Below, in pieces: positions 1 through 64,000 of a stretch of 64,000 nucleotides of DNA. The stretch spans positions 61,551 to 125,550 of the forward strand of contig NZ_JAFKFX010000039.1 of NCBI RefSeq assembly GCF_017308075.1. The letters run 5' to 3'. The notes under the pieces are model-generated. The model was not told the origin of the DNA and made no database searches. It saw only the letters and a program-made list of their open reading frames with translations. The DNA is from Allobosea sp. (lineage in GTDB: Bacteria > Pseudomonadota > Alphaproteobacteria > Rhizobiales > Beijerinckiaceae). The position numbers and the translations under genes were made by a program. Positions within the stretch are counted from its first letter, which is position 1; each line of letters begins with the position of its first letter.

Positions 1-1031
1 GCGTCGACCTCCATGTCGAGCGAGACCGAGAGGCGTTCGCCGATCGAGTGGACGCTGACATGGTGCACCGGCACCTTCATCTTGAGCGCAATCAGCAGGA
101 CGCGTTCGAGGGCGGTCTCGTCATCGACCTGGACGGGATTGGCGGTGACGGTGATTTCGGCGCCGGGCTCTGCCGCGGCCAGGGCTGCGAGCAGCTCCGT
201 CTTGATCGCCGTGACGCGGTCGAGCGGCAGGGTGCGCGAGACCAGGATGCCGATCTCGCCCTGCACCTGGCCGCCGGCGGGGCGCAGCTTCAGCCATTCG
301 ATGCCGACGACGCCGGGCACTTCGGCCGCTGCCTGCCTCAGCCGCTCCGAAACCCCTTTCGGGGCGGCGTCGATCAGCGTATCGATGGTGCGCCGGCCGA
401 GCCGATAGGCGGTCAGGATCATGTAGACCGCGAGTCCGAGCGCCGTCGCGCTGTCGGCCATGGGCACGCCCATCCGCGACAGGACGAGGCCGGCGAGCAC
501 CAACGCGGTGCCGACGAAATCGGTGGCGAAATGCGTCGCCTCGGCGGCGAGCGCCTCGCTGCGGGTGTCTCGCGCCACGGTGGTCAGGGCCCGCCAGCGC
601 GTCGCGTCGACCATCAGTGAGAACAGGAGCACGCCGACGACGAGCGCGGTCACCTCGACAGGCGGCTCGGTGCCCGCCCGCAGACGGTTGATCGCCTCCC
701 ACAGGATCGCGCCCGAGAGGCCGAACAGGATCGCGGTTTCGAGCAGCGCCGCCAGCGCCTCGACCTTGCCGTGCCCGTAATGATGCTTGTCGTCGGCCGG
801 CTTGTCGGCAGCGCGCACCGCGAACCAGGTGAACAGGGTCGAGCCGATATCGATCAGCCCCTGCAGCGCGTCGGTCAGCAGGGCGAGCGAGCCGGAGACC
901 AGCGCCGCCGCGAACTTCGCCAGCGTCAGCAGGAGGCTGGCGGCCACCGAGAGCGCCGCCGCTCTCTGCTTGATCTGCGACACCTCGGCCGAAGCCGCCG
1001 CCGCCGGCATGCGATCCTGCGTGTCGCTCAT
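1..1031 (-). CDS. Cation diffusion facilitator family transporter (C-terminus cut by window edge)
   Basis: Efflux of a divalent metal ion across the inner membrane by proton exchange is the known role of this family. The frame opens at an ATG at 1031 and runs off base 1 without a stop, giving about 343 residues. Seen: several hydrophobic helices, the cytoplasmic-loop motif [11 protein letters not shown], an HFATD (His-x3-Asp) metal site in a later helix, and D-A-L-Q-x3-D in an earlier helix where many members have D-x2-H-x3-D. The C-terminal cytoplasmic domain is largely present. The metal cannot be told. It is divergent from gloA, 79 bases away. Family sure, substrate unknown. Confidence 0.9.
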
Positions 1032-1110
1032 GATATGTCCGCGTGAGCCCTCTTGGCGAATTGCGGGTTTGGCCCGATCTATCGGCCAGATCAACCCTGG
1101 GAGAAGAGCT

Positions 1111-1560
1111 GTGAGATATCTCCACACCATGGTGCGCGTCACCGACCTCGATGCCGCACTCGATTTCTACGTGACCAAGTTCGGTCTGGTCGAAACCCGC
1201 CGCATGGAGAGCGAAAAGGGCCGTTTCACCCTTGTCTTCCTGGCCGCGCCGGAAGACGCGCCGCATGTGAAGGAGCAGGGCAGCCGGGGGCGGCCGACCC
1301 TGGAGCTGACCTATAACTGGGATCCGGAGGTCTACACCGGCGGCCGCAATTTCGGCCACCTCGCCTATGAGGTCGACGATATCTACGCCACCTGCGACAA
1401 GCTGATGAAGGCCGGCATCACCATCAACCGGCCGCCGCGCGACGGCAACATGGCCTTCATCCGCTCGCCCGACAACATCTCGATCGAATTGCTGCAGAAG
1501 GGCGATCCCAAGCCGCCGGCAGAGCCATGGCTGAGCATGCCGAACACCGGCGTTTGGTGA
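1111..1560 (+). CDS. gloA: Lactoylglutathione lyase (glyoxalase I)
   Basis: Converts the hemithioacetal of methylglyoxal and glutathione to S-lactoylglutathione in the cytoplasm (detoxification). I start it at GTG 1111, just after a GGGAGAAGAG ribosome site; the protein is then 149 residues, close to family length. Expected metal ligands are visible at His5 (RYLHTMVRV), Glu65 (TLELTYNW), His83 ([10 protein letters not shown]) and Glu126 (SIELLQKG). The open frame extends upstream to 787, but that stretch overlaps the divergent transporter gene and shows no family similarity. A GC-rich hairpin follows the stop. Confidence 0.95.
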
Positions 1561-1571
1561 GCGAGTCTCCC

Positions 1572-1598
1572 ACCGGGCGGCTTGTCCGCCCGGTCTTT
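1572..1598 (+). terminator. Probable intrinsic terminator after gloA
   Basis: A 9-bp perfect stem (ACCGGGCGG / CCGCCCGGT) with a five-base loop is followed by CTTTCC. It starts 12 bases after the gloA stop and separates it from the epimerase gene. The T-run is short, so termination strength is uncertain. Confidence 0.6.
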
Positions 1599-1659
1599 CC
1601 GGCGATATGGCCAGTCAGGCCGGCGCCCCGGTCGAGGCGTCGCTAAAGGGGGGGTGGTC

Positions 1660-2703
1660 TTGAACAAAGCTCTCATCGGACATCTCGACGACGGCACGCC
1701 GATTCACGAAGCGAAGCTGCATTCGCCCGGCGGCGCCGAGGCCAGGGTGATGGAATGGGGCGCCGTGCTGCGCGACCTCGTCGTGCCGCTGCCGGGTGGC
1801 GGCCGCCAGCGCGTCGTGCTCGGCTTCCCGAACTTCGCGGACTATCCCGCGCATTCGCCGCACATGGGTGCGATCGCCGGCCGTTTCGCCAACCGCATCG
1901 GCCATGGCCGCTTCATGCTCGACGGCGTGTCCCATCGCACGCCGCTGAATCAAGGCGGCAAGCACTCGCTGCATGGCGGCGGCCAGGGGTTCGGCAAGCG
2001 GCCCTGGACGATGATCCAGCACGACGAGGCGAGCGTGACGCTGGCGCTGGTCTCGGCCGATGGCGATGCCGGCTATCCCGGTACGCTGCGGGTCTGGTGC
2101 CGCTACGCCCTCGTCGACGGCGCGACGCTGCGCCTCGAACTCTCGGCCACCACCGATGCGCCGACCATCGTCAATCTCGCGCATCACTCCTATTTCCGGC
2201 TCGATGACGGACCCGACATCCTCGACCATGAGCTCGAGGTCCGCGCCAATCTGACCACGCCGGTCGATGCTGACCTGATCCCCGACGGCTCGCTCGCCGA
2301 TGTCGCCGGCACGCCCTTCGATTTCCGCAAGGCCCGGCCGATCCGCTTCGCCAGTCAGGATGGCGGCCGCTTCTGGTACGACCACAACTATGTGCTGCGC
2401 CGCGACCGGCGCGAGCCGGCGGCTGGCGGACTCGAACTCGCCCATGCCGCGACGCTGCGCTCACGGCGCTCGGGGCTCGCCATGGAGATCTGGACGACCG
2501 AGCCGGCGCTGCAGGTCTATGACGGCGCCAAGCTCGCTACCCCGGTGCCCGGGCTGGACGGTGTTGCCTATGGAGCCAATGGCGGGATAGCGCTGGAGCC
2601 GCAGCATGTGCCGGATTCGCCGAACCTGCCGCATTTTCCCTCAACGGTGCTGCGGCCGGGCGAGGTCTATCGCCAGCTCAGTGAATTCAGGTTCGGGGTC
2701 TGA
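1660..2703 (+). CDS. galM: Aldose 1-epimerase
   Basis: Interconverts alpha and beta anomers of free aldoses such as glucose or galactose. Seen: the N-terminal NRIGHGRF motif, the active-site histidine context NLAHHSYFRL, and the C-terminal GGIALEPQHVPDSPN segment carrying the presumed catalytic glutamate. Start chosen at TTG 1660 behind an AAAGGGGGGG ribosome site; GTG 1654 is the alternative. The resulting 347 residues match the family. The next gene begins five bases after the stop, so the two are probably co-transcribed as a small sugar-handling unit. Confidence 0.9.
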   Translation: MNKALIGHLDDGTPIHEAKLHSPGGAEARVMEWGAVLRDLVVPLPGGGRQRVVLGFPNFADYPAHSPHMGAIAGRFANRIGHGRFMLDGVSHRTPLNQGGKHSLHGGGQGFGKRPWTMIQHDEASVTLALVSADGDAGYPGTLRVWCRYALVDGATLRLELSATTDAPTIVNLAHHSYFRLDDGPDILDHELEVRANLTTPVDADLIPDGSLADVAGTPFDFRKARPIRFASQDGGRFWYDHNYVLRRDRREPAAGGLELAHAATLRSRRSGLAMEIWTTEPALQVYDGAKLATPVPGLDGVAYGANGGIALEPQHVPDSPNLPHFPSTVLRPGEVYRQLSEFRFGV

Positions 2704-2708
2704 GCTTC

Positions 2709-3602
2709 ATGGCCGGTGTCTTCTGTCTTGGTATCGCGACCCTCGACTATGTCTACAGCGTCTCGCATGTCCCGAGCCCCGGCGAGAAGGATCGCGCGCG
2801 CGACCTCGTCGTCACCGGCGGCGGCTGCGCCGGCAGCGGCTCGGTCGCGGTCGCGCGTTCGGGCGGCAAGGCCTGGCTCGCGACCCGGCTCGGCGACGAC
2901 CTGACCGGCGACGCCATCCTCGCTGATCTGCATCGCGACGGCGTCGACACTGCCTTCGCCAGGCGCTTTCCCGGCCTGCGCTCGCCTGTCTCCGCGATCC
3001 TGGTCGACGCCCAGGGCGAGCGCATGGTGGTGTCCTATACCGACCCCGAGACCCCGCTCGAGCCCGACTGGCTGCCGGCTGCGCTGCCAGTGGGCGCCGA
3101 TGCGGTGCTGGTCGATACGCGCTGGGGCGAGGGCTCCCTCGCGGCGCTGAAGCTGGCGCGGGCGGCGGGTGTGCCCGGCGTCATCGATGGCGACCGCCAG
3201 CCGACCCATCCGGAGATGATTACGACCGCCAGCCATGTCGCCTTCAGCGAAAAGGCGCTCACCGAGATCTGCGGCGAGGGCGACCCGCGCGAGGCCCTGG
3301 CCGGGCTGGCGCGGGGGGCTGAGAACTGGCTCGCCGTCACGCTCGGCCATCGCGGCGTGCTGTTCATGGAGAACGGCGGCATCGCCCATCTGCCGGCCTT
3401 CCCGATCGAGGCGGTCGACACGCTCGGCGCCGGCGATGTCTGGCATGGCGCCTTCGCGCTGGCGCTTGCCGAAGGGCAGAGCGAGCGGGCAGCGGTGCGC
3501 TTCGCCTCGGCTGTCGCCGCAATCAAATGCACCCGTTTCGGTGGCCGGGCCGGCACGCCGAAGCGCGAGGAGGTCGAGCGTTTTCTGGCCGCGCATCCCT
3601 GA
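2709..3602 (+). CDS. PfkB-family carbohydrate kinase
   Basis: ATP-dependent kinase of the ribokinase/PfkB superfamily, 297 residues. Seen: an N-terminal glycine-rich substrate region (VVTGGGCAGSGSVAVARSGG) and the C-terminal PfkB signature DTLGAGDVWHGAF, whose aspartate is the catalytic base and whose GAGD forms the anion hole. It follows the aldose epimerase by five bases. The substrate is probably a hexose, ketohexose or sugar acid. Sequence style recalls sulfofructose/ketohexose kinases, but this cannot be settled by eye, so no symbol is given. Confidence 0.88.
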   Translation: MAGVFCLGIATLDYVYSVSHVPSPGEKDRARDLVVTGGGCAGSGSVAVARSGGKAWLATRLGDDLTGDAILADLHRDGVDTAFARRFPGLRSPVSAILVDAQGERMVVSYTDPETPLEPDWLPAALPVGADAVLVDTRWGEGSLAALKLARAAGVPGVIDGDRQPTHPEMITTASHVAFSEKALTEICGEGDPREALAGLARGAENWLAVTLGHRGVLFMENGGIAHLPAFPIEAVDTLGAGDVWHGAFALALAEGQSERAAVRFASAVAAIKCTRFGGRAGTPKREEVERFLAAHP

Positions 3603-3716
3603 CTGCCCGCGCGCTGAGCGGCGCTGCCCGTAATTTGGGCAGTGCCCGGCAGGCTGGCCCTTGCCGATGAATTCCGGGCACGGAAGACTGCAGCGGTCCG
3701 CCAGAGACGGCCTGCC

Positions 3717-4565
3717 ATGTATGCTCCCGCATTGCCCTTGCCCGTCGATCCGCTGTTGCCGGACTATGTCCGGGCCAGCGGCGGCGTCCGCCTGCGCTTT
3801 GGTGCGGTCGGAGCGCGCACCATGCGCCTGGAGGTCGCCGAGAGCGGTGGCTATCGCGCCCGTTTCCCGACCAGCCATGACGGCCGCTGCGAAGCGGTGC
3901 TAATCAACACGGCTGGCGGCATGGCCGGCGGCGACCGGGCCATCACCCGGATCGGGCTCGATGCCGGGGCGCAGGCCGTCGTCACCACCCAGGCGGCGGA
4001 GAAGATCTACCGCAGCCAGGGCTCAGATACCCATGTCGATACGCAGATCGCCGTCGCGGCGCGGGCCGAACTCGCCTGGCTGCCGCAGGAGACGATCCTG
4101 TTCTCGGGCGCGCGGCTGGCGCGCAGCCTGAGCGTCGAGCTTGCCGCGGATTCAGGCTTCATCGCCTGCGAAACCCTCTATTTCGGCCGCGCCGCCATGG
4201 GCGAGACCTTGCTTCACGGCGCTTTGCATGACCGCTGGCGCATAAGGCGCGAGGGCCGGCTGGTCTTCGCCGAGGATCTGCGCCTCGAAGGCGCGATCGA
4301 CGAGACCTTGCGCCGCAAGGCCGTGGGGCAGGGCGCGCGCGCCGTCTCGACCGTGCTCGCGACGGTACCGGGGCGGCTCGAGGAGGTCAGGGGGGTCCTC
4401 GCCGAAGAAGCCGCCTTTTCCGATGTCGAGGCCGCTGCCGGTGCGCATGAAGGCTTTCTCCTGATCCGGCTTCTCAGCAGCGACGCGCAGGCCTTGCGTC
4501 GCGCCCTCGTCATGCTGCTCGGGCATCTGACCGGGCGTGCGCTGCCGCGCACCTGGTCAATCTGA
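3717..4565 (+). CDS. ureD: Urease accessory protein UreD
   Basis: Scaffold chaperone that binds the urease apoprotein and, with UreF and UreG, helps load two nickel ions and CO2 into the active site. Seen: the family's opening pattern (SGGVRLRFGAVGARTMRLEVAESGGYRARFP split over residues 16-47), NTAGGMAGGDR, the TQAAEKIYR segment and the C-terminal LLGHLTGRALPRTWS. ATG 3717 gives 282 residues, the usual length; an in-frame extension to 3642 lacks similarity. First gene of the urease locus, 10 bases before a small acidic gene. Confidence 0.95.
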   Translation: MYAPALPLPVDPLLPDYVRASGGVRLRFGAVGARTMRLEVAESGGYRARFPTSHDGRCEAVLINTAGGMAGGDRAITRIGLDAGAQAVVTTQAAEKIYRSQGSDTHVDTQIAVAARAELAWLPQETILFSGARLARSLSVELAADSGFIACETLYFGRAAMGETLLHGALHDRWRIRREGRLVFAEDLRLEGAIDETLRRKAVGQGARAVSTVLATVPGRLEEVRGVLAEEAAFSDVEAAAGAHEGFLLIRLLSSDAQALRRALVMLLGHLTGRALPRTWSI

Positions 4566-4575
4566 GGAGAACGCC

Positions 4576-4905
4576 ATGCTGCCGATCCAGGGTCTGAAAT
4601 GCGTCTACGATACCGGCTCGCGGGCCTGGGCGATCGAGCTCGTGCTGATCGGCGCGGAAAGCGAGGTCGCGGTGCGTCGCTTCGACGTCGACGGTCCCGC
4701 CGACGCCGAGATGCTGATCGCCGCTTTCGAGGAATCGACCTCCAGCAGCTTCGATCTGGAGAGCGGCGAGATCATCTTCGCCTATGAATACGCTTCGCTC
4801 GGCGAGGTGGACGAGGACGATCTGGAAGACGACGCCGAGGAGTCCGAGGACGACGACTCCGAGGATGACGAAGACGAGGAAGAGGCAGAGAAGGCCAACG
4901 CATGA
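4576..4905 (+). CDS. Small protein with very acidic C-terminal tail, urease locus
   Basis: Not recognised. 109 residues in two parts: a compact N-terminal ~75 residues beginning [16 protein letters not shown] with alternating hydrophobic segments, then a tail from about residue 76 made almost wholly of Asp and Glu with some Ser. It has a good GAGGA ribosome site and its TGA overlaps the ureAB ATG as ATGA (4902-4905), so the two are translationally coupled. The position between ureD and ureAB implies a urease-related role; nickel buffering by the acidic tail is a guess. Confidence 0.8.
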
Positions 4906-5522
4906 ACCTGACGCCGCGCGAGAAGGACAAGCTGCTCTTCGCCATGGCCGCCATCGTGGCGAGGCGCAGGCTCGAGCGCGGCGTCAAGCTGAACCATCCC
5001 GAAGCCGTCGCGCTGATCACCGACTTCGTCGTCGAGGGCGCGCGCGACGGCAGATCCGTCGCCGAGCTGATGGAGGCCGGCGCGCATGTCCTCACCGCCG
5101 ATCAGGTCATGGACGGCATCGCCGAGATGCTGCACGACGTTCAGGTCGAGGCGACTTTCCCGGACGGCACCAAGCTCGTCACCGTGCACGAGCCGATCCG
5201 TGGCTCCGCCGGCCGCCTGAAACCGGGCGAGGTCACGACCCTGCCGGGTGATCTCATCCTCAATGAAGGCCGCGAGAGCCTGACGCTCAGTGTCGCCAAT
5301 ACCGGTGACCGGCCGATCCAGGTCGGTTCGCATTACCATTTCTTCGAGGCCAATCCGGCGCTCGCCTTCGAGCGTGAGAAGGCGCGAGGCTTCCGGCTCG
5401 ATATTCCCGCCGGCACGGCGGTGCGTTTCGAGCCCGGCCAGACCCGCGAGGTCCGGCTGGTGGTGCTGGCCGGCAAGCGCGAGGTCTATGGCTTCCGTCA
5501 GGAGGTGATGGGTAAGCTGTAG
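4902..5522 (+). CDS. ureA: Urease gamma and beta subunits fused in one polypeptide
   Basis: Structural urease subunits. Residues ~1-100 are UreA/gamma (opening [17 protein letters not shown], then [13 protein letters not shown] and [17 protein letters not shown]). Residues ~105-206 are UreB/beta ([47 protein letters not shown]-type segment and the end KREVYGFR). Most bacteria encode these separately; fusion is known in Helicobacter, where the joined subunit is called UreA. The linker is only a few residues, and the total of 206 is close to two bare subunits. Start is fixed by the ATGA overlap with the acidic gene. Confidence 0.95.
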
Positions 5523-5551
5523 CTGCACAAAGCGAATGGCGGAGCCGGCCG

Positions 5552-6412
5552 ATGACCGAAGCAGCAGACGTGCAGCCCTCCCATCTTCCTGCGAACGGCA
5601 AAAAGAAATACGGCATCTGTGCGATCTCGGGTGCCGAGATCCCGCGCAAGAACCTGGTCTCGCTGGAGACGCTGCGCCCCTCTCTCACCGAGCGCATTCT
5701 GGCGGATTTTCCGCAGCTGACCGAGCACAGTCTGATCTCGCGCACCGAGCTGGCGCGCTACCGTACCCGCTATGTCGAGGAGATCCTGCGCGAGGAGCAC
5801 GGCGAATACTCCGATCTCGATCGCGAGGTCGTCGAGAGCATCGCCCGTCAGGACACGATCGCGGCCAACACCGATGACGAGTTCGACGAGAAGCGCAGTT
5901 TCGGCGAGCGCGTCTCGGACGGGCTCGCCAGTTTTGGCGGCTCCTGGGCCTTCCTGATCAGCTTCGGCTGCGTGCTGGTGGTCTGGATGCTGATCAATAT
6001 CGCAGAGGGACCGGGGGCTTTTGATGCCTATCCCTTCATTTTGCTCAATCTCGTGCTCTCATGCATCGCGGCGATCCAGGCGCCGATCATCATGATGAGC
6101 CAGAAGCGCCAGGAGCAAAAGGACCGCGCCCGCTCCTCCAACGACTACCAGGTCAATCTCAAGGCCGAGCTCGAGATCCGGCATCTGCACGAGAAGATCG
6201 ACCATCTCATCACCAAGCAGTGGCAGCGCCTGGCCGAGATCCAGCAGGTCCAGCTCGAGATGATGCAGGAGACGCAGCGCGACCAGGCCCGCAAGCTCGC
6301 CAAGGCTGCGGCCGGCAAGCGCAAGGGGCCCCGCAAACCCAAGAACAGTGAACCAAAGGCCAGTGAGACCGGGAATGGCGAGCCGCCTGAGCCGGGGACG
6401 GCTTCGGCCTGA
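5552..6412 (+). CDS. DUF1003 inner-membrane protein inside the urease locus
   Basis: 286 residues, function unknown. Layout: a soluble N-terminal ~130 residues including [14 protein letters not shown] near the start; two hydrophobic helices (about residues 130-152 and 159-178) separated by a short [11 protein letters not shown] loop and ending in [20 protein letters not shown], the hallmark of DUF1003; then a charged, probably coiled-coil helix with [10 protein letters not shown] and a Lys/Pro-rich tail. It begins 29 bases after ureAB and ends 41 before ureC, same strand, so it is probably co-transcribed with urease. No known urease role. Confidence 0.85.
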
Positions 6413-6453
6413 GAATTGCCAGAGACATCGCAGGACCAGATCGGGAACCGACC

Positions 6454-8190
6454 ATGCCCTTCGCCTTTCCGCGCAATGCCTATGCCGCCATGTTCGGCCC
6501 GACCACCGGCGACACGGTGCGCCTCGGCGATACCGAGCTCGTCATCAAGGTCGAGAAGGACTTCACCACCTATGGCGAGGAGGTGAAGTTCGGCGGCGGC
6601 AAGGTCATCCGCGACGGCATGGGCCAGAGCCAGGTGCGCAATACCGACGGCGCGGTCGACACCGTCATCACCAACGCGCTGATCCTAGACCATTGGGGGA
6701 TCGTGAAGGCCGATATCGGCATCAGGGCCGGTCGCATCTGCGCCATCGGCAAGGCCGGAAATCCCGATATCCAGGACGGTTTCGGCAATTTCGCGCCGGA
6801 GGAGACGATCATCGTCGGCCCCGGCACCGAGGTGATCGCCGGTGAGGGCAAGATCATCACCGCCGGCGGCTTCGACAGCCATATCCACTATATCTGCCCG
6901 CAGCAGATCGAGGATGCGCTGATGAGCGGGCTGACCACCATGCTCGGCGGAGGCACCGGCCCGGCCCATGGTACGCTGGCGACGACCTGCACGCCCGGCC
7001 CCTGGCATCTCGGCCAAATGATCCGCGCCGCCGACGCCTTCCCGATGAACCTCGCCTTCGCCGGCAAGGGCAACGCCGCCGTGCCGGGCTCCCTGATCGA
7101 GATGGTCGAGGCCGGCGCCTGCGCCCTCAAGCTGCATGAGGACTGGGGCACGACCCCTGCCGCGATCGACAACTGCCTCTCGGTCGCTGACGAATACGAC
7201 GTCCAGGTGATGATCCACTCGGACACGCTGAACGAGTCAGGCTTCGTCGAGGACACGATCAGGGCCTTCAAAGGCCGCACCATCCATGCCTTCCATACCG
7301 AAGGCGCGGGCGGCGGCCATGCGCCTGACATCATGAAGGTGGCGGGGCTGCCGAATGTCCTGCCTTCGTCGACCAATCCGACAAGGCCTTTCACCGTCAA
7401 CACGCTCGACGAGCACCTCGACATGCTGATGGTCTGCCATCATTTGTCGCCCTCGATCCCCGAGGACCTCGCCTTCGCCGAGAGCCGCATCCGCAAGGAG
7501 ACGATCGCCGCCGAGGACATCCTGCACGATCTCGGCGCGCTCTCGATGATGTCCTCGGATTCGCAGGCCATGGGTCGGATCGGCGAGGTCGTGACCCGCA
7601 CCTGGCAGACCGCCCACAAGATGAAGGTCCAGCGTGGGGCGCTGCCGGAGGATGCCGGCACCGGCGCCGACAATTTCCGCGCCAAGCGCTATGTCGCGAA
7701 ATACACGATCAACCCGGCGATCTCGCACGGCCTATCCCGCCATATTGGGTCTGTTGAAATCGGGAAACTCGCAGACCTCGTGATCTGGTCGCCGGCCTTC
7801 TTCGGCGCCAAGCCGGATCTCGTGCTGAAGGGCGGCATGATCGCGGCGGCGCCGATGGGCGATCCCAACGCCTCGATCCCGACGCCGCAGCCGGTGCATT
7901 ACCGGCCGATGTTCGGCGCCTTCGGCAAGGCCGTCAGCACGACCTCGCTGGTCTTCGTCTCGCAGGCGGCGCTGGCGAACGGGCTGAAGGGCCGGCTCGG
8001 CACGGACAAGCAGATGGTCGCCGTCGAGAACACCCGCGGCGGCATCTCCAAGAAGAGCATGATCCACAACGACGCCACCCCCGATATCCGCATCGACCCG
8101 GAGACATATGCGGTGGTCGCGGATGGCGAATTGCTGGTCTGCGAGCCCGCGAAGGAGCTGCCATTGGCGCAGCGTTATTTCCTGTTCTGA
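6454..8190 (+). CDS. ureC: Urease subunit alpha (catalytic)
   Basis: Hydrolyses urea to ammonia and carbamate in the cytoplasm; nickel enzyme. 578 residues against a usual ~570. Seen: His143 and His145 in [10 protein letters not shown], the Lys226 to be carbamylated in [14 protein letters not shown], His255 in [11 protein letters not shown], His281 in [15 protein letters not shown], and the flap Cys328-His329 in [13 protein letters not shown]. All expected nickel ligands and catalytic residues are therefore present. The protein ends in the usual RYFLF. Start at ATG 6454 ([20 protein letters not shown]). It should assemble with the fused UreAB subunit. Confidence 0.98.
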
Positions 8191-8258
8191 GCCGTCGCGG
8201 CGCGGAACTCCCTGTGGAGCCCTGGCGTTGATCGCCAAACGCCGCAGGGAGACCAGCC

Positions 8259-8516
8259 ATGGCCAAGTCCAAAGTCGTCGATCCGAAAGGCCAGCAGCCG
8301 GAGGCACTCGCCACCTTCGCCGCCAGCGCCCGCAATGACGGGCGCAAGCCCAAGGAAATCGGCCTGGAGGCGACGAAGGCGACGGCGCCGCTGAAGACCT
8401 CGCCGGCGCTTAAGCAGGACGCCGCCACCAAGGTCCTGCGCGAGGGCGCGCTCGGCAGGAAGCAGGGTGCTGACGAGGCGATCGACAAGCTTCCCGACCG
8501 CACGCGGCGTCGCTGA
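8259..8516 (+). CDS. Small lysine/alanine-rich hypothetical protein
   Basis: 85 residues, not recognised. Hydrophilic and basic, rich in Lys, Ala, Arg and Asp, opening MAKSKVVDPKGQQPEALA and ending PDRTRRR, with no membrane segment or cysteine. It sits between ureC and a binding-protein gene on the same strand with a CAGGGAGA ribosome site eight bases before its ATG. The composition resembles small nucleoid-associated or stress-related proteins, but nothing diagnostic is seen. Whether it belongs with urease is unknown; real coding is likely from the ribosome site and the clean frame. Confidence 0.65.
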   Translation: MAKSKVVDPKGQQPEALATFAASARNDGRKPKEIGLEATKATAPLKTSPALKQDAATKVLREGALGRKQGADEAIDKLPDRTRRR

Positions 8517-8600
8517 TCGCGGCGCAAGCCGGCGCGGTTGACAGGGCTGGGCTCTTGGCCTTCATCTCGCCGGCTAAGAAAAGTTGCCCTGGAGGAAACC

Positions 8601-9629
8601 TTGCCAAGTCTTCGTCACGCCCTGGTCACGGCCACGCTGGCCGTCGCCGCCTATGCCGGCCCCGCCGCCGCGCAGGGCCAGGTCACCGTCTATTGCTCGA
8701 TCCTCGAGGAGCAATGCCGCGAAGGCGCGGCGATTTTCGAGAAGTCGACCGGCATCAAGGTCCAGATGGTGCGCAAGTCGACCGGCGAGGTCTATGCCCA
8801 GGTCAAGGCCGAGGCCTCCAATCCGCGCGGCGATGTCTGGTGGGGTGGGCCGGGCGAGCCGCATCTGCAGGCCGCAGAGGAAGGTCTGCTCGACGAGTAC
8901 AAGTCGCCGAAGCTCGTCGAGCTGCACGACTGGGCTAGGCGCCATGCCGAGCAGTCGAAGTTCCGCACCGCCGGCATTTATCTCGGCGCGCTCGGCATCG
9001 GCTACAATCTCGAGACCTTGAAGAGCAGGAAGCTGCCCGAGCCGAAATGCTGGGCCGATCTGCTCGATCCCAAGTTCAAGGACGAGGTCCAGGTCGCCGA
9101 TCCCAGCTCCTCGGGCACGGCCTATGTCTTCCTCGCGACGACAGTCCAGCGGCTCGGCGAGGAGAAGGGCTTCGAGTTCCTGAAGACCCTGCACAAGAAC
9201 ATCAGCCAGTACACCAAATCCGGCATCGCACCGGTCAAGGCGACGGCGCTCGGCGAGACCGGGGTCGGCATCGCCTTCATGCACGACATGCTGACGCAGA
9301 AGCTGCAGGGCGCGCCGATCGGCATCGTCGCCCCTTGCGAGGGCACGGGCTACGAGACCGGCTCGGTCTCAGTGATCAAGGGCGGCAAGAACCCGGAGGC
9401 GGCGCGCAAATTCGTCGACTTCACGCTCTCGCCCGAGGCGCAGGACATCAACGCCAAGCTCAAGATCAACTCGATCCCCTCCAACAAGAACGCCAAGCTC
9501 TCGCCTGATGCGCCGAAGTTCGAGGAGATCAAGCTGATCGACTACGACACCCCGCGCTGGGGTAGCCCGGCCGAGCGCTCGCGCCTCCTGAAGAAGTTTG
9601 ACGACGAGGTGAAGGCGCTGCCGCGCTGA
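8601..9629 (+). CDS. ABC transporter substrate-binding protein, iron(III)/family 1 type
   Basis: Periplasmic solute-binding protein, 342 residues. TTG 8601 is preferred over the longer frame from 8538: a GGAGGA ribosome site lies five bases upstream and the protein then opens with a clean signal peptide (LVTATLAVAAYAGPAAAQG). The mature part starts VTVYCSILEEQCREGAAIFEKSTG, typical of the FutA/AfuA-like group 1 family, and contains PRGDVWWGGPGEPHLQAAEEG. Substrate could be ferric ion, a phosphonate or a small organic anion. No permease or ATPase is adjacent. It interrupts the urease locus. Confidence 0.88.
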   Translation: MPSLRHALVTATLAVAAYAGPAAAQGQVTVYCSILEEQCREGAAIFEKSTGIKVQMVRKSTGEVYAQVKAEASNPRGDVWWGGPGEPHLQAAEEGLLDEYKSPKLVELHDWARRHAEQSKFRTAGIYLGALGIGYNLETLKSRKLPEPKCWADLLDPKFKDEVQVADPSSSGTAYVFLATTVQRLGEEKGFEFLKTLHKNISQYTKSGIAPVKATALGETGVGIAFMHDMLTQKLQGAPIGIVAPCEGTGYETGSVSVIKGGKNPEAARKFVDFTLSPEAQDINAKLKINSIPSNKNAKLSPDAPKFEEIKLIDYDTPRWGSPAERSRLLKKFDDEVKALPR

Positions 9630-9640
9630 TCATCTTGTTG

Positions 9641-9753
9641 CGTCATCCTGGGCTTCGCGCAGCGAAATCCCGGGATCCATCGTAGAGCTCAGGCGCCTTA
9701 CGATGGATCCCGGAGCTGCGCGGCTACGCCGCTTGTCCAGGATGACGATGCGG
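9641..9753. repeat. Composite palindromic intergenic repeat (REP-like)
   Basis: Outer arms CGTCATCCTGG (9641-9651) and CCAGGATGACG (9737-9747) enclose an inner perfect 15-bp stem (9670-9684 with 9699-9713) and a small hairpin at 9721-9731. The right part, 9713-9753, matches 52257-52297 at 35 of 41 positions. It lies between convergent binding-protein genes and may act as a terminator or be a mobile repeat. Confidence 0.75.
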
Positions 9754-9790
9754 TTCGAGCGAAATCCGCGTGCCGACAAAGTGCCGGAGA

Positions 9791-10834
9791 TCAGCGCACC
9801 GGCGGGGCGTATTGCAGGCCGCCCTGCGTCCAGAGCCTGTTCATGCCGCGCGGCAGGTTGAGCGGCGATTTGGCGCCGAGATGCCGGTCGAAGCTCTCGC
9901 CATAATTGCCGACCGCCTTGACGATCCGGACTACCCAGTCATTGGTCAGGCCGAGGCTCTCGCCGAATTTGCCCTCGGTGCCGAGCAGGCGACGGATCTC
10001 GGGATTGGTCGATTTCACCATCTCATCGACATTGGCCTGCGTGATCCCGTATTCCTCGGCGTTCATCAGCGCGTAGACCGTCCAGCGCACGATATCGAAC
10101 CAGGCATCGTCGCCCTGGCGGACCCAGGGGCCGAGCGGCTCCTTCGAGATCATCTCGGGCAGCAGCTCGTGATCCGCCGGGACCTTGAGCTTCATCCGGT
10201 TGGCGGCGAGCTGCGAGAGATCGGTGGTGTAGGCGTCGCAGCGGCCGGCCTCATAGGCCTGGATCGTCTCGTCCAGCCCGGCAAAGGCGATGACCTCGTA
10301 CTTCATGTTATGCGTGCGGAAGTAATCGGCGAGGTTGAGCTCGGTGGTGGTGCCCTGGGCGACGCAGACCGAGGCCCCGTCGAGCGCCTTGACCTCCTTC
10401 ACGCCGGTGCTCTTGCGCACCAGGAAGCCCTGGCCGTCGAAATAGTTGATCGCCGTGAAGTTGAGGCCGAAGCCGGCGTCGCGGCCGAGCGTCCAGGTCG
10501 TGGTCCGCGAGAGCACGTCGATCTCGCCGCTCTGCAGCGCCGTCAGCCGGTCCTTCGAGGCGAGAGAGATGTACTTGGCCTTCTCCTGATCGTTGAAGAT
10601 CACCGCCGCCAACGCCCGGCAGATATCGACGTCGAAGCCGCGCCATTGCCCCTGCGCATCCGGCAGCGAGAAGCCGGCGACGCCATGGCTGGCGCCGCAG
10701 ATCAGGTTGCCGCGCTGCTTGATCCGTTCCATCGTCGTTTGCGCCGCCGCTGCCCCGGCCATGGCGAGGCTCAGGCCGATGCCGGCGAGCGCGCCCGAGA
10801 GCCCGCGCAGAGCGGGCGGTGAAATCCTGGTCAT
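9791..10834 (-). CDS. General amino-acid ABC transporter substrate-binding protein (AapJ/BztA type)
   Basis: Periplasmic binding protein for polar amino acids, 347 residues. A signal peptide of about 31 residues ends GAAAAQT. The mature part begins TMERIKQRGNLICGASHGVAGFS, followed by GFDVDICRALAAVIF, SGEIDVLSRTTTWTLGRD and YEAGRCDAYTTDLSQLAA, all characteristic of the AapJ/BztA branch. Partner permeases and ATPase (AapQMP) are not nearby, so it is an orphan. On the minus strand between the two halves of the urease cluster, with 337 non-coding bases before ureE. Confidence 0.92.
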   Translation of the reverse strand: MTRISPPALRGLSGALAGIGLSLAMAGAAAAQTTMERIKQRGNLICGASHGVAGFSLPDAQGQWRGFDVDICRALAAVIFNDQEKAKYISLASKDRLTALQSGEIDVLSRTTTWTLGRDAGFGLNFTAINYFDGQGFLVRKSTGVKEVKALDGASVCVAQGTTTELNLADYFRTHNMKYEVIAFAGLDETIQAYEAGRCDAYTTDLSQLAANRMKLKVPADHELLPEMISKEPLGPWVRQGDDAWFDIVRWTVYALMNAEEYGITQANVDEMVKSTNPEIRRLLGTEGKFGESLGLTNDWVVRIVKAVGNYGESFDRHLGAKSPLNLPRGMNRLWTQGGLQYAPPVR

Positions 10835-11171
10835 GTCGGCTTCCCCTTTTATCCTTGTCCTTGCCGATCGAAAGACCAGGCAGGCGTGGTAACCCGCCGA
10901 TCTAACAGGATCGCCGCGCCGGGCGCCACGGTATTTATGCGGCTAACTGGTTTCGGCTCACGATTGAGGGCTAAGATATTGAATTAAAATTGTTTTTTAG
11001 TAGCGTGGCGGTCCGGTTCCGCTGCCGCTCCAGCAGCGGCGCGCCCTGTTCCGTCCGGCTCGCCTCATCGGAGCCGGCCCGGGACTTGCGTCGGCCTCGT
11101 TCCGGTGGTCGAAGTGGTGGAACCGCGATCGGTCGATCGCCTTTGATCCAACACGCCACGGGTTTAGTCAC
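10835..11171. other. Intergenic region between divergent aapJ-like gene and ureE
   Basis: 337 bases with no credible gene. Near 10972-11003 there is a short AT-rich tract (around GAATTAAAATTGTTTTTTAG) unlike the surrounding GC-rich DNA. It probably holds the divergent promoters for the binding-protein gene and the ureEFGJ operon. No clear -35/-10 pair or operator was identified. Confidence 0.5.
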
Positions 11172-11918
11172 ATGCAGCGCGCCACTTCCGTCGTCCGCAA
11201 GGCCGCGGTCAAGCAGGACCGGGTCGTCGAGACCCTGACCCTCGACCATGAGGACCGCAACCGCCGCCGCGTCGCGCTGAAGGGCGATGGCGGGAGCGAC
11301 ATCCTGCTCGATCTCGACAAGCCGACGGCGCTGAACGATGGCGATGCCGTGAAGCTGGAGGACGGCTCGCTCGTCCTGATCAAGGCTGCCGCCCAGAAGC
11401 TGATCGAGATCAAGGCCGAGAATCCGCTGCGCCTGATGCGCGTCGCCTGGCATATCGGCAACCGCCACACCCCGGCGGAGATCACCGCCGACGCGATCTA
11501 TATCGAGCATGACCATGTGCTGGCCGAGATGGTCCGCGGCCAGGGCTGCGCGATGAGCGATGTCGAGCGGCCGTTCGAGCCCGAGCGCGGCGCCTATGAC
11601 CACGATCATTCCAACTGCGGCCATGATCATCACGGCCATGATCATCACGGCCACGCGCACGGGCATGATCACGCGCATGGTGCTGCCTGCTGCGGTCACG
11701 ACCATCATCATGATCACGGCCATGGCCATTCCCATGCCGGCCATGGCGAGGCGCATGCCCACGACCACAGCCATGGCGAGCACAAGCACGAGCACGCCCA
11801 CGGCGCCTCCTGCGGCTGCGGCCATGACCACCATCATGACGACCATGGTCACAAGCATGATCATGGCCATCATCATGGCGCCGAGCACGGCCATAAGGGC
11901 CACAAGCACGACCACTGA
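11172..11918 (+). CDS. ureE: Urease accessory protein UreE with long His/Cys-rich tail
   Basis: Nickel metallochaperone that hands nickel to UreG for urease maturation. Residues ~1-140 form the UreE fold: peptide-binding N-domain (LTLDHEDRNRRRVALKGDGG) and metal-binding C-domain with AWHIGNRHTPAEI and IEHDHVLAEMVRGQG. From about residue 143 to 248 the protein is a histidine-rich tail of repeated HDH, HGH and HHH units, roughly 46 histidines, plus cysteines in SNCGHDHH, AACCGHDHHH and ASCGCGHDHHH. Many bacteria carry a short His tail; this one is about 105 residues. ureF follows after three bases. Confidence 0.96.
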   Translation: MQRATSVVRKAAVKQDRVVETLTLDHEDRNRRRVALKGDGGSDILLDLDKPTALNDGDAVKLEDGSLVLIKAAAQKLIEIKAENPLRLMRVAWHIGNRHTPAEITADAIYIEHDHVLAEMVRGQGCAMSDVERPFEPERGAYDHDHSNCGHDHHGHDHHGHAHGHDHAHGAACCGHDHHHDHGHGHSHAGHGEAHAHDHSHGEHKHEHAHGASCGCGHDHHHDDHGHKHDHGHHHGAEHGHKGHKHDH

Positions 11919-11921
11919 ACG

Positions 11922-12595
11922 ATGACCGGGGTCCAGCTGCCCCTGATGATCTGGCTGTCGCCGTCCTTCCCGGTCGGCGGCTTCGCCTATTCCCATGGGC
12001 TGGAATCGGCCTTCGAGACCGGCGACCTCACCGACGCGCCAGGCCTGGAGGACTGGCTCGGCGCGCTCGTCGAGCACGGCTCGCTGCGCAATGACCTCAT
12101 CCTCTTCGCCGTCGCTTGGCGCGCCGTCGGCGATGGCGATGCGAAGGGGCTGGCCGAAGCCGCTGAGCTCGCACTCGCGCTGGCCAATTCGACCGAGCGG
12201 CGGCTGGAGACGGTGACGCAGGGCAATGCCTTCGTAGCCGCCATCGCCGCTTCCTGGCCCTGCACTTCGATCGAAGCGCTGAAGGCGGCCTGGCCGGGCG
12301 ATGTCGCCTATCCCGTCGCCGTCGCCGTCGCCGCGAGCGGCCACGGGCTGCCGCTGTTGCCTTCGCTCGAGGCCTTTTCGCTCGCCTTCGTCGCCAATCT
12401 GGTCTCGGCCGCGGTCCGGCTCGGCATCGTCGGCCAGACTGACGGCCAACGCGTCACGGCCGGCTTGGCCCCGCTCTTGCGTAGCGCCGCGGCGAGGGCG
12501 GAAGCCGCCGCGCTGGATGCGCTCGGCAGCTGCGCCTTCCGCTCGGACCTCGCCGCCTTGCGTCACGAAACCCAGTATTCGAGGCTGTTCCGCTC

Positions 12596-12599
<4 letters not shown>
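11922..12599 (+). CDS. ureF: Urease accessory protein UreF
   Basis: Part of the UreD-UreF-UreG complex that gates GTP-dependent nickel insertion. 225 residues, all-helical. Seen: the family opening [28 protein letters not shown], then [34 protein letters not shown]-type segment (here [20 protein letters not shown]) and the C-terminal [18 protein letters not shown], a typical UreF end that contacts UreG. It starts three bases after ureE and its TGA overlaps the ureG start by four bases (12596-12599), so ureE-ureF-ureG is one translationally coupled unit. Confidence 0.96.
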
Positions 12600-13228
<629 letters not shown>

Positions 13229-13241
13229 GGGATTTGAGGCG

Positions 13242-13835
13242 ATGGCACGCAGGACGACGGCGAGAGGCATGGCCGCGGCATTGACGCTCCTGCTGACGGG
13301 GGCTGCCGCCCCGGCGCTGGCGCATACCGGCGTCGGCCCCGTCGAGGGGCTGGCGCATGGGCTGCTGCACCCGCTGACCGGGCTCGATCACGTCCTCGCC
13401 ATGGTCGCGGTCGGCCTCTGGGCCGGGCTCGTCGGAGGCAAGGCGCGCATTGCCTATCCCGTCGCCTTCGTCACGACGATGGGGCTGGCCGGTGCCTGGG
13501 CCATGGCCGGCGGGCAATTGCCCGGCGCCGAAATCGGCATCGCCGTTTCGATCGTCATCCTCGGGCTCGCCATCGCGTTGAAAGCCTCGCCGCCGCTGGC
13601 GGCCGGCGCGCTCGCCTGCGGCATCTTCGCGATCTTCCACGGCTTCGCGCATGGGGCGGAGCTGCCGGAGAACGCCAGCGGCTTCGCCTATGCCGCCGGC
13701 TTCGTCATCTCGACCGCCGCGCTGCACGGCGTCGGCCTCTTCCTGGCGGCGCGGCTGGCGCAGCAGGCTCCCGTTCTTGCCCGCGTCGCCGGCGGTGGGC
13801 TGGTCCTTGCCGGCGTCGCGTTGCTCGCCGGCTGA
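13242..13835 (+). CDS. ureJ: HupE/UreJ family nickel transport-type membrane protein
   Basis: 197-residue inner-membrane protein. An N-terminal signal-like segment ends GAAAPALAHTG, followed by the family motif HGLLHPLTGLDHVLAMVAVGLWAG with its metal-type HPxxGxDH histidines and five or six hydrophobic helices; a second motif FHGFAHGAELPE lies in the C-terminal half. HupE/UreJ proteins are implicated in nickel uptake for hydrogenase or urease. Placement 13 bases after ureG supports a role in nickel supply to this urease. Transport itself is inferred from the family. Confidence 0.92.
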   Translation: MARRTTARGMAAALTLLLTGAAAPALAHTGVGPVEGLAHGLLHPLTGLDHVLAMVAVGLWAGLVGGKARIAYPVAFVTTMGLAGAWAMAGGQLPGAEIGIAVSIVILGLAIALKASPPLAAGALACGIFAIFHGFAHGAELPENASGFAYAAGFVISTAALHGVGLFLAARLAQQAPVLARVAGGGLVLAGVALLAG

Positions 13836-13855
13836 AGCCCTGGCCGGCCGAGCCC

Positions 13856-14662
13856 TCAGATGATTCGGCGCCGCAGATGGCCGCCGATCTGCTCGACCGC
13901 GACGACCAGCGCGAAGATCGCCAGGATGATCGTCAGCGCCGTATCGTAGTCGAACAGGTCGAAGGCGACCTTGAGCTCGACGCCGATGCCGCCGGCCCCG
14001 ACCAGCCCGAGCACGACCGAGGCCCGGGTCGCCTTCTCGACGCAGAACAGCGAGGTCGCGATGAAGGACGGCATCGCATTCGGCACCACCGCCGAGAAGA
14101 TCAGCCCGGTCCGGCTCGCGCCGATGGTCGAGAGCGCCTCGCGCGGGCCCTTGTCGGTCTCTTCCATTGCCTCGGCGAAGAAGCGCCCGGCATAGCCGAT
14201 CGTGTCGATCATCAGTGCCAGCACGCCGGCAGCGGGGCCGAGGCCAACCGCGATCACGAAGAACAGTGCCCAGATCAGGTCCGGGACGGTGCGGAACAGC
14301 GCGATCAGCCCGCGGGTCAGCGCGCGGATGACGGGATGCGGCGAGAGGCCTTCCGCCGCGAGCACGGCCAGCGGAAAGCTCAGGATCAGCCCGAGCACGC
14401 AGCCCGAGACCGCCATCTGGAAGGTCGTCGCCAGCGAGGCGAGGATGCTGTCGAGCCTGGCGAGGTCGGGCGGGAACATCCGCGACAGGATGTTGCCCAT
14501 ATAGGGCAGGCCGCGCACGAGCTTCTCGGCCGAGAGTTCGGAGCCGCTGAACGACCAGACCAGCAGCGCCAGTGCCAGGAACCAGCCCATGAAGGCGGCG
14601 GCGCTCGGACGCGCGAAACGGTCGCCGGCATGGAGCTTGTGTGGGGTGGATTGCAGGCTCAT
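13856..14662 (-). CDS. phnE: Phosphonate ABC transporter permease PhnE
   Basis: Inner-membrane permease of a phosphonate importer. 268 residues with about six hydrophobic helices. Seen: the opening MSLQSTPHKLHAGDRF, LIALFRTVPDLIWALFFVIAVGLGPAAGVLAL and the EAA-type coupling loop ETDKGPREALSTIGASRTGLIFSAVVP divided over residues ~168-194. Start at 14662 is fixed by an ATGA overlap with the phnC stop (14659-14662). The frame stays open to 15055, but that part is the phnC gene read out of frame. Last gene of a phnD-phnC-phnE operon. Confidence 0.94.
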   Translation of the reverse strand: MSLQSTPHKLHAGDRFARPSAAAFMGWFLALALLVWSFSGSELSAEKLVRGLPYMGNILSRMFPPDLARLDSILASLATTFQMAVSGCVLGLILSFPLAVLAAEGLSPHPVIRALTRGLIALFRTVPDLIWALFFVIAVGLGPAAGVLALMIDTIGYAGRFFAEAMEETDKGPREALSTIGASRTGLIFSAVVPNAMPSFIATSLFCVEKATRASVVLGLVGAGGIGVELKVAFDLFDYDTALTIILAIFALVVAVEQIGGHLRRRII

Positions 14663-15489
14663 GCGAACACCAGGGCCGGCTGTGCGGCGGGAACGTCCTC
14701 GGCCGGCTCCTCGAAGAAGGCGGCGAGTTCGGCTTCGTTGCAGTGCAGGGCGCGCCGGTCGAGCGCGATGCCGCCATTGCCGAGGCCGACGATGCGGTCG
14801 GAGAAGCGCCTGGCATGCGCCATGTGGTGCGAGACGAAGACGAGGGTGAGCCCCTTGTCGCGCGTCAGCCGGAACAGCAGTTCCATCACCTCGCGCCCGG
14901 CGCGCGGGTCGAGGCTGGCATCGGGCTCGTCGGCGAGCACGATCTGCGGCCGCTGCATCAGCATGCGGGCGATTGCGACGCGCTGCGACTGGCCGCCGGA
15001 AAGCGAATCCGCCCGCTGCATCGCCTTGTCCGCGAGCCCGACGGCGGCGAGGCATTCCATCGCCTCGTCCCGGATTTCGGCCGGGGCCAGCGCCTGCGCC
15101 CAGGTGCGCGGGCCGGAGCGGCGCGACTGGACGCCATGCACGACATTGCTCAGCGCGCTCAGCCGCGAGACCAGATTGTGCTTCTGGAAGACGACGCCGA
15201 CCCGCGCCCTGAAGCGCTTCAGCGCGGCTCCGCGCAGGCTGCCGACCTCGTCGCCCAAGACCGAGATCGTGCCGGCATCCGCCTCGGCGAGACGCACGAT
15301 CATGCGCAGCAGCGTCGACTTGCCGGTGCCGTTGGCGCCGATCAGCGCCAGCGATTCACCTTGGGGAATGGCGAGGTCGAGCCGCTCGATGATCCGGCGC
15401 GTGCCGAAGCTCTTGGCGAGGCCGGAAATGGCGACCACGGGCGCTTGTGCGCCCGTGGTCTGTTCCGTCTGCAGATGCGCTGTCATCAC
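14659..15489 (-). CDS. phnC: Phosphonate ABC transporter ATP-binding protein PhnC
   Basis: ATPase energising the phosphonate importer. 276 residues. Seen: Walker A GANGTGKSTLL, the Q-loop region VGVVFQKHNLV, ABC signature SLSGGQSQRVAIARML, Walker B PQIVLADEPDASLD and the switch histidine in TLVFVSHHMAHARRF. The phnE gene starts inside its stop codon and phnC itself starts inside the phnD stop (15486-15489), both as ATGA, indicating tight coupling. PhnC identity rests on these motifs together with the PhnD and PhnE neighbours. Confidence 0.95.
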   Translation of the reverse strand: MMTAHLQTEQTTGAQAPVVAISGLAKSFGTRRIIERLDLAIPQGESLALIGANGTGKSTLLRMIVRLAEADAGTISVLGDEVGSLRGAALKRFRARVGVVFQKHNLVSRLSALSNVVHGVQSRRSGPRTWAQALAPAEIRDEAMECLAAVGLADKAMQRADSLSGGQSQRVAIARMLMQRPQIVLADEPDASLDPRAGREVMELLFRLTRDKGLTLVFVSHHMAHARRFSDRIVGLGNGGIALDRRALHCNEAELAAFFEEPAEDVPAAQPALVFA

Positions 15490-16355
15490 TCGATGAACTT
15501 GTTGAACTCGGTGATGCCGATGGTCTGGTAGATCGAGCGGACATAGTCGTAGTCGCTGTCCTTGACCTCGGGCAGGAAGATGCCGCCGGCGAACTTCTTG
15601 TTGTCGTCGGTGTCGGAGACGACGGCTTTCATCAGCTCCTGGCCATTGTCGAGGAAGGTCTTGCGGACCTTGGCGAGCACCTCCGGCTTCACCTTCGGGC
15701 TGGCGATCATCACGTCGTTGGGCAGATCGCGGCCGCGCGCCACCACCGTGAAGCCGGTCTTCGGATCGGATTTGCGGATGCTGTTGAGATGGCCGAGATT
15801 GAGGCCGATCGCTGCGATATCGCCGCGCTTCACCGCTTCGGCGGCGACATTGCGCTTCACGAAGATCGGCTTGTAGTCGACATTGTACTTGAGCCCGAAA
15901 TCGGCGAGCGCCTGGGCCGGGCCGAGATGCTGCGAGGTCGAGCCGATCTCGCCGAAGGAGATGGTCTTGCCCTTGAGATCGGCGACCGACTTGATCGGGC
16001 CGCTCGCGAGTACGGCGACCTGCGAGAAATAGTCGGGCCGCTGCCAGCCGACGACCGGCACCGCGCCGGTGCGCGCCTTGAAGACCACATATTCGGCCGG
16101 GCCGGTCAGCACGAAATCGATCTGGTCGGCGGCCATGGCCTCGACCGCCGCGGTGCGGCCGGAGACCGCGAAGAACTGCATCTTCAGCCCGGAGAGCTTC
16201 TCGAAGGCGGCCTTGAACGGGCCGAATTCGCGCTGCAGCGATTCCAGCCCGTCGACATCGGTCACGGCGAAGCGGATCGTCTCCTGCGCCTGCGCGGCCG
16301 GGGTTACGAAGGCGGCGGCAGCCGCGATGAATGCATATGCCAGCTTTTTCAGCAT
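15486..16355 (-). CDS. phnD: Phosphonate ABC transporter substrate-binding protein PhnD
   Basis: Periplasmic binding protein, 289 residues. The signal peptide LKKLAYAFIAAAAAFVTPAAQAQ is followed by ETIRFAVTDVDGLESLQREFGPF. Seen: the PhnD-family pattern AADQIDFVLTGPAEYVVFKAR, the helix-capping region KTISFGEIGSTSQHLGPAQALADF and IASPKVKPEVLAKVRKTF. The transporter may carry phosphonates, phosphite or phosphate esters; the exact ligand cannot be read. First gene of the phnDCE operon, divergent from phnM with 175 bases between. Confidence 0.92.
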   Translation of the reverse strand: MLKKLAYAFIAAAAAFVTPAAQAQETIRFAVTDVDGLESLQREFGPFKAAFEKLSGLKMQFFAVSGRTAAVEAMAADQIDFVLTGPAEYVVFKARTGAVPVVGWQRPDYFSQVAVLASGPIKSVADLKGKTISFGEIGSTSQHLGPAQALADFGLKYNVDYKPIFVKRNVAAEAVKRGDIAAIGLNLGHLNSIRKSDPKTGFTVVARGRDLPNDVMIASPKVKPEVLAKVRKTFLDNGQELMKAVVSDTDDNKKFAGGIFLPEVKDSDYDYVRSIYQTIGITEFNKFIE

Positions 16356-16530
16356 GGACGTCCTCCTGCGGGGTTCGGAGGCGGCGCTAAAGTGCCCGTG
16401 CGACGTTGCGGTGACAGGCGCACGACGGTTGAGTGACCGGTCTCGTCATGCGGCTGTCATCTGCCGGTCGCATGCGCCTTCGCCCGAAGTGGCGCGGATG
16501 ATCCGATGCCAGCGACAAGGAGTGGATGCG

Positions 16531-17673
16531 GTGGCGCTGTTGATCTCTGGTGGCCGGGTGCTGGCCGGCGGCCTCGAAATCGCCGATCTGCGGGTGCGCG
16601 ATGGCGTGATCACCCCGTCCGACACGGCGCTGCCGGACAATGCCCTGCGCCTCGACGCCTCAGGCCTGCTCGTCCTGCCCGGTCTGGTCGACTGCCATGG
16701 CGATGCCTTCGAGCGCCATATCATGCCGCGCCCCGGCGTTTCCTTCGACATCGATCTCGCCTTGCGTGATGCCGACCGGGCTCTGCTCGCCAGCGGCATC
16801 ACCACCGCCTTTCACGGCGTCACCTGGTCCTGGGAGCCGGGCCTGCGCGGAGCCGAGAATGCAAGGCGCCTGATCGAGGCGATCGAGCGCCTCGCCCCGG
16901 AACTGGGCGCCGATACGCGTTTTCACCTCCGCCACGAGACCTATAATCTCGACGCCGAGCCGGAGATCCTCGCCTGGCTGGCCGCCGGCCGCGTCGGCCT
17001 GCTCGCCTTCAACGACCATATGGAGGGCACGCTGAAATCGCGCAGCCGGCCGGACAAGGTCGGCAAGATGGTCGAGCGCACCGGCCTCTCGCATGAGGAC
17101 TTCATGCTGCTGGTCGAGAACGTCCATAGTCGTCGCGACGAGGTCCCTGCTTCGATCGCGCGGCTCGCCGCCGCCGCACGGGCGGCCGGGGTGCCGGCCT
17201 TCTCGCATGACGACATGACCCCGCAGATGCGGCGCTGGTACCGCGACCTCGGCGTCAGCGTGGCCGAGTTCCCGATCGACGAGGAGACGACGCGCGAGGC
17301 CGCAGCCCATGGCGAGCCGATCGTCTTCGGCGCGCCCAATGTCGTGCGCGGCGGCTCGCATACCGGCTGCCCGGCCGCCGAGGAGATGGTGCGTCAGGGG
17401 CTCTGCACCATCCTCGCCTCCGACTATTATTATCCGGCGCTGCCGCTCGCGCCCTTCATTCTCGCCGAGCGCGGGGCGGCGAGCTTCGAGGCGGCCTGGA
17501 AACTGGTCTCGCAGGGGCCGGCCGAGGCGCTGGGCCTTTTCGATCGCGGCGTCATCGCACCCGGTAAGCGCGCCGATCTCGTGCTGGTCGCAGCCGAGCC
17601 GCAACCGCGCATCATCGCGACCATCGCCGGCGGGCGGCTGGTCCATCTGGTGGATCAGCGCATCCTCGCCTAA
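16531..17673 (+). CDS. phnM: Alpha-D-ribose 1-methylphosphonate 5-triphosphate diphosphatase
   Basis: Amidohydrolase-superfamily enzyme of the C-P lyase pathway; removes diphosphate from the ribose methylphosphonate triphosphate. Start chosen at GTG 16531 behind ACAAGGAG; that gives 380 residues, the family length, opening VALLISGGRVLAGG. ATG 16498 and a much longer frame are alternatives. Seen: VDCHGDAFERHIMPRPGV near residue 55, FHLRHETYNLD, VGLLAFNDHMEGT, AFSHDDMTP and ILASDYYYPALPLAP, all typical of PhnM. The other C-P lyase genes (phnGHIJKL) are absent from the window. Confidence 0.93.
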   Translation: MALLISGGRVLAGGLEIADLRVRDGVITPSDTALPDNALRLDASGLLVLPGLVDCHGDAFERHIMPRPGVSFDIDLALRDADRALLASGITTAFHGVTWSWEPGLRGAENARRLIEAIERLAPELGADTRFHLRHETYNLDAEPEILAWLAAGRVGLLAFNDHMEGTLKSRSRPDKVGKMVERTGLSHEDFMLLVENVHSRRDEVPASIARLAAAARAAGVPAFSHDDMTPQMRRWYRDLGVSVAEFPIDEETTREAAAHGEPIVFGAPNVVRGGSHTGCPAAEEMVRQGLCTILASDYYYPALPLAPFILAERGAASFEAAWKLVSQGPAEALGLFDRGVIAPGKRADLVLVAAEPQPRIIATIAGGRLVHLVDQRILA

Positions 17674-17902
17674 GCGCGGGGTCGAAGGTGCAGGCTCCTG
17701 CCTGCACCGCTCGCCTCGGCAGTAACGAATTTGTGCTTTCGCAGGGGAGCTACCGTTATATCTGCCTGGAAGGCGCGATTGTCGAAATACTGTGCCATGT
17801 TAATGTTTTCGCCTGACGCGAGGTCATCAGTATTGATTAAAGTATTGGCCTCTTTTTTGTCAGTCGTATGGAATTTCGATCCGGCAATTGGGGAGTTGCA
17901 AT

Positions 17903-19339
17903 ATGAGCAGGAGCATCGTTGCAGTTTTTCTAGGCCTTTTTCTCGCCCCCGCGCTGGTCCAGGGCGTGTCAGCTCAAAGCGCTCAGCCTGCGCTGACTGA
18001 GGCCGAGGCGCATGCCATCGGTGTCGATGCCTACATCTACTTCTATCCGCTGGTCACGATGGACATCACGCGCAAGCAATCGACCAATATCGAGGCCGGC
18101 AAGGAGTTCGGCAAAGGCCCGATGAACATGTTCGTCAACGTGCCGGCGTTTCCGTCTGCCGACATGAAGCTTGTGGTCAGGGTCAATTTCGATACGCTCT
18201 ATTCCGTCGCCTGGCTCGATCTCACCAAGGAGCCGCAAATCGTCTCCGCGCCGGATACCGGCGGGCGCTTCTATCTCCTGCCGATGCTGGACATGTGGTC
18301 GGATGTGTTCGCGTCGCCGGGATGGCGCACCACCGGCACGCAGGCCGGCAGTTTCCTCGTTACGCCGCCCGGCTGGACCGGAACGGTGCCTGCCGAGATG
18401 TCGCGGATCAGTGCGCCGACGCCCTATACTTGGGTGATCGGGCGGACCAAGACCGACGGCCCCTCCGACTATGACGCTGTCCACAAGATCCAGGCCGGCT
18501 ACAAGGTCACGGCCCTGTCGGATTGGGGCAAGGCGCCGAAGCCGGTCGAGGCGAAGATCGACCCGGGCATCGACATGAAGACGCCGCCCAAGACCCAGGC
18601 CGACAGCATGCCGGCCGACAAGTATTTCGCCTATGCCGCCGAACTGCTGAAGCTCCATCCGCCACATCTCACCGACCAGCCGATCGTCGCGCAGATGAAG
18701 CACATCGGCATCGTGCCGGGCCAGAGCTTCGATTTCGCGGCATTGCCGGCCGTGGTGAAAAAAGGCCTCGAAGGTGCGCCGGAGGCCGGGCAGAGGCTGA
18801 TGCTCTGGAAACTGCCGACGCTCGCCCGCGTCACGAACAACTGGTCGATGAACACCGACACGATGGGCGTCTACGGCAACTACTATCTCAAGCGCGCCAT
18901 CGTCGCGCAGCAGGGACTCGGAGCGAACCTGCCCGAGGATGCGATCTACCCGCTCAACCTTGCCGACGAGGCCGGGCGGCCGCTCGACGGCGCCAACAAA
19001 TACATGCTGCACTTCGAGAAGGGGGCTGCCCCGCCGGTCAACGCCTTCTGGTCGATCACGCTCTACGATCCGCAGGGCTTCCAGGTCGGCAACGTCTTGA
19101 ACCGCTTCGCGGTGAGCAGCTGGATGCCGTTCAGATACAATGCCGACGGCTCGCTCGATCTCTATTTCCAGAACGAGAGCCCCGGCAAGGACAAGGAAGC
19201 CAACTGGCTTCCGGCGCCGAAGGACGGCTTCAACCTGACGATGCGGCTCTACGGGCCGAAATCGGAAGCGCTCACCGGTAAATGGAATCCGCCGCCGGTC
19301 ACGCGCGTGCAGACGCTTCCGCAGGTCGTCGGGCAGTAA
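17903..19339 (+). CDS. Secreted DUF1254/DUF1214 domain protein
   Basis: 478 residues. A signal peptide (residues ~1-24, LGLFLAPALVQGVSA) is followed by a DUF1254 region (DAYIYFYPLVTMDITRKQST, then VNFDTLYSVAWLDLTKEP) and a C-terminal DUF1214 region (FWSITLYDPQGFQVGNVLNR, then SPGKDKEANWLPAPKDGFNL). Such proteins are exported and widespread, with no established biochemical role. ATG 17903 has GGGAG 7 bases upstream; TTG 17888 is less likely. The preceding ~150 bases are AT-rich for this genome. Convergent with uxuA, separated by a hairpin. Confidence 0.9.
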   Translation: MSRSIVAVFLGLFLAPALVQGVSAQSAQPALTEAEAHAIGVDAYIYFYPLVTMDITRKQSTNIEAGKEFGKGPMNMFVNVPAFPSADMKLVVRVNFDTLYSVAWLDLTKEPQIVSAPDTGGRFYLLPMLDMWSDVFASPGWRTTGTQAGSFLVTPPGWTGTVPAEMSRISAPTPYTWVIGRTKTDGPSDYDAVHKIQAGYKVTALSDWGKAPKPVEAKIDPGIDMKTPPKTQADSMPADKYFAYAAELLKLHPPHLTDQPIVAQMKHIGIVPGQSFDFAALPAVVKKGLEGAPEAGQRLMLWKLPTLARVTNNWSMNTDTMGVYGNYYLKRAIVAQQGLGANLPEDAIYPLNLADEAGRPLDGANKYMLHFEKGAAPPVNAFWSITLYDPQGFQVGNVLNRFAVSSWMPFRYNADGSLDLYFQNESPGKDKEANWLPAPKDGFNLTMRLYGPKSEALTGKWNPPPVTRVQTLPQVVGQ

Positions 19340-19348
19340 GCCGCGACC

Positions 19349-19374
19349 CTGCCGGCGCGGTCCCGCGCCGGCAG
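19349..19374. terminator. Hairpin between convergent DUF1254 gene and uxuA
   Basis: A perfect 11-bp GC-rich stem, CTGCCGGCGCG with CGCGCCGGCAG, and a four-base loop lie 10 bases after the DUF1254 stop. No clear T-run follows on either side, so it may be a bidirectional terminator or a transcript-end stabiliser. Confidence 0.55.
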
Positions 19375-19384
19375 CCGCTCAACC

Positions 19385-20581
19385 TCAGGCGGCGTAGCCC
19401 TTGACGCTGGCGAGTGCCGTCATCACCCCGCGCAACTCCGCAAGGCCGCGCAGCCGCCCGACCGCGGGATAGCCCGGGAACGAGCCCTTGCCGGCGTCGT
19501 CCAGCAGTTCATGGCCATGGTCGGGCCGCATCGGGATGCGCCAGTGTTTCCAGCCCGCGGCCTTGCGGCGGGTCTGCTCGCTCATCAGCACGTCGACCAG
19601 CGCCACCATGTCGGTGTCGCCGCCGAGATGTTCGGCCTCCATGAAGGAGCCGTCGGAGTCCTTGGCGACATTGCGCAGATGCGCGAACCAGACCCGGTCG
19701 GCGAAGCGCCTGGCGATGGCCGGCACGTCGTTCTTCGGATTGGCGCCGAGCGAGCCGGAGCACAGGGTGAGCCCGTTCGACGGGCTGTCGACCGCGCCGA
19801 GGATGAAGGCGATGTCCTCCTCGTCCGAGCAGATCCGCGGCAGGCCGAAAAGCGGCCGTGGCGGGTCGTCCGGATGGATGCACATGCGGATGCCGACCTC
19901 TTCCGCCGTCGGGATCACCGCCTCGAGGAAGCGCTTGAGATTGGCACGCAGGCGCTCATGGCTCATGCCACGATAGCGCTCCAGCATGCGCTTCAGCCCC
20001 GGCACGTCATAGCGGTCATAGGCGCCGGGCAGGCCCGCCATGATGTTGGCGAGGAGGCGGGCGCGATCAGCCTCGGAGGAGCGCTCGAACCAGGCTTTCG
20101 CCTTGTCCATCACCTCGGCCGGATGGCCCTGATCGGCGCCCGGACGCTGCAGCATGAAATGGTCGACGACGACATATTCGTGCAGGTTGAAGCGCAGGGC
20201 CGTGCCGCCTCCGGGCAGGGGCTCGGCGAGTTCGGTGCGGGTCCAGTCGAGCACCGGCATGAAATTGTAGCAGATCACCTCGAGCCCGCAGGCGGCGAGG
20301 TTGCGCATCGACTGGCGGTAATTGGCGAGGACCGGCTCGAGATCGCCTTCGCCGATCTTGACGCTTTCATGGATCGGCAGGCTCTCGACCACCGACCAGC
20401 GCAGGCCGAGGCTCTTGTCGGCCTCGATGATCGCCTTGCGCTTCTCGATCTCCTCGACGCTCCAGACCACGCCATAGGGGATCTGGTGCAGGGCGTTGAC
20501 GATGCCGCGCGCGCCCGCCTGCCGCGCCTGGGCAAGAGTCACCACATCGTCCGGGCCGAACCAGCGCCAGCTCTGTTCCAT
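19385..20581 (-). CDS. uxuA: Mannonate dehydratase
   Basis: Dehydrates D-mannonate to 2-keto-3-deoxygluconate in glucuronate breakdown; TIM-barrel metal enzyme. 398 residues. Seen: opening MEQSWRWFGPDDVVTLAQARQAG, YNFMPVLDWTRTEL, MCIHPDDPPRPLFGLPRI, LTLCSGSLGANPKND and WFAHLRNVAKDSDGSFMEAEH, followed by RPDHGHELLDD near the C-terminus. His and Cys metal ligands in the HPDDPP and CSGS segments are present. It lies 37 bases after the gntR stop on the same strand, so a gntR-uxuA operon is likely. Confidence 0.95.
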   Translation of the reverse strand: MEQSWRWFGPDDVVTLAQARQAGARGIVNALHQIPYGVVWSVEEIEKRKAIIEADKSLGLRWSVVESLPIHESVKIGEGDLEPVLANYRQSMRNLAACGLEVICYNFMPVLDWTRTELAEPLPGGGTALRFNLHEYVVVDHFMLQRPGADQGHPAEVMDKAKAWFERSSEADRARLLANIMAGLPGAYDRYDVPGLKRMLERYRGMSHERLRANLKRFLEAVIPTAEEVGIRMCIHPDDPPRPLFGLPRICSDEEDIAFILGAVDSPSNGLTLCSGSLGANPKNDVPAIARRFADRVWFAHLRNVAKDSDGSFMEAEHLGGDTDMVALVDVLMSEQTRRKAAGWKHWRIPMRPDHGHELLDDAGKGSFPGYPAVGRLRGLAELRGVMTALASVKGYAA

Positions 20582-20618
20582 TGTCGGATGTCCTCTTGCG
20601 GGCTCTGTCGTTGCCGTC

Positions 20619-21314
20619 TCAGGTGGGCTTGTTCAGGCCGCCGGTGGTGGCGAAGGCGTCGACCTGGTTGCGCGCGATGGTCTCGATCGCGTCGAAGACG
20701 GTGCGCAGATGCGCCCGCATGGTCGTCTCGGCCGCCGCCTCGTCGCCGGCGCTGACCGCGGCGGCGATCTGCCGATGCTCGGAGAGGATCATGTCGGACC
20801 AGCCGCTGGTCTCCAGCGACAGGCAGCGCACCCGGTCGAGCTGCGCCTTGACGCCCTCGATCAGCCCCCAGACCGAAGGATGGCCGGAGAGGCGCGAAAG
20901 CTCGGCATGGAAGGCCTCGTCGCTGCGGAAGAAGCCGGCGCGGTCTCCGGCCGCGAGCGCCTGTTCCTGCTCGCGGATCAATTGTGCGAGGCTGGCCTTG
21001 CCCTCCGCGTCGATGCGCTGAGCGGCGAGGGCGACAGTGCGACACTCCAGCGTCTCGCGTACGAACTGGCTGTCATAGACGGCGGCGAGGTCGATCGGCG
21101 CGACGAAGGTGCCGACCTGCGGGACGACCAGCAGGAAACCCTCCTCGACCAACCGCTTGAAGGATTCGCGCACGGGCGTGCGGCTGACGCCGAACTGCAG
21201 CGCCATGCGTGCTTCGGAAATCGCTTCCCCCGGGCGCAGCACCGCGTTCAGTATGTCGCTCCGCAAGGCGCGATGGATTTGCTCCGTGGTCTGCCGTGCT
21301 GCTGCGATGCCCAT
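20619..21314 (-). CDS. GntR-family regulator (FadR-like) next to uxuA
   Basis: Ligand-responsive DNA-binding regulator, 231 residues from ATG 21314. The N-terminal winged helix (about residues 7-75) contains ILNAVLRPGEAISEARMALQFG and VSRTPVRESFKRLVEEGFL. The C-terminal all-helical FCD domain contains DEAFHAELSRLSGH and a late SEHRQIAAAV segment carrying likely metal-binding histidines. A perfect palindrome at 21332-21343 sits just upstream of the start, consistent with autoregulation and control of the divergent ABC genes. Starts at TTG 21320 or GTG 21332 are possible but the latter overlaps the palindrome. Confidence 0.9.
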   Translation of the reverse strand: MGIAAARQTTEQIHRALRSDILNAVLRPGEAISEARMALQFGVSRTPVRESFKRLVEEGFLLVVPQVGTFVAPIDLAAVYDSQFVRETLECRTVALAAQRIDAEGKASLAQLIREQEQALAAGDRAGFFRSDEAFHAELSRLSGHPSVWGLIEGVKAQLDRVRCLSLETSGWSDMILSEHRQIAAAVSAGDEAAAETTMRAHLRTVFDAIETIARNQVDAFATTGGLNKPT

Positions 21315-21331
21315 TGCCAAGCTCTTGTTCA

Positions 21332-21343
21332 CTAGTATACTAG
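21332..21343. promoter_or_regulatory. Perfect 12-bp palindrome, probable GntR operator
   Basis: CTAGTATACTAG is identical on both strands and contains a GTATAC core. FadR-subfamily GntR proteins commonly bind short palindromes of this type (known of the family). It lies 18 bases before the gntR ATG and 138 bases before the divergent binding-protein gene, a good place to control both. The binding itself is inferred. Confidence 0.6.
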
Positions 21344-21480
21344 GATACTGGTCGAGGCAGGGAGGCGTCAACTCCGAATGCCTTGCGTGCGATAAGGGCC
21401 GGACAGGGGCCGGCACAAGATGGCCGGCGCCGGTTTGGGCGCAAGCAAAGAAGCGGCAAAGCCGCCGCGAGGAGGGAAAC

Positions 21481-22671
21481 ATGGTCCAGGACAGCATCAA
21501 CAGGCGTACGTTCCTTGGCGGCGTCGCCGGTGTGGCCGGGCTGGCGCACGCGCCGGCCGCCTTCGCGCAGCAGCTCAAGCTGCCGTCATCGCCGCTCGGG
21601 ATCAGCATCATCGATGTCGGCGGTGCGCTCGCTTTGGTGCAGCAGCCGCTGGAGAACTACGCCAAGGCGAACCCCAAGCTTGTTTCGCGCATGACCTTCA
21701 CCAAGGCGCCGGCGCCCGAATTGCCGGCCAAGCTGAAGGCCCAGCAGGCCGCCGGCCGCGTCGACATCGACTTCGTCATCGGCGGCCTCGACGTGCTCTC
21801 GGCCGGCATCGACCAGAAGCTCTGGGTCGAATTGCTGCCGCGCTTCGCGGCCGAGCTGCCGAAGCCCGAGGAGATCTTCCTCAAGCCAGCGCTCGCCATG
21901 CACAATCTCGGGGCGGGGCAGGGGATGGCGATGGTTTATTATCCGTCCGGCCCGCTGCTCGAATACATGCCCGACAAGGTCAAGACTCCGCCGACCACCG
22001 CGCAGGAGCTGCTCGACTGGACCAAGCAGAACAAGAACCGCTTCCTCTATGCCCGCCCGGCCAACTCCGGGCCCGGTCGCACCTTCATCATGGGCCTGCC
22101 CTACATCCTCGGCGACAGCGACCCCAAGGATCCGGCCAAGGGCTGGGACAAGACCTGGGCCTATCTCAAGGCGCTCGGCGAGAACATCGAGTACTATCCG
22201 GGCGGCACCGGTGCGACGATGAAGGAGCTCGGCGACGGCACCCGCGACATCATCGTCTCGACAACCGGCTGGGACATCAATCCGCGCGTCCTCGGCGTCG
22301 TGCCGAAGGAAGCCAAGATCCAGACGCTGAAGGGCTTCCACTGGGTCACCGACGCCCAGTACATGATGATCCCCAAGGGCGTCTCCGACGAGAAGCTCGC
22401 CGTGCTGCTCGACCTGATCCGCCACATGCTGACGCCGCAGCAGCAGGCCTACACCTATGACGAGGGCTATTTCTATCCGGGTCCGGCGGTGAAGGACGTG
22501 CCGCTCTCGATGGCGCCGGAATCGAGCCAGAAGGCGATCCGGGAATATGGTCGCCCGGAATACGAGAAGCTGATCGCCGAGAACCCGATGGAAACCCCGC
22601 TTGACCCCGACAAGATGGTCGTCGCCTTCCGCATGTGGGACGAGCAGGTCGGCGGCGCCAAGCGCAAGTAA
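21481..22671 (+). CDS. ABC transporter substrate-binding protein with Tat-type signal
   Basis: Periplasmic solute-binding protein of the family 1 / polyamine-iron-aminoethylphosphonate type, 396 residues. The N-terminus carries INRRTFLGGVAGVAGLAHAP, a twin-arginine-like export signal, cleaved near AAFAQQ. Later segments include RVDIDFVIGGLDVLSAGIDQ, YYPSGPLLEYMPDKVKTPPT and TGATMKELGDGTRDIIVSTT. A GAGGAGGG ribosome site precedes ATG 21481. A strong hairpin separates it from the ATPase gene. Ligand not recognised; the divergent gntR-uxuA suggests a sugar acid, but its permeases look like the spermidine/iron class. Confidence 0.88.
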   Translation: MVQDSINRRTFLGGVAGVAGLAHAPAAFAQQLKLPSSPLGISIIDVGGALALVQQPLENYAKANPKLVSRMTFTKAPAPELPAKLKAQQAAGRVDIDFVIGGLDVLSAGIDQKLWVELLPRFAAELPKPEEIFLKPALAMHNLGAGQGMAMVYYPSGPLLEYMPDKVKTPPTTAQELLDWTKQNKNRFLYARPANSGPGRTFIMGLPYILGDSDPKDPAKGWDKTWAYLKALGENIEYYPGGTGATMKELGDGTRDIIVSTTGWDINPRVLGVVPKEAKIQTLKGFHWVTDAQYMMIPKGVSDEKLAVLLDLIRHMLTPQQQAYTYDEGYFYPGPAVKDVPLSMAPESSQKAIREYGRPEYEKLIAENPMETPLDPDKMVVAFRMWDEQVGGAKRK

Positions 22672-22691
22672 CCTGCGCACCCTCCGCTACC

Positions 22692-22720
22692 CGACAGGCC
22701 GGTCCTTGACCGGCCTGTCG
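22692..22720 (+). terminator. Hairpin between binding-protein and ATPase genes
   Basis: A perfect 13-bp stem (CGACAGGCCGGTC / GACCGGCCTGTCG) with a CTT loop lies 20 bases after the binding-protein stop. No long T-run follows. Such hairpins often attenuate read-through or protect the upstream message so that the binding protein is made in excess over membrane components. Confidence 0.6.
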
Positions 22721-22766
22721 CCTTACTGTCGCCTGTCTCCGGACGCCCTCCGTCCGTCCGAACCAG

Positions 22767-23849
22767 ATGGTCCACATGACGATACATGCTGCGAACTTCC
22801 GCGAACTCAGGCTCGACCGGCTCTGCCGCGATTTCGGCAGCCACAACGCCGTCAAGGACGTCTCGCTGACCATCCGGCAGGGCGAATTCATCGCGCTGCT
22901 CGGCCCTTCCGGCTGCGGCAAGTCGACGACGCTGAACCTGATCGCGGGCCTGCTGCCGGCGACCGGCGGCGGCATCTGGCTCGACGAGAAGCGCATCGAT
23001 CCGTTGCGCCCCGAAGAACGCGGCTTCGGCATGGTCTTTCAGAGCTACGCGCTCTTCCCGCATATGAGCGTGCGCAAGAATATCGGCTTCGGCCTGAAGA
23101 TGCGCGGCATGCCTAAGGCCGAGAGCGAGAGCCGCGTCGCCGAGGCGGTGGCGCTGGTTCGGCTTCAGGGCCAGGAGGACAAGCTCCCCGGCCAGCTTTC
23201 CGGCGGTCAGCAGCAGCGCGTCGCCATCGCCCGTGCCATCGCCGTGCAGCCGCCGCTCGTGCTGATGGACGAGCCGCTCTCCAATCTCGACGCCAAATTG
23301 CGTCTTGAAATGCGCGCCGAGATCCGGCGCATTCACAACACGCTCGGCGCCACCACCATCTATGTCACGCACGACCAGGAGGAGGCGCTCTCACTCGCCG
23401 ATCGCATCGTCGTGATGCGCGATGGCGAGATCCGCCAGGTCGGCGGGCCCGAGGACCTGTTCTCGCGGCCCGACCATCTCGATGTCGCCGAGTTCATGGG
23501 CTTCCGCAACAAGGTCTCCGGCAAGGTGGCGAGCGTCGCCGGCGATCTCGCGACCGTGACGATCGGCAATGTCGGCGTCACCGGCCGTGTTCGCACCAAG
23601 GCGGCGGCCGGCGAGATCGCCCATCTCTCGATCCGTCCCGAGGATCTGCATCCCGTATCCGAGGGCGGGGAGGGGCTCGAGGCGAAGGTCGTCTCGACCG
23701 AGTTTCATGGCCGCGAATTCGTCGGCTTCGCCCGCATGGCCGACGATACACCGCTGACCTTCCTGGCCGATCGGCGCATCGCGCCGGGCACGGACATCCG
23801 TCTCGCCGCCGACAAGGAGCGGGTGCTGGTCTTCGGGGGCGCCGCATGA
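22767..23849 (+). CDS. ABC transporter ATP-binding protein (PotA/FbpC-like)
   Basis: ATPase of the importer, 360 residues. Residues ~10-245 hold the nucleotide-binding domain: Walker A LLGPSGCGKSTTLN, Q-loop GMVFQSYALFPHMSV, signature QLSGGQQQRVAIARAI, Walker B PLVLMDEPLSNLD and the H-loop YVTHDQEEAL. The C-terminal ~100 residues form the TOBE regulatory domain with IAHLSIRPEDLHP. ATG 22776 is an alternative start. The next gene starts in its stop codon (ATGA, 23846-23849). It serves the flanking permeases and binding protein. Confidence 0.92.
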   Translation: MVHMTIHAANFRELRLDRLCRDFGSHNAVKDVSLTIRQGEFIALLGPSGCGKSTTLNLIAGLLPATGGGIWLDEKRIDPLRPEERGFGMVFQSYALFPHMSVRKNIGFGLKMRGMPKAESESRVAEAVALVRLQGQEDKLPGQLSGGQQQRVAIARAIAVQPPLVLMDEPLSNLDAKLRLEMRAEIRRIHNTLGATTIYVTHDQEEALSLADRIVVMRDGEIRQVGGPEDLFSRPDHLDVAEFMGFRNKVSGKVASVAGDLATVTIGNVGVTGRVRTKAAAGEIAHLSIRPEDLHPVSEGGEGLEAKVVSTEFHGREFVGFARMADDTPLTFLADRRIAPGTDIRLAADKERVLVFGGAA

Positions 23850-24736
23850 GCCCGGCCTCTCCCGATATCCCGTTCTCGCAGCGCCTTGCCGCGCGCGGCC
23901 TCGACGGGTTGACCCTGCTCGTCCTGCCGGCGGTGATCTTCCTGCTGGCGCTTTTCGTCTATCCGTTCTTCTACGGGCTGTTCCTCTCCTTCACGCCCAA
24001 GGCCGGCGGGGCGCTGGCGAACTATCAGCGCTTCTTCTCCGATTCCTTCCTCTACGGGACGATCGCGACCACGCTCTGGCTCGCTCTGCCGGTGACGATC
24101 GTGACGCTGCTGCTCGCCATCCCGATCGCCTTCCGCGTCCGGCTGATGAAGAACCAGCGCCTGCTCACCACCATCCTGGTGATCCCGATCACGCTCGGCA
24201 CCGTGCTGGTCGCCCAGGGACTGCTGAATTATCTCGGCCCGCAGGGCTGGTTCAACCGTACGCTGATGACGATCGGCCTGATCTCCTCGCCGGTGAAGCT
24301 GCTGCACAATTACTGGGGCGTGATGCTCTCGCTGGTGATCACCGGCTTCCCCTTCACCTTCCTCCTGACCCTGTCCTATCTCACCGGCGTCGACCCGGCG
24401 CTGGAACAGGCGGGCGCGACGCTCGGCGCCGGTCCCTGGCAGCGCTTCAAGCACATCCTCTTTCCGCTGTTGCTGCCCGGGCTCGCCATCACCTTCTGCC
24501 TCAGCTTCGTGCAGGCCTTTTCGGTCTTTCCCTCGGCGGTTCTGCTCGGAGCGCCGGCGGGGCCGACCCGCGTGATCTCGATCGCGGCCTATCAGGCGGC
24601 CTTCGAGGAATACGACTACTCCATGGCCTCGGCTGTCGCGATGATCATGGGGCTCGTCCAGCTCGCCATCGTCGTTGCGGTGCTGGGTTTGCGCGGGATG
24701 CTCTATCGCGGTCCGGCCGGCGGCGGAAAGGGCTGA
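23846..24736 (+). CDS. ABC transporter permease (PotB-like)
   Basis: Inner-membrane permease, 296 residues with six predicted hydrophobic helices. Seen: first helix LTLLVLPAVIFLLALFVYPFFYGLFLSF, central helices with GTVLVAQGLLNYLG, and the ATPase-coupling EAA loop DPALEQAGATLGAGPWQRFKH followed by ILFPLLLPGLAITF. The start overlaps the ATPase stop. The partner permease starts four bases after its stop, making an ATPase-permease-permease cassette typical of spermidine/putrescine, iron(III) and 2-aminoethylphosphonate importers. Confidence 0.92.
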   Translation: MSPASPDIPFSQRLAARGLDGLTLLVLPAVIFLLALFVYPFFYGLFLSFTPKAGGALANYQRFFSDSFLYGTIATTLWLALPVTIVTLLLAIPIAFRVRLMKNQRLLTTILVIPITLGTVLVAQGLLNYLGPQGWFNRTLMTIGLISSPVKLLHNYWGVMLSLVITGFPFTFLLTLSYLTGVDPALEQAGATLGAGPWQRFKHILFPLLLPGLAITFCLSFVQAFSVFPSAVLLGAPAGPTRVISIAAYQAAFEEYDYSMASAVAMIMGLVQLAIVVAVLGLRGMLYRGPAGGGKG

Positions 24737-24740
24737 TCCG

Positions 24741-25571
24741 ATGGTCAAGGATACACGTCTCTCGACCAAGCTCTGGGCCGCGGCCAACTGGACGCTGATC
24801 GGCTTCTTCATCGTCAACCTGTTCGCGATGATCGCGACGGTCCTCACCAGCTCGTTCTCGACGCGCTGGCTGCGCTCCTGGCTGCCCGATGGCTGGACCA
24901 CGCGCTGGTACGGCGCCGCCTGGGCGGAATTCCAGCTCGGCGACGTGCTGACGGTCACCTTCCAGATCGTCTTCCTCGTCGTCTTCCTCTCCGGGCTGAT
25001 CGGCGTGCCGGCCGCCTATGCGCTGGCGCGGCGCGATTTCCCCGGCAAGAAGCTGGTCATGCTGCTCTTCCTGCTGCCGCTGCTGGTGCCGCCGATCACC
25101 TTCGGCATCCCGCTGGCGACGGTGCTCTACCGGACCGGGCTCGCAGGCTCGATGTCGGGTGTCGTGTTGGCCAATCTCGTGCCGACCGTGCCCTTCGTTA
25201 TCCTGGTGATGATCCCGTTCATCGAGCAGATCGACACCAAGATCGAGGCGGCGGCGCGGGTCTTCGGCGCCAACACCTTCAGGCTCTTCATCCATGTCCT
25301 GCTGCCGCTCTTGATGCCCGGCATCCTCGCCGCGCTCCTGCTCGTGCTGGTCAGGACCATCGCGATGTTCGAGCTGACCTTCCTCACGGCGGGGCCGACC
25401 AGCCAGACGCTGGTGGTGGCGCTCTACTATGCGGTCTTCGCCGCCGGCGTGCGCGCCGTGCAGTCGATCGACGCCATGGCGGTGATCTACATGGCGACGA
25501 CGCTGATCTGGCTCGTCATCGCGCTGCGCTTCGTCAATCCGACGCAGATCGTGGCGCGGGCAAAGCGCTAG
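24741..25571 (+). CDS. ABC transporter permease (PotC-like)
   Basis: Second permease of the importer, 276 residues with about six hydrophobic helices. Start at ATG 24741 (MVKDTRLSTKLWAAANWTLI), four bases after the first permease; the frame open back to 24675 is part of the previous gene. Seen: GVPAAYALARRDFPGKKLVML and the EAA loop DTKIEAAARVFGANTFRLFIH followed by VLLPLLMPGILAALLLVL. Last gene of the four-gene transporter; two long palindromes follow immediately, probably ending transcription. Confidence 0.92.
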   Translation: MVKDTRLSTKLWAAANWTLIGFFIVNLFAMIATVLTSSFSTRWLRSWLPDGWTTRWYGAAWAEFQLGDVLTVTFQIVFLVVFLSGLIGVPAAYALARRDFPGKKLVMLLFLLPLLVPPITFGIPLATVLYRTGLAGSMSGVVLANLVPTVPFVILVMIPFIEQIDTKIEAAARVFGANTFRLFIHVLLPLLMPGILAALLLVLVRTIAMFELTFLTAGPTSQTLVVALYYAVFAAGVRAVQSIDAMAVIYMATTLIWLVIALRFVNPTQIVARAKR

Positions 25572-25579
25572 AGCCCGTT

Positions 25580-25608
25580 CCAATCGGCTTGCGATGCAAG
25601 CCGATTGG
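25580..25608. repeat. Perfect 13-bp inverted repeat
   Basis: Arms CCAATCGGCTTGC (25580-25592) and GCAAGCCGATTGG (25596-25608) flank a GAT loop, beginning nine bases after the permease stop. No T-run follows. First of two back-to-back palindromes in this gap; it could end the ABC operon transcript or be a dispersed repeat. Confidence 0.75.
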
Positions 25609-25633
25609 ACAAACGGTCTCCAACTCAAGGTGA

Positions 25634-25678
25634 GAGCCGGATCCGATCAGGTTGGTTCAACCTGATCGGATCCGGCTC
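25634..25678. repeat. Perfect 21-bp inverted repeat with 3-base loop
   Basis: Arms 25634-25654 (begins GAGCCGGATCCGATCAGG) and 25658-25678 are exact reverse complements around GTT. It is an unusually long perfect stem containing two BamHI-like GGATCC cores. It lies 60 bases before the topoisomerase ATG. As RNA it would be a very stable hairpin; as DNA it may be a miniature mobile repeat or a cruciform-prone site. Confidence 0.85.
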
Positions 25679-25738
25679 CCGGGAACTTCGCGCCGCCTCC
25701 CGCATTCCTCCGCAGCCGTTCGAGCTGCGGAGGGTGCC

Positions 25739-26761
25739 ATGGTCGCAAGGCGCAAGACAGGCGAGGCCAGTGCTTCGGGCCGGCTTCGCCGGACCACGCC
25801 CGAGGATCTCTCGATCACCCGCATCCGCGTCGGCCGCAACTTCGGCTATCGCGATGCCGAGGGCGGCAAGATCACCGACGAGGCGACGCTCGCCCGCATT
25901 CGCGCACTGGCGATCCCGCCGGCCTATCGCGACGTCCAGATCGCCAGCGACCCGCGCGGCCATCTCCAGGCCGTCGGGCGCGACGAGGCCGGGCGCATCC
26001 AGCATCGCTATCATCCCGATTGGGAAAAGGTACGCGAGGGCCGCAAGCTGAAGCGCCTGGCGCAACTGGTCGAGGCCTTGCCCCGGCTGCGGGAGCGCAT
26101 CGCCGCCGATCTGAAGGGAAGGGAACTTTCGCGTGCCAAGGCGCTGGCCTGCGCCGCCGCGATCATCGATCGCTGCCATATCCGCGTCGGCAACGAGGTC
26201 TATGCCCGCAGCAACGGTAGCCATGGCGCCTCGACCCTGCTCAAGCGCCATATCGCCGTCACCGGCAGGCATGTCGCACTGTCCTTCCGCGGCAAGGGCG
26301 GCAAGGACATCGCCTGCGCTCGCGACGACGCGCCGCTCGCCCGCGCCCTGACGCGCCTTGCCACGCTGCCGGGCCGGCGGCTCTTCCAGTATCGCGACGA
26401 GGACGGCGCGGTCGCATTGATCAGCGCCGCAGAGATCAACGCTTATCTGCGCGAGGCCGCCGGCCTGCCGGTGTCGAGCAAGGATCTGCGCATGCTCGCC
26501 GCCAATGCCGCGGCGGCCGAACTCCTGCTCGCGACCGACATCGCCACCAGCGAGCGTGGCCGCAAGCGCCAGCTCGCCGATATCATGCGCGCCATCTCGG
26601 AGCGGCTGGTCAACACACCGGCTGTGGTTCGCAAGAGCTATGTCCACGCCATCGTGGTCAGCTCCTATGCCAGCGGCAAGCTGCAGCGGGTCTACCGCCG
26701 GGCGAGGGCGCGCGGCGGCTGCTCGCGCATCGAACGGGCGCTGGGATTGCTGGCGGCATGA
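25739..26761 (+). CDS. DNA topoisomerase IB (poxvirus/bacterial type)
   Basis: Relaxes supercoiled DNA by nicking one strand through a 3'-phosphotyrosyl link. 340 residues from ATG 25739 with GGAGGG upstream. N-domain: LARIRALAIPPAYRDVQIAS and GRIQHRYHPDW. Catalytic domain: RVGNEVYARSNGSHGASTL, LSFRGKGGKD, and the presumed nucleophile Tyr301 in VVRKSYVHAIVV. The segment VSSKDLRMLAANAAAA differs somewhat from the usual FTAKDFRTW pattern, so one conserved site is divergent. Found as an accessory topoisomerase in many soil bacteria. Stands alone downstream of two palindromes. Confidence 0.92.
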   Translation: MVARRKTGEASASGRLRRTTPEDLSITRIRVGRNFGYRDAEGGKITDEATLARIRALAIPPAYRDVQIASDPRGHLQAVGRDEAGRIQHRYHPDWEKVREGRKLKRLAQLVEALPRLRERIAADLKGRELSRAKALACAAAIIDRCHIRVGNEVYARSNGSHGASTLLKRHIAVTGRHVALSFRGKGGKDIACARDDAPLARALTRLATLPGRRLFQYRDEDGAVALISAAEINAYLREAAGLPVSSKDLRMLAANAAAAELLLATDIATSERGRKRQLADIMRAISERLVNTPAVVRKSYVHAIVVSSYASGKLQRVYRRARARGGCSRIERALGLLAA

Positions 26762-26866
26762 CCTGATCGCCATGCATGGCCGCCGACCGACAAAACCGGC
26801 TGCCGGGGCTTGCGGTGTGGCGCGCCGTGGTGAAGCTCGGACAAAATCAGCCGAGGAAGTGCCAGC

Positions 26867-28012
26867 ATGTTTCTCACCAATTCCGACATGGTCGAGCTGA
26901 TCGAGCTCAGGCATGCGCTGCACCGCAAGCCGGAGGTGTCGGGCGAGGAGCGCGAAACGGCGCGGACGATCATCGGCTTCCTGGCTCCGAGCGCGCCCGA
27001 CCGGGTGGTGACCGGGATCGGCGGCCATGGCGTCGCCGCGATCTATGAGGGCAGCGAGCCGGGGCCGACTGTGCTGGTCCGGGCCGAGCTCGATGCGCTC
27101 CCTATCGAGGAACTCTCCGGCGTGCCGCACTCATCGCAGGTGCCGGGCAAGAGCCATCTCTGTGGCCATGACGGCCATATGACCATCCTTGCCGCGCTCT
27201 CGCGCGGGCTCGGGCGCCAGAGGCCACAGCAGGGCAGGGCGATCCTGATGTTCCAGCCGGCCGAGGAAACCGGCGCGGGCGCCGCGGCGGTCATCGCCGA
27301 TCCGAAGTTCAGGGAGATCGTGCCGGACTTTTCCTTCTCGCTGCACAACAAGCCGGGTATGCCGCTCGGCGCCATCCGTCTGTCCGAGGGGGCTGCGAAC
27401 TGCGCCTCGCGCGGCCTCAAGATCGTGCTGAACGGCCGCACCTCGCATGCGGCGACGCCGGAACATGCGATCTCGCCGATGAAGGCGCTCGCCCGTTTGC
27501 TGCCGGAACTGACGGCCCTTGGTCCGGGCGGGGCGCTCGATGCCAATTACCGGCTCGTCACCGTCACCCATGCCAGCATGGGCGAGCAGGCCTTTGGAAT
27601 CACGCCCGGCCGCGCCGAGATCTGGGCGACGCTACGGACCCTGAACGATGCGCTGATGGGCGCGCTCTGCGCCGAAGCGGAAGCATTGGCGCGCGAGGCC
27701 GCCGTCGCCGGCGGGCTCTCGGTCTCCATGAACTACTTCGACGTCTTCCATCACTGCGAGAACCATCCCGAGGCGGTGGCGCATCTGCGCCGCGCGCTTG
27801 ACGATGAGGGCATCGCCCATGGCGAGACGCTGCCGCAGCGCGGCTCCGAGGATTTCGGCCTGTTCGGCCGCTCCTCGAAATCGGCGATGTTCCTGCTCGG
27901 CTCCGGCGAGGATACGCCGCCCCTGCACAATCCCGATTACGACTTTCCCGACGCGCTGATCGCGCCGGGCGCCCGCGTCTTCATGCGCACGATCCGGAAT
28001 CTTCTGGGTTAG
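26867..28012 (+). CDS. M20-family amidohydrolase (hippurate/amino-acid amidohydrolase type)
   Basis: Metal-dependent hydrolase cleaving an N-acyl or amide bond of an amino-acid derivative; 381 residues. Seen: MVELIELRHALHRKPEVSGEE at the N-terminus, the metal-site CGHDGHMTILAAL near residue 100, FQPAEETGAGAAAVI with the catalytic Glu pair, SHAATPEHAISPMKALARL from the lid domain, and a C-terminal PQRGSEDFGLF. Matches the AbgA/HipO/IAA-amidohydrolase group; the substrate is not readable. Preceded by GAGGAAG and followed by a strong hairpin; apparently monocistronic. Confidence 0.9.
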   Translation: MFLTNSDMVELIELRHALHRKPEVSGEERETARTIIGFLAPSAPDRVVTGIGGHGVAAIYEGSEPGPTVLVRAELDALPIEELSGVPHSSQVPGKSHLCGHDGHMTILAALSRGLGRQRPQQGRAILMFQPAEETGAGAAAVIADPKFREIVPDFSFSLHNKPGMPLGAIRLSEGAANCASRGLKIVLNGRTSHAATPEHAISPMKALARLLPELTALGPGGALDANYRLVTVTHASMGEQAFGITPGRAEIWATLRTLNDALMGALCAEAEALAREAAVAGGLSVSMNYFDVFHHCENHPEAVAHLRRALDDEGIAHGETLPQRGSEDFGLFGRSSKSAMFLLGSGEDTPPLHNPDYDFPDALIAPGARVFMRTIRNLLG

Positions 28013-28020
28013 TTGGAGAT

Positions 28021-28052
28021 CGTCATGCTCGGGGCTGCGCCCGAGCATGACG
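28021..28052. terminator. 13-bp hairpin after the amidohydrolase gene
   Basis: CGTCATGCTCGGG (28021-28033) pairs with CCCGAGCATGACG (28040-28052) around a six-base loop, nine bases after the stop. The ends CGTCAT and ATGACG recall the outer arms of the palindromic repeats at 9641 and 52248, so it may be a short member of that family acting as a terminator. Confidence 0.6.
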
Positions 28053-28104
28053 AGCCCAGGCTGGATCGTGTATGCGCACCGGTACCGCCGCCACGAGGGA
28101 CCCC

Positions 28105-28863
28105 ATGCGCAGGATCAGGATCATCGGCATCGGCGCCGGCAACCCGGAGCATCTGACGCTCCAGGCGGTCAGGGCGCTGAACGAGGTCGATGTCTTCTTC
28201 GTGCCCGACAAGGGCGAGGAGAAGGCTGCCTTGCGCGAACTGCGCGAGGAGATCTGCCGGCGCTATATCGAGAAGCAGGATCACCGCATGGTGCCGCTGC
28301 GCGTGCCGCAGCGTGCTGCCGCCGGCTCCGACTATCGCGGCAGCGTCGATGACTGGCATGCGGCGCTGGCCGAATCCTATGAGCGGCTCTTCGGCGAGGA
28401 GCTCGGCGAAGGCGAGGTCGGCGGCCTGCTCGTCTGGGGCGATCCGGCACTCTATGACAGCACGCTGCGGATCATCGAGGCGGTGCGCGCCCGCGGCTTT
28501 GCTCTCGACTACGACGTGATCCCCGGAATCAGCAGCGTCCAGGCGCTGGCGGCTGCGCATCGGCTGGTATTGAACCGGATCGGCGAGCCGGTGTTGATCA
28601 CCACCGGCCGGAAGCTCGCCGAGAGCGGCATGCCGGACGATCAGGGCAGCGTCGTCGTCATGCTCGATGGCGAGCAGGCCTTTGCGAAGATCCCACCGGA
28701 GGGGCTGGACATCTACTGGGGCGCCTATCTCGGCGCGGAGGAAGAGGTTCTGGCTTCCGGCCCGCTTTCGGAGGTCGCCGGGGAGATCGTCGAGCGCCGC
28801 GCCGAGGCCCGCGCCGCCCATGGCTGGATCATGGACACCTATCTGCTGCGCCGGAAGGGCTGA
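28105..28863 (+). CDS. cobF: Precorrin-6A synthase (deacetylating)
   Basis: SAM-dependent methyltransferase of aerobic cobalamin synthesis: methylates C1 of precorrin-5 and releases acetate. 252 residues from ATG 28105 (MRRIRIIGIGAGNPEHLTLQAV). Seen: the glycine-rich SAM-binding start IGIGAGNP, LVWGDPALYDSTLRI, DVIPGISSVQALAAAHRL and the tail HGWIMDTYLLRRKG, all characteristic of CobF. The rest of the corrin-ring genes are not adjacent; the late genes cobS and cobT are 16 kb away. The frame reaching back to 28072 is less likely. Confidence 0.95.
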   Translation: MRRIRIIGIGAGNPEHLTLQAVRALNEVDVFFVPDKGEEKAALRELREEICRRYIEKQDHRMVPLRVPQRAAAGSDYRGSVDDWHAALAESYERLFGEELGEGEVGGLLVWGDPALYDSTLRIIEAVRARGFALDYDVIPGISSVQALAAAHRLVLNRIGEPVLITTGRKLAESGMPDDQGSVVVMLDGEQAFAKIPPEGLDIYWGAYLGAEEEVLASGPLSEVAGEIVERRAEARAAHGWIMDTYLLRRKG

Positions 28864-28956
28864 TGCCGAAAGCCGGAGCCAATGCCGGCCCGACGGGAAA
28901 CGGCTTGCTGCATCCGTCGCGCCGCTTCGCATCCGCAGCGAACTGGGCTAGCTTGT

Positions 28957-28975
28957 CTAAAATCTGAGATTCTAG
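28957..28975. promoter_or_regulatory. Imperfect inverted repeat upstream of the XRE regulator gene
   Basis: CTAAAATCT-G-AGATTCTAG pairs at eight of nine positions and ends 20 bases before the ATG of the helix-turn-helix gene. The placement fits an autoregulatory operator overlapping the promoter. Evidence is one copy only, so this is tentative. Confidence 0.4.
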
Positions 28976-28995
28976 GCGACGACAGGGCCGACCCG

Positions 28996-29922
28996 ATGGC
29001 TATCCGCTTCGACGAGATCGGCCACCGGCTGAAGGCCTACCGGCTCGGTCGCGGGCTTCTGGCCGAGGAGGTCGCCGAACGGCTCGGCATTTCGCGCGCC
29101 GCGGTCTACCGCATCGAGGGCGGCGGCGTCGTCAAGATCGAGACGCTCGAGCGGCTGGCGACGGTCCTCGAGACCACGGTGGCGTCACTGCTCGGAGCGG
29201 GGGTCGAATACTATGCGAGCCCCGTCGCCTATTTCGAGCGCATGCGTCAGATCGAGGAAGAGGCCGACCAGGTCGTCGCCCATTTCCCGCCGCTCTCCTA
29301 TCTGCTGACCTCCGGCGACTACGCCTCCTATCTCCGGCGGACGCTCGTAGAGGCCCTGCCGCCGCATGTCGAAGATCGCCACAAGGCCGAGGGCGAGATT
29401 GACGCGGTCATCGCCATCCTCGACGAGCGCCGCAAGGCCCGCGAGCGCCGTCGGCTCAGCGTCGTCAACTTCGTCAATGTGCTGGAGATCGAGCGCTGGC
29501 TGAAGCTCGGCATCGTCGGCCGCTTCAACCTTCCCGAGGACGAGCTCGCCCGGCGGCGTCTCGCGGCGCGGGCCGAGGTCGAGCATCTCCTGGCGCTGAT
29601 CGAAAGCGAGCCGATGGGCATCCAGATCGGCTTGATCGAGGAAACCCTGCCGAACATGACCTTCCAGCTCTTCCGGACCGCGGAGAAGACGCTGCTGGGC
29701 CTGAGCCCGTTCCGGCTCGGCGGCGAATTGCCGAACCTCCGTTCCGGCATCGCGATGCTCACGGCGGACGAGCAGCCGGTGCGGCTCTACGAGGCGCTGG
29801 CCGATGATCTTTGGCGCCGGGCCCGCAAGGGCAGCGAGGCCGGGGCGCTGCTGCGCGCGGCGCTGGCGCGCTCCGGCGCGACGGCCGAACGCGCGCCGAA
29901 ATCGGCTTCAGCCCGCGGCTGA
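28996..29922 (+). CDS. XRE-family helix-turn-helix regulator with large C-terminal domain
   Basis: 308 residues. Residues ~8-65 form a Cro/CI-type DNA-binding domain (GHRLKAYRLGRGLLAEEVAERLG then ISRAAVYRIEGG). The remaining ~240 residues are helical and soluble with YFERMRQIEEEADQVVAHFP and GIQIGLIEETLPNMTFQLFR; they resemble effector domains of metabolic XRE regulators, but no ligand can be named. ATG 28996 is used; the frame to 28882 adds unrelated residues. An inverted repeat lies 20 bases upstream. Convergent with and slightly overlapping the LOG-like gene (29908-29922). Confidence 0.87.
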   Translation: MAIRFDEIGHRLKAYRLGRGLLAEEVAERLGISRAAVYRIEGGGVVKIETLERLATVLETTVASLLGAGVEYYASPVAYFERMRQIEEEADQVVAHFPPLSYLLTSGDYASYLRRTLVEALPPHVEDRHKAEGEIDAVIAILDERRKARERRRLSVVNFVNVLEIERWLKLGIVGRFNLPEDELARRRLAARAEVEHLLALIESEPMGIQIGLIEETLPNMTFQLFRTAEKTLLGLSPFRLGGELPNLRSGIAMLTADEQPVRLYEALADDLWRRARKGSEAGALLRAALARSGATAERAPKSASARG

Positions 29923-30549
29923 TTCCGGCAGGCGCAGCACTGCGCGGGCGACCTGTTCGAGAGCTTCGCCAGGGTTCGCGCAGCGTGCCGCGCCGTCCAC
30001 CGCCGGGGCGCCTTCCAGAAGGAAGACCGGCCGCCCGAACTGCAGCGCGAAGGCGATCTCCGACAGCGTGCCATAGCCGCCGCCGATCGCGATCAGGCTG
30101 TGCGCTGCGCGCGCGATCAGGGCGTTGCGGGCGACGCCGATCCCGGTCGCGAGCGGTACGGTGACATAGGGATTGGCGGCTTCCGGCTCTGTGTCGGGGA
30201 GGAGGCCGATCGAGAGGCCGCCACCTTCGGCGACGCCGCGGCAGACGGCTTCCATCACGCCGGCGCGGCCGCCGCACAGCACCGTCAGCCCGTGCCGGGC
30301 GAGCAGGAGGCCGGTCTGTTCGGCTGCCTGCTCCTGTGCCTGCGTGGGTGTCCGCGTGCCGATCACCGCGACTGGCGTGCGCAGTGGCCGGCCGCTCGCA
30401 TGCTGGAGCCAATGCAGCGCCCCGATCGGCGTGACCGGCTCGCCCTCTGCGGACGCCGTGTCCGGCTGCCATTGCCGCGTCGCCGGCTCGAAGCCGTTGC
30501 CACGGTCGTCGCTGAGGCGGCCATGCGCCCGATCGAGGATGAGGCGCAT
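29908..30549 (-). CDS. TIGR00725/LOG-like nucleotide-binding protein
   Basis: Rossmann-type protein of the SLOG/TIGR00725 group, 213 residues from ATG 30549. Seen: VAVIGTRTPTQAQEQAAEQTG, the GGRAGVMEAVCRGVAEGGG motif and IGGGYGTLSEIAFALQFGRPV, equivalent to the GGxxGxM and PGGxGT motifs of LOG proteins, with Ile replacing the usual Pro. LOG relatives hydrolyse nucleoside monophosphates to free base; activity here is unproven. An N-terminal ~65 residues precede the core. It begins 11 bases after the pyrE stop, so it is probably co-transcribed with pyrE, which suits a nucleotide-related role. Confidence 0.85.
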   Translation of the reverse strand: MRLILDRAHGRLSDDRGNGFEPATRQWQPDTASAEGEPVTPIGALHWLQHASGRPLRTPVAVIGTRTPTQAQEQAAEQTGLLLARHGLTVLCGGRAGVMEAVCRGVAEGGGLSIGLLPDTEPEAANPYVTVPLATGIGVARNALIARAAHSLIAIGGGYGTLSEIAFALQFGRPVFLLEGAPAVDGAARCANPGEALEQVARAVLRLPESAAG

Positions 30550-30560
30550 GGCGTGGTGGC

Positions 30561-31271
30561 TCAGCCCTGCTTGGCCTGGTTGAAGTCCGAGATGCCGCCA
30601 TGCGCGGCCGACCACTTGGCCGGCTCGTTGAGGAAGCTCTCGACCTCGTCCAGCACCTTCGGCTCGAAATGGCCGCTCGCCTTGGCGACCTTGAGCACGT
30701 CCCACCAGGTGGTGAGATAGTGCAGGCCGACGCCGATCTCCTTCATCATCTCGCGGCCCTGCGGGAAGATGTCGTAGTAGAACAGCACGAAGCAGTGATC
30801 GACCTTGGCGCCGGCGTCGCGCAGCGCCTTGCAGAAGTTGACCTTGCTGCCGCCATCGGTGGCGAGGTCCTCGACCAGAAGCGTGCGCGCGCCCTCGACC
30901 ACCTCGCCTTCGATCTGCGCATTGCGGCCGAAGCCCTTGGGCTTCTTGCGCACATACTGCATCGGCAGCGCCAGCCGGTCGGAGATCCAGGCGGCGAAGG
31001 GGATGCCGGCCGTCTCGCCGCCGGCGACAATGTCGATCGACTCATAGCCGATGTCGCGCACGATCGTGGTCGCGGCGAAGTCGATCAGAGAGGAGCGCAG
31101 CCGCGGGAAGGAAATGATCTTGCGGCAATCGATATAGACCGGGCTCGCCCAGCCCGAGGTGAAGATGAAGGGCTTGTCCTTGTAGAAATGGACGGCCTTG
31201 ATTTCGAGCAGCATCTTGGCCGCCTCGAGGGCGATCGTGTCCCTGTCGACCGGCATGTAGAGATTGGGCAT
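30561..31271 (-). CDS. pyrE: Orotate phosphoribosyltransferase (first copy)
   Basis: Makes orotidine 5'-phosphate from orotate and PRPP in UMP synthesis. 236 residues from ATG 31271 with GGAGAAGAAG upstream. Seen: [54 protein letters not shown] and the PRPP-binding loop [13 protein letters not shown] (residues 131-143). A second pyrE lies at 37194-37874 with the same motifs but many substitutions. This copy is outside the large operon and divergent from it, so it is the likelier housekeeping enzyme. Confidence 0.95.
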
Positions 31272-31708
31272 GGTCTTCTTCTCCAGGGGCTGAGCGCCAT
31301 CGTTCGCCGGCTGAGGCGTTCGGGCGGGGCAATGTCGGGTTCGCAAACGGCCCCTTCTCAGCGCGATGACGGTCGAGGTCAATCCCTGAATCGCGCCACG
31401 ACACGGCGATGCTTGTGGAAAGCCCGCCGCTTTCCGAAAGTGTCGCAAAATTGAGATTTAGGATTGCAAATGAGATAATGCCGTGACAATCATGCCGGCG
31501 TGCGGCGCGGAGGGGCTATGTCTCGCGCAGCGGTGAGCTTCTCGCGGCAGGCCCTAGCGGTCGGTCGTCAAGTGACGCAGAAGCGTCCGGAGAAGATGGG
31601 TGCACGCCCAAACTCCAAAGGGACGGCAGGCAGCGGCACGCACGGGGCGTGCCCTGATGCATTTGCGTTCCTGTGCACGTCATCAGAAGCCAGACAGGGG
31701 ACTCCGCC
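31272..31708. other. Intergenic region between divergent pyrE and the MFS-led operon
   Basis: 437 bases without a convincing gene. It contains a slightly AT-richer stretch around 31445-31490 holding a plausible plus-strand promoter (listed separately). The leader from there to the MFS start is about 220 bases, long enough for a regulatory leader, but I see no recognisable riboswitch or PyrR-type site. Confidence 0.5.
31451..31479 (+). promoter_or_regulatory. Candidate sigma-70 promoter for the MFS-pyrK operon
   Basis: TTGAGA at 31451-31456 and GATAAT at 31474-31479 are separated by 17 bases and each matches the housekeeping consensus at five of six positions. It stands in a locally AT-rich patch on the strand of the downstream operon. 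Alphaproteobacterial promoters vary, so this is a candidate only. Confidence 0.4.
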
Positions 31709-32956
31709 GTGAGTGACAACCAGGCCGCAACCGCCGGCTCAATCGCCCATTCCGCACCGACAGAGGTCGACAGCAAGGCCAGGAAGGCTCTCTGGGGCTC
31801 GGCCATCGGCTATGCCATGGACGGCTTCGACTTGCTGATCCTCGGCTTCATGCTGCGGGCGATCTCGGCCGATCTCAATCTGACACAGGCGCAGGGCGCC
31901 TCGCTCGTCACCGCGACGCTGGTCGGCGCCGTGATCGGCGGTATCGGCTTCGGCATGCTCTCGGACCGGCTCGGCCGCGTGCGCGTGCTGACCTGGACCA
32001 TCGTCCTCTTCGCCGTCTTCACCGGCATGTGCGCCCTCGCGCAGGGCTATTGGGATCTCCTGATCTACCGCACCATCGCCGGCCTCGGCCTCGGCGGTGA
32101 ATTCGGCATCGGCATGGCGCTCGTCGCCGAGGCCTGGCCGGCTTCGAAGCGCGCCCGCGCCTCCTCCTATGTCGGCCTCGGCTGGCAGGTCGGCGTGCTC
32201 GCCGCGGCGATCGCGACCCCGCTGCTGCTGCCGACGATCGGCTGGCGCGGCATGTTCGCCATCGGCGTGCTGCCGGCGATCGCCGCCTATTTCATCCGCC
32301 ATTCGCTGCATGAGCCGGACGTCTTCGTCGCCCGCACCAAGGACAAGCCGAAGGAATCCGCGCTGCGTGCCCTGGTCAAGGATTGGGACACCACCAAGCT
32401 CAGCCTCGGCATGGTCATCCTCTGCTCGGTCCAGAACTTCGGCTATTACGGCGTGATGATCTGGTTGCCGAACTATCTGGCGACCCGCTTCGGCTTCGCC
32501 CTGACCCAGTCGGCTGTCTGGACCTCGGTCACCATCGCCGGCATGGCGCTCGGCATCTTCGCCTTCGGCCATATCGCCGACCGGATCGGCAGGCGCCCAG
32601 CCTTCTTCGGTTACATGCTAGGCGCCGCCGTGATGGTCGTGGTCTATTCGCGACTGACCGACCCGATCCATCTCCTGATCGGCGGCGCGGTGATGGGCTT
32701 CTTCGTCAACGGCATGCTCGGCGGCTATGGCGCGCTGATCAGCGAGCTCTTCCCGACCACGGCCCGCGCCACCGCCCAGAACGTGCTGTTCAATATCGGG
32801 CGCGGCGTCGGCGGCTTCGGACCGGTCGTGGTTGGCGCGATCGCCGCCACCTACAGCTTCGAACTGGCGATCGGCCTTTTGGCGACGCTCTACGTGCTCG
32901 ATATCCTGGCCATGTGGCTGCTGATCCCCGAGCGCCGCGGCGCCGAGCTCTCCTGA
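31709..32956 (+). CDS. MFS transporter of the aromatic/organic acid:proton symporter type
   Basis: Inner-membrane carrier, 415 residues with 12 predicted helices. Start at GTG 31709 (VSDNQAATAGSIAHS) after CAGGGGA. Seen: WGSAIGYAMDGFDLLILGFML in helix 1, the loop motif GMLSDRLGRVRVL between helices 2 and 3, RTIAGLGLGGEFGIGMALVAE in helix 4, and a second HIADRIGRRPAFF loop. This is the AAHS pattern used for benzoate-like and other organic acids. As first gene of the operon with pyrK-pyrD-hydrolase-pyrC-pyrE-aspA, it may import orotate, dihydroorotate or a related pyrimidine; that is inference. Confidence 0.9.
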   Translation: MSDNQAATAGSIAHSAPTEVDSKARKALWGSAIGYAMDGFDLLILGFMLRAISADLNLTQAQGASLVTATLVGAVIGGIGFGMLSDRLGRVRVLTWTIVLFAVFTGMCALAQGYWDLLIYRTIAGLGLGGEFGIGMALVAEAWPASKRARASSYVGLGWQVGVLAAAIATPLLLPTIGWRGMFAIGVLPAIAAYFIRHSLHEPDVFVARTKDKPKESALRALVKDWDTTKLSLGMVILCSVQNFGYYGVMIWLPNYLATRFGFALTQSAVWTSVTIAGMALGIFAFGHIADRIGRRPAFFGYMLGAAVMVVVYSRLTDPIHLLIGGAVMGFFVNGMLGGYGALISELFPTTARATAQNVLFNIGRGVGGFGPVVVGAIAATYSFELAIGLLATLYVLDILAMWLLIPERRGAELS

Positions 32957-32976
32957 GCCGCTGAAAGGAGCGAGCC

Positions 32977-33855
32977 ATGTCGATGCAACCGCTTCACCAG
33001 GGCTCGCTCGCCGCCACGACAGGCGGCGCGGGAGCCGCGGCTTCCTGCGCCTCCTGGAAGGCCAGCGTCGTCGCGGAACTCGCCGAGGTCGTCTCACATG
33101 AGGCGGTCAACGGCGAATACCGCCACCTCGTCGTCCGCTGCAGTGCCGAGGCTGCTGCGGCCGAGCCCGGCCAGTTCTTCCAGTTGCTCTGCCCTCAGCC
33201 CGTCGGCGAGCAGCCCTTCCTGCGTCGCCCGATGAGCCTTTACGGGGCCGATCCGGAGAAGCGCCAGGTCGAGTTCCTCTACAAGGTGACGGGCGCCGGC
33301 ACCCGCGGCCTCGATACGCTGCGGGTCGGCGACCGGCTCGACATCATGGGGCCGCTCGGCACCGGTTTCACGCTCGATCCGTCCTGGCGCAGCATCGTCG
33401 CCGTCGGCCGCGGCGCCGGCCTTGCGACCCTCGCCCCGCTGGCGAAGGCGGCCAAGGCCAATGGCACCCGCGTCACCGCGGTGTTCAGCGCCCGCCGGCC
33501 GGACCTGCTCGTCTCGGTCGATCTCTTCCACAGCCATGGTGCCGACGTCATCGCCGTCACCGATTCCGAATCGACCAGCGGCCCGGCCAATGTCGAGCGC
33601 ATCCTGCGCCGGCTGATCGCCGACGGGGCCTGCGATGCCTTCTTCACCTGCGGCTCGAGCCGGCTGATGCGCGTCCAGCAACGGCTGGCGCAGGAATTCG
33701 GCCTGCCCGGCCAGGTCGCGATGGAGCAGCAGATGGCCTGCGGAATCGGGCTCTGCTACTGCTGTGTGCGCGACTTCAACGTCAATGGCGAGATCGTCCA
33801 CCGGCGCGTCTGCTGGGACGGCCCGGTCTTCGACCTGATGGAGGCGCTGCCATGA
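32977..33855 (+). CDS. pyrK: Dihydroorotate dehydrogenase B electron-transfer subunit
   Basis: FAD and [2Fe-2S] protein that passes electrons between the PyrD FMN and NAD. 292 residues. Seen: flavin-binding RRPMSLYGADPE (residues ~83-94), the NAD-binding SIVAVGRGAGLATLAPLAKA, and iron-sulfur cysteines C255, C260, C263 and C279 (MACGIGLCYCC ... RVCWDGPVF). All four ligands are present. An N-terminal Ala-rich ~24 residues is extra. pyrD begins in its stop codon (ATGA, 33852-33855). Proteobacteria usually rely on quinone-linked PyrD, so an NAD-linked type B enzyme here is notable. Confidence 0.94.
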   Translation: MSMQPLHQGSLAATTGGAGAAASCASWKASVVAELAEVVSHEAVNGEYRHLVVRCSAEAAAAEPGQFFQLLCPQPVGEQPFLRRPMSLYGADPEKRQVEFLYKVTGAGTRGLDTLRVGDRLDIMGPLGTGFTLDPSWRSIVAVGRGAGLATLAPLAKAAKANGTRVTAVFSARRPDLLVSVDLFHSHGADVIAVTDSESTSGPANVERILRRLIADGACDAFFTCGSSRLMRVQQRLAQEFGLPGQVAMEQQMACGIGLCYCCVRDFNVNGEIVHRRVCWDGPVFDLMEALP

Positions 33856-34814
33856 GCCTGACGTCGGAGGTCGATCTCTCGGTCGCCATTGGCGGTCTGA
33901 CCCTGCGCAATCCGGTCATGCCGGCCTCCGGCACCTTCGCCGAAGGGCTGGAGAAGGTGATGGACTTCAACCGGCTCGGCGCCTTCGTCACCAAGACGAT
34001 TACCCGCGAATTGCGCGCCGGAAACCCGCTGCCGCGCGTCGTCGAGCGGCCGGGCAGCCTGATCAATGCGATCGGCATCCCCTCCAAGGGCGTGCGCTAT
34101 TTCGTCGAGCAGACGATGCCGCATTATGCGGCCTATGACACGCCGCTGGTGGTAAGCATTTCGGCGCCGACCGCCGAGGGCTTCGCCAGCCTCGCCGCCG
34201 AACTCTCGATCCCCGGCATCGCCGCGATCGAGGCCAATATCTCCTGTCCGAACATCGAGGAGGACGGCAAGGCCTTCGCGATGCGCGCCGAATCCACCGA
34301 GAAGGTGACGCGGCAATTGCGCGAGGCGACGAACCTGCCGCTCTGGGTCAAGCTGACGCCCAACACCGGCGACGTGCCGGAGGTGGCGCGTGCTGCTGAG
34401 GCCGCCGGCGCCGATGCGGTGGTGGTCGCCAACACGATCCTGTCGATGGCGATCGACCTCAAGACCTTCAAGCCCTGCCTCGGCAACATCATGGGCGGGC
34501 TCTCCGGCCCGGCGATCAAGCCGATCGTGCTGCGCCAGGTCTTCCAATGCGCCAAGGCGGTGAAGATCCCGGTGATCGGCTGCGGCGGCATCTCCACCGC
34601 CGAGGACGCCATCGAGTACATGCTCGCCGGCGCCAGCGCCGTGCAGGTCGGCACCGCGACGTTCCTGCAGCCGGCGGCGATGACCACGATCATCGACGGT
34701 CTCAGGAGCTTCTGCCTGCATCGCGAGATCCCGCGCATCACCGATCTGATCCGCGGCGTCGTCATCGAGGAAGCCGACGAGCGGGACCTCGCCTGGCTGG
34801 ATCCCGTATCGTGA
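33852..34814 (+). CDS. pyrD: Dihydroorotate dehydrogenase, class 1B catalytic subunit
   Basis: FMN enzyme interconverting dihydroorotate and orotate; with PyrK it uses NAD and is reversible. 320 residues. Seen: RNPVMPASGTFAEG, PRVVERPGSLINAIGIPSKG, the catalytic Cys132 in IEANISCPNIEEDGK, KLTPNTGDVPEVARAAE and the phosphate-binding GCGGISTAEDAIEYMLAGAS. A cysteine base marks class 1; class 2 enzymes use serine. It overlaps pyrK at its start and the hydrolase gene at its end (GTGA, 34811-34814), so the three proteins are made together. Confidence 0.94.
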   Translation: MSLTSEVDLSVAIGGLTLRNPVMPASGTFAEGLEKVMDFNRLGAFVTKTITRELRAGNPLPRVVERPGSLINAIGIPSKGVRYFVEQTMPHYAAYDTPLVVSISAPTAEGFASLAAELSIPGIAAIEANISCPNIEEDGKAFAMRAESTEKVTRQLREATNLPLWVKLTPNTGDVPEVARAAEAAGADAVVVANTILSMAIDLKTFKPCLGNIMGGLSGPAIKPIVLRQVFQCAKAVKIPVIGCGGISTAEDAIEYMLAGASAVQVGTATFLQPAAMTTIIDGLRSFCLHREIPRITDLIRGVVIEEADERDLAWLDPVS

Positions 34815-36106
34815 CCGCGCACCCCGCCAATCTGAGCAACGTCTTCAGTGGCGACGAGGGCGACCGCGTCCTGGCCGAGGCCCTGTTCGACGCGCTGCGC
34901 GAGGCGACGGGCGACGGCGTCGGCATCACCCGCGAAGCCTATAGCGAGCGCGAATCCCTGGCGCTCGACCTCGTCGAGGCCAAGGCGCGCGAACTCGGCC
35001 TTGTCACCGAGCGCGACGCCGGCGCCAATCTGGTGGTGACGTTGGAAGGCGCCGAGCCGGAGCTGCCCTTCCTGGCCTGCGGCTCGCATCTCGATTCGGT
35101 GCCGCAGGGCGGCAATTTCGACGGTGCGGCCGGTGTCATCGCTGGCCTCGCCATCATCGCCCGCTTCAAGGAGGAAGGCTTCGTGCCGCGCCGGACCATC
35201 AAGGTCTATGCGCTGCGCGGCGAGGAAAGTGCCCGCTTCGGCAAGGCCTATATGGGTTCGAGCGCGCTGTTCGGGAAACTCACCGCCGCCGATCTCGCGG
35301 TGCGCGACCATGCCACCGGCCGAAACCTGGCGCAGTGCATGGCCGATATCGGAGTCGACATGGCCCGGGTCGAGAAGGGCGAGCCCTTGCTCGATCCCGC
35401 GACCGTCGCGGCCTGGATCGAACTGCATATCGAGCAGGGACCGGTGCTGGTCGCGCGCGATCTGCCGGTCGGCATTGTCACGGGCATCCGTGGCAATGTC
35501 CGCCATCGCAGCGTCGAATGCATCGGCGAGGCCGGCCATTCCGGCGCGGTGCCGCGCTGGCTCCGGCGCGACGCGGTCTTCGCCACGGCCGAGCTGATCA
35601 CTCATCTCGACCGGCACTGGCGCACCCTGCTGGAGCGCGGCCGCGACGTGGTGGTGACGGCCGGCGTGCTCGGCACCGACCCGCAGGAGCACGCCATCGC
35701 CCGGATTCCCGGCAAGGTCAGCTTCTCCTTCGAGGTGCGCAGCCAGAACCGCGAGACGCTGGAGGCGTTCTACGACCTGTTCCTCTCGGAATGCCGGCTG
35801 GTCGGCGAGGAGAGGGGGGTCGAATTCAGCTTCGACCGCCGCCTCGAATCGGCCCCGGCGGTGATGGATGCTGGCTGGATCGCCCGGCTGAAAGCGGCGG
35901 CGCGCGGGCTCGGCCTGCCCGACGAGGAGATTCCGAGCGGCGCCGGCCATGATGCGGCGGTCTTCGCCAATGCCGGCATCCCGAGCGCGATGATCTTCGT
36001 GCGTAACGAGCACGGATCGCATAATCCCAGGGAAGCGATGGTGATCGATGATTTCCTAGCCGGTATCGCGGTGATGCGGGCGGCCATCCGGGAGGCGGTA
36101 CAATGA
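34811..36106 (+). CDS. M20-family N-carbamoyl-amino-acid hydrolase (possible ureidosuccinase)
   Basis: Binuclear-metal amidohydrolase, 431 residues from GTG 34811. Seen: metal site ACGSHLDSVPQGGNFDGAAG (residues ~95-114), the bridging and catalytic Glu pair in YALRGEESARFGKAYMG, ELHIEQGPVL with a metal His, EAGHSGAVP from the lid domain and SGAGHDAAVFA near the end. This is the HyuC / beta-ureidopropionase / allantoate-amidohydrolase group. Wedged between pyrD and pyrC by GTGA and ATGA overlaps, it most simply hydrolyses N-carbamoyl-L-aspartate, the product of reversed dihydroorotase, to aspartate, CO2 and ammonia. The specificity is inferred. Confidence 0.92.
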   Translation: MTAHPANLSNVFSGDEGDRVLAEALFDALREATGDGVGITREAYSERESLALDLVEAKARELGLVTERDAGANLVVTLEGAEPELPFLACGSHLDSVPQGGNFDGAAGVIAGLAIIARFKEEGFVPRRTIKVYALRGEESARFGKAYMGSSALFGKLTAADLAVRDHATGRNLAQCMADIGVDMARVEKGEPLLDPATVAAWIELHIEQGPVLVARDLPVGIVTGIRGNVRHRSVECIGEAGHSGAVPRWLRRDAVFATAELITHLDRHWRTLLERGRDVVVTAGVLGTDPQEHAIARIPGKVSFSFEVRSQNRETLEAFYDLFLSECRLVGEERGVEFSFDRRLESAPAVMDAGWIARLKAAARGLGLPDEEIPSGAGHDAAVFANAGIPSAMIFVRNEHGSHNPREAMVIDDFLAGIAVMRAAIREAVQ

Positions 36107-37197
36107 GCGTTTCGCAACTCTTCGACGGTGCACCGGCTGCGGATGCGGAGGCGCCGGTCTCGCTCACCATTCGCCGGCCCGATGACTGGCATGTCCATCT
36201 GCGCGATGGCGCCATGCTGAAGGCGGTGCTGCCCTTCACCGCCGCCCAGTTCGCCCGCGGCATCATCATGCCGAACCTCGTACCGCCGGTGACGACGATC
36301 GCCGCGGCGGCCTCCTATCGCGAGCGCATCCTCGCCGCCCGTCCGGAAGGCTGCGATTTCATCCCGCTGATGACCTGCTATCTCACCGACACCACCGTGC
36401 CGGACGAGATCGAGCGCGGCTTCCGGGAGGGCGTCTGGGCCGCCGCCAAGCTCTATCCGGCCGGCGCCACCACCAACGCCCACCACGGCGTCACGAATAT
36501 TTCCAAGCTCGCCCCGGTGCTGGAGCGCATGGAGAAGATCGGCATGCCGGTCCTCGTCCATGGCGAGGCAACCGACCCCGAGGTCGACATCTTCGACCGC
36601 GAGGCCGTGTTCATGGAGCAGGAGATGCTGCCGCTGCTGAAGCGCCATCCCGGCCTCAAGGTGGTGATCGAGCATGTCACCACCGCCGAGACGGTCGCGA
36701 TCGTCCGGGCCCATGCCGGGCGCGCCGCTGGCACGATCACCCCGCACCATCTGGTCATCAACCGCACCACGCTCTTCCAGGGCGGCCTGCGCCCGCATCT
36801 CTACTGCCTGCCGGTCGCCAAGCGCGAGAGCCACCGCCTCGCCCTCTGCGAGGCCGTCACCTCCGGCGATGCCTGCTTCTTCATCGGCACCGACACCGCC
36901 CCGCATCTGCGCGGCGCCAAGCAGGCCGAATGCTGCTCGGCCGGCGTCTTCGGCGGCGCCACCGCGCTGCAGACCTATGTCCAGGTCTTCGACGAGGCGG
37001 GCGCGCTCGACCGTTTCGAGGCCTTCGCCTCCGAGAATGGCGCGCGTTTCTACGGCCTGCCGCTGAACGAGGGCACGATCACCCTGGAGCGCAAGCCGAG
37101 CCGGGCGCTCGCCGCGGTCGAGGTCGAGGACAGCGAAGTCGTGATCTTCCGCGGCGCCGAGAACCTGCCCTGGTCGATCGGCGAGGTTCGCCCGTGA
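36103..37197 (+). CDS. pyrC: Dihydroorotase, PyrC class II type
   Basis: Zinc amidohydrolase that reversibly closes N-carbamoyl-aspartate to dihydroorotate. 364 residues, E. coli PyrC-like. Seen: metal His30 and His32 in DDWHVHLRDGAML, IIMPNLVPPVTT, the carboxylated Lys116 in VWAAAKLYPAGATTN, VLVHGEATDPEVDIFDRE, VIEHVTTAET, ITPHHLVINR and the catalytic Asp in FFIGTDTAPHLRGAK. A short N-terminal extension (~20 residues) precedes the core. Overlaps both neighbours (36103-36106 and 37194-37197). The equilibrium allows either synthesis or breakdown. Confidence 0.96.
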   Translation: MSVSQLFDGAPAADAEAPVSLTIRRPDDWHVHLRDGAMLKAVLPFTAAQFARGIIMPNLVPPVTTIAAAASYRERILAARPEGCDFIPLMTCYLTDTTVPDEIERGFREGVWAAAKLYPAGATTNAHHGVTNISKLAPVLERMEKIGMPVLVHGEATDPEVDIFDREAVFMEQEMLPLLKRHPGLKVVIEHVTTAETVAIVRAHAGRAAGTITPHHLVINRTTLFQGGLRPHLYCLPVAKRESHRLALCEAVTSGDACFFIGTDTAPHLRGAKQAECCSAGVFGGATALQTYVQVFDEAGALDRFEAFASENGARFYGLPLNEGTITLERKPSRALAAVEVEDSEVVIFRGAENLPWSIGEVRP

Positions 37198-37874
37198 GCG
37201 CCGGCGAGATCGGCGAGGCGGTCGCCCGGCTGCTGTTCCGGGCCGGCGCCATCCATGTCAGCCGCCAGCAGCCCTATGTGCTCGCAGCCGGCTGGGCGAG
37301 CCCGGTTTATGTCGATGTCCGTCTGCTGCTCGGCGATCCGCAATTGCGCCGCGCCGTCACCGATCTCGCCGTCCGCTATGCCGAGGCGGCCTTTCCCGCC
37401 GGCAGCTTCGATGCCGTCGCCGGGGCCGAGACCGCCGGCATTCCCTTCGCGGCCTGGTTCGCCGACCGCACCGGGCTGAAGCTGCGTTATGTCCGCAAGC
37501 GCCCGCTCGGCGTCGGCCGCAATGCCCAGGTCGAGGGCGGCCCGGTCGATGGGCTCCGCGTGCTCCTGGTTGACGATCTGACCACCGATGGCGGCAGCAA
37601 GCTCGGCTTCGCCCGTGGCCTGCGCTCTGCAGGCGCCAGCGTCGAGCACATCCTGACGATCTTCTACCACGACGTCTTTCCCGGCGCCGGCGAGCGCCTG
37701 CAGGAGGCCGGGCTTGCCCTGCACCCGCTCGCCACCTGGGCCGATGTCCTGCGCGCCGACGCCGGCAAGGAGCTCGCCGCGGAGGATCGCGCCGAGATCG
37801 AGCGCTTCCTTGCCGATCCCGTCGCCTGGTCGACGCGCCATGGTGGCCGCGTCAGCCTTTCCCCGCGCGTCTGA
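37194..37874 (+). CDS. pyrE: Orotate phosphoribosyltransferase (second copy)
   Basis: Paralogue of the pyrE at 30561-31271. 226 residues from GTG 37194, which overlaps the pyrC stop. Seen: [54 protein letters not shown] and the PRPP loop LLVDDLTTDGGSKLGFA, so catalytic loops are intact. The C-terminal half differs widely from the first copy except for the shared STRHGG/SAAHGG-type end. Within the operon it could divert imported orotate to OMP for salvage while the other enzymes degrade the rest. aspA follows after 45 bases. Confidence 0.94.
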   Translation: MSAGEIGEAVARLLFRAGAIHVSRQQPYVLAAGWASPVYVDVRLLLGDPQLRRAVTDLAVRYAEAAFPAGSFDAVAGAETAGIPFAAWFADRTGLKLRYVRKRPLGVGRNAQVEGGPVDGLRVLLVDDLTTDGGSKLGFARGLRSAGASVEHILTIFYHDVFPGAGERLQEAGLALHPLATWADVLRADAGKELAAEDRAEIERFLADPVAWSTRHGGRVSLSPRV

Positions 37875-37919
37875 CACGCAGGGCCTGTGATGAAGCCCAG
37901 ATCCCGCAAGGATTCCGCC

Positions 37920-39437
37920 ATGGCCGATGCCGCAGCAGCAACGCCGATCACCGCGCCGCCTCAGGCCGACAGCGTCCAGCTCGCGACGACGCAGACGATC
38001 GCGCTCGCCGAGGTCAGAACCCGCCGCGAGCATGACCTGCTCGGCGACATCGACGTGCCGGCCGACGCCTATTGGGGCGTGCATACGCTGCGCGCCGTCG
38101 GCAATTTCCCGATCACCGGCGTGCCCGTCGGTCATTTCCCGGAATTCGTGCGGGCCTTGGCCCTGGTCAAGCAGGCGGCGGCGCGCGCCAATCGCCGCCT
38201 CGGCAATCTTCCCGCCGCCAAGGCCGACGCCATCGAGCGCGCCTGCGACCTGATTGCGCGCGACGGCCGCTTCCACGACCAGTTCGTCGTCGATGCCGTC
38301 CAGGGCGGGGCCGGCACCTCGACCAATATGAACGCCAACGAGGTCATTGCCAACGTCGCGCTCGAGCTGATGGGCAAGGCCAAGGGCGACTACGCCGCGC
38401 TCCATCCCCATGACGACGTCAACATGGCGCAGTCGACCAACGACGCCTACCCGACGGCGCTGCGCCTCGCCGTGATCTTCGCCACCGAGCCGATGATCGC
38501 GGCGCTGGACGAGCTCGCCTTCGCCTTCAAGGCCAAGGCGGTCGAGTTCGCCGATGTGCTGAAGATCGGCCGGACCCAGCTCCAGGACGCCGTGCCGATG
38601 ACGCTCGGCCAGGAGTTCGACGCCTTCTTCGCCACGATCAAGGAGGATGTCTCGCGGTTGCGCGAGGCGGCGGCGCTGTTTCGCGAGGTCAATCTCGGCG
38701 CGACCGCGATCGGCACCGGCATCACCGCCGATGCGCGCTATGCCTCACTCGCCATCGAGGAACTGGCCCGCGCCGCCCGCCAGCCCATGGTGCCGGCGAC
38801 GAACCTGATCGAGGCGACCTCCGACATGGGCGCCTTCGTGCTGTTCTCCGGCGTGCTGAAGCGCGTCGCGGTCAAACTCTCGAAGATCTGCAACGATCTG
38901 CGCCTGCTTTCCAGCGGCCCGCGCGCCGGCTTCAGCGAGATCAGGCTGCCGGCGGTGCAGGCCGGCTCCTCGATCATGCCGGGCAAGGTCAACCCGGTGA
39001 TCCCGGAAGTGGTCAACCAGGTCGCCTATCTCGTCATCGGCCACGACCTCACCGTGACGCTCTGCGCCGAGGGCGGCCAGCTCCAGCTCAACGCCTTCGA
39101 GCCGACCATCGGCTATTGCCTGCTCTCCTCGCTGCGCCATCTCACCGCCGCGGTGACGACGCTGACGACGCGTTGCGTCACCGGCATCGAGGCCGATCGC
39201 GAGCGCTGCATGGCGCTGGTCGAGGATTCGATCGGCCTCGTCACGGCGCTGGGGCCACGGCTCGGCTACGAGGCCTCCTCGCGCGTGGCGCGCCGCGCCC
39301 TCGCCGAAAAGCGCAAGGTCGCCGAGATCGTGCTCGAGGAAGGCCTGCTCAGCCGTGCCGAGCTCGACGAGCTCCTGAAGATCGAGGCGATGACGGCCCC
39401 GTCGCGCCCGAAGCCCGCCGGAAAGGCGCGGGCCTGA
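37920..39437 (+). CDS. aspA: Aspartate ammonia-lyase
   Basis: Converts L-aspartate to fumarate and ammonia in the cytoplasm. 505 residues from ATG 37920 with CAAGGA seven bases upstream; in-frame GTG 37887/ATG 37890 are alternatives. The first ~34 residues are a low-complexity extension before the canonical start REHDLLGDIDVPADAYWGVHT. Seen: GAGTSTNMNANEV (130-142), MAQSTNDAYPTA, KIGRTQLQDAVPMTLGQEF, and the flexible catalytic loop GSSIMPGKVNPVIPEVVNQ (349-367), where fumarases differ. Lying 45 bases after the second pyrE, it would consume aspartate made by the upstream hydrolase. Confidence 0.94.
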   Translation: MADAAAATPITAPPQADSVQLATTQTIALAEVRTRREHDLLGDIDVPADAYWGVHTLRAVGNFPITGVPVGHFPEFVRALALVKQAAARANRRLGNLPAAKADAIERACDLIARDGRFHDQFVVDAVQGGAGTSTNMNANEVIANVALELMGKAKGDYAALHPHDDVNMAQSTNDAYPTALRLAVIFATEPMIAALDELAFAFKAKAVEFADVLKIGRTQLQDAVPMTLGQEFDAFFATIKEDVSRLREAAALFREVNLGATAIGTGITADARYASLAIEELARAARQPMVPATNLIEATSDMGAFVLFSGVLKRVAVKLSKICNDLRLLSSGPRAGFSEIRLPAVQAGSSIMPGKVNPVIPEVVNQVAYLVIGHDLTVTLCAEGGQLQLNAFEPTIGYCLLSSLRHLTAAVTTLTTRCVTGIEADRERCMALVEDSIGLVTALGPRLGYEASSRVARRALAEKRKVAEIVLEEGLLSRAELDELLKIEAMTAPSRPKPAGKARA

Positions 39438-39484
39438 ACGATCGGCCGCCGCAAAATCGGACGGCCGCCTACCCGGAGAGGACA

Positions 39485-39790
39485 ATGAACGAGCTGTTGA
39501 ACTGGCTGCTCCAGCAGAAGGGCAGCATGAACACCTATCTCGAATTCCAGGGCCGCGCCCTCGAACTGCGCGCCGCCGAGCCCGAGCATGCCGCGCTGCT
39601 GCGCCTGCTCGCCGATCTCGCCGGCCGCTTCTCTGAAGCCTATGATCGCCGCCCGCTGCCGCTCGACGTCGCGGAGGGTGCGCTGCAGCAGCTCACCGGC
39701 CTGATCGAGCAGGCGCTGGCTCCAGGTGCTGCCGATCCGGCGGACCGGCTTGCCCTGCTCAACCGGATCGGCGCCGCCGAACTCGCCTGA
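39485..39790 (+). CDS. Small helical hypothetical protein after aspA
   Basis: 101 residues, not recognised. A GAGAGGA ribosome site lies four bases before ATG 39485 and the gene follows aspA by 47 bases, so it probably belongs to the same operon. The sequence is mostly amphipathic helix: LLNWLLQQKGSMNTYLEFQG, then LLRLLADLAGRFSEAYD and LQQLTGLIEQALAPG. No cysteine, signal or membrane segment. It may be a subunit-sized helper or binding protein, but no function can be assigned. A terminator-like hairpin follows about 45 bases after the stop. Confidence 0.75.
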   Translation: MNELLNWLLQQKGSMNTYLEFQGRALELRAAEPEHAALLRLLADLAGRFSEAYDRRPLPLDVAEGALQQLTGLIEQALAPGAADPADRLALLNRIGAAELA

Positions 39791-39835
39791 GGCGGCCGCC
39801 TGCGAGGCCCACCCCTGGCGACGAGGCCGACCATG

Positions 39836-39860
39836 CAGCCCGGCCCTGGCCGGGTTGTTT
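39836..39860 (+). terminator. Probable intrinsic terminator of the MFS-pyrK...aspA operon
   Basis: CCCGGC (39839-39844) pairs with GCCGGG (39849-39854) around a CCTG loop, followed directly by TTGTTT. It lies 46 bases after the last operon gene. Short stem, but GC-only and with a T-rich trailer. Confidence 0.6.
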
Positions 39861-39958
39861 GCCGTCCGGGCTCGTCACCGGCCGGTTTTAGGCCTGTTCG
39901 AATTCGCTGAGGCGTGGCGCGCGCGGCGCTCAGATGGCGAGAAGCGGGTTCGTCCGTT

Positions 39959-40177
39959 TCATCGCCAGGAGGGAGATCCGCTACAGCTCGGGCGCGTTTC
40001 AAAAGGCTCGATCACAGCCTTTCCTCTGACGATCACTATGCGCTCTTTGACGCCATCGACGCGGAAGCGAATGACGCCTTCGCCTCGGACCTCGTCCATG
40101 ATGTAAGCTGGCAAGCCGGCGCGCAGCGTCTTTTCGATCGATCGCGCGGAAAATTGCTTCAACTGGTCTTCGTACAT
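39959..40177 (-). CDS. Small hypothetical protein
   Basis: 72 residues from ATG 40177, which has GGTGGAG five bases upstream on the minus strand. Opens MYEDQLKQFSARSIEKTLRA and contains EVRGEGVIRFRVDGVKERIVIV, a soluble, balanced composition that looks like a real protein; the last ~10 residues (SCSGSPSWR) look less natural. The plus-strand frame over the same DNA (39914-40216) is Arg-rich and less convincing. No family recognised. Modest confidence that it is expressed. Confidence 0.5.
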   Translation of the reverse strand: MYEDQLKQFSARSIEKTLRAGLPAYIMDEVRGEGVIRFRVDGVKERIVIVRGKAVIEPFETRPSCSGSPSWR

Positions 40178-40350
40178 AGGCGACTCCACCGGCGGCGAGA
40201 GCAGGCTACGTCGTAATCCTCGCCATTATGGTGATCGCCAGGAACGGAACAAGAGCGAAGACTGCAAACGCAGCCTTGGCATCTTTGCATGACAATGGGG
40301 TGACCGACGGCGCAGCTGAGCCTGCTGTCAAGGGATTGGTCGTGCCGACC

Positions 40351-40617
40351 TCAATGCACCGTGGCTGTGTCTTCCTCGTCCGGCGCGATCAGCTTTTCCA
40401 AGCCGAGTTCTTCAAGCCCTTCGGTGAACTCGGCGAAGGCCGCAGCATCAGTCGCGAACTGCTCTTCCCACACGATCGAGTCGCCTTCGTCATCGACCAG
40501 TTCCAACGTCCAGCTGTCGCTGTCCCGGAGCCGGTAGATCTCGATCTGCACCGTCAGTCCATCGCTGGTGAAACTCCGGCAAAGGGCCGAACGGATGATG
40601 TCTGGGGAATCTGTCAT
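40351..40617 (-). CDS. Small acidic hypothetical protein
   Basis: 88 residues from ATG 40617 (MTDSPDIIRSALCRSFTSDG). Strongly acidic, with a beta-rich centre TVQIEIYRLRDSDSWTLELVDDEG and a helical acidic end FAEFTEGLEELGLEKLIAPDEED. The frame stays open to 40707, but those extra residues look non-coding. The ribosome site is weak. Not recognised; the pattern resembles small conserved alphaproteobacterial proteins that follow housekeeping genes. It is transcribed away from the AT-rich island at 40745. Confidence 0.65.
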   Translation of the reverse strand: MTDSPDIIRSALCRSFTSDGLTVQIEIYRLRDSDSWTLELVDDEGDSIVWEEQFATDAAAFAEFTEGLEELGLEKLIAPDEEDTATVH

Positions 40618-41329
40618 GTCCGAAAGGTAGTGGCCGCAACGCGATGGTTCAACCGAGCGGAATGGTCCCCGGGGGGAGGTCGGTGCCATCCAGGTAACGA
40701 CAATCAAATTTCGGCTTGCGGCGTAGGCGGACGGCGTGTCTTTCTGTGGTTTAGAATTCGTATAAACCTGTTTATATAAGTTAAATTTGTATAAATATCT
40801 GATTTTATTTTCAAATTAAATTATATATAGTTTTATGAATTCTTTTATTCCTTGTTTCGATGACGCAGAAAGTAAATAAATCTTCTGATTGCTTCAATTT
40901 TGTCACCGTGCCGCATTGATCTCAATAGGAGAGGGCGGCCGGATGAGCATTTCCGAAATCCAGCGCTTCCGCACTGACCTGAAGTCCGGCGCCGCCCTGC
41001 CGCGAGGAGGTTCGGCGAGGCTCCGAAACGCCACTCTCAGGCTCTCGTGGGCGTTGTCCATGGACGGAAGCTTGGTCGACGGCGTCCCGGAATGGCATCT
41101 GCCGCCGCGACCACGCCCCGCTGGGAAGGCTCCGCCTCCCGCTTCTTGCTCCGGGCGCCCCTCTCGCGCCGTATGGCGATTTGCGCCATATAGGCGGCTG
41201 CTCCGTCTTTTCGACGATCGCGCCTGTTACAGTATCGGCGCCCGCGTTACGGCATCTGCTGAAACCGCCATCGAAAGCCGGCGGAACGGCAAGGAACGAG
41301 ACATCAACAGGCGAGCGATCTTGACCGAA
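40618..41329. other. Long region before dusA: AT-rich island and Nif11-leader-like start
   Basis: 712 bases without a full gene. From about 40745 to 40905 the DNA is strongly AT-rich (runs such as TTTATATAAGTTAAATTTG and AATTAAATTATATATAG), in sharp contrast to its surroundings. It is followed by a good ribosome site and a short coding signal at 40943 (listed separately), then GC-rich DNA of unclear nature up to dusA. The island may be a strong promoter region, a protein-binding site or foreign DNA. Confidence 0.6.
40943..41005 (+). pseudogene. Possible remnant of a Nif11-like leader peptide gene
   Basis: An AGGAGAGG ribosome site at 40928-40935 precedes ATG 40943, and the first ~20 residues (MSISEIQRFRTDLKSGAAL) have the look of Nif11-type precursor-peptide leaders. 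After that the frame gives proline/arginine-rich sequence unlike the family. Shifting by two bases at about 41000 gives REEVRRGSE, which would continue a leader helix for a few residues only. The frame has no stop before dusA. I read it as a decayed or frameshifted leader gene; an N-terminal dusA extension is the alternative. The family call is by eye and tentative. Confidence 0.35.
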
Positions 41330-42352
41330 ATGCCCATGAAACACGGGATTATGGCCTCTAAGGAGTGGCTTCGCTTCTCCGTGGCGCCTATGATGGACTG
41401 GACCGACCGGTATTGCAGGGTGGTCCATCGCCTGATGTCGCGTCGTGCCCTGCTGTACACGGAGATGGTGACGGCGCAGGCGGTGATCCGCGGCGACCGG
41501 CAGCGGCTGATCGGCTACGACGCGTTCGAGCACCCGGTCGCCTTGCAGCTCGGTGGCAATGATCCTTCTCTGCTGGCCGAGGCGGCGAAGATCGGCGCCG
41601 ATTTCGGCTATGACGAGATCAACCTGAATTGCGGCTGCCCCTCGGACCGTGTCCAGGGCGGGGCCTTCGGCGCCTGTCTGATGCGCGAGCCCGAACTGGT
41701 CGGCGATTGCGTCGCGGCGATGAAGGCGGTCGTTCCCATTCCCGTCACGGTGAAGTGCCGCATCGGCGTCGACGATCAGGACCCGGAGGTCGCGCTCGAC
41801 GCTCTGACCGCCACGGTCCGCGCTGCGGGCGTCGATGCCCTGATCGTGCACGCCCGCAAGGCCTGGCTGCAGGGGCTTTCGCCCAAGGAGAACCGCGAGA
41901 TTCCGCCGCTCGACTATGAGCGGGCCTATCGCCTGAAACGCGCCAATCCCGATCTGCCGGTCGCCCTCAATGGCGGCATCCGCGCGCCCGCAGAATGGCT
42001 GCCGCATCTTGCCCATGTCGATGGCGTGATGCTCGGCCGCGAGGCGTATCAGAACCCGGAAGTGCTGCTTTCCGTCGATCCGCTGCTGTTCGGCGAGACA
42101 GCGCCGGTCGCCGACGCCTTCGAGATGCTGGAGGCGCTGGAGCCGTTCATCGCCACGCATCTCGAGCGGGGCGGGCGCCTGCACGCCTTTACCCGCCATC
42201 TGGTCGGGCTTTTCCCCGGCCGGCGCGGTTCGCGCCTGTTCCGCCGCCATCTCGCCGAGCATTGCGTCGGCGCCGGTGCCGGCCTCGCCGATCTGCGCGC
42301 CGCCATCGCCCATGTCGAGCGCGAGGCGCCTTCCGCGATCGCTGCCGAATGA
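41330..42352 (+). CDS. dusA: tRNA-dihydrouridine synthase A
   Basis: FMN enzyme reducing uridine to dihydrouridine at positions 20/20a of tRNA. Seen: RFSVAPMMDWTDRYCRVVHR, LLYTEMVTAQAVIRGD, HPVALQLGGNDPSLLAEAA, DEINLNCGCPSDRVQGGAFGACLM with the catalytic Cys, VTVKCRIGVDDQDP and ALNGGIR. ATG 41330 gives 340 residues; ATG 41336 and 41351 (MASKEWLRF) are equally reasonable because no ribosome site decides. The same frame is open back to 40889, but that stretch has no Dus similarity. The thioesterase gene overlaps its stop. Confidence 0.93.
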   Translation: MPMKHGIMASKEWLRFSVAPMMDWTDRYCRVVHRLMSRRALLYTEMVTAQAVIRGDRQRLIGYDAFEHPVALQLGGNDPSLLAEAAKIGADFGYDEINLNCGCPSDRVQGGAFGACLMREPELVGDCVAAMKAVVPIPVTVKCRIGVDDQDPEVALDALTATVRAAGVDALIVHARKAWLQGLSPKENREIPPLDYERAYRLKRANPDLPVALNGGIRAPAEWLPHLAHVDGVMLGREAYQNPEVLLSVDPLLFGETAPVADAFEMLEALEPFIATHLERGGRLHAFTRHLVGLFPGRRGSRLFRRHLAEHCVGAGAGLADLRAAIAHVEREAPSAIAAE

Positions 42353-42825
42353 ACGAGACCTTCCCGATGACGGGTGCACCTTCCGCTGTCGGTTCCGCGC
42401 TGGTCGCGAGGATCGAGACCAGTTTCGCCAAGCAGGCCTTCATGACGACGCTCGGCGCCCGGCTCGTCCGCGTCGCGCCCGGCGAGGTCGAGATCGCCCT
42501 GCCGGTCTCGGCCCATCTTTGCCAGCAGCACGGCTTCGTCCATGCTGGCGCGGTCTCGACCATCGCCGACAGCGCCGCCGGCTATGCCGCGCTCACCGCC
42601 ATGCCGGAAGGCGCCGGCATCCTCACCGCCGAGTTCAAGATCAACCTGCTTGCACCCGCGACAGGCGATGAATTGCGGGCGCTCGGCAAGGTGGTGAAGG
42701 CCGGGCGCACCCTGACCCTCGCCACCGCCGAGGTCTTCGCGATCTCGGGCGGGGCGCGCCGGCTCTGCGCCATGCTGACTGCGACCTGCATGGCGATCGC
42801 CGGCCGCGAAGGCGTCCGGGACTGA
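42349..42825 (+). CDS. PaaI-type hotdog-fold thioesterase
   Basis: Acyl-CoA thioesterase-like protein, 158 residues from ATG 42349, which overlaps the dusA stop (ATGA). Seen: SFAKQAFMTTLGARLVRVAPGEVEIALP, the hotdog motif QQHGFVHAGAVSTIADSAAGYAA carrying the catalytic HGG-like H-x-G region and Asp, and EFKINLLAPATGDELRALGKVV. Substrate unknown; PaaI relatives clear stalled aromatic or short acyl-CoAs. Coupling to dusA may be only a compact-genome effect. Confidence 0.88.
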   Translation: MNETFPMTGAPSAVGSALVARIETSFAKQAFMTTLGARLVRVAPGEVEIALPVSAHLCQQHGFVHAGAVSTIADSAAGYAALTAMPEGAGILTAEFKINLLAPATGDELRALGKVVKAGRTLTLATAEVFAISGGARRLCAMLTATCMAIAGREGVRD

Positions 42826-42941
42826 GCCGGATCCTTCGACGAGAAAAAGCGCCCCGGCGCATGACGGCTCTGCCCTGCCAACCTTGCCCTTTTTCGGCAA
42901 ATCCCTAAGAGCAGCCCGAACTTTCCCGGATCGGAAGCGCT

Positions 42942-43775
42942 ATGATCGCCGGCATTCCCCTGAACGACCTGATCTTCCTCGCGGTCTCTCTGGTCGCGGC
43001 CGGCGCCGTCACCGGCCTGCTTGCGGGCCTTTTCGGCGTCGGCGGCGGCGCGGTGATCGTGCCGGTGCTGTACGAGGTCTTCCGGGTCATCGGCGTTCCC
43101 GAGGAGGTGCGCATGCCCCTCGTCGTCGGCACCTCGCTGGCCGTGATCATCCCGACCTCGATCCGCTCCTACCGCGCGCACTTCGCCAAGGGCCTCGTCG
43201 ATACCTCAATTCTGCGGATCTGGGCGCTGCCCGTGATCTTCGGCGTCGGCTTCGGCAGCCTGATCGCGCGCTACGCTCCGCCGGACGTGTTCAAGGCGGT
43301 CTTCGTCGCGGTCGCCTTCGCCAGCGCCATGCGTCTGCTCTTCGCCTCCGACCGCTGGAAGCTCGGCGACGACATGCCCGGGCCTTTCCTGATGCGGATT
43401 TACGGGCTGATCATCGGCGTGCTCTCGGCCCTGATGGGGATCGGCGGGGGGCAGCTTTCCAGCCTGTTCATGACCTTCTACGGCCGCCCGATCCACCAGG
43501 CGGTCGCGACCTCCTCCGGGCTCGGCGTGCTGATCTCGATCCCCGGCGCGCTCGGCTACATCTATGCCGGCTGGCCGAAAATGGACCTCCTGCCGCCGCT
43601 CTCGCTCGGCTATGTCTCCTTCATCGGCTTCCTGCTCTTCATCCCGACCTCGATCTGGACGGCGCCGATCGGCGCGCGCCTGGCGCACCGGCTGTCGAAG
43701 CGCAAGCTCGAAGTCGCCTTCGGCATTTTCCTGCTGGTGGTCTGCGCCCGCTTCTTCTGGTCGCTGGTCTTCTGA
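42942..43775 (+). CDS. TSUP-family (TauE/SafE) membrane transporter
   Basis: 277 residues with seven or eight hydrophobic helices. Seen: the TSUP opening GLLAGLFGVGGGAVIVPVLYEVF and the repeated half-motif LSALMGIGGGQLSSLFMTFYG, followed by VATSSGLGVLISIPGALGYI. The family exports or imports sulfur-containing organic anions such as sulfite, sulfoacetate or thiosulfate; the substrate is not readable here. Preceded by a 116-base gap and followed 14 bases later by an acetyltransferase gene on the same strand. Confidence 0.9.
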   Translation: MIAGIPLNDLIFLAVSLVAAGAVTGLLAGLFGVGGGAVIVPVLYEVFRVIGVPEEVRMPLVVGTSLAVIIPTSIRSYRAHFAKGLVDTSILRIWALPVIFGVGFGSLIARYAPPDVFKAVFVAVAFASAMRLLFASDRWKLGDDMPGPFLMRIYGLIIGVLSALMGIGGGQLSSLFMTFYGRPIHQAVATSSGLGVLISIPGALGYIYAGWPKMDLLPPLSLGYVSFIGFLLFIPTSIWTAPIGARLAHRLSKRKLEVAFGIFLLVVCARFFWSLVF

Positions 43776-43789
43776 GCAGGCGAAGAACC

Positions 43790-44257
43790 GTGCTCTCGAT
43801 CCGCGCCGGCATCGAAGCCGATCATCCGGCGCTCGCCCGCCTGATGGCCGAGATGCAGGCGCATTATCGCGTGCCATGTCCGTCTGATGCCGAGATCCGT
43901 GCTGGGCTTGCGGGCCGCCCGGCCGGAGCCGAGCTCCTGGTCGCGACAGACGGAGATGCGCTCGTCGGTTTCGCCGCCTTCGCGGCGATCTATCCCGGGC
44001 CCGGCCTGCGGGCCGGCTTCTTCCTGAAGGAGCTCTATGTCGCGCAGGCAGCGCGGGGCCTCGGCGTAGGGCGCCGCCTGATGGCCGAACTGGCGCGTCT
44101 CGCCCTGACGCGTGGCTTTGGCCGTGTCGACTGGACGGCGGCGCGCGACGATGTCCGCCTGCTGGACTTCTATGAAAGCCTCGGTGCTTCGCCCCAGCCG
44201 GAGAAGGTCTTCTTCAGGCTGAGCGGCGAGGAACTTCGCCGTCTCGCAGCGGGGTGA
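43790..44257 (+). CDS. GNAT-family N-acetyltransferase
   Basis: 155 residues from GTG 43790 (VLSIRAGIEADHPALARLMAEM). The acetyl-CoA fold shows GDALVGFAAFAAIYPGPGLRAGFFLKELYV, then VAQAARGLGVGRRLMAELARLA with the pyrophosphate-binding Q/RxxGxG/A motif, and WTAARDDVRLLDFYESLGA. The acceptor (small molecule or protein amino group) is unknown. It begins 14 bases after the TSUP gene. The 3' flank contains a hairpin shared with the convergent DUF1289 gene. Confidence 0.88.
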   Translation: MLSIRAGIEADHPALARLMAEMQAHYRVPCPSDAEIRAGLAGRPAGAELLVATDGDALVGFAAFAAIYPGPGLRAGFFLKELYVAQAARGLGVGRRLMAELARLALTRGFGRVDWTAARDDVRLLDFYESLGASPQPEKVFFRLSGEELRRLAAG

Positions 44258-44264
44258 GACGCCG

Positions 44265-44297
44265 CCGTCATTGCTTCGCTTCCGCCCGCAATGACGG
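44265..44297. repeat. REP-like hairpin between convergent genes
   Basis: CCGTCATTGC (44265-44274) pairs with GCAATGACGG (44288-44297). The CGTCATTG/CAATGACG arms with a CTTCGCTTCCG centre resemble the dispersed palindromes common in this bacterial order and the arms at 9641 and 52248. The element starts 7 bases after the acetyltransferase stop and overlaps the last codons of the DUF1289 gene. Confidence 0.55.
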
Positions 44298-44480
44298 CTG
44301 AGGCCGTTCGGGCCGCGCCTTCAGCCGCTCATTCAATAGCGCCATGATCGCCAGACGCTCCGCTTCGGAGAGGCGGGACCATTGCGCGATCTCCTGAAGC
44401 GTACGTCCGCAGCCCTCGCAGAGCTTGCTCGCCGGGTCGATCACGCAGATGCGGATGCAGGGGCTCGATACGGCGCTCAT
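44268..44480 (-). CDS. DUF1289 protein (small, four-cysteine)
   Basis: 70 residues. Seen: the DUF1289 signature SPCIRICVIDPASKLCEGCG with C8, C12, C21 and C24 in a C-x3-C-x8-C-x2-C pattern, then RTLQEIAQWSRLSEAERLAI. These cysteines suggest a bound metal or iron-sulfur centre; function is unknown. Its start overlaps the cobS stop (44477-44480), so it is translated with cobS. The last codons (LRAEAKQ) are read from the REP-like hairpin, so the natural C-terminus may have been changed by that element. Confidence 0.9.
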   Translation of the reverse strand: MSAVSSPCIRICVIDPASKLCEGCGRTLQEIAQWSRLSEAERLAIMALLNERLKARPERPQPSLRAEAKQ

Positions 44481-45322
44481 GGCCCGCTCCAGCCGAGAGC
44501 GAGAGCGATGCCGAGATAGATCGCAATCTCGGATAATTGCTGGCAGGCCCCGGCGATGTCGCCTGTCTGCCCGCCGATCAGCCGCTTTGCGGTGCGCATC
44601 AGCCAGCCGCTCGCCAGCGCCGAAAGCCCGATGCCGATGACGAGGCCTGCGGGTGGCAGCGCGCCGGCGAGCCCGAGCAGAAGCCCGATGCCGGCGGAGA
44701 GGCCGTAGGCGAAGGGCAGCACCGCGCGTTCCGGTGTGCCGACCGCCGCCGAGGCGCCGTCGGTTCGTGCCGGCGGCAGTGTCGCGACGACGCGGATGCC
44801 CTCCACACGCGACCAGGCGGCGGCCCCGAGAATGGCGGCCGCTGCGGCGAAGGCGCCTGCGCCGTCGAGGATCGCCGCCAGTGCGGAGACGCGCAGCAGC
44901 AGCGCAAGCCCGATCGCCAGCGTGCCATAGCTGCCGATGCGGCTATCCTTCATGATTTCGAGCCGGCGCTCGGGCGTCCAGCCGCCGAACAGCCCGTCGG
45001 CGCTGTCGGCCAGTCCGTCCTCATGGAAGGCGCCGGTGGTGAAGACCAACACGGCGACACCGAGGGATGCGACGACGAGGTCGTCGAGCCCGGCGAGGCC
45101 GGTCGCGAGCGTGACGAGCGCCGTAGGCAGCGCGATCAGCAGGGCGGCGAGGGGTAGGGCCCGTGGCAGCAGCCGGAAATCCGGCGTCGCATGGGCGCTC
45201 TCGCCCGGCATCTCCGGCACCGGCAGGCGTGAATAGAAACGGATGCAGGCGGCCGTCGCGGCGAGCCAGCCCGGCCAGGTCGGCGGCGCGGCAGGCGCAT
45301 TCTCGCTTTCGGCTTCGGCCAT
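44477..45322 (-). CDS. cobS: Adenosylcobinamide-GDP ribazoletransferase (cobalamin synthase)
   Basis: Integral membrane enzyme joining adenosylcobinamide-GDP with alpha-ribazole (phosphate) in the last step of cobalamin assembly. 281 residues with several hydrophobic helices; relatives have ~250, the excess being an N-terminal hydrophilic ~20 residues and loops. Seen: RFYSRLPVPEMPGE, the metal-binding acidic motif FHEDGLADSADGLFGG and MKDSRIGSYGTLAIGLALLLR, all diagnostic. Divergent from cobT with 114 bases between; followed by overlapping DUF1289. Confidence 0.95.
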   Translation of the reverse strand: MAEAESENAPAAPPTWPGWLAATAACIRFYSRLPVPEMPGESAHATPDFRLLPRALPLAALLIALPTALVTLATGLAGLDDLVVASLGVAVLVFTTGAFHEDGLADSADGLFGGWTPERRLEIMKDSRIGSYGTLAIGLALLLRVSALAAILDGAGAFAAAAAILGAAAWSRVEGIRVVATLPPARTDGASAAVGTPERAVLPFAYGLSAGIGLLLGLAGALPPAGLVIGIGLSALASGWLMRTAKRLIGGQTGDIAGACQQLSEIAIYLGIALALGWSGP

Positions 45323-45436
45323 TCCGCGTCGATATCCCAGATTGTCTTCGCTCGCCTCAGCCTATAGCAGCAGCGGCAAGCAGGCGGCGATGGCTCAGCC
45401 GCCGGATTCCAAAAGTTTGCGAAAAGACGAGACGCG

Positions 45437-46459
45437 ATGTCTTCCTCCGGCCTGCCTTTCGACGATATCCGCCAGCTCATTGCCGGCATGCCCGGCCCCG
45501 ACATGGCCGCGGCCGACAGCGTACGCGCCCGCGACAAGGATCTGACCAAGCCCATCGGCAGCCTCGGCCGGCTCGAGGAGATCGCCGAATGGCTCGCCGC
45601 CTGGCAGGGCAAGGCGCCGCCGCGGGTCGACCGGCCGCTGGTCTGCGTCTTCGCCGGCAATCACGGCGTCGTCGCCCAGGGTGTCTCAGCCTATCCGCAA
45701 TCGGTGACGCGCCAGATGCTGGAGAATTTCGCCGCCGGCGGCGCCGCGATCAACCAGATCTGCGCCGCCTATGATCTCGGCTTCAAGGTCTTCGATCTCG
45801 CCCTCGATCTGCCGACCGGCGACTTCACCCAGGAGGATGCGCTCGACGAGCGGGCCTGCGTCGCCACCATGGCCTTCGGCATGGAAGCGCTCGCCGGCGG
45901 CACCGACCTGCTGGCGCTCGGCGAGATGGGGATCGGCAACACGACCTCGGCCGCGGCGATCTTCGCCGCGCTCTATGGCGGTAGCGCTGCCGAATGGTGC
46001 GGCCGCGGCACCGGGGTGGACGATGACGGGCTGCAGCGCAAGGTCGCGGCCGTCGAGGCCGGGCTGGAGCTGCACGCCGCCCATCTCGGCGATCCCCTGG
46101 AGGTGCTGCGCCGCCTCGGCGGGCGCGAGATCGCGGCGATCTGCGGCGCGATCCTCGCCGCCAGGCTGCAGCGCATTCCGGTGATCCTCGACGGCTATGT
46201 CGTGACTGCCGCCGCCGCGATCCTGCATGCGCTCGATCCGTCGGCGCTCGACCATTGCCTCGCCGGCCATCTCTCGGCCGAGGGCGCGCATGCGCAGGCG
46301 CTGGTCCGGATCGGCAAGCAGCCGCTGCTGGCGCTCGACATGCGGCTCGGCGAAGGCACGGGCGCGGCGCTGGCCGCCGGTCTCGTCAAGGCCGCCGCCG
46401 GCGTCCATTCCGGCATGGCGACCTTCACGCAAGCGCAGGTCTCGCAGAAGGGCGAATAG
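45437..46459 (+). CDS. cobT: Nicotinate-nucleotide-dimethylbenzimidazole phosphoribosyltransferase
   Basis: Activates dimethylbenzimidazole to alpha-ribazole phosphate for the lower ligand of cobalamin. 340 residues. Seen: KPIGSLGRLEEIAEWLAAWQG, VFAGNHGVVAQGVSAYPQSVT, LALGEMGIGNTTSAAAIFAAL, VILDGYVVTAAAAIL, and GEGTGAALAAGLVKAA close to the C-terminus with the catalytic glutamate region. Divergent from cobS, which supplies the next enzyme of the pathway; the shared 114-base spacer may hold common control, though no cobalamin riboswitch is evident there. Confidence 0.96.
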   Translation: MSSSGLPFDDIRQLIAGMPGPDMAAADSVRARDKDLTKPIGSLGRLEEIAEWLAAWQGKAPPRVDRPLVCVFAGNHGVVAQGVSAYPQSVTRQMLENFAAGGAAINQICAAYDLGFKVFDLALDLPTGDFTQEDALDERACVATMAFGMEALAGGTDLLALGEMGIGNTTSAAAIFAALYGGSAAEWCGRGTGVDDDGLQRKVAAVEAGLELHAAHLGDPLEVLRRLGGREIAAICGAILAARLQRIPVILDGYVVTAAAAILHALDPSALDHCLAGHLSAEGAHAQALVRIGKQPLLALDMRLGEGTGAALAAGLVKAAAGVHSGMATFTQAQVSQKGE

Positions 46460-46578
46460 CGGAGCGAAAGGCCGGACGGCGCGCAACCCGCTCTCGGTCT
46501 GCGCCCCGGCTCCGTTCCTGAGCGGCTTGCCTGAAGCCGGGGTGCCCCCGTGCGCCGCCGGAAGGCGCGATTGCCCGT

Positions 46579-48141
46579 TCAGGCCGCCGTGCGTGCGCCG
46601 GGCTCGGGCAGCGCCGGCAATGCGTCCATCACGCGCTCGGCCGGCAAGGTGATCGTCACCTCGGTACCGGCGCGCGGCCTCGATTTCAGGCTGAAGCCGC
46701 CATTATGCAGGTCGATCAGGCCCTTGACGATCGGCAGGCCGAGGCCGGAGCCCTGTTCGGCCGTCTTGATCGCGAGCGAGCCGCGGCCGAAGCTCTGCAG
46801 CACCACCGGAATTTCGTCCTCGGGGATGCCGGGGCCGGTGTCGCTCACGGAGACATATTGCCCGCCGGTCGCGGTCCAGCCGACCTTGACCGAGATCTCG
46901 CCGCCCTGCGGCGTGAACTTTATGGCGTTGGTGAGGATGTTGAGCACGACCTGCCGGATGGCACGCTCATCCGCCCAGATCTTCGGCAGGTCGGGCTCGA
47001 CCGCCTGGCGGATGGTCTGGCTCTTCGCCTTGGCCCGCAGATTCAGCATGTGCGCGCAGTCGTCGACGATGCCGGCGAGGCTGAGAGCCTCCTCGTTGAG
47101 TTCGTACTTGCCGGCCTCGATGCGCGAGAGGTCGAGAATTTCGTTGATCAGGTTGAGCAGATGCTGGCCGGAGCCGTGGATGTCGCCGGAATATTCCTTA
47201 TAGGCGCTATTGGCGTGCTCGCCGAAAACCTCGTTCTTCATCACCTCGGAGAAGCCGAGAATGGCGTTGAGCGGGGTGCGTAGCTCATGGCTCATCGTCG
47301 CCAGAAAACGCGATTTGGCGAGGTTGGCCTCCTCGGCCTTGCGCCGTGCCTCGTCGGAATTGGCCTTGGCGGTACCGAGCTCCGCGATCAGCGCGTCCTT
47401 CTCGGCCCGGAATTCGATGGTCGCGACCGAGGTCGAGTAGAGCCGGTTGGCGAGGAAAATGAAGAAGAGCTGGGCGCAGGCTGCCATCATCAGCATGGTG
47501 AGGCTGTCGATGTCGGAGCGGCCGGAAAAGAACAGCACCAGGGCGCTTGTGACCGGGACCAGCCCGGCATAGACCGCCATCGGCATGGTGGCGGAGAGCA
47601 TCACCGTGATCGCGCTGACGATCAGCAGCGTCGTCGTCAGGAAGAAGCGCGCGCCCGGCGCCTCGACCCCGATGAACAGGACCGGCAGCAGCGCCCAGGA
47701 GACGCCGTGCAGCATCTCGGCCAGCGGCATCGTCTTGCGCCAGAAGCTGATCCGCGCCTCTGCCGAGGGCTCGGCCAGGAAACGCCGGCAGAGCACGAAC
47801 ATCAGCACGCAGGCGATCGCCACGAAGGCGAACCAGGCGGAGACCCTGAAGAGCGGCACCCAGGCGCAGGCCGCTGCGCCGACGAGCAGCGCTAGCACCA
47901 ATGTGCCCGCCGTGCCGTTCAGCCGGTACTGGGCGAAGAGCCGGACGAGCTCGTAGTCGAAAGCACGGTCGAGGCCGGTCGTCGAGGTCAGCCGCTCGCG
48001 GGCCGATCGCACCTCGCGGCTGATCAGCTTGCGGCGCGCCAGCGCCGACGGGTCGGGTCCGCGACCGCGTTGGACCTGTTCGACGGTGAGTTCCGGCATA
48101 CCCGAGAAAAGCGGCTCCTGGCCGTGGCGCACCTTGCGCAC
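46579..48141 (-). CDS. Membrane sensor histidine kinase (DivJ/PleC/PdhS-like)
   Basis: 520 residues. N-terminal ~70 soluble residues; five or six hydrophobic helices between about 76 and 232 with short loops; a helical linker (ALIAELGTAKANSDEARRKA); HisKA domain with phospho-acceptor His285 in SRFLATMSHELRTPLNAILG; HATPase with IRQVVLNILTNAIKFTP (N box), VSDTGPGIPEDEIP (G1) and GSGLGLPIVKGLIDLHNG (G2). The box sequence GFSEVMKNEVFG is characteristic of the alphaproteobacterial DivJ/PleC/PdhS family, which controls cell-cycle regulators such as DivK. No response regulator is adjacent. ATG 48141 used; 48099 possible. Confidence 0.9.
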   Translation of the reverse strand: MRKVRHGQEPLFSGMPELTVEQVQRGRGPDPSALARRKLISREVRSARERLTSTTGLDRAFDYELVRLFAQYRLNGTAGTLVLALLVGAAACAWVPLFRVSAWFAFVAIACVLMFVLCRRFLAEPSAEARISFWRKTMPLAEMLHGVSWALLPVLFIGVEAPGARFFLTTTLLIVSAITVMLSATMPMAVYAGLVPVTSALVLFFSGRSDIDSLTMLMMAACAQLFFIFLANRLYSTSVATIEFRAEKDALIAELGTAKANSDEARRKAEEANLAKSRFLATMSHELRTPLNAILGFSEVMKNEVFGEHANSAYKEYSGDIHGSGQHLLNLINEILDLSRIEAGKYELNEEALSLAGIVDDCAHMLNLRAKAKSQTIRQAVEPDLPKIWADERAIRQVVLNILTNAIKFTPQGGEISVKVGWTATGGQYVSVSDTGPGIPEDEIPVVLQSFGRGSLAIKTAEQGSGLGLPIVKGLIDLHNGGFSLKSRPRAGTEVTITLPAERVMDALPALPEPGARTAA

Positions 48142-48182
48142 CGGCTCGCCATGATGGGCAGGAAATCGTTAAGCTAGTGCTG

Positions 48183-48734
48183 ATGTCTCGCTTCGGAATC
48201 AGGACGAATGGTCATGGCCTATTTGGCTGGCGGCGCGTCGGTCGCGCGGTCGATCTCGTCGTCGCGCTCGGCTTCATCGGCCTTTTGGCCGTGGCGGGGG
48301 CGGTTCTGCAATATCGACTCGGGCCCGCCAAAATCCTGACCGGTGCAGCCGAGGCGATCGACGGCGATTCCCTCAGACTCGCCGGTGAGGAACTGCGGCT
48401 CGAGGGCATAGACGCGCCCGAATACCGCCAGACCTGCCGCGATAGGAGCGGCCGCGATGTCGCCTGCGGGCGACAGGCGCGCCGTGTGCTCGCCGACATG
48501 CTGGCGCGCGGCAATGTCACCTGCACCATCTCGCGGCCGGACCGCTATGGCCGCGGCCTCGCCCGCTGCCGCCAGGGCGAGGCCGAGATCAACGCTGCGC
48601 TCGTCCGCAACGGCCAGGCGCTCGCCTATGGCGACTACCGGGCCGAGGAGGAGGAGGCGAGGGCCGCCGGTCGCGGTCTCTGGGCCCTGACCTTCCAGCG
48701 GCCTTCGGAATGGCGCCAGAGCCATCCACGCTAG
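48183..48734 (+). CDS. Thermonuclease-family (SNase-like) protein with N-terminal membrane anchor
   Basis: 183 residues. A membrane or signal helix (residues ~20-42, VDLVVALGFIGLLAVAGAVL) precedes a small nuclease domain: EAIDGDSLRLAGEELRLEGIDAPEYRQTC split near residues 57-85, CGRQARRVLADMLARG, DRYGRGLARCRQGEAEINAALVRNGQAL and EARAAGRGLW. These are the Asp/Arg/Glu segments of staphylococcal-nuclease homologues. Likely anchored on or exported to the periplasmic side. Divergent from the histidine-kinase gene with only 41 bases between. Confidence 0.9.
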   Translation: MSRFGIRTNGHGLFGWRRVGRAVDLVVALGFIGLLAVAGAVLQYRLGPAKILTGAAEAIDGDSLRLAGEELRLEGIDAPEYRQTCRDRSGRDVACGRQARRVLADMLARGNVTCTISRPDRYGRGLARCRQGEAEINAALVRNGQALAYGDYRAEEEEARAAGRGLWALTFQRPSEWRQSHPR

Positions 48735-48939
48735 CTCGTGCCGCATTCTCTCGGAACCGGACCGAAATTGCGCGATGGCGGGGTGGGCCTGATGCCCTCT
48801 CCGGCCTCTGCGCCGCTGACGCCCGCAGCGAGGCATGTGGCCGGCGCATGACAGCGGGCTGTCATGGGGAATGTCTTCGCTTGCGGCTTGGCTCTAGAAG
48901 ACGGTCTTTCTCTCCCCGAAGGTCAGCCGGAGCAGGCCG

Positions 48940-49863
48940 ATGATCGGCGCCATTCTTCTTGCGCTCGCGCCGATCGCCCTGCTGATCGCGCTCGGCCACC
49001 TGATGCATCGTCGACTCTTCCTGCCCGACAGCTTCTGGCCGCAGGCGGAGCGGCTCTGCTATTACGTGCTTCTGCCCGCATTGTTCATCCATGCGCTGTC
49101 GATGGCGGATCTGCGCGGTGTTCCGGTCGGCGCTCTCGCCATCGCGCTGGTGATCCCGATCATCGTCGTCTCGGCGCTGCTGGTACTGGCTAAGCCCTGG
49201 CTTGCCTCGAGCGACGCGGCCTTCACCTCCGTCTTCCAGGGTGGCATCCGCTTCAACAATTATGTCGGACTCAGCGCCGCGGTCAGCCTGCTCGGCGCTC
49301 CCGCCCTTTCGCTGGCTGCCGTCGCCAATGCCGCGATCGTCCCGACGGTGAATTTGCTCTGCGTGCTGGTCTTCGCGCGCTGGGGCGTGGCCCAGCCGAG
49401 CCTGCGCGGCGTGCTGCGTGGCCTCGCGCTCAATCCCCTGCTGATGTCCTGCCTGATCGGCATCGCCATTCAGGCCGCCGGGCTCGGCCTGCCGCCGGGC
49501 ATCGAGGGTTTCCTGAAGGCGCTCGGCCAAGCCTCGCTGCCACTCGGCCTGCTCTGCGTCGGGGCGGCGCTCGACTGGGGGGCCCTCGGCCGGGGGCTGC
49601 GTCCGGCGCTCGCCGCCTCCTTCGCGAAATTCGTGCTCATGCCGCTCGTGACCTTCCTGGTCCTCAAGGCCTTCGGACTGGGGGGGCAGGCGGCGCTGAT
49701 CGCGATCCTGTTCCATGCCCTGCCGACGGCCTCCTCTTCCTATGTCATGGCGCGGCAGCTCGGCGGCGATGCGCCGCTGATGGCCGGAATCTGCGCCCTG
49801 CAAACGGTGCTGGCGGCGTTGACGGTGCCGGTCGCGCTCCTGCTGCTCGCGCCGGCGCTATAG
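48940..49863 (+). CDS. AEC-family (auxin efflux carrier-like) transporter
   Basis: 307 residues with ten predicted helices in two five-helix halves. Seen: LIALGHLMHRRLFLPDSFWPQAERLCYYVLLPALF at the N-terminus, VFQGGIRFNNYVGLSAAVSL in the middle and ILFHALPTASSSYVMARQLGGDAPLMAGI near the end, all typical of bacterial AEC carriers such as malonate or malate transporters. Substrate unknown. A 205-base gap precedes it; no obvious operon partner. Confidence 0.9.
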   Translation: MIGAILLALAPIALLIALGHLMHRRLFLPDSFWPQAERLCYYVLLPALFIHALSMADLRGVPVGALAIALVIPIIVVSALLVLAKPWLASSDAAFTSVFQGGIRFNNYVGLSAAVSLLGAPALSLAAVANAAIVPTVNLLCVLVFARWGVAQPSLRGVLRGLALNPLLMSCLIGIAIQAAGLGLPPGIEGFLKALGQASLPLGLLCVGAALDWGALGRGLRPALAASFAKFVLMPLVTFLVLKAFGLGGQAALIAILFHALPTASSSYVMARQLGGDAPLMAGICALQTVLAALTVPVALLLLAPAL

Positions 49864-50040
49864 GCATCGCCGGGCTTTCCGGAATCGCCCGCGATCGGCG
49901 GGCGCACTGGTTCCGTAAGGCCGGGCCGGCGGGGCCAGGGCCGCTCGGCCATGCTCGCGCCCTGTTGTCCGGCTTTGTCTTGACAGGGCGCGCTCGGCGC
50001 CCTGAATGCGGCTGGAAGCCAGAATGCTGTGAGGGTGGCG

Positions 50041-50652
50041 ATGAAGCTCTATGATGGCGGGCGAGCGCCCAATCCGCGGCGCGTCCGCATCTTTTTCGCC
50101 GAGAAGGGCGTGCCGCTGCCTGATCTGGTCCCGGTCGACATCGGCCGCAAGGAGCACAAGACGCCGGAGTTCACCCGCATCAACCCGTCCCAGCGCCTGC
50201 CGGTGCTGGTTCTGGACGATGGCACCGCCTTGGCCGAGACCATGGCGATCTGCCGCTACATCGAAGGGCTGCATCCGACGCCTGCCCTGTTCGGCCGCGA
50301 CCCGAAGCAGGGTGCGCTGATCGAGATGTGGAACCGCAGGGTCGAACTCGGCCTGTTCTCCAGCGTCGCCGCCGTGTTTCGGCACAGTCATCCCTCCATG
50401 GCCGAGCTGGAGGACCAGGTGCCGGAATGGGCGCAGGCCAATCGCGAGATGATCGACGACCAGCTGATGCTGCTCGATCTCCAGCTGGCCGCAAATCGCT
50501 TCGTCTGCGGCGACGAGCTGAGCGTCGCCGACATCACCGCCGGCATCGCGGTCGATTTCATGAAGCCGTCGCGCATTCCGCTGTCCGAGGATCTCGCCAA
50601 TATCCGGCGCTGGCATGGCGAACTTTCCGCCCGCCCGAGCTGGAAGGCCTGA
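50041..50652 (+). CDS. Glutathione S-transferase family protein
   Basis: 203 residues from ATG 50041; GTG 50029 is an alternative. N-terminal thioredoxin-like domain: MKLYDGGRAPNPRRVRIFFAEKG, the cis-proline region NPSQRLPVLVLDDG and the glutathione gamma-glutamyl site LAETMAICRYIEGLHP. C-terminal helical domain with NRFVCGDELSVADITAGIAVDF, the family's capping-box Asp. Role is probably detoxification or stress response; the second substrate is unknown. Followed three bases later by the first of two paralogous secreted-protein genes. Confidence 0.92.
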   Translation: MKLYDGGRAPNPRRVRIFFAEKGVPLPDLVPVDIGRKEHKTPEFTRINPSQRLPVLVLDDGTALAETMAICRYIEGLHPTPALFGRDPKQGALIEMWNRRVELGLFSSVAAVFRHSHPSMAELEDQVPEWAQANREMIDDQLMLLDLQLAANRFVCGDELSVADITAGIAVDFMKPSRIPLSEDLANIRRWHGELSARPSWKA

Positions 50653-50655
50653 AGG

Positions 50656-51120
50656 GTGCGCGGTGTCACAGTCCTGCTTGCACTGCTCTTCGCTTTGCCG
50701 GCGCTGGCGACCGAAAGATTGACCGGCGAACAGATCAGGCAGGCTTTCACCGGCAACACGGTGAGCGGCCGCTATACCGGTGGCGGCTTCTTCACCGAGT
50801 ATCACGACCCGGATGGCCGGGCGCTCGGCCATAATGGCTGGCAGCAGAACCGCGATGCCTGCTGGATCATCAAGGAGGATGCCGTCTGCTATTATTACGG
50901 CCCGCCGAGCGACCGCACCATCCACTGCTTCACCGTCGAGATGAACCAGCGGCTCTATGTGCTGCGCAATCTCGAGAATGGCCGGATCAATGCGGTCGCC
51001 GCCGTCGAACTCGCCAATCCGCGCAATCACAATGATGGCGGCCAGCCCTGGTATTGCGATGGTTTGATCTCGCGCGCACCGGCCGTGCCGATGTCGCGTC
51101 GCCTGCTGGCTGCGCGGTGA
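50656..51120 (+). CDS. Secreted hypothetical protein, tandem paralogue 1
   Basis: 154 residues from GTG 50656 (GAAGG just upstream). Signal peptide VTVLLALLFALPALA, then ERLTGEQIRQAFTGNTVSGRYTGGGF. Conserved features shared with the next gene: GNTVSGRY, a RALGHN/RATGHN turn, NRDACW, AVCYYYGP, a Cys in IHCFTVE, LYVLR, GRINAVA and WYCDGLISR. Four conserved cysteines suggest two periplasmic disulfides. Family not recognised. The next paralogue starts six bases after its stop, or overlaps it if GTG 51117 is used. Confidence 0.82.
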   Translation: MRGVTVLLALLFALPALATERLTGEQIRQAFTGNTVSGRYTGGGFFTEYHDPDGRALGHNGWQQNRDACWIIKEDAVCYYYGPPSDRTIHCFTVEMNQRLYVLRNLENGRINAVAAVELANPRNHNDGGQPWYCDGLISRAPAVPMSRRLLAAR

Positions 51121-51125
51121 CCCGA

Positions 51126-51590
51126 ATGGCGCGCCGCCGCGCCGCTGCGCTGATCGCGCTCGCCGCGCTGGCCATGCCCGCCTCCGCCGCAGAGCGCCTG
51201 TCCGGCGAGGAGATCCGCCTGCTCTTCGAGGGCAACACGGTGAGCGGCCGCTACAATAATGGCCGCCCGTTCAGCGAGTTCCACCACAAGGACGGTCGGG
51301 CCACCGGCCATAACCGGCACGTCCTCAACCGCGATGCCTGTTGGACCACGACGCAGGAGGCGGTCTGCTATTATTACGGCCCACACGAGACGCGTCGGAC
51401 CTATTGCTTCACGGTGGAGCGCAGCGGTCAGCTCTATGTGCTGCGGACCCAGCGCGAGGGCCGCATCAACGGCGTCGCCACCATCGAGCCGGGCGATCCG
51501 CACCGCCATACCGAGAAGCTTCCGGCCTGGAATTGTGACGGGCTGATTTCGCGCCGGCTGGGCGGGGCGACTTGGCTGGCCGGCCGATGA
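51126..51590 (+). CDS. Secreted hypothetical protein, tandem paralogue 2
   Basis: 154 residues from ATG 51126, exactly the length of its upstream neighbour; GTG 51117 overlapping the preceding stop is possible. Signal peptide AAALIALAALAMPASA, then ERLSGEEIRLLFEGNTVSGRYNNGRPF. It keeps the neighbour's GNTVSGRY, NRDACW, AVCYYYGP, YCFTVE, LYVLR, GRINGVATIE and WNCDGLISR including the cysteines. Clearly a tandem gene duplication that has diverged. Its TGA overlaps the ATG of the uracil-DNA glycosylase-family gene (51587-51590). Confidence 0.85.
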   Translation: MARRRAAALIALAALAMPASAAERLSGEEIRLLFEGNTVSGRYNNGRPFSEFHHKDGRATGHNRHVLNRDACWTTTQEAVCYYYGPHETRRTYCFTVERSGQLYVLRTQREGRINGVATIEPGDPHRHTEKLPAWNCDGLISRRLGGATWLAGR

Positions 51591-52228
51591 TGCCGCGGGA
51601 ACGAGCGGCGCCCGAACCCCTCGACGCCGTCCTCGCCGAGCTGCGGGCCTGCCGCCTCTGTCGCGATGCGCCGCTTTATCCGCCGCGATTGCCGCATGAG
51701 CCGCGGCCGGTCATCCAGGCGACGGCGAGCGCAAGGCTGCTGATCGCCAGCCAGGCGCCGGGGACCCGTGTCCATGCCAGCGGACGGCCCTTCACCGATC
51801 GCTCGGGCGACCGGCTGCGCGACTGGCTCGGCCTCGACAAGGAGCGCTTCTATGACGGCACGCGCGTTGCGATCGTGCCGATGGGATTCTGTTTTCCGGG
51901 TCTGGACGGCAAGGGCGGTGACCTGCCGCCGCGGCGCGAATGCGCGCCGGCCTGGCGGGCACGCGTGCTCGCCGGCCTGTCCGAGGTCGAACTCGTGCTG
52001 GTGATCGGCCGCTATGCGCAAGCCTGGCATCTCGGCCCGAAGGCGGCGGCCGATCTGACCGCGACCGTCGCCGATTGGCGCGCCATCCTCGGGCAGGAGC
52101 GGCGTCCGCGCATCCTGCCGCTGCCGCATCCCTCCTGGCGCAATAATGGCTGGCTGAGGAAGAACCCGTGGTTCGAGGCCGATCTTCTGCCGGTCCTGCG
52201 CGCCGAGGTGGCGCGGCTGGCGGGATAA
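51587..52228 (+). CDS. Uracil-DNA glycosylase family protein
   Basis: 213 residues from ATG 51587. N-terminal LAELRACRLCRDAPL contains two cysteines; the core shows LIASQAPGTRVHASGRPFTDRSGDRLRDWLG (residues ~53-83, motif 1 of the superfamily), VIGRYAQAWHLG and the C-terminal LPLPHPSWRNNGWLRKNPWFE, where the HPS motif grips DNA. Only two N-terminal cysteines are seen, so a four-cysteine iron-sulfur cluster as in UDG families 4/5 is not supported. It may be a divergent glycosylase or a related hydrolase. Confidence 0.85.
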   Translation: MMPRERAAPEPLDAVLAELRACRLCRDAPLYPPRLPHEPRPVIQATASARLLIASQAPGTRVHASGRPFTDRSGDRLRDWLGLDKERFYDGTRVAIVPMGFCFPGLDGKGGDLPPRRECAPAWRARVLAGLSEVELVLVIGRYAQAWHLGPKAAADLTATVADWRAILGQERRPRILPLPHPSWRNNGWLRKNPWFEADLLPVLRAEVARLAG

Positions 52229-52247
52229 TCTGATGTCGCTGTGAGCT

Positions 52248-52297
52248 GTCATTCCTGAGCTGCGTCGCTACGCGACTTGTCCGGAATGACGATGCGG
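52248..52297. repeat. Short palindromic repeat related to the element at 9641
   Basis: GTCATTCC (52248-52255) pairs with GGAATGAC (52283-52290), enclosing a hairpin GTCGC-TAC-GCGAC. Bases 52257-52297 match 9713-9753 at 35 of 41 positions, and two base pairs of the inner hairpin have changed on both sides (C-G to T-A, G-C to C-G), keeping the pairing. It lies between convergent genes. Confidence 0.75.
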
Positions 52298-52313
52298 GAA
52301 GGGCAGGGCGCCC

Positions 52314-53180
52314 TTACTTCTCCAGGCGCTTCAGCAGGCTGGAGGTGTCCCAGCGGCCGCCGCCGAGCTTCTGGACGTCGGCGTAGAACTGGTCGACCAG
52401 CGCTGTGACCGGCAGCGTCGCCTCGTTGCGGCGGGCTTCGTCGAGCACGATGCCGAGGTCCTTGCGCATCCAGTCGACCGCGAAGCCGAAATCGAACTTG
52501 CCGGCGTTCATGGTCTTGCCGCGGTTCTCCATCTGCCAGGAGCCGGCGGCGCCCTTCGAGATCACCTCGAGCATCGCTTCGACATCGAGCCCGGCGCGCT
52601 TGGCGAAATGGACGCCTTCCGACAGACCCTGGACGAGGCCGGCGATGCAGATCTGGTTGACCATCTTGGTGAGCTGGCCCGCACCGGCGGGGCCCATCAG
52701 CTTGCACATCCGGGCGAAGCTCGCGATCACCGGCTCGACGCGGGCATAGGTCGCCTGGTCGCCGCCGCACATCACGGTCAGCACGCCGTTCTCGGCGCCG
52801 GCCTGCCCGCCCGAGACCGGCGCGTCGATGAAGCCGAAGCCGGCGGCGCTCGCCGCGGCATCGAGTTCGCGCGCCACATTCGCCGAGGCGGTGGTGTGGT
52901 CGACGAAGACCGTGCCCTTGCCCATGGCGGCGAAGGCGCCGCCTTCACCGGTCGTCACAGAGCGCAGATCGTCGTCATTGCCGACGCAGCAGAAGACGAT
53001 CTCCTGGCCTTTGGCGGCATCGGCCGGCGTCGGCGCCGAAGCACCGCCATGCTGCGCGACCCAGGCCTGCGCCTTGGCGGGGGAGCGGTTGTAGACGGTG
53101 ACCTCATGGCCCTTGGCCTTGAGGTGGCCGGCCATGGGATAGCCCATCACGCCGAGACCGAGGAAAGCGACTTTGGCCAT
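52314..53180 (-). CDS. NAD(P)-dependent beta-hydroxyacid dehydrogenase (3-hydroxyisobutyrate dehydrogenase/GarR family)
   Basis: 288 residues. Seen: the N-terminal cofactor site VAFLGLGVMGYPMAGHLKAKGHEV with NRSP following, catalytic-region GFIDAPVSGGQAGAENG, GPAGAGQLTKMVNQICIAG with the catalytic Lys, and the C-terminal KDLGIVLDEA. Acts on 3-hydroxyisobutyrate, tartronate semialdehyde, glyoxylate or succinic semialdehyde in different relatives; the substrate here is not readable. NRSP after the second strand hints at NADP preference. Divergent from map. Confidence 0.92.
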   Translation of the reverse strand: MAKVAFLGLGVMGYPMAGHLKAKGHEVTVYNRSPAKAQAWVAQHGGASAPTPADAAKGQEIVFCCVGNDDDLRSVTTGEGGAFAAMGKGTVFVDHTTASANVARELDAAASAAGFGFIDAPVSGGQAGAENGVLTVMCGGDQATYARVEPVIASFARMCKLMGPAGAGQLTKMVNQICIAGLVQGLSEGVHFAKRAGLDVEAMLEVISKGAAGSWQMENRGKTMNAGKFDFGFAVDWMRKDLGIVLDEARRNEATLPVTALVDQFYADVQKLGGGRWDTSSLLKRLEK

Positions 53181-53358
53181 GGGACTGCTCCATTCCGGTT
53201 CGTAAGGTTCCGAAGCGCGTGTAGCGCGCGGGGGCGGAGGAGGGAAGGTGCATGGCGCTAAGCCGGCCTGTCCCTAAACGCACGTCTGCGCTCACGACAT
53301 CCGGAGCTGCGCTCCCGATGCCTTGCCCGCCCGCCGGAAATCCGGCAGGGAACCGTGC

Positions 53359-54111
53359 ATGACGATCAGCAATGATGACGAACTGCAGGCGCTGCGCGAG
53401 ATCGGTCGCATCGTCGCCGAGACGCTTGCAGTGATGGGCAAGGCGCTCGAGCCTGGCATGACGACCGCCGAGCTCGACGCGATCGGCCGCGAGATGCTCG
53501 AACGGCATGGCGCGCGCTCGGCGCCCGAGACCGTCTACGGCTTCCCCGGCGCGACCTGCATCAGTATCAACGAGGAAGTGGCTCACGGCATCCCCGGGCA
53601 GCGCCGCATCGTCGCCGGCGACCTCGTCAACATCGACGTCTCCGCCGAGAAGGGCGGCTATTTCTCCGATACCGGCGCTTCCTTCACCGTGCCGCCCGTC
53701 GACCGCCGGATCGAGCGACTCTGCCGCGACGGCAAGCGGGCGCTCTGGGCCGGGCTCGGCCAGGTTGGTGCCGGCAAGCCGCTGGCCGGAATCGGTCAGG
53801 CCGTCGGCCGTTTCGCACAGAAGAACGGCTACAGCCTGGTCCGCAACCTCGCCAGCCACGGCATCGGTCGCTCGCTTCACGAGGAGCCGAAGGAGATCGC
53901 GACCTGGCCGGAGCGCTCCGAGCGCCGTGTCATGCAGAAAGGGCTGGTCTTCACGGTCGAGCCGTTCCTGTCGCTGGGCGCCGACTGGGCCGAGAATGAG
54001 GGCGACGACCGCTGGACCCTCTATTCAGAGCCGCGCGCCCCGACCGTGCAGTTCGAGCACACCGTCGTCGCGACCGCCAACGGCCCGCTGATCCTGACCT
54101 TGCCGGCGTGA
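53359..54111 (+). CDS. map: Type I methionine aminopeptidase
   Basis: Removes the N-terminal methionine from nascent proteins. 250 residues from ATG 53359 with GCAGGGA upstream. All ligands are seen: His76 in EVAHGIPG, Asp93 (NIDVSA), Asp104 (FSDTGASF), His167 (ASHGIGRSLHEEP), Glu201 (FTVEPFL) and Glu233 (QFEHTVVA). Many alphaproteobacteria carry more than one map gene; whether this is the main one cannot be told. Convergent with the amino-acid permease genes, 12 bases apart. Confidence 0.95.
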   Translation: MTISNDDELQALREIGRIVAETLAVMGKALEPGMTTAELDAIGREMLERHGARSAPETVYGFPGATCISINEEVAHGIPGQRRIVAGDLVNIDVSAEKGGYFSDTGASFTVPPVDRRIERLCRDGKRALWAGLGQVGAGKPLAGIGQAVGRFAQKNGYSLVRNLASHGIGRSLHEEPKEIATWPERSERRVMQKGLVFTVEPFLSLGADWAENEGDDRWTLYSEPRAPTVQFEHTVVATANGPLILTLPA

Positions 54112-54123
54112 GCGGAGCGCCGC

Positions 54124-54840
54124 TTACCGCATCGCCAGATGCTTGGTCAGCCTGAGTTCCAGCCGGTCCCAGACCCTGCGGATCAGTTCGGTCAAAGCGA
54201 GATAGATCAGGGCTGCGTAGAGGTAGATCGACAGGTCGAAGGAGCGCGCGAAGGCGAGCCGCGTCGCGCCCATCAGGTCGAACAGCGTCACCAGCGAGGC
54301 GATGGCGCTCGCCTTGATCATCACGATCAGCTCGTTGCCGAGCGGGCGTAGCGCCAGGATCATCGCCTGGGGCAGGATGACATGGCGGAGCGACGACCAG
54401 CGATGCAGGCCGAGCGCCAGCGCGCCCTCGAACTGGCCGCGCGGGATCGACTGGATCGCGCCGCGCAGGATCTCGGCCTGGTAGGCGGCGGTGTTGATCG
54501 TGAAGGTGAAGACGGCGCAGTAGAACGGCTCGCGGAAGAACCACCAGAGCCCGATATCCTGCCAGAACAGGCGGAACTGGCCGAAACCGTAATAGACCAG
54601 GAAGAGCTGGCAGAGCAGCGGCGTCCCGCGGAAGAAGGTGGTGTAGCCGTTGATCGCGACCTGCGCCCAGCGCGGGCCGTAGAGCCGGGCGACGGCGAGA
54701 CCGACGGCCATCGCGAAGCCGACCGCGACCGAAATCACCACGAGCTGCAAGGTGACCCAGAGGCCGCCGAACATGCGGCAGCCATAGTTCTGGAAGACCT
54801 CGGAGCCGACGAAATAGCCGGGATATTCGCACCAGTTCAT
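54124..54840 (-). CDS. Polar amino-acid ABC transporter permease (HisM-like)
   Basis: Inner-membrane permease of the HEQRo family, 238 residues from ATG 54840, overlapping the previous permease stop (54837-54840). Seen: TLQLVVISVAVGFAMAVGLAVARLYG, YTTFFRGTPLLCQLFLVYYG, the coupling loop RGQFEGALALGLHRWSSLRHV followed by ILPQAMILALRPLGNELIVMIKASAIAS, all diagnostic. It pairs with the HisQ-like gene next to it. No ATPase gene follows; map lies immediately downstream on the other strand. Confidence 0.93.
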   Translation of the reverse strand: MNWCEYPGYFVGSEVFQNYGCRMFGGLWVTLQLVVISVAVGFAMAVGLAVARLYGPRWAQVAINGYTTFFRGTPLLCQLFLVYYGFGQFRLFWQDIGLWWFFREPFYCAVFTFTINTAAYQAEILRGAIQSIPRGQFEGALALGLHRWSSLRHVILPQAMILALRPLGNELIVMIKASAIASLVTLFDLMGATRLAFARSFDLSIYLYAALIYLALTELIRRVWDRLELRLTKHLAMR

Positions 54841-55547
54841 CGCGTCGTCCCGCCGAAGGCGGCATAGCCGCGATTGGTGCGCTTCTCCATCCTGCCGATG
54901 CCCCAGGCGGAGATCAGCGAGAAACCGAAATAGATCAGCATCGCCGCGCCGAAGAACAGGAAGGGTTCCTTGGTCACGACATTGGCGCGCGTCGTGATGA
55001 ACATGATGTCGGGCAGCGTGATCACCGAGACCAGCGAGGTCTCCTTCAGCAGCACCATCCAGTTGTTGCCGAGGCCGGGCAGGGCGACGCGGATCAGCTG
55101 CGGGAAGACGACCAGGCGGAAGGCCTGCGGCTTGGACAGGCCGAGCGCGGCGGCGGCCTCGCGCTGGCCCTTCTGGATCGAGTTCAGCGCGCCGACCCAG
55201 ACCTCGCTGGAGAAGGCGGCGAGCACCATGCCGAGCGCCACCATGCCGGCGACGAAGGGCGGGATCGAGAAGCCCGACCAGATTTTCTGCACCACGATCT
55301 GGATGCCGAAATAGATGATGTAGAGCGTCAGCAGCTCGGGCACGCCGCGGAACACCGTGGTGTAGACCGTGGCGAAGGCACGCAGGACGATACTCTCCGA
55401 GCGCTTGCAGAGCGCGACGATCAGGCCGAGCGCCAATCCGAAGGGCAGGGTGGCGAGGGCGATCGAGATGGTGATGGCGGCGCCCTGCAGCAGGGCCCAT
55501 CCCCAGCCGCCGGGGCCGAAGCCGAGCAGGGCGAATTTGTCGAGCAT
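54837..55547 (-). CDS. Polar amino-acid ABC transporter permease (HisQ-like)
   Basis: 236 residues with about five hydrophobic helices. Seen: LLQGAAITISIALATLPFGLALGLIVAL, VYTTVFRGVPELLTLYIIYFG, the coupling loop KGQREAAAALGLSKPQAFRLV followed by VFPQLIRVALPGLGNNWMVLLKETSLVSVI. These match permeases for histidine, arginine, lysine or octopine-type opines. It lies 71 bases after the binding-protein stop across a hairpin and overlaps the HisM-like gene. Confidence 0.93.
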   Translation of the reverse strand: MLDKFALLGFGPGGWGWALLQGAAITISIALATLPFGLALGLIVALCKRSESIVLRAFATVYTTVFRGVPELLTLYIIYFGIQIVVQKIWSGFSIPPFVAGMVALGMVLAAFSSEVWVGALNSIQKGQREAAAALGLSKPQAFRLVVFPQLIRVALPGLGNNWMVLLKETSLVSVITLPDIMFITTRANVVTKEPFLFFGAAMLIYFGFSLISAWGIGRMEKRTNRGYAAFGGTTR

Positions 55548-55575
55548 GGGAGAGCCGGCGCGTGAGGGAGTGGTT

Positions 55576-55601
55576 CCCGCCGGCCTGGTGCGGCCGGCGG
55601 G
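55576..55601 (-). terminator. Hairpin between binding-protein and permease genes
   Basis: CCCGCCGGCC (55576-55585) and GGCCGGCGGG (55592-55601) form a perfect 10-bp stem with a six-base loop, 18 bases after the binding-protein stop on the minus strand. No T-run. It probably tunes the ratio of binding protein to permease message, as in many amino-acid importers. Confidence 0.55.
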
Positions 55602-55618
55602 CAGGCCTCAGCCAAGGG

Positions 55619-56392
55619 TCAGTTGAACTTGAACCACTTGTCTTCGATCTTCTTCTGCGAGCCGTCGGCGATAGTTTCGGCGATCGCCTTGTCGAACATC
55701 GCCTTGAGGGCGGTATCGGACTTGCGCACCGCACCGGCGACGCCTGCGCCGTGGATCGCGTCGTCGCGCTTCACTTCGGCGATGAGCTTGCAGCAATCCT
55801 TGCCCTGGCCCTTGAGGAAGTCGGCCAGCGCCAGCGCGTCGGCGACGATGTAGTCGAGGCGGCCGTTCAGCAGGTCGAGATTGGCCTCTTCCTGGGTCGG
55901 ATAGAGCCGCGCGGTCGAGTCCTTGTAGAATTTCTCGAGGAAGTTCGCGTGGATCGTCGAGCCCTGCGCGCCGATCGCCTTGCCCTTGAGGGCGGCGGGG
56001 GAGATGTCGGTGGAAGTCGTCGCCTTCGGGCCGACCATCCAGATCGGGGTCTTGCTGTAGGGCGAGGTGAAGTCGACCTGCTTCCTGCGCTCGTCGGTGG
56101 CGTTCATGCCGGCGATGATGATGTCGTATTTGTTGGCCTGCAGCGCCGGGATGATTCCGTCCCAGTCCTGCACGATCCAGGTGCACTTCACCTTCATCTT
56201 CTCGCAGAGCAGGTTGCCGTAATCGATCTCGAAGCCCTCGAGCTCCTTCTTGGCGTTGAGGTTGTTGTAGGGCGGATAGGCGCCTTCCGTGCCGATCCTG
56301 ACCTCTTTCCATTCCTTGGCCTGCGCCAGGGCACCGGTGGCGCCGATGGCGGTGAGCGCTGCGGCGGCGATGAAGCGAACGAAACCTTTCAT
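55619..56392 (-). CDS. Polar amino-acid ABC transporter substrate-binding protein (HisJ/ArgT-like)
   Basis: Periplasmic binding protein, 257 residues from ATG 56392 with AGGGGAGG upstream. Signal peptide VRFIAAAALTAIGATGALAQ. Mature part: VRIGTEGAYPPYNNLNAKKE, the family signature GFEIDYGNLLCEKMKVKCTW, IAGMNATDERRKQVDFTSPY and EANLDLLNGRLDYIVADALA. Cysteines in LLCEKMKVKC and DCCKLI may form disulfides as in HisJ/ArgT. Ligand is probably a basic amino acid or an opine. First gene of a binding protein-HisQ-HisM unit that lacks a nearby ATPase gene. Confidence 0.93.
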   Translation of the reverse strand: MKGFVRFIAAAALTAIGATGALAQAKEWKEVRIGTEGAYPPYNNLNAKKELEGFEIDYGNLLCEKMKVKCTWIVQDWDGIIPALQANKYDIIIAGMNATDERRKQVDFTSPYSKTPIWMVGPKATTSTDISPAALKGKAIGAQGSTIHANFLEKFYKDSTARLYPTQEEANLDLLNGRLDYIVADALALADFLKGQGKDCCKLIAEVKRDDAIHGAGVAGAVRKSDTALKAMFDKAIAETIADGSQKKIEDKWFKFN

Positions 56393-56813
56393 GGTGCCTC
56401 CCCTTTGGGTTCGCCAGGCAGGGCGTTTCGAGCTCCCGTTCCGGCTTGTGCGCGCAGATTGTGCGATCACGGGCCTTGCCCGCAAGGGGCGCCTTGCAGC
56501 TTTTCTGAGCCTTCCGGCACAAGAAAAATGCACTGCAAGGCTTTGCTTTGGCTCGATTATTTGCGGATTTTCTCGCCTTTGGCGCTTGTCGGATCTTGCG
56601 ACGAAAGCGCAATTCGTCCGCGGCTGGCCAGCGCGTTGCCGAAGCAAATCCGGCGCTGCGGCGCTTCGGCCTGTTCTTGGAGCGCCTCAGGGCGCAGGCG
56701 TTTCCTCCAGTGGAAGGAGAAAAAGGCTGGGAGCACCGGCAGCCGGGCCGGCGGCCGGTGCGCCCGATTCGATCGCTGCCGCGCCGTGCCTGCGGCCTCG
56801 AAGCGGTGGCGCT
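56393..56813. other. Intergenic region, no gene seen
   Basis: 421 bases between the HisJ-like gene and the small membrane-protein gene. Plus-strand open frames here are short, Arg/Pro-rich and lack ribosome sites. The part from 56500 to 56600 is somewhat less GC-rich and may hold the promoter of the HisJ-like gene. No repeat or RNA gene was recognised. Confidence 0.5.
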
Positions 56814-57029
56814 TCAGCCCTGGCGACGCGCGATCGGGATGACGAGATAGACCATTCCGAGAACCATTGGCGGGACGGCGAGGGCGGTGACCGACCAGGT
56901 CGACCAGCCGGATGTCAGCGGCGCAAGCGCCGACAGCAGCAGATTGATCAGAAGATAGGCGCCGAGCATCAGCGTTGCGAGAAATCGCAGGCGGGCGAGC
57001 AAGGCTGAGGCCAAGGATGGAAGGGACAT
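56814..57029 (-). CDS. Small two-helix membrane protein next to a TetR gene
   Basis: 71 residues. Two hydrophobic helices: about residues 14-38 (LRFLATLMLGAYLLINLLLSAL) and 46-66 (VTALAVPPMVLGMVYLVIPIA), joined by a short SGWSTW loop, with a basic C-terminal RRQG. Not recognised beyond being a small inner-membrane protein. It is divergent from the TetR gene with two operator-like repeats between (57045-57088), so it is the likely regulated target. Ribosome-site quality on the minus strand is modest. Confidence 0.75.
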   Translation of the reverse strand: MSLPSLASALLARLRFLATLMLGAYLLINLLLSALAPLTSGWSTWSVTALAVPPMVLGMVYLVIPIARRQG

Positions 57030-57044
57030 ATCAGGTCTCCATAA

Positions 57045-57088
57045 CGAAACGTATCGTTTCGATTGGATTGATAGATACGGATCGTTTC
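57045..57088. promoter_or_regulatory. Two TetR-type operators between divergent genes
   Basis: Site 1 is the perfect inverted repeat CGAAACG-TAT-CGTTTCG (57045-57061). Site 2, GATACG-GAT-CGTTTC (57074-57088), keeps the same layout with one mismatch. Their centres are 28 bases apart. The location, 16-59 bases from the membrane-protein start and about 100 from tetR, suits repression of the divergent gene and autoregulation. Confidence 0.7.
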
Positions 57089-57186
57089 GATATCAAGAGG
57101 CGGCGCTGGCCTGGTGAGCGAAGGCTGGCCGCCGGAGCCGGCGCAAGGAGGCACCACGCGTGGTTGGTGGAAGCAGTGGGACAAGA

Positions 57187-57786
57187 ATGAACGCGACTGA
57201 CCGCTCGGCGCCGCGCCGTGCCTCTATCGGCGCGCGCCGCAACCCGGCATCGCAGGCGGCGATTCTCGCGGCGGCGCGGGCGGTTCTCGCGGAGGAGGGC
57301 TATGCCGGCTTCTCGATCGACGCCGTGTCCCGGCGGGCCGGAGCCGGAAAGCCGACGATCTATCGCTGGTGGAAGAACAAGGCCGAACTGCTGATCGAGG
57401 TCTACGCCGCCGAGAAGGCGATGGTGAAGGCCGCGGCGACCGGTGGCCTGGCGGATGATCTTGCCCTCTATACTGCCGCGCTCTGGGATTTCTGGCGTGA
57501 CACGCCGTCCGGCCGGACGTTTCGTGCTCTGGTCGCGGAAGCCCAGAACGATGCCGCGGCGCTTGCCGCCTTGCGCGACAAATTCCTGCCGGAGCGTCTG
57601 TGCGATGTCCGCGCCCTGTTCGCAGCGGCGGTGGCGCGTGGTGAGATCGGCCTGGATGAAGTCGAGATGCGGCTTGGGCTCTATGTCGGCTTCAACTGGT
57701 ATTATGTGCTGACGGACCAGCTCGACGCGGGCCGCGCGGCAATTCCGGCGGCGATGCGCCTAGTCGCTGCGCCGCTGCCGGGCTGA
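57187..57786 (+). CDS. TetR-family transcriptional regulator
   Basis: 199 residues from ATG 57187; the in-frame GTG 57160 is less likely. N-terminal helix-turn-helix at about residues 20-65: QAAILAAARAVLAEEGYAGF, then IDAVSRRAGAGKPTIYRWWKNK, a canonical TetR recognition helix. The C-terminal ligand domain includes LWDFWRDTPSGRTFRALVAEAQ and LYVGFNWYYVLTDQLD, like the TetR_C_11 group. Palindromic sites upstream probably serve as its operators. The convergent MFS gene ends 14 bases past its stop; the regulated target is more likely the small membrane protein on the other side. Confidence 0.92.
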   Translation: MNATDRSAPRRASIGARRNPASQAAILAAARAVLAEEGYAGFSIDAVSRRAGAGKPTIYRWWKNKAELLIEVYAAEKAMVKAAATGGLADDLALYTAALWDFWRDTPSGRTFRALVAEAQNDAAALAALRDKFLPERLCDVRALFAAAVARGEIGLDEVEMRLGLYVGFNWYYVLTDQLDAGRAAIPAAMRLVAAPLPG

Positions 57787-57800
57787 GCCGGGGGCGCTCG

Positions 57801-59033
57801 CTATTCGGCCGGAGCGGGCAGGGGCGCGCTGCCGCTTGCCCGCATGTCCCACAAGGCCACCATGAAGATGGCAAAGCCGCCGAGCGCCAGGCCCGTGCCG
57901 ACCCAGCCTGTCGAGGTCCAGCCATAGCCGGCCGCTATCGCCATGCCGCCGAGCCAGGGGCCGAGCGCGTTGGCGGTGTTGAAGGCGCTGTGGTTCAGAG
58001 CGGCGGCGAGCGTCTGCGCCTCTCCGGCGACGTCCATCAGCCGGGTCTGCAGGGCGGCGCCGAGGCCGCCGCCGCAGCCGATCATGAAGACCACCACCGA
58101 TACGGTCCAGATGTTCCCCGCCGCCAGCGGAAACAGCGCCAGCGAGGCCGCGCTCCACAACAGGATCGCGCCGATCGCGGGCATCAGCGCCCGGTCCGCC
58201 GCCCAGGCGGCGACGAGCGTGCCGGCCGTCAGGCCGAGCCCGAAGATCGCGAGGACCGCCGGCACCGTCGCTGCCGAGACGCCGGTCACCTCCATCAAGG
58301 TCGAGGCGACATAGGTGTAGACCGCGAACATCCCCCCGAAGCCGACGGCGCCGATCGCCAGCGTCAGCCAGACCTGTCGGCTCCGCAGCGCCTCGAGTTC
58401 GCGCAAGGGGCTCGCGCCGGTCTGTGGTACGTCCTTCGGCGCGAAGGCGGCGACCATGACGGCGGTCGCGAGAGCTAGCACGGCGACGATGCCGAAGCCC
58501 CAGCGCCAGCCCAGTGTCTGGCCCAGGAAATTCGCGAATGGCACGCCGAGGATGGTCGCGATGGTCAGGCCGAGCATGACCCGCGCGACTGATTGCGCCC
58601 GTTGGTTCGCCGGTACCAGCGAGGCTGCGACCAGCGCGGCGACACCGAAATAGGCGCCATGCGGCAGACCGCTGAGAAAGCGGAACAGCAACATCCAGCC
58701 ATAGGAGGGGGCGAGCGCACTGAGACCGTTGGCGATGGCGAAGGCCGCCATCAGGGCGATCAGCAGCGTCCGCCGCGCCACCCGGGCCGCGAGCACGGCG
58801 ATCACCGGCGCACCGGCGACGACGCCGAGCGCATAGGCGCTGATCACATGTCCGGCGGTCGGCTCGTCGATGCCGAGCCCGGCCGAGAAATAGGGCAGCA
58901 GGCTCATCACCGCGAATTCGGCGGTGCCGATGGCAAAGCCGCCCAGAGCGAGGGCGAACAGGATCAGGCCGGTGCGTCGTGCCGGTTCGGCGAGCGGACG
59001 CATGGCGGCGTCGCCCGTGCTGGCGGGGGGCAT
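57801..59033 (-). CDS. MFS transporter, DHA1 (AraJ/drug or sugar efflux) type
   Basis: 410 residues with 12 predicted helices. Seen: LILFALALGGFAIGTAEFAVMSLLPYFSAGLG divided over helix 1 (residues ~20-50), the EPTAGHVISAYALGVVAGAPV segment, RFLSGLPHGAYFGVAALVAA in helix 4 and VMLGLTIATILGVPFANFLGQ in helix 5 with the antiporter-type glycine/proline motif. Resembles exporters of arabinose, chloramphenicol or other small compounds. Convergent with tetR. 246 bases upstream separate it from the ureohydrolase gene end. Confidence 0.92.
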   Translation of the reverse strand: MPPASTGDAAMRPLAEPARRTGLILFALALGGFAIGTAEFAVMSLLPYFSAGLGIDEPTAGHVISAYALGVVAGAPVIAVLAARVARRTLLIALMAAFAIANGLSALAPSYGWMLLFRFLSGLPHGAYFGVAALVAASLVPANQRAQSVARVMLGLTIATILGVPFANFLGQTLGWRWGFGIVAVLALATAVMVAAFAPKDVPQTGASPLRELEALRSRQVWLTLAIGAVGFGGMFAVYTYVASTLMEVTGVSAATVPAVLAIFGLGLTAGTLVAAWAADRALMPAIGAILLWSAASLALFPLAAGNIWTVSVVVFMIGCGGGLGAALQTRLMDVAGEAQTLAAALNHSAFNTANALGPWLGGMAIAAGYGWTSTGWVGTGLALGGFAIFMVALWDMRASGSAPLPAPAE

Positions 59034-59279
59034 GTATCTCGTCCGAAAATGGGGTGTCGTTGGTGCGGCACGTCATGCGTGCTGCATCGCAGCATACTGC
59101 CGCCGCGTTGCCTTCAGTGCAAGTCATTTGCATGGCGCGAGCCCCGAGACGGGTTCGCCATGCCTCCTTGGCATGGCGAGCTCCGTTGCCGACCAACCTG
59201 GCAGGATCGCTGGACTAACCGCCACGAACCGCAGCGGGCCGGGCGATGCCGGTTGCGCGCTGGCAGATGGGCCGCTCTG

Positions 59280-60332
59280 TCAGAGCCGGCCCTTACCGGC
59301 CGCGCGTGCCTCGGCGATCAGGCAGAGCTCGGTGAACAGCACCTGCGCCGCGCATTGGGCGGTGTTGCTCGTCGCGTCGTATTGCGGCGCGACCTCGACC
59401 ACGTCGGCGGCGACGATATTGCGCCCCTTCAGTCCGCGCAGGATGGCGAGCGCCTCACGCGGCGTCAGGCCGCCGACCTCGGGCGTGCCGGTGCCGGGGG
59501 CGAAGGCGGGGTCGAGCGAATCGACGTCGAAGGAGACATAGGTCGGCCCGTCGCCGATCACCGCGAGCGCCTGGGCGATCACGGCGTCGAGCCCCATCCG
59601 GTCGACCTCGTCGGCATGGATCACGGTCATGCCGGACTCGTAGGAGAACTCCCAGAGATATTCGGCGCCGCCGCGGATGCCGATCTGGATCACCCGCTCC
59701 GGATCGAGCACGCCGTCGAGCACCGCCTGACGGAACGGCCCGCCATGGTGGAATTTCGAGCCCTCATAGGGTCCTGACGTGTCGCAATGGGCATCGATAT
59801 GCACCATGCCGACCGGGCGCTTCTCGCCGACGGCCTTCAGGATCGGATAGGTGATCGAATGGTCGCCGCCGACCGCGAGCGTCGAGACGCCGGTCTTCAC
59901 GATCGTCTTGAAGGTGGCCTCGATATCCTCGTGGCAGCTTTCGAGCGAATAGCGCGAGCGGAACGGCACGTCGCCGATATCGGCGACTTTCAGCATGCCG
60001 AGCGGCGCCGTGCCGAGGCTATGATCCATCGGCCCGATCCGCTCGACCGCCCTGACGGCGCGCGGCCCGAGCCGGGTGCCCGCCCGGTTGGTCACGCCGA
60101 GATCCATCGGCAGGCCGATGATCGCGACGTCGAGGCCGCCGAGATCGGGCTGCGACAGCGCATCGGGCCGGTAAGGTGCGTTGACGAAGGTCGCGACGTC
60201 GGAGAAGGGCCATTTGCGCCGATCGCCCTTGAACTGGCCGGCGGCGACCTCCGCGAAGCGGGGATCATGGATATCGGCGCCACTGGCCCCAGCATAGCGG
60301 GCCCTCAGTTTCGCCAGCCGATCCTGATTCAT
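59280..60332 (-). CDS. speB: Agmatinase/guanidinobutyrase-type ureohydrolase
   Basis: Binuclear manganese hydrolase releasing urea from a guanidino compound. 350 residues from ATG 60332. All metal ligands are seen: His158 in AVGGDHSITYP, Asp180, His182 and Asp184 in HIDAHCDT, Asp269 and Asp271 in SFDVDSLDPAFAPGTGTPE. The N-terminal ~60 residues exceed arginases and resemble agmatinase, guanidinobutyrase and guanidinopropionase. Substrate specificity is not readable, so the symbol is the family default. Its urea product would feed the urease encoded 46 kb away. Confidence 0.88.
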   Translation of the reverse strand: MNQDRLAKLRARYAGASGADIHDPRFAEVAAGQFKGDRRKWPFSDVATFVNAPYRPDALSQPDLGGLDVAIIGLPMDLGVTNRAGTRLGPRAVRAVERIGPMDHSLGTAPLGMLKVADIGDVPFRSRYSLESCHEDIEATFKTIVKTGVSTLAVGGDHSITYPILKAVGEKRPVGMVHIDAHCDTSGPYEGSKFHHGGPFRQAVLDGVLDPERVIQIGIRGGAEYLWEFSYESGMTVIHADEVDRMGLDAVIAQALAVIGDGPTYVSFDVDSLDPAFAPGTGTPEVGGLTPREALAILRGLKGRNIVAADVVEVAPQYDATSNTAQCAAQVLFTELCLIAEARAAGKGRL

Positions 60333-63111
<2,779 letters not shown>

Positions 63112-63166
63112 AGCCAAAGCCGGTTCGGCCGCCGCGGGCCGAAAGGCGGTCATACGACCAGCGACG

Positions 63167-63192
63167 AGCCCCGGCCGCAAGGCTGGGGTTTT
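63167..63192 (+). terminator. Probable terminator after TRAP binding protein 2
   Basis: AGCCCCGGCC pairs, allowing one G-T pair, with GGCTGGGGTT around GCAA and is followed by TTTT. It lies 55 bases past the stop. Good intrinsic-terminator form. Confidence 0.7.
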
Positions 63193-63276
63193 CGCTGGTT
63201 TCAGCGGCTGGCTTGCCCTAGCAGGGCCTTGTTTTCAGCGTTACACTCCCGCAATCGCCCTGGTGTCCGGACGCAG

Positions 63277-63681
63277 ATGAAACTCCTGTTCACAACGGTC
63301 TTCGCCCTCTGCGCCTTGCCGGGCTTCGTCGCAGCCCAGTCGATCGGCGAGCCCATCCCCGGACGAGGACCAGCGAAGAGCAAGCCGGCTGCGGCGCGCC
63401 CTGCGCCGGCGGCCACGGCGCGCCCCTGTCCTGAATACGGGCCGGGCTTCGTCCGCCTCGAGGGCTCCTCGGCCTGCGTCAGGGTGGGCGGTGGCGTTCG
63501 TGTCGAGTTCGGCAAGAGTTCGCAGAATGGCAGCTCGCGCGGGAGCTTCGGTTCGAACGCCGAGGCGATGCTCTATGGCGAGGCGCGCAGCCCGTCTCCG
63601 GTTGGTGAGATGCGCGCGGTGATCAGCGGTCGCGTCCGGCGCGACAACAATCTCAATGAAGGCAACTGGCAGCGCTGGTAG
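63277..63681 (+). CDS. Small secreted porin-like protein
   Basis: 134 residues from ATG 63277. Signal peptide LLFTTVFALCALPGFVAAQS; an Ala/Pro/Lys-rich linker (about residues 30-49); then CPEYGPGFVRLEGSSACVRVGGGVRVEFG, which has the N-terminal signature of alphaproteobacterial PF02530 porins (two cysteines around a GxGF turn, then the first beta-strand). The remainder contains ALYGEARSPSP-like and AVISGRVRRDNNLNEG segments, enough for a few strands only. A full porin has ~350-450 residues, so this is a mini-version or a truncated gene. Its stop is clean and a terminator follows. Confidence 0.8.
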   Translation: MKLLFTTVFALCALPGFVAAQSIGEPIPGRGPAKSKPAAARPAPAATARPCPEYGPGFVRLEGSSACVRVGGGVRVEFGKSSQNGSSRGSFGSNAEAMLYGEARSPSPVGEMRAVISGRVRRDNNLNEGNWQRW

Positions 63682-63733
63682 GCGACAGCCCTTCTCTGCG
63701 CCGTTTCCGGCCTGAGGCAGTGTGTCCCGAATG

Positions 63734-63772
63734 CAAGAAAGCCCCGGATCACCATGATCCGGGGCTTTCTTG
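63734..63772. terminator. Bidirectional terminator, 18-bp perfect stem
   Basis: 63734-63751 (starts CAAGAAAGCCCCGG) is the exact reverse complement of 63755-63772 around a CCA loop; A-rich on the left and T-rich on the right. It lies between the convergent porin-like and TRAP permease genes and can terminate both. Confidence 0.9.
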
Positions 63773-63793
63773 ATCGCGGTCGCTGCCGCAGCG

Positions 63794-64000
63794 CTATTGC
63801 AGGTTGAGCGTCGGCGGCGCGTTGAGGTCCAGCCCCGGCAGTCCGCCCGGTCCGCCACCGCCCAGTCCTGGTATCTGGATTGAGTCGAACTGTTTGTTGA
63901 TCTGCTGCTGGTCGAGCTGCACTGCGGAAGATTTGTAGTGCATGACCATTTGCGGGAAGAAGACGACGAGCGCGACCATGATGCACTGGATGACGACGAA
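63794..64000 (-). CDS. TRAP transporter large permease, C-terminal fragment (cut by window edge)
   Basis: The frame enters from base 64000 and stops at 63794, giving the last 68 or so residues. It shows the end of a hydrophobic helix (FVVIQCIMVALVVFFPQMV) then a hydrophilic tail MHYKSSAVQLDQQQINKQFD and a Gly/Pro-rich end (IPGLGGGGPGGLPGLDLNAP). The final helix and tail match large (DctM-like) permease subunits of TRAP carriers in this bacterial group, by recollection of their style. With the two TRAP binding proteins nearby this is the likely partner. The call rests on a short fragment. Confidence 0.7.
   Translation of the reverse strand, partial: FVVIQCIMVALVVFFPQMVMHYKSSAVQLDQQQINKQFDSIQIPGLGGGGPGGLPGLDLNAPPTLNLQ

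Follow-up and report, generated by a model that had tools for sequence, protein, structure and literature searches.

The window, a stretch of 64,000 nucleotides from Allobosea sp., contains eight plus-strand genes between 31709 and 39790 (Table 1). The preliminary description of this DNA had claimed eight same-strand genes with five tight junctions, and both points hold: all of the genes are present, and a first spacing of 20 bp is followed by four overlaps of 4 bp. The last two junctions are looser, with up to 45 bp and then 47 bp, and the eight genes are presumed to share one transcript. Upstream lie three features absent from that description, namely an XRE gene, a tandem operator-like repeat and a divergent canonical pyrE.

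Table 1. Genes and regulatory features of the locus (window coordinates; scores are given against the model cut-off)
Feature	Position	Strand	Basis
XRE-family regulator gene, predicted operon regulator	28996..29922	+	HTH_31/HTH_3 over Pfam cut-offs
Canonical pyrE (PyrE1), divergent	30564-31283	opposite to cluster	
Tandem operator-like repeat, GCAAAATTGAGATTT-n3-ATTGCAAATGAGA	31445..31475	+	Alignment of 12 congeneric upstream regions
Sigma-70-like promoter overlapping the repeat	31451..31479	+	Consensus match only
MFS carrier, aromatic acid/H+ symporter-like, predicted orotate importer	31709..32956	+	MFS_1 over cut-off
pyrK, electron-transfer subunit of class 1B dihydroorotate dehydrogenase	32977..33855	+	Pfam DHODB_Fe-S_bind (PF10418) over cut-off
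pyrD, class 1B, predicted orotate reductase with PyrK	33852..34814	+	NF005574, 348 vs 269; TIGR01037, 301 vs 270 (class 1B)
M20 hydantoinase/carbamoylase-family hydrolase gene, predicted N-carbamoyl-L-aspartate amidohydrolase (ureidosuccinase)	34811..36106	+	TIGR01879, 299 vs 204
pyrC, dimeric dihydroorotase, predicted dihydroorotate opening; accessory	36103..37197	+	TIGR00856, 410 vs 293
pyrE2, OPRT-like, loop Lys replaced by Leu (RKRPLG)	37194..37874	+	NF001729, 249 vs 245, barely over
aspA, aspartate ammonia-lyase; accessory	about 37920..39437; start 37920 or 37887/37890	+	NF008909, 719 vs 510
Small all-helical protein gene	39485..39790	+	No match in Pfam or NCBIfam (searched from 39488)

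Conservation, distribution and regulation

The preliminary description had proposed synteny as a check, and the linkage of the hydrolase gene to pyrKD is indeed conserved, both in an 80-locus set and in a set from the organism's own family. In the former (the best 80 of at least 594 candidates), the hydrolase gene lies beside pyrK-pyrD and/or pyrE at 58 of 58 high-scoring loci versus 1 of 22 lower-scoring ones; the line between the two was drawn at 540 bits after the scores had been seen, and the HMMs were made from cluster members. A hydrolase tree and the own-family set of 19 loci serve as checks on this result. The tree separates 63 pyr-linked hydrolases from 27 others (support 99/97), and in the family set pyrK and pyrD occur at 10 of 11 high-scoring loci, while any other cluster gene occurs at 0 of 8 lower-scoring ones. 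The exception (L144) is a high-scoring hydrolase with no cluster genes on its 17.8-kb contig.

All 11 congeners with the hydrolase, which were found through this very protein, carry xre, MFS, pyrK, pyrD, hydrolase and pyrE genes. Relatives of the small protein occur in 9 of these other congeners, aspA in three (L170, L172 and L173) and pyrC in two. More widely, among the best 80 of at least 594 candidates, pyrE lies within 5 kb at 50 of 58 high-scoring loci; in layout 2, an arrangement seen at 24 of the 58, where the scan found no same-strand pyrK-pyrD within 3.5 kb, it is the principal partner. The same selection has pyrC at 16 of 34 layout-1 loci, an XRE gene within 8 kb at 20 of 34, and small-protein relatives at 18 of 34 layout-1 and 0 of 24 layout-2 loci. 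Broken pyrKD pieces are found at L063, and a divergent pyrKD pair at L108. Since a class 1B PyrD exceeds its cut-off in just 4 of 23 searched genomes without linked pyrK-pyrD, many of them drafts, the PyrDK first step is less certain for most layout-2 loci.

How widespread are these genes? Related clusters occur patchily in alpha- and betaproteobacteria among the matches listed, and on 53 Klebsiella plasmid records. Megablast of the Klebsiella cluster against E. coli complete genomes gave no match, no relative was found in viral contigs, and 11 phage records hold distant carbamoylases, all below 60% identity. A census of the phylum counts at least 4 of 397 genomes, own included, with at most 4 candidates scored per genome; the family census counts 21 of 149 at E <= 1e-100, 13 of these at E <= 1e-158, again own included. 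The preliminary description had regarded an aerobic proteobacterial operon of this make-up as new. The papers listed by literature searches include no description of such an orotate-breakdown operon, but the cluster is no single curiosity, related ones being present elsewhere.

The XRE gene is part of the module. All 11 clusters of the other congeners have a homologue, and in one of them (G052) it lies immediately 5' of the MFS gene on the same strand; the start in Table 1 was set by the MAIRF start common to the G052 protein. Upstream of the MFS gene, a single repeat motif is found at 12 of 12 congeneric loci and its paired form at 11 of 12. It is absent from 22 lower-scoring loci and from 9 other stretches of the own genome; because the pattern was derived from the 12 congeneric loci themselves, this absence elsewhere is its sole test. 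The window has one match, versus 0 in shuffles. Outside the genus, the single motif occurs at 0 of 9 family loci, 1 of 34 layout-1 and 2 of 24 layout-2 loci, and the paired form at 1 of 9, 0 of 34 and 1 of 24, respectively (layout loci from the best 80 of at least 594 candidates). The motif is nearly absent there, and it was dropped as a feature beyond the genus and kept as a genus-level one. The overlapping promoter match reads TTGAGA-17-GATAAT with TG ahead of the second hexamer, at 10 of 12 consensus positions; between 30550 and 40500 there are 2 promoter-like matches versus 0.7 (sd 1.0) in shuffles. XRE protein and repeat would pair as regulator and operator, with a presumed inducer.

The encoded proteins

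The carrier scores 315.7 bits with TIGR00895, below the cut-off of 418.6, and at 16 of 42 layout-1 loci a TRAP large permease near the cluster takes the place of the MFS protein. PyrK reaches no cut-off of the NCBIfam PyrK models (best 131.8 bits vs 270) and is thus a divergent PyrK. Both the nucleotide domain and the [2Fe-2S] cysteine set (CGIGLCYCC) are present, and its closest PDB entries by sequence are 4ylf, a PyrK homologue, followed by the PyrK entries 1ep3 and 5ksw. Ser-Ala-Arg in 41 of 41 cluster PyrKs, versus Gly-Ala-Arg in the single reference, is only a hint that NADPH may be preferred. The best PDB matches of PyrD are 5ue9 and 1ep1; the N[AS]xG-type and NxSCPN motifs are kept in 55 of 55 cluster PyrDs, TKT[IV]T in 42 and NT in 53 of them.

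The hydrolase belongs to the hydantoinase/carbamoylase family by score and by fold. Its best equivalog-level model is the ErtE N-carbamyl-L-glutamate amidohydrolase (NF058540), and with 300.5 bits against a cut-off of 520 it is no ErtE member. Two subfamily models score higher and are narrowly missed, "Zn-dependent hydrolase" (NF009527, 441.9 vs 461) and "allantoate amidohydrolase" (NF006771, 393.9 vs 399); the AllC model TIGR03176 gives 209, far below its cut-off of 598. Ureidosuccinase (EC 3.5.1.7) activity is a prediction from context only.

PyrC matches best the E. coli DHOase structures, aligned along the whole protein, and keeps HxHxR, MPNL, AAKLYP, ATTN, HGE, EHxTT and D(S/T)APH, which we take to mark the metal and substrate residues. 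Across 25 loci, EHxTT and D(S/T)APH are found in 25 and MPNL in 24; the stricter patterns AAK[LV]YP (11), R[PA]H (12), HGE (18), the HxHxR form (21) and A[TS]TN (22) are too strict for several loci and carry little weight either way.

AspA narrowly misses the TIGR00839 equivalog (647 vs 681) and stays below the cut-offs of the fumarase models (fumC, 447 vs 665). Its proposed partnership with the pathway agrees with the wider survey, where aspA also adjoins related clusters at five loci of other genera (L054, L058, L059, L065 and L089), in gene orders that differ between loci; this recurrence in several genera points to aspartate as the product. The small protein gives an all-helical structure model with a pLDDT of 93.6.

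PyrE2 falls short of the TIGR00336 cut-off (81 vs 106.8), and the Lys of its catalytic loop, presumably K103 of the Salmonella enzyme, is replaced by Leu in the window and in all 11 cluster copies of the other congeners. The Lys is retained in the extra PyrE copies of the window, L170 and L175, and in 15 of 27 layout-1 and 5 of 24 layout-2 cluster copies (loci from the best 80 of at least 594 candidates). The cluster gene is under purifying selection, with a median dN/dS of 0.22 over 12 congeneric copies. The preliminary description had called this protein a second PyrE: NF001729 agrees by a few units, but with the loop Lys missing it is probably not a plain OPRT.

A proposed route for orotate and its alternatives

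Taken together, we consider it likely that the locus is a regulated operon for orotate catabolism, covering uptake, reduction, ring opening and hydrolysis to aspartate. The MFS carrier would import orotate, and PyrDK would reduce it with NAD(P)H to dihydroorotate. PyrC, here the cluster copy and elsewhere probably a biosynthetic one, would open the ring to N-carbamoyl-L-aspartate, from which the M20 hydrolase would release aspartate, CO2 and ammonia. Where present, AspA would convert aspartate to fumarate and a second ammonia, and the XRE protein would control the operon via the tandem repeat at the promoter. Every substrate and every direction of flux in this scheme is a prediction. As pyrC and aspA are missing from most clusters, the route would be complete there only if other copies serve. 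PyrC and AspA are optional additions, present in 2 and 3 of 11 other congeners, so that the core of the pathway probably ends at aspartate and not at fumarate. The catabolic core of the earlier orotate-to-fumarate reading is well supported by context, but its fumarate step is optional.

Are these simply genes for UMP synthesis? The preliminary description had made its proposal depend on a second pyrD or pyrC, and both exist elsewhere in the genome: a class 2 quinone-type PyrD (TIGR01036, 375 vs 200) and a pyrB-pyrC pair (NF002032, 407 vs 263; TIGR00857, 342 vs 279). A class 2 PyrD likewise exceeds its cut-off in 30 of 34 layout-1 genomes (loci from the best 80 of at least 594 candidates). With biosynthetic copies elsewhere, and a hydrolase of a pathway intermediate as constant member, a plain UMP operon was discarded as the best reading. 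One variant would be a second operon for UMP synthesis, used when oxygen is low, an idea that derives from the independence of NAD-linked PyrDK from quinones and from the company of PyrK, PyrD, PyrC and PyrE homologues. We think this very improbable: the hydrolase would destroy an intermediate of its own pathway, it accompanies pyrK-pyrD in 11 of 11 congeners (found through the hydrolase) versus 2 of 11 for pyrC, no pyrB homologue appears among the neighbours of 42 layout-1 loci, and the biosynthetic copies are present elsewhere.

Salvage is a related idea, in which imported orotate or dihydroorotate would pass through PyrDK and PyrE2 to OMP for UMP, with the hydrolase draining excess carbamoyl-aspartate. 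The frequent company of pyrE described above, including its place as main partner in layout 2, fits this scheme, as does the reversibility of class 1B PyrDK. However, the loop Lys is missing from 12 of 12 congeneric copies and kept in only part of the others, a canonical pyrE adjoins on the opposite strand, and a carbamoyl-aspartate hydrolase and an aspartase oppose synthesis. Moreover, the genome's own pyrB finds no homologous protein in the neighbourhood of the 42 layout-1 loci, and none of 13 recurrent neighbour groups resembles pyrF or car on visual inspection of a single sequence start per group. We regard salvage as unlikely. About as little credence goes to another substrate, a dihydropyrimidine or N-carbamoyl acid (of the uracil/thymine type, N-carbamoyl-glutamate, allantoate or another ureido acid) handled by pyr homologues of changed specificity. 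Against it stand the N[AS]xG and NxSCPN motifs of all 55 PyrDs, the match of PyrC to true dihydroorotases, and aspA by the cluster in several genera, which points to aspartate as the product. In addition, PF01180 (DHO_dh family) finds two proteins only in the own genome at E <= 0.001, the cluster PyrD and the class 2 PyrD; as both are PyrD, no PreA-type protein is seen among them, and dihydropyrimidine (uracil) catabolism was rejected for this genome, to which the result is limited.

The orotate-catabolic reading leaves the cluster pyrE without a place in the proposed scheme. A bolder and rather doubtful extension is that of a horizontally spread orotate-catabolic module that supplies sequences for ureidosuccinase and for a pyridine-nucleotide-linked catabolic orotate reductase, and in which a PyrE paralogue has been repurposed to serve the pathway in another way. 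Such a PyrE would have given up the OPRT catalytic loop and might, e.g., bind orotate or PRPP as a partner or sensor of the hydrolase step, its linkage to the hydrolase persisting even where pyrKD is lost.

Relation to known systems

Barba et al. 2013 (PMC4016543) proposed a catabolic role for the gene sets of dehydrogenase family X1, in which a DHODase-superfamily enzyme is accompanied by an M20 peptidase and an amidohydrolase. The passages of that paper on X1 describe a clade apart from class 1B, linked to ygeW/ygeY/ssnA/xdh genes, and hold no orotate operon. Compared with the allantoate amidohydrolase AllC (EcAAH 4pxd, 1z2l), the hydrolase has 28% identity in a structural alignment, and the ErtE substrate is one carbon longer than carbamoyl-aspartate.

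Reductive uracil/thymine catabolism proceeds through PydA/PreAT, dihydropyrimidinase and beta-ureidopropionase. As in the route proposed here, the ring is reduced and opened and the carbamoyl group is cleaved by an amidohydrolase; in contrast, the cluster uses PyrDK and a dihydroorotase-type PyrC, the ring is carboxylated, and the product would be aspartate, an alpha-amino acid, instead of beta-alanine.

Many cells leak orotate, and cow's milk is rich in it; a route for orotate breakdown has been known since the enzymology of the 1950s. In many Gram-positives class 1B PyrDK serves biosynthesis, and the enzyme can run in either direction. To our knowledge, ureidosuccinase has no assigned gene, both this enzyme and the pyridine-nucleotide-linked catabolic orotate reductase are known only from biochemistry, and we know of no bacterial gene set for orotate breakdown in air. 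If the proposal is true, it provides testable genes for this route and explains why proteobacteria and Klebsiella plasmids carry additional annotations of PyrD, PyrC and PyrE that would otherwise be puzzling. A class 1B PyrD with a PyrE would then not always denote UMP synthesis, and PyrE2 would offer a natural case of the OPRT fold with a possibly changed role.

The closest parallel is the orotate fermentation of Clostridium (Zymobacterium) oroticum, with its orotate reductase, dihydroorotase and ureidosuccinase. The proposed chemistry is the same, from orotate via dihydroorotate and carbamoyl-aspartate to aspartate; however, C. oroticum is an anaerobe whose enzymes are known from biochemistry, whereas here the genes form a proteobacterial operon together with a carrier, a regulator and an altered PyrE.

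Gene content and redundancy with UMP synthesis

The preliminary description proposed a run of eight same-strand genes with tight junctions that would take orotate to fumarate. Gene calls and family matches bear the run out: four of its junctions are 4-bp ATGA/GTGA overlaps, another is a 20-bp gap, and the final two gaps measure no more than 45 and 47 bp. The gene list was right for these eight and short in extent, as an XRE regulator gene and a tandem repeat also belong to the cluster. In the window, xre and the MFS gene are separated by a canonical pyrE and a SLOG-family gene, unlike in the congener G052, where xre stands immediately 5' of MFS and the seven genes xre-MFS-pyrK-pyrD-hydrolase-pyrE-small are consecutive on a single strand. 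Two other loci, L170 and L175, likewise have an additional pyrE that runs antiparallel to the cluster genes.

Features of the window cluster and of its Klebsiella counterpart
Feature	Position	Strand	Remarks
XRE regulator gene	28996-29922		part of cluster
SLOG/TIGR00725-family gene	29908-30705	-	
Divergent canonical pyrE (PyrE1)	30564-31283	-	loop Lys kept
Tandem repeat	31445-31475		part of cluster
Eight-gene run	31709-39790	+	MFS carrier, pyrK, class 1B pyrD, M20 hydrolase, dimeric pyrC, second pyrE (PyrE2), aspA, small gene
K. pneumoniae plasmid NZ_CP050823.1 cluster (L033)	4164-9780		pyrK, pyrD, hydrolase, pyrC, HTH gene, small gene

The hydrolase occurs in 12 of the 61 genomes of the genus searched (12 of the 59 of good quality). 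Among the 11 hydrolase-bearing congeners, the window excluded, XRE, MFS, pyrK, pyrD, hydrolase and pyrE are each present in all, the small gene in nine, aspA in three and pyrC in two. The core would therefore end at aspartate, and the fumarate step would lie outside it. Where present, AspA would extend the route from aspartate to fumarate, and a biosynthetic PyrC copy could serve where the cluster has no pyrC.

Is the cluster the only UMP pathway of its genome, the possibility that the preliminary description held against its own proposal? A profile search of the genome (5.55 Mb, 62 contigs) returned two PF01180 proteins at E <= 0.001, the cluster PyrD and one on contig 12, the latter of class 2 (TIGR01036, 375 against a cut-off of 200); contig 15 carries an adjacent pyrB and pyrC, the latter belonging to the other pyrC type (TIGR00857). 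The cluster is thus not the sole UMP route. More broadly, class 2 PyrD exceeds its cut-off in 30 of the 34 genomes searched of layout-1 loci (pyrK and pyrD on the hydrolase strand within 3.5 kb) and is absent at that cut-off from those of L037, L051, L064 and L079, the first three being metagenome assemblies by their titles.

As for other neighbours, TRAP genes recur near the cluster among 42 layout-1 loci (large permease at 16, binding protein at 17, small permease at 15), and for one representative the DctP and TRAP_S1 cut-offs are exceeded. Uridine-phosphorylase-like genes and ABC transporters also lie near the cluster (L084, 2665-6754; L139, 4750-8833; L081, 15937-17524) and may point to a connection with the uptake of nucleosides; the L139 and L084 genes match TIGR01718 under its cut-off, and the L139 transporter is of NMT1/THI5 type. 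In all 41 cluster PyrKs, including that of the window (32977-33855), Ser-Ala-Arg closes the second strand of the nucleotide domain, where the single reference has Gly-Ala-Arg; the PyrK of L087 is missing one Fe-S cysteine.

The hydrolase clade and its two layouts

The window hydrolase scores over the hydantoinase/carbamoylase family cut-off, as do five further proteins of its genome, all on other contigs, and the 15.6-19.5 kb around each of these five hold no other cluster gene. A scan of species genomes yielded at least 594 related loci, of which the 80 best were scored with HMMs built from cluster members, the dividing line of 540 bits being chosen after the scores were seen. Each of the 58 loci at or above it is of layout 1 (34 loci), has a pyrE within 5 kb (50), or both; the 22 below include one with pyrK and pyrD and none with pyrE. 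Two checks bear on this line. The first is a tree, in which one branch (support 99/97) splits 63 pyr-linked hydrolases from 27 others.

In the second check, a later set of 19 loci from the window's own family, pyrK and pyrD accompany 10 of the 11 hydrolases of at least 540 bits, and none of the eight below has other cluster genes. The exception is L144, whose hydrolase (9708-11009, minus strand, 595 bits) lies on a 17.8-kb contig free of pyr genes; the next gene downstream is unrelated, hslU-like by eye. The pyrK-pyrD-hydrolase set is also present in nine of nine plasmid regions examined, picked from the best 12 of 1233 records. A more distant pyrK-pyrD-hydrolase set (L109, 4845-8000; hydrolase 424 bits) lies outside the main clade; it may have arisen separately or have branched off early.

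The other 24 of the 58 high scorers (layout 2) are the main result against one story for the whole clade. Sixteen fall in a nested clade of 17 hydrolases (support 100/98), with the hydrolase gene 3' of a pyrE. In three read closely (L067, L071, L075), a divergent regulator-like gene, confirmed as LysR in L067 and L071, precedes a pyrE-hydrolase pair that lacks pyrKD; L071 has a family-3 binding-protein transporter downstream of the pair. Class 1B PyrD exceeds its cut-off in four of the 23 layout-2 genomes searched (L039 left out), so orotate reduction by PyrDK is unsupported for most of this group, whose substrate may be dihydroorotate or carbamoyl-aspartate itself. L108 has a divergent pyrD-pyrK pair, and L063, on a draft Cupriavidus contig, keeps pyrK and pyrD as broken-frame pieces only (8752-9897), through sequence errors or decay.

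PyrE2, the upstream repeat and probable horizontal spread

The catalytic loop reads RKKPKG in the divergent PyrE1 and RKRPLG in PyrE2. The missing Lys corresponds to K103 of the Salmonella enzyme, a residue needed for fast catalysis. Leu occupies the position in all 12 cluster copies of the genus, and Lys in the extra copies of the window, L170 and L175. Elsewhere, 15 of 27 layout-1 copies and 5 of 24 layout-2 copies have the Lys (the other 19 of layout 2 have lost it), so that a good part of the clusters have an intact PyrE loop. Judging from its median dN/dS of 0.22 (XRE, MFS, PyrK, PyrD and hydrolase, 0.11-0.16; small protein, 0.31), PyrE2 is evidently kept under selection despite its non-canonical loop.

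Alignment of the 12 congeneric loci revealed tandem half-sites, GCAAAATTGAGA and GCAATTGAGA, upstream of the cluster. The motif lies 5' of MFS in all 12, in paired form in 11; in the window it still adjoins the MFS gene, though the end of xre is 1.5 kb off. Because the pattern was drawn from these same loci, the test is its absence elsewhere: it matched none of the 22 lower-scoring loci, none of nine other stretches of the genome and no shuffled window sequence. Since a promoter-like match overlaps the repeat, the simple guess is that it mediates repression of the operon.

Families are mixed in the hydrolase tree, which suggests horizontal transfer: the window protein groups with those of Acetobacteraceae and of a Neorhizobium plasmid, and that of Klebsiella lies inside the betaproteobacteria. 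The Klebsiella cluster has no pyrE, its MFS gene is divergent, and it lies near lacY-lacZ. Its DNA is matched at 99% or more by 55 plasmid records, all Klebsiella, 53 of them over at least 80% of its length; megablast gave no match in complete E. coli genomes. As a raw count, milk or mastitis is the origin of 7 of the 30 Klebsiella records listed; cow's milk is rich in orotate.

Overall reading

Older work deals with orotate breakdown both in C. oroticum and in aerobic organisms; the relevant EC numbers are 3.5.1.7 and 1.3.1.14/15. No paper on such an operon was found among the titles and abstracts listed from the open-access literature; other dehydrogenase gene sets are proposed in PMC4016543. 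The module is real and conserved, probably mobile and most likely catabolic, and its context makes orotate the substrate with good, though not high, confidence. Chemistry of this kind is known already; the apparent novelty, as far as a search of the accessible literature reaches, lies in the operon, in its regulator and in the altered PyrE.
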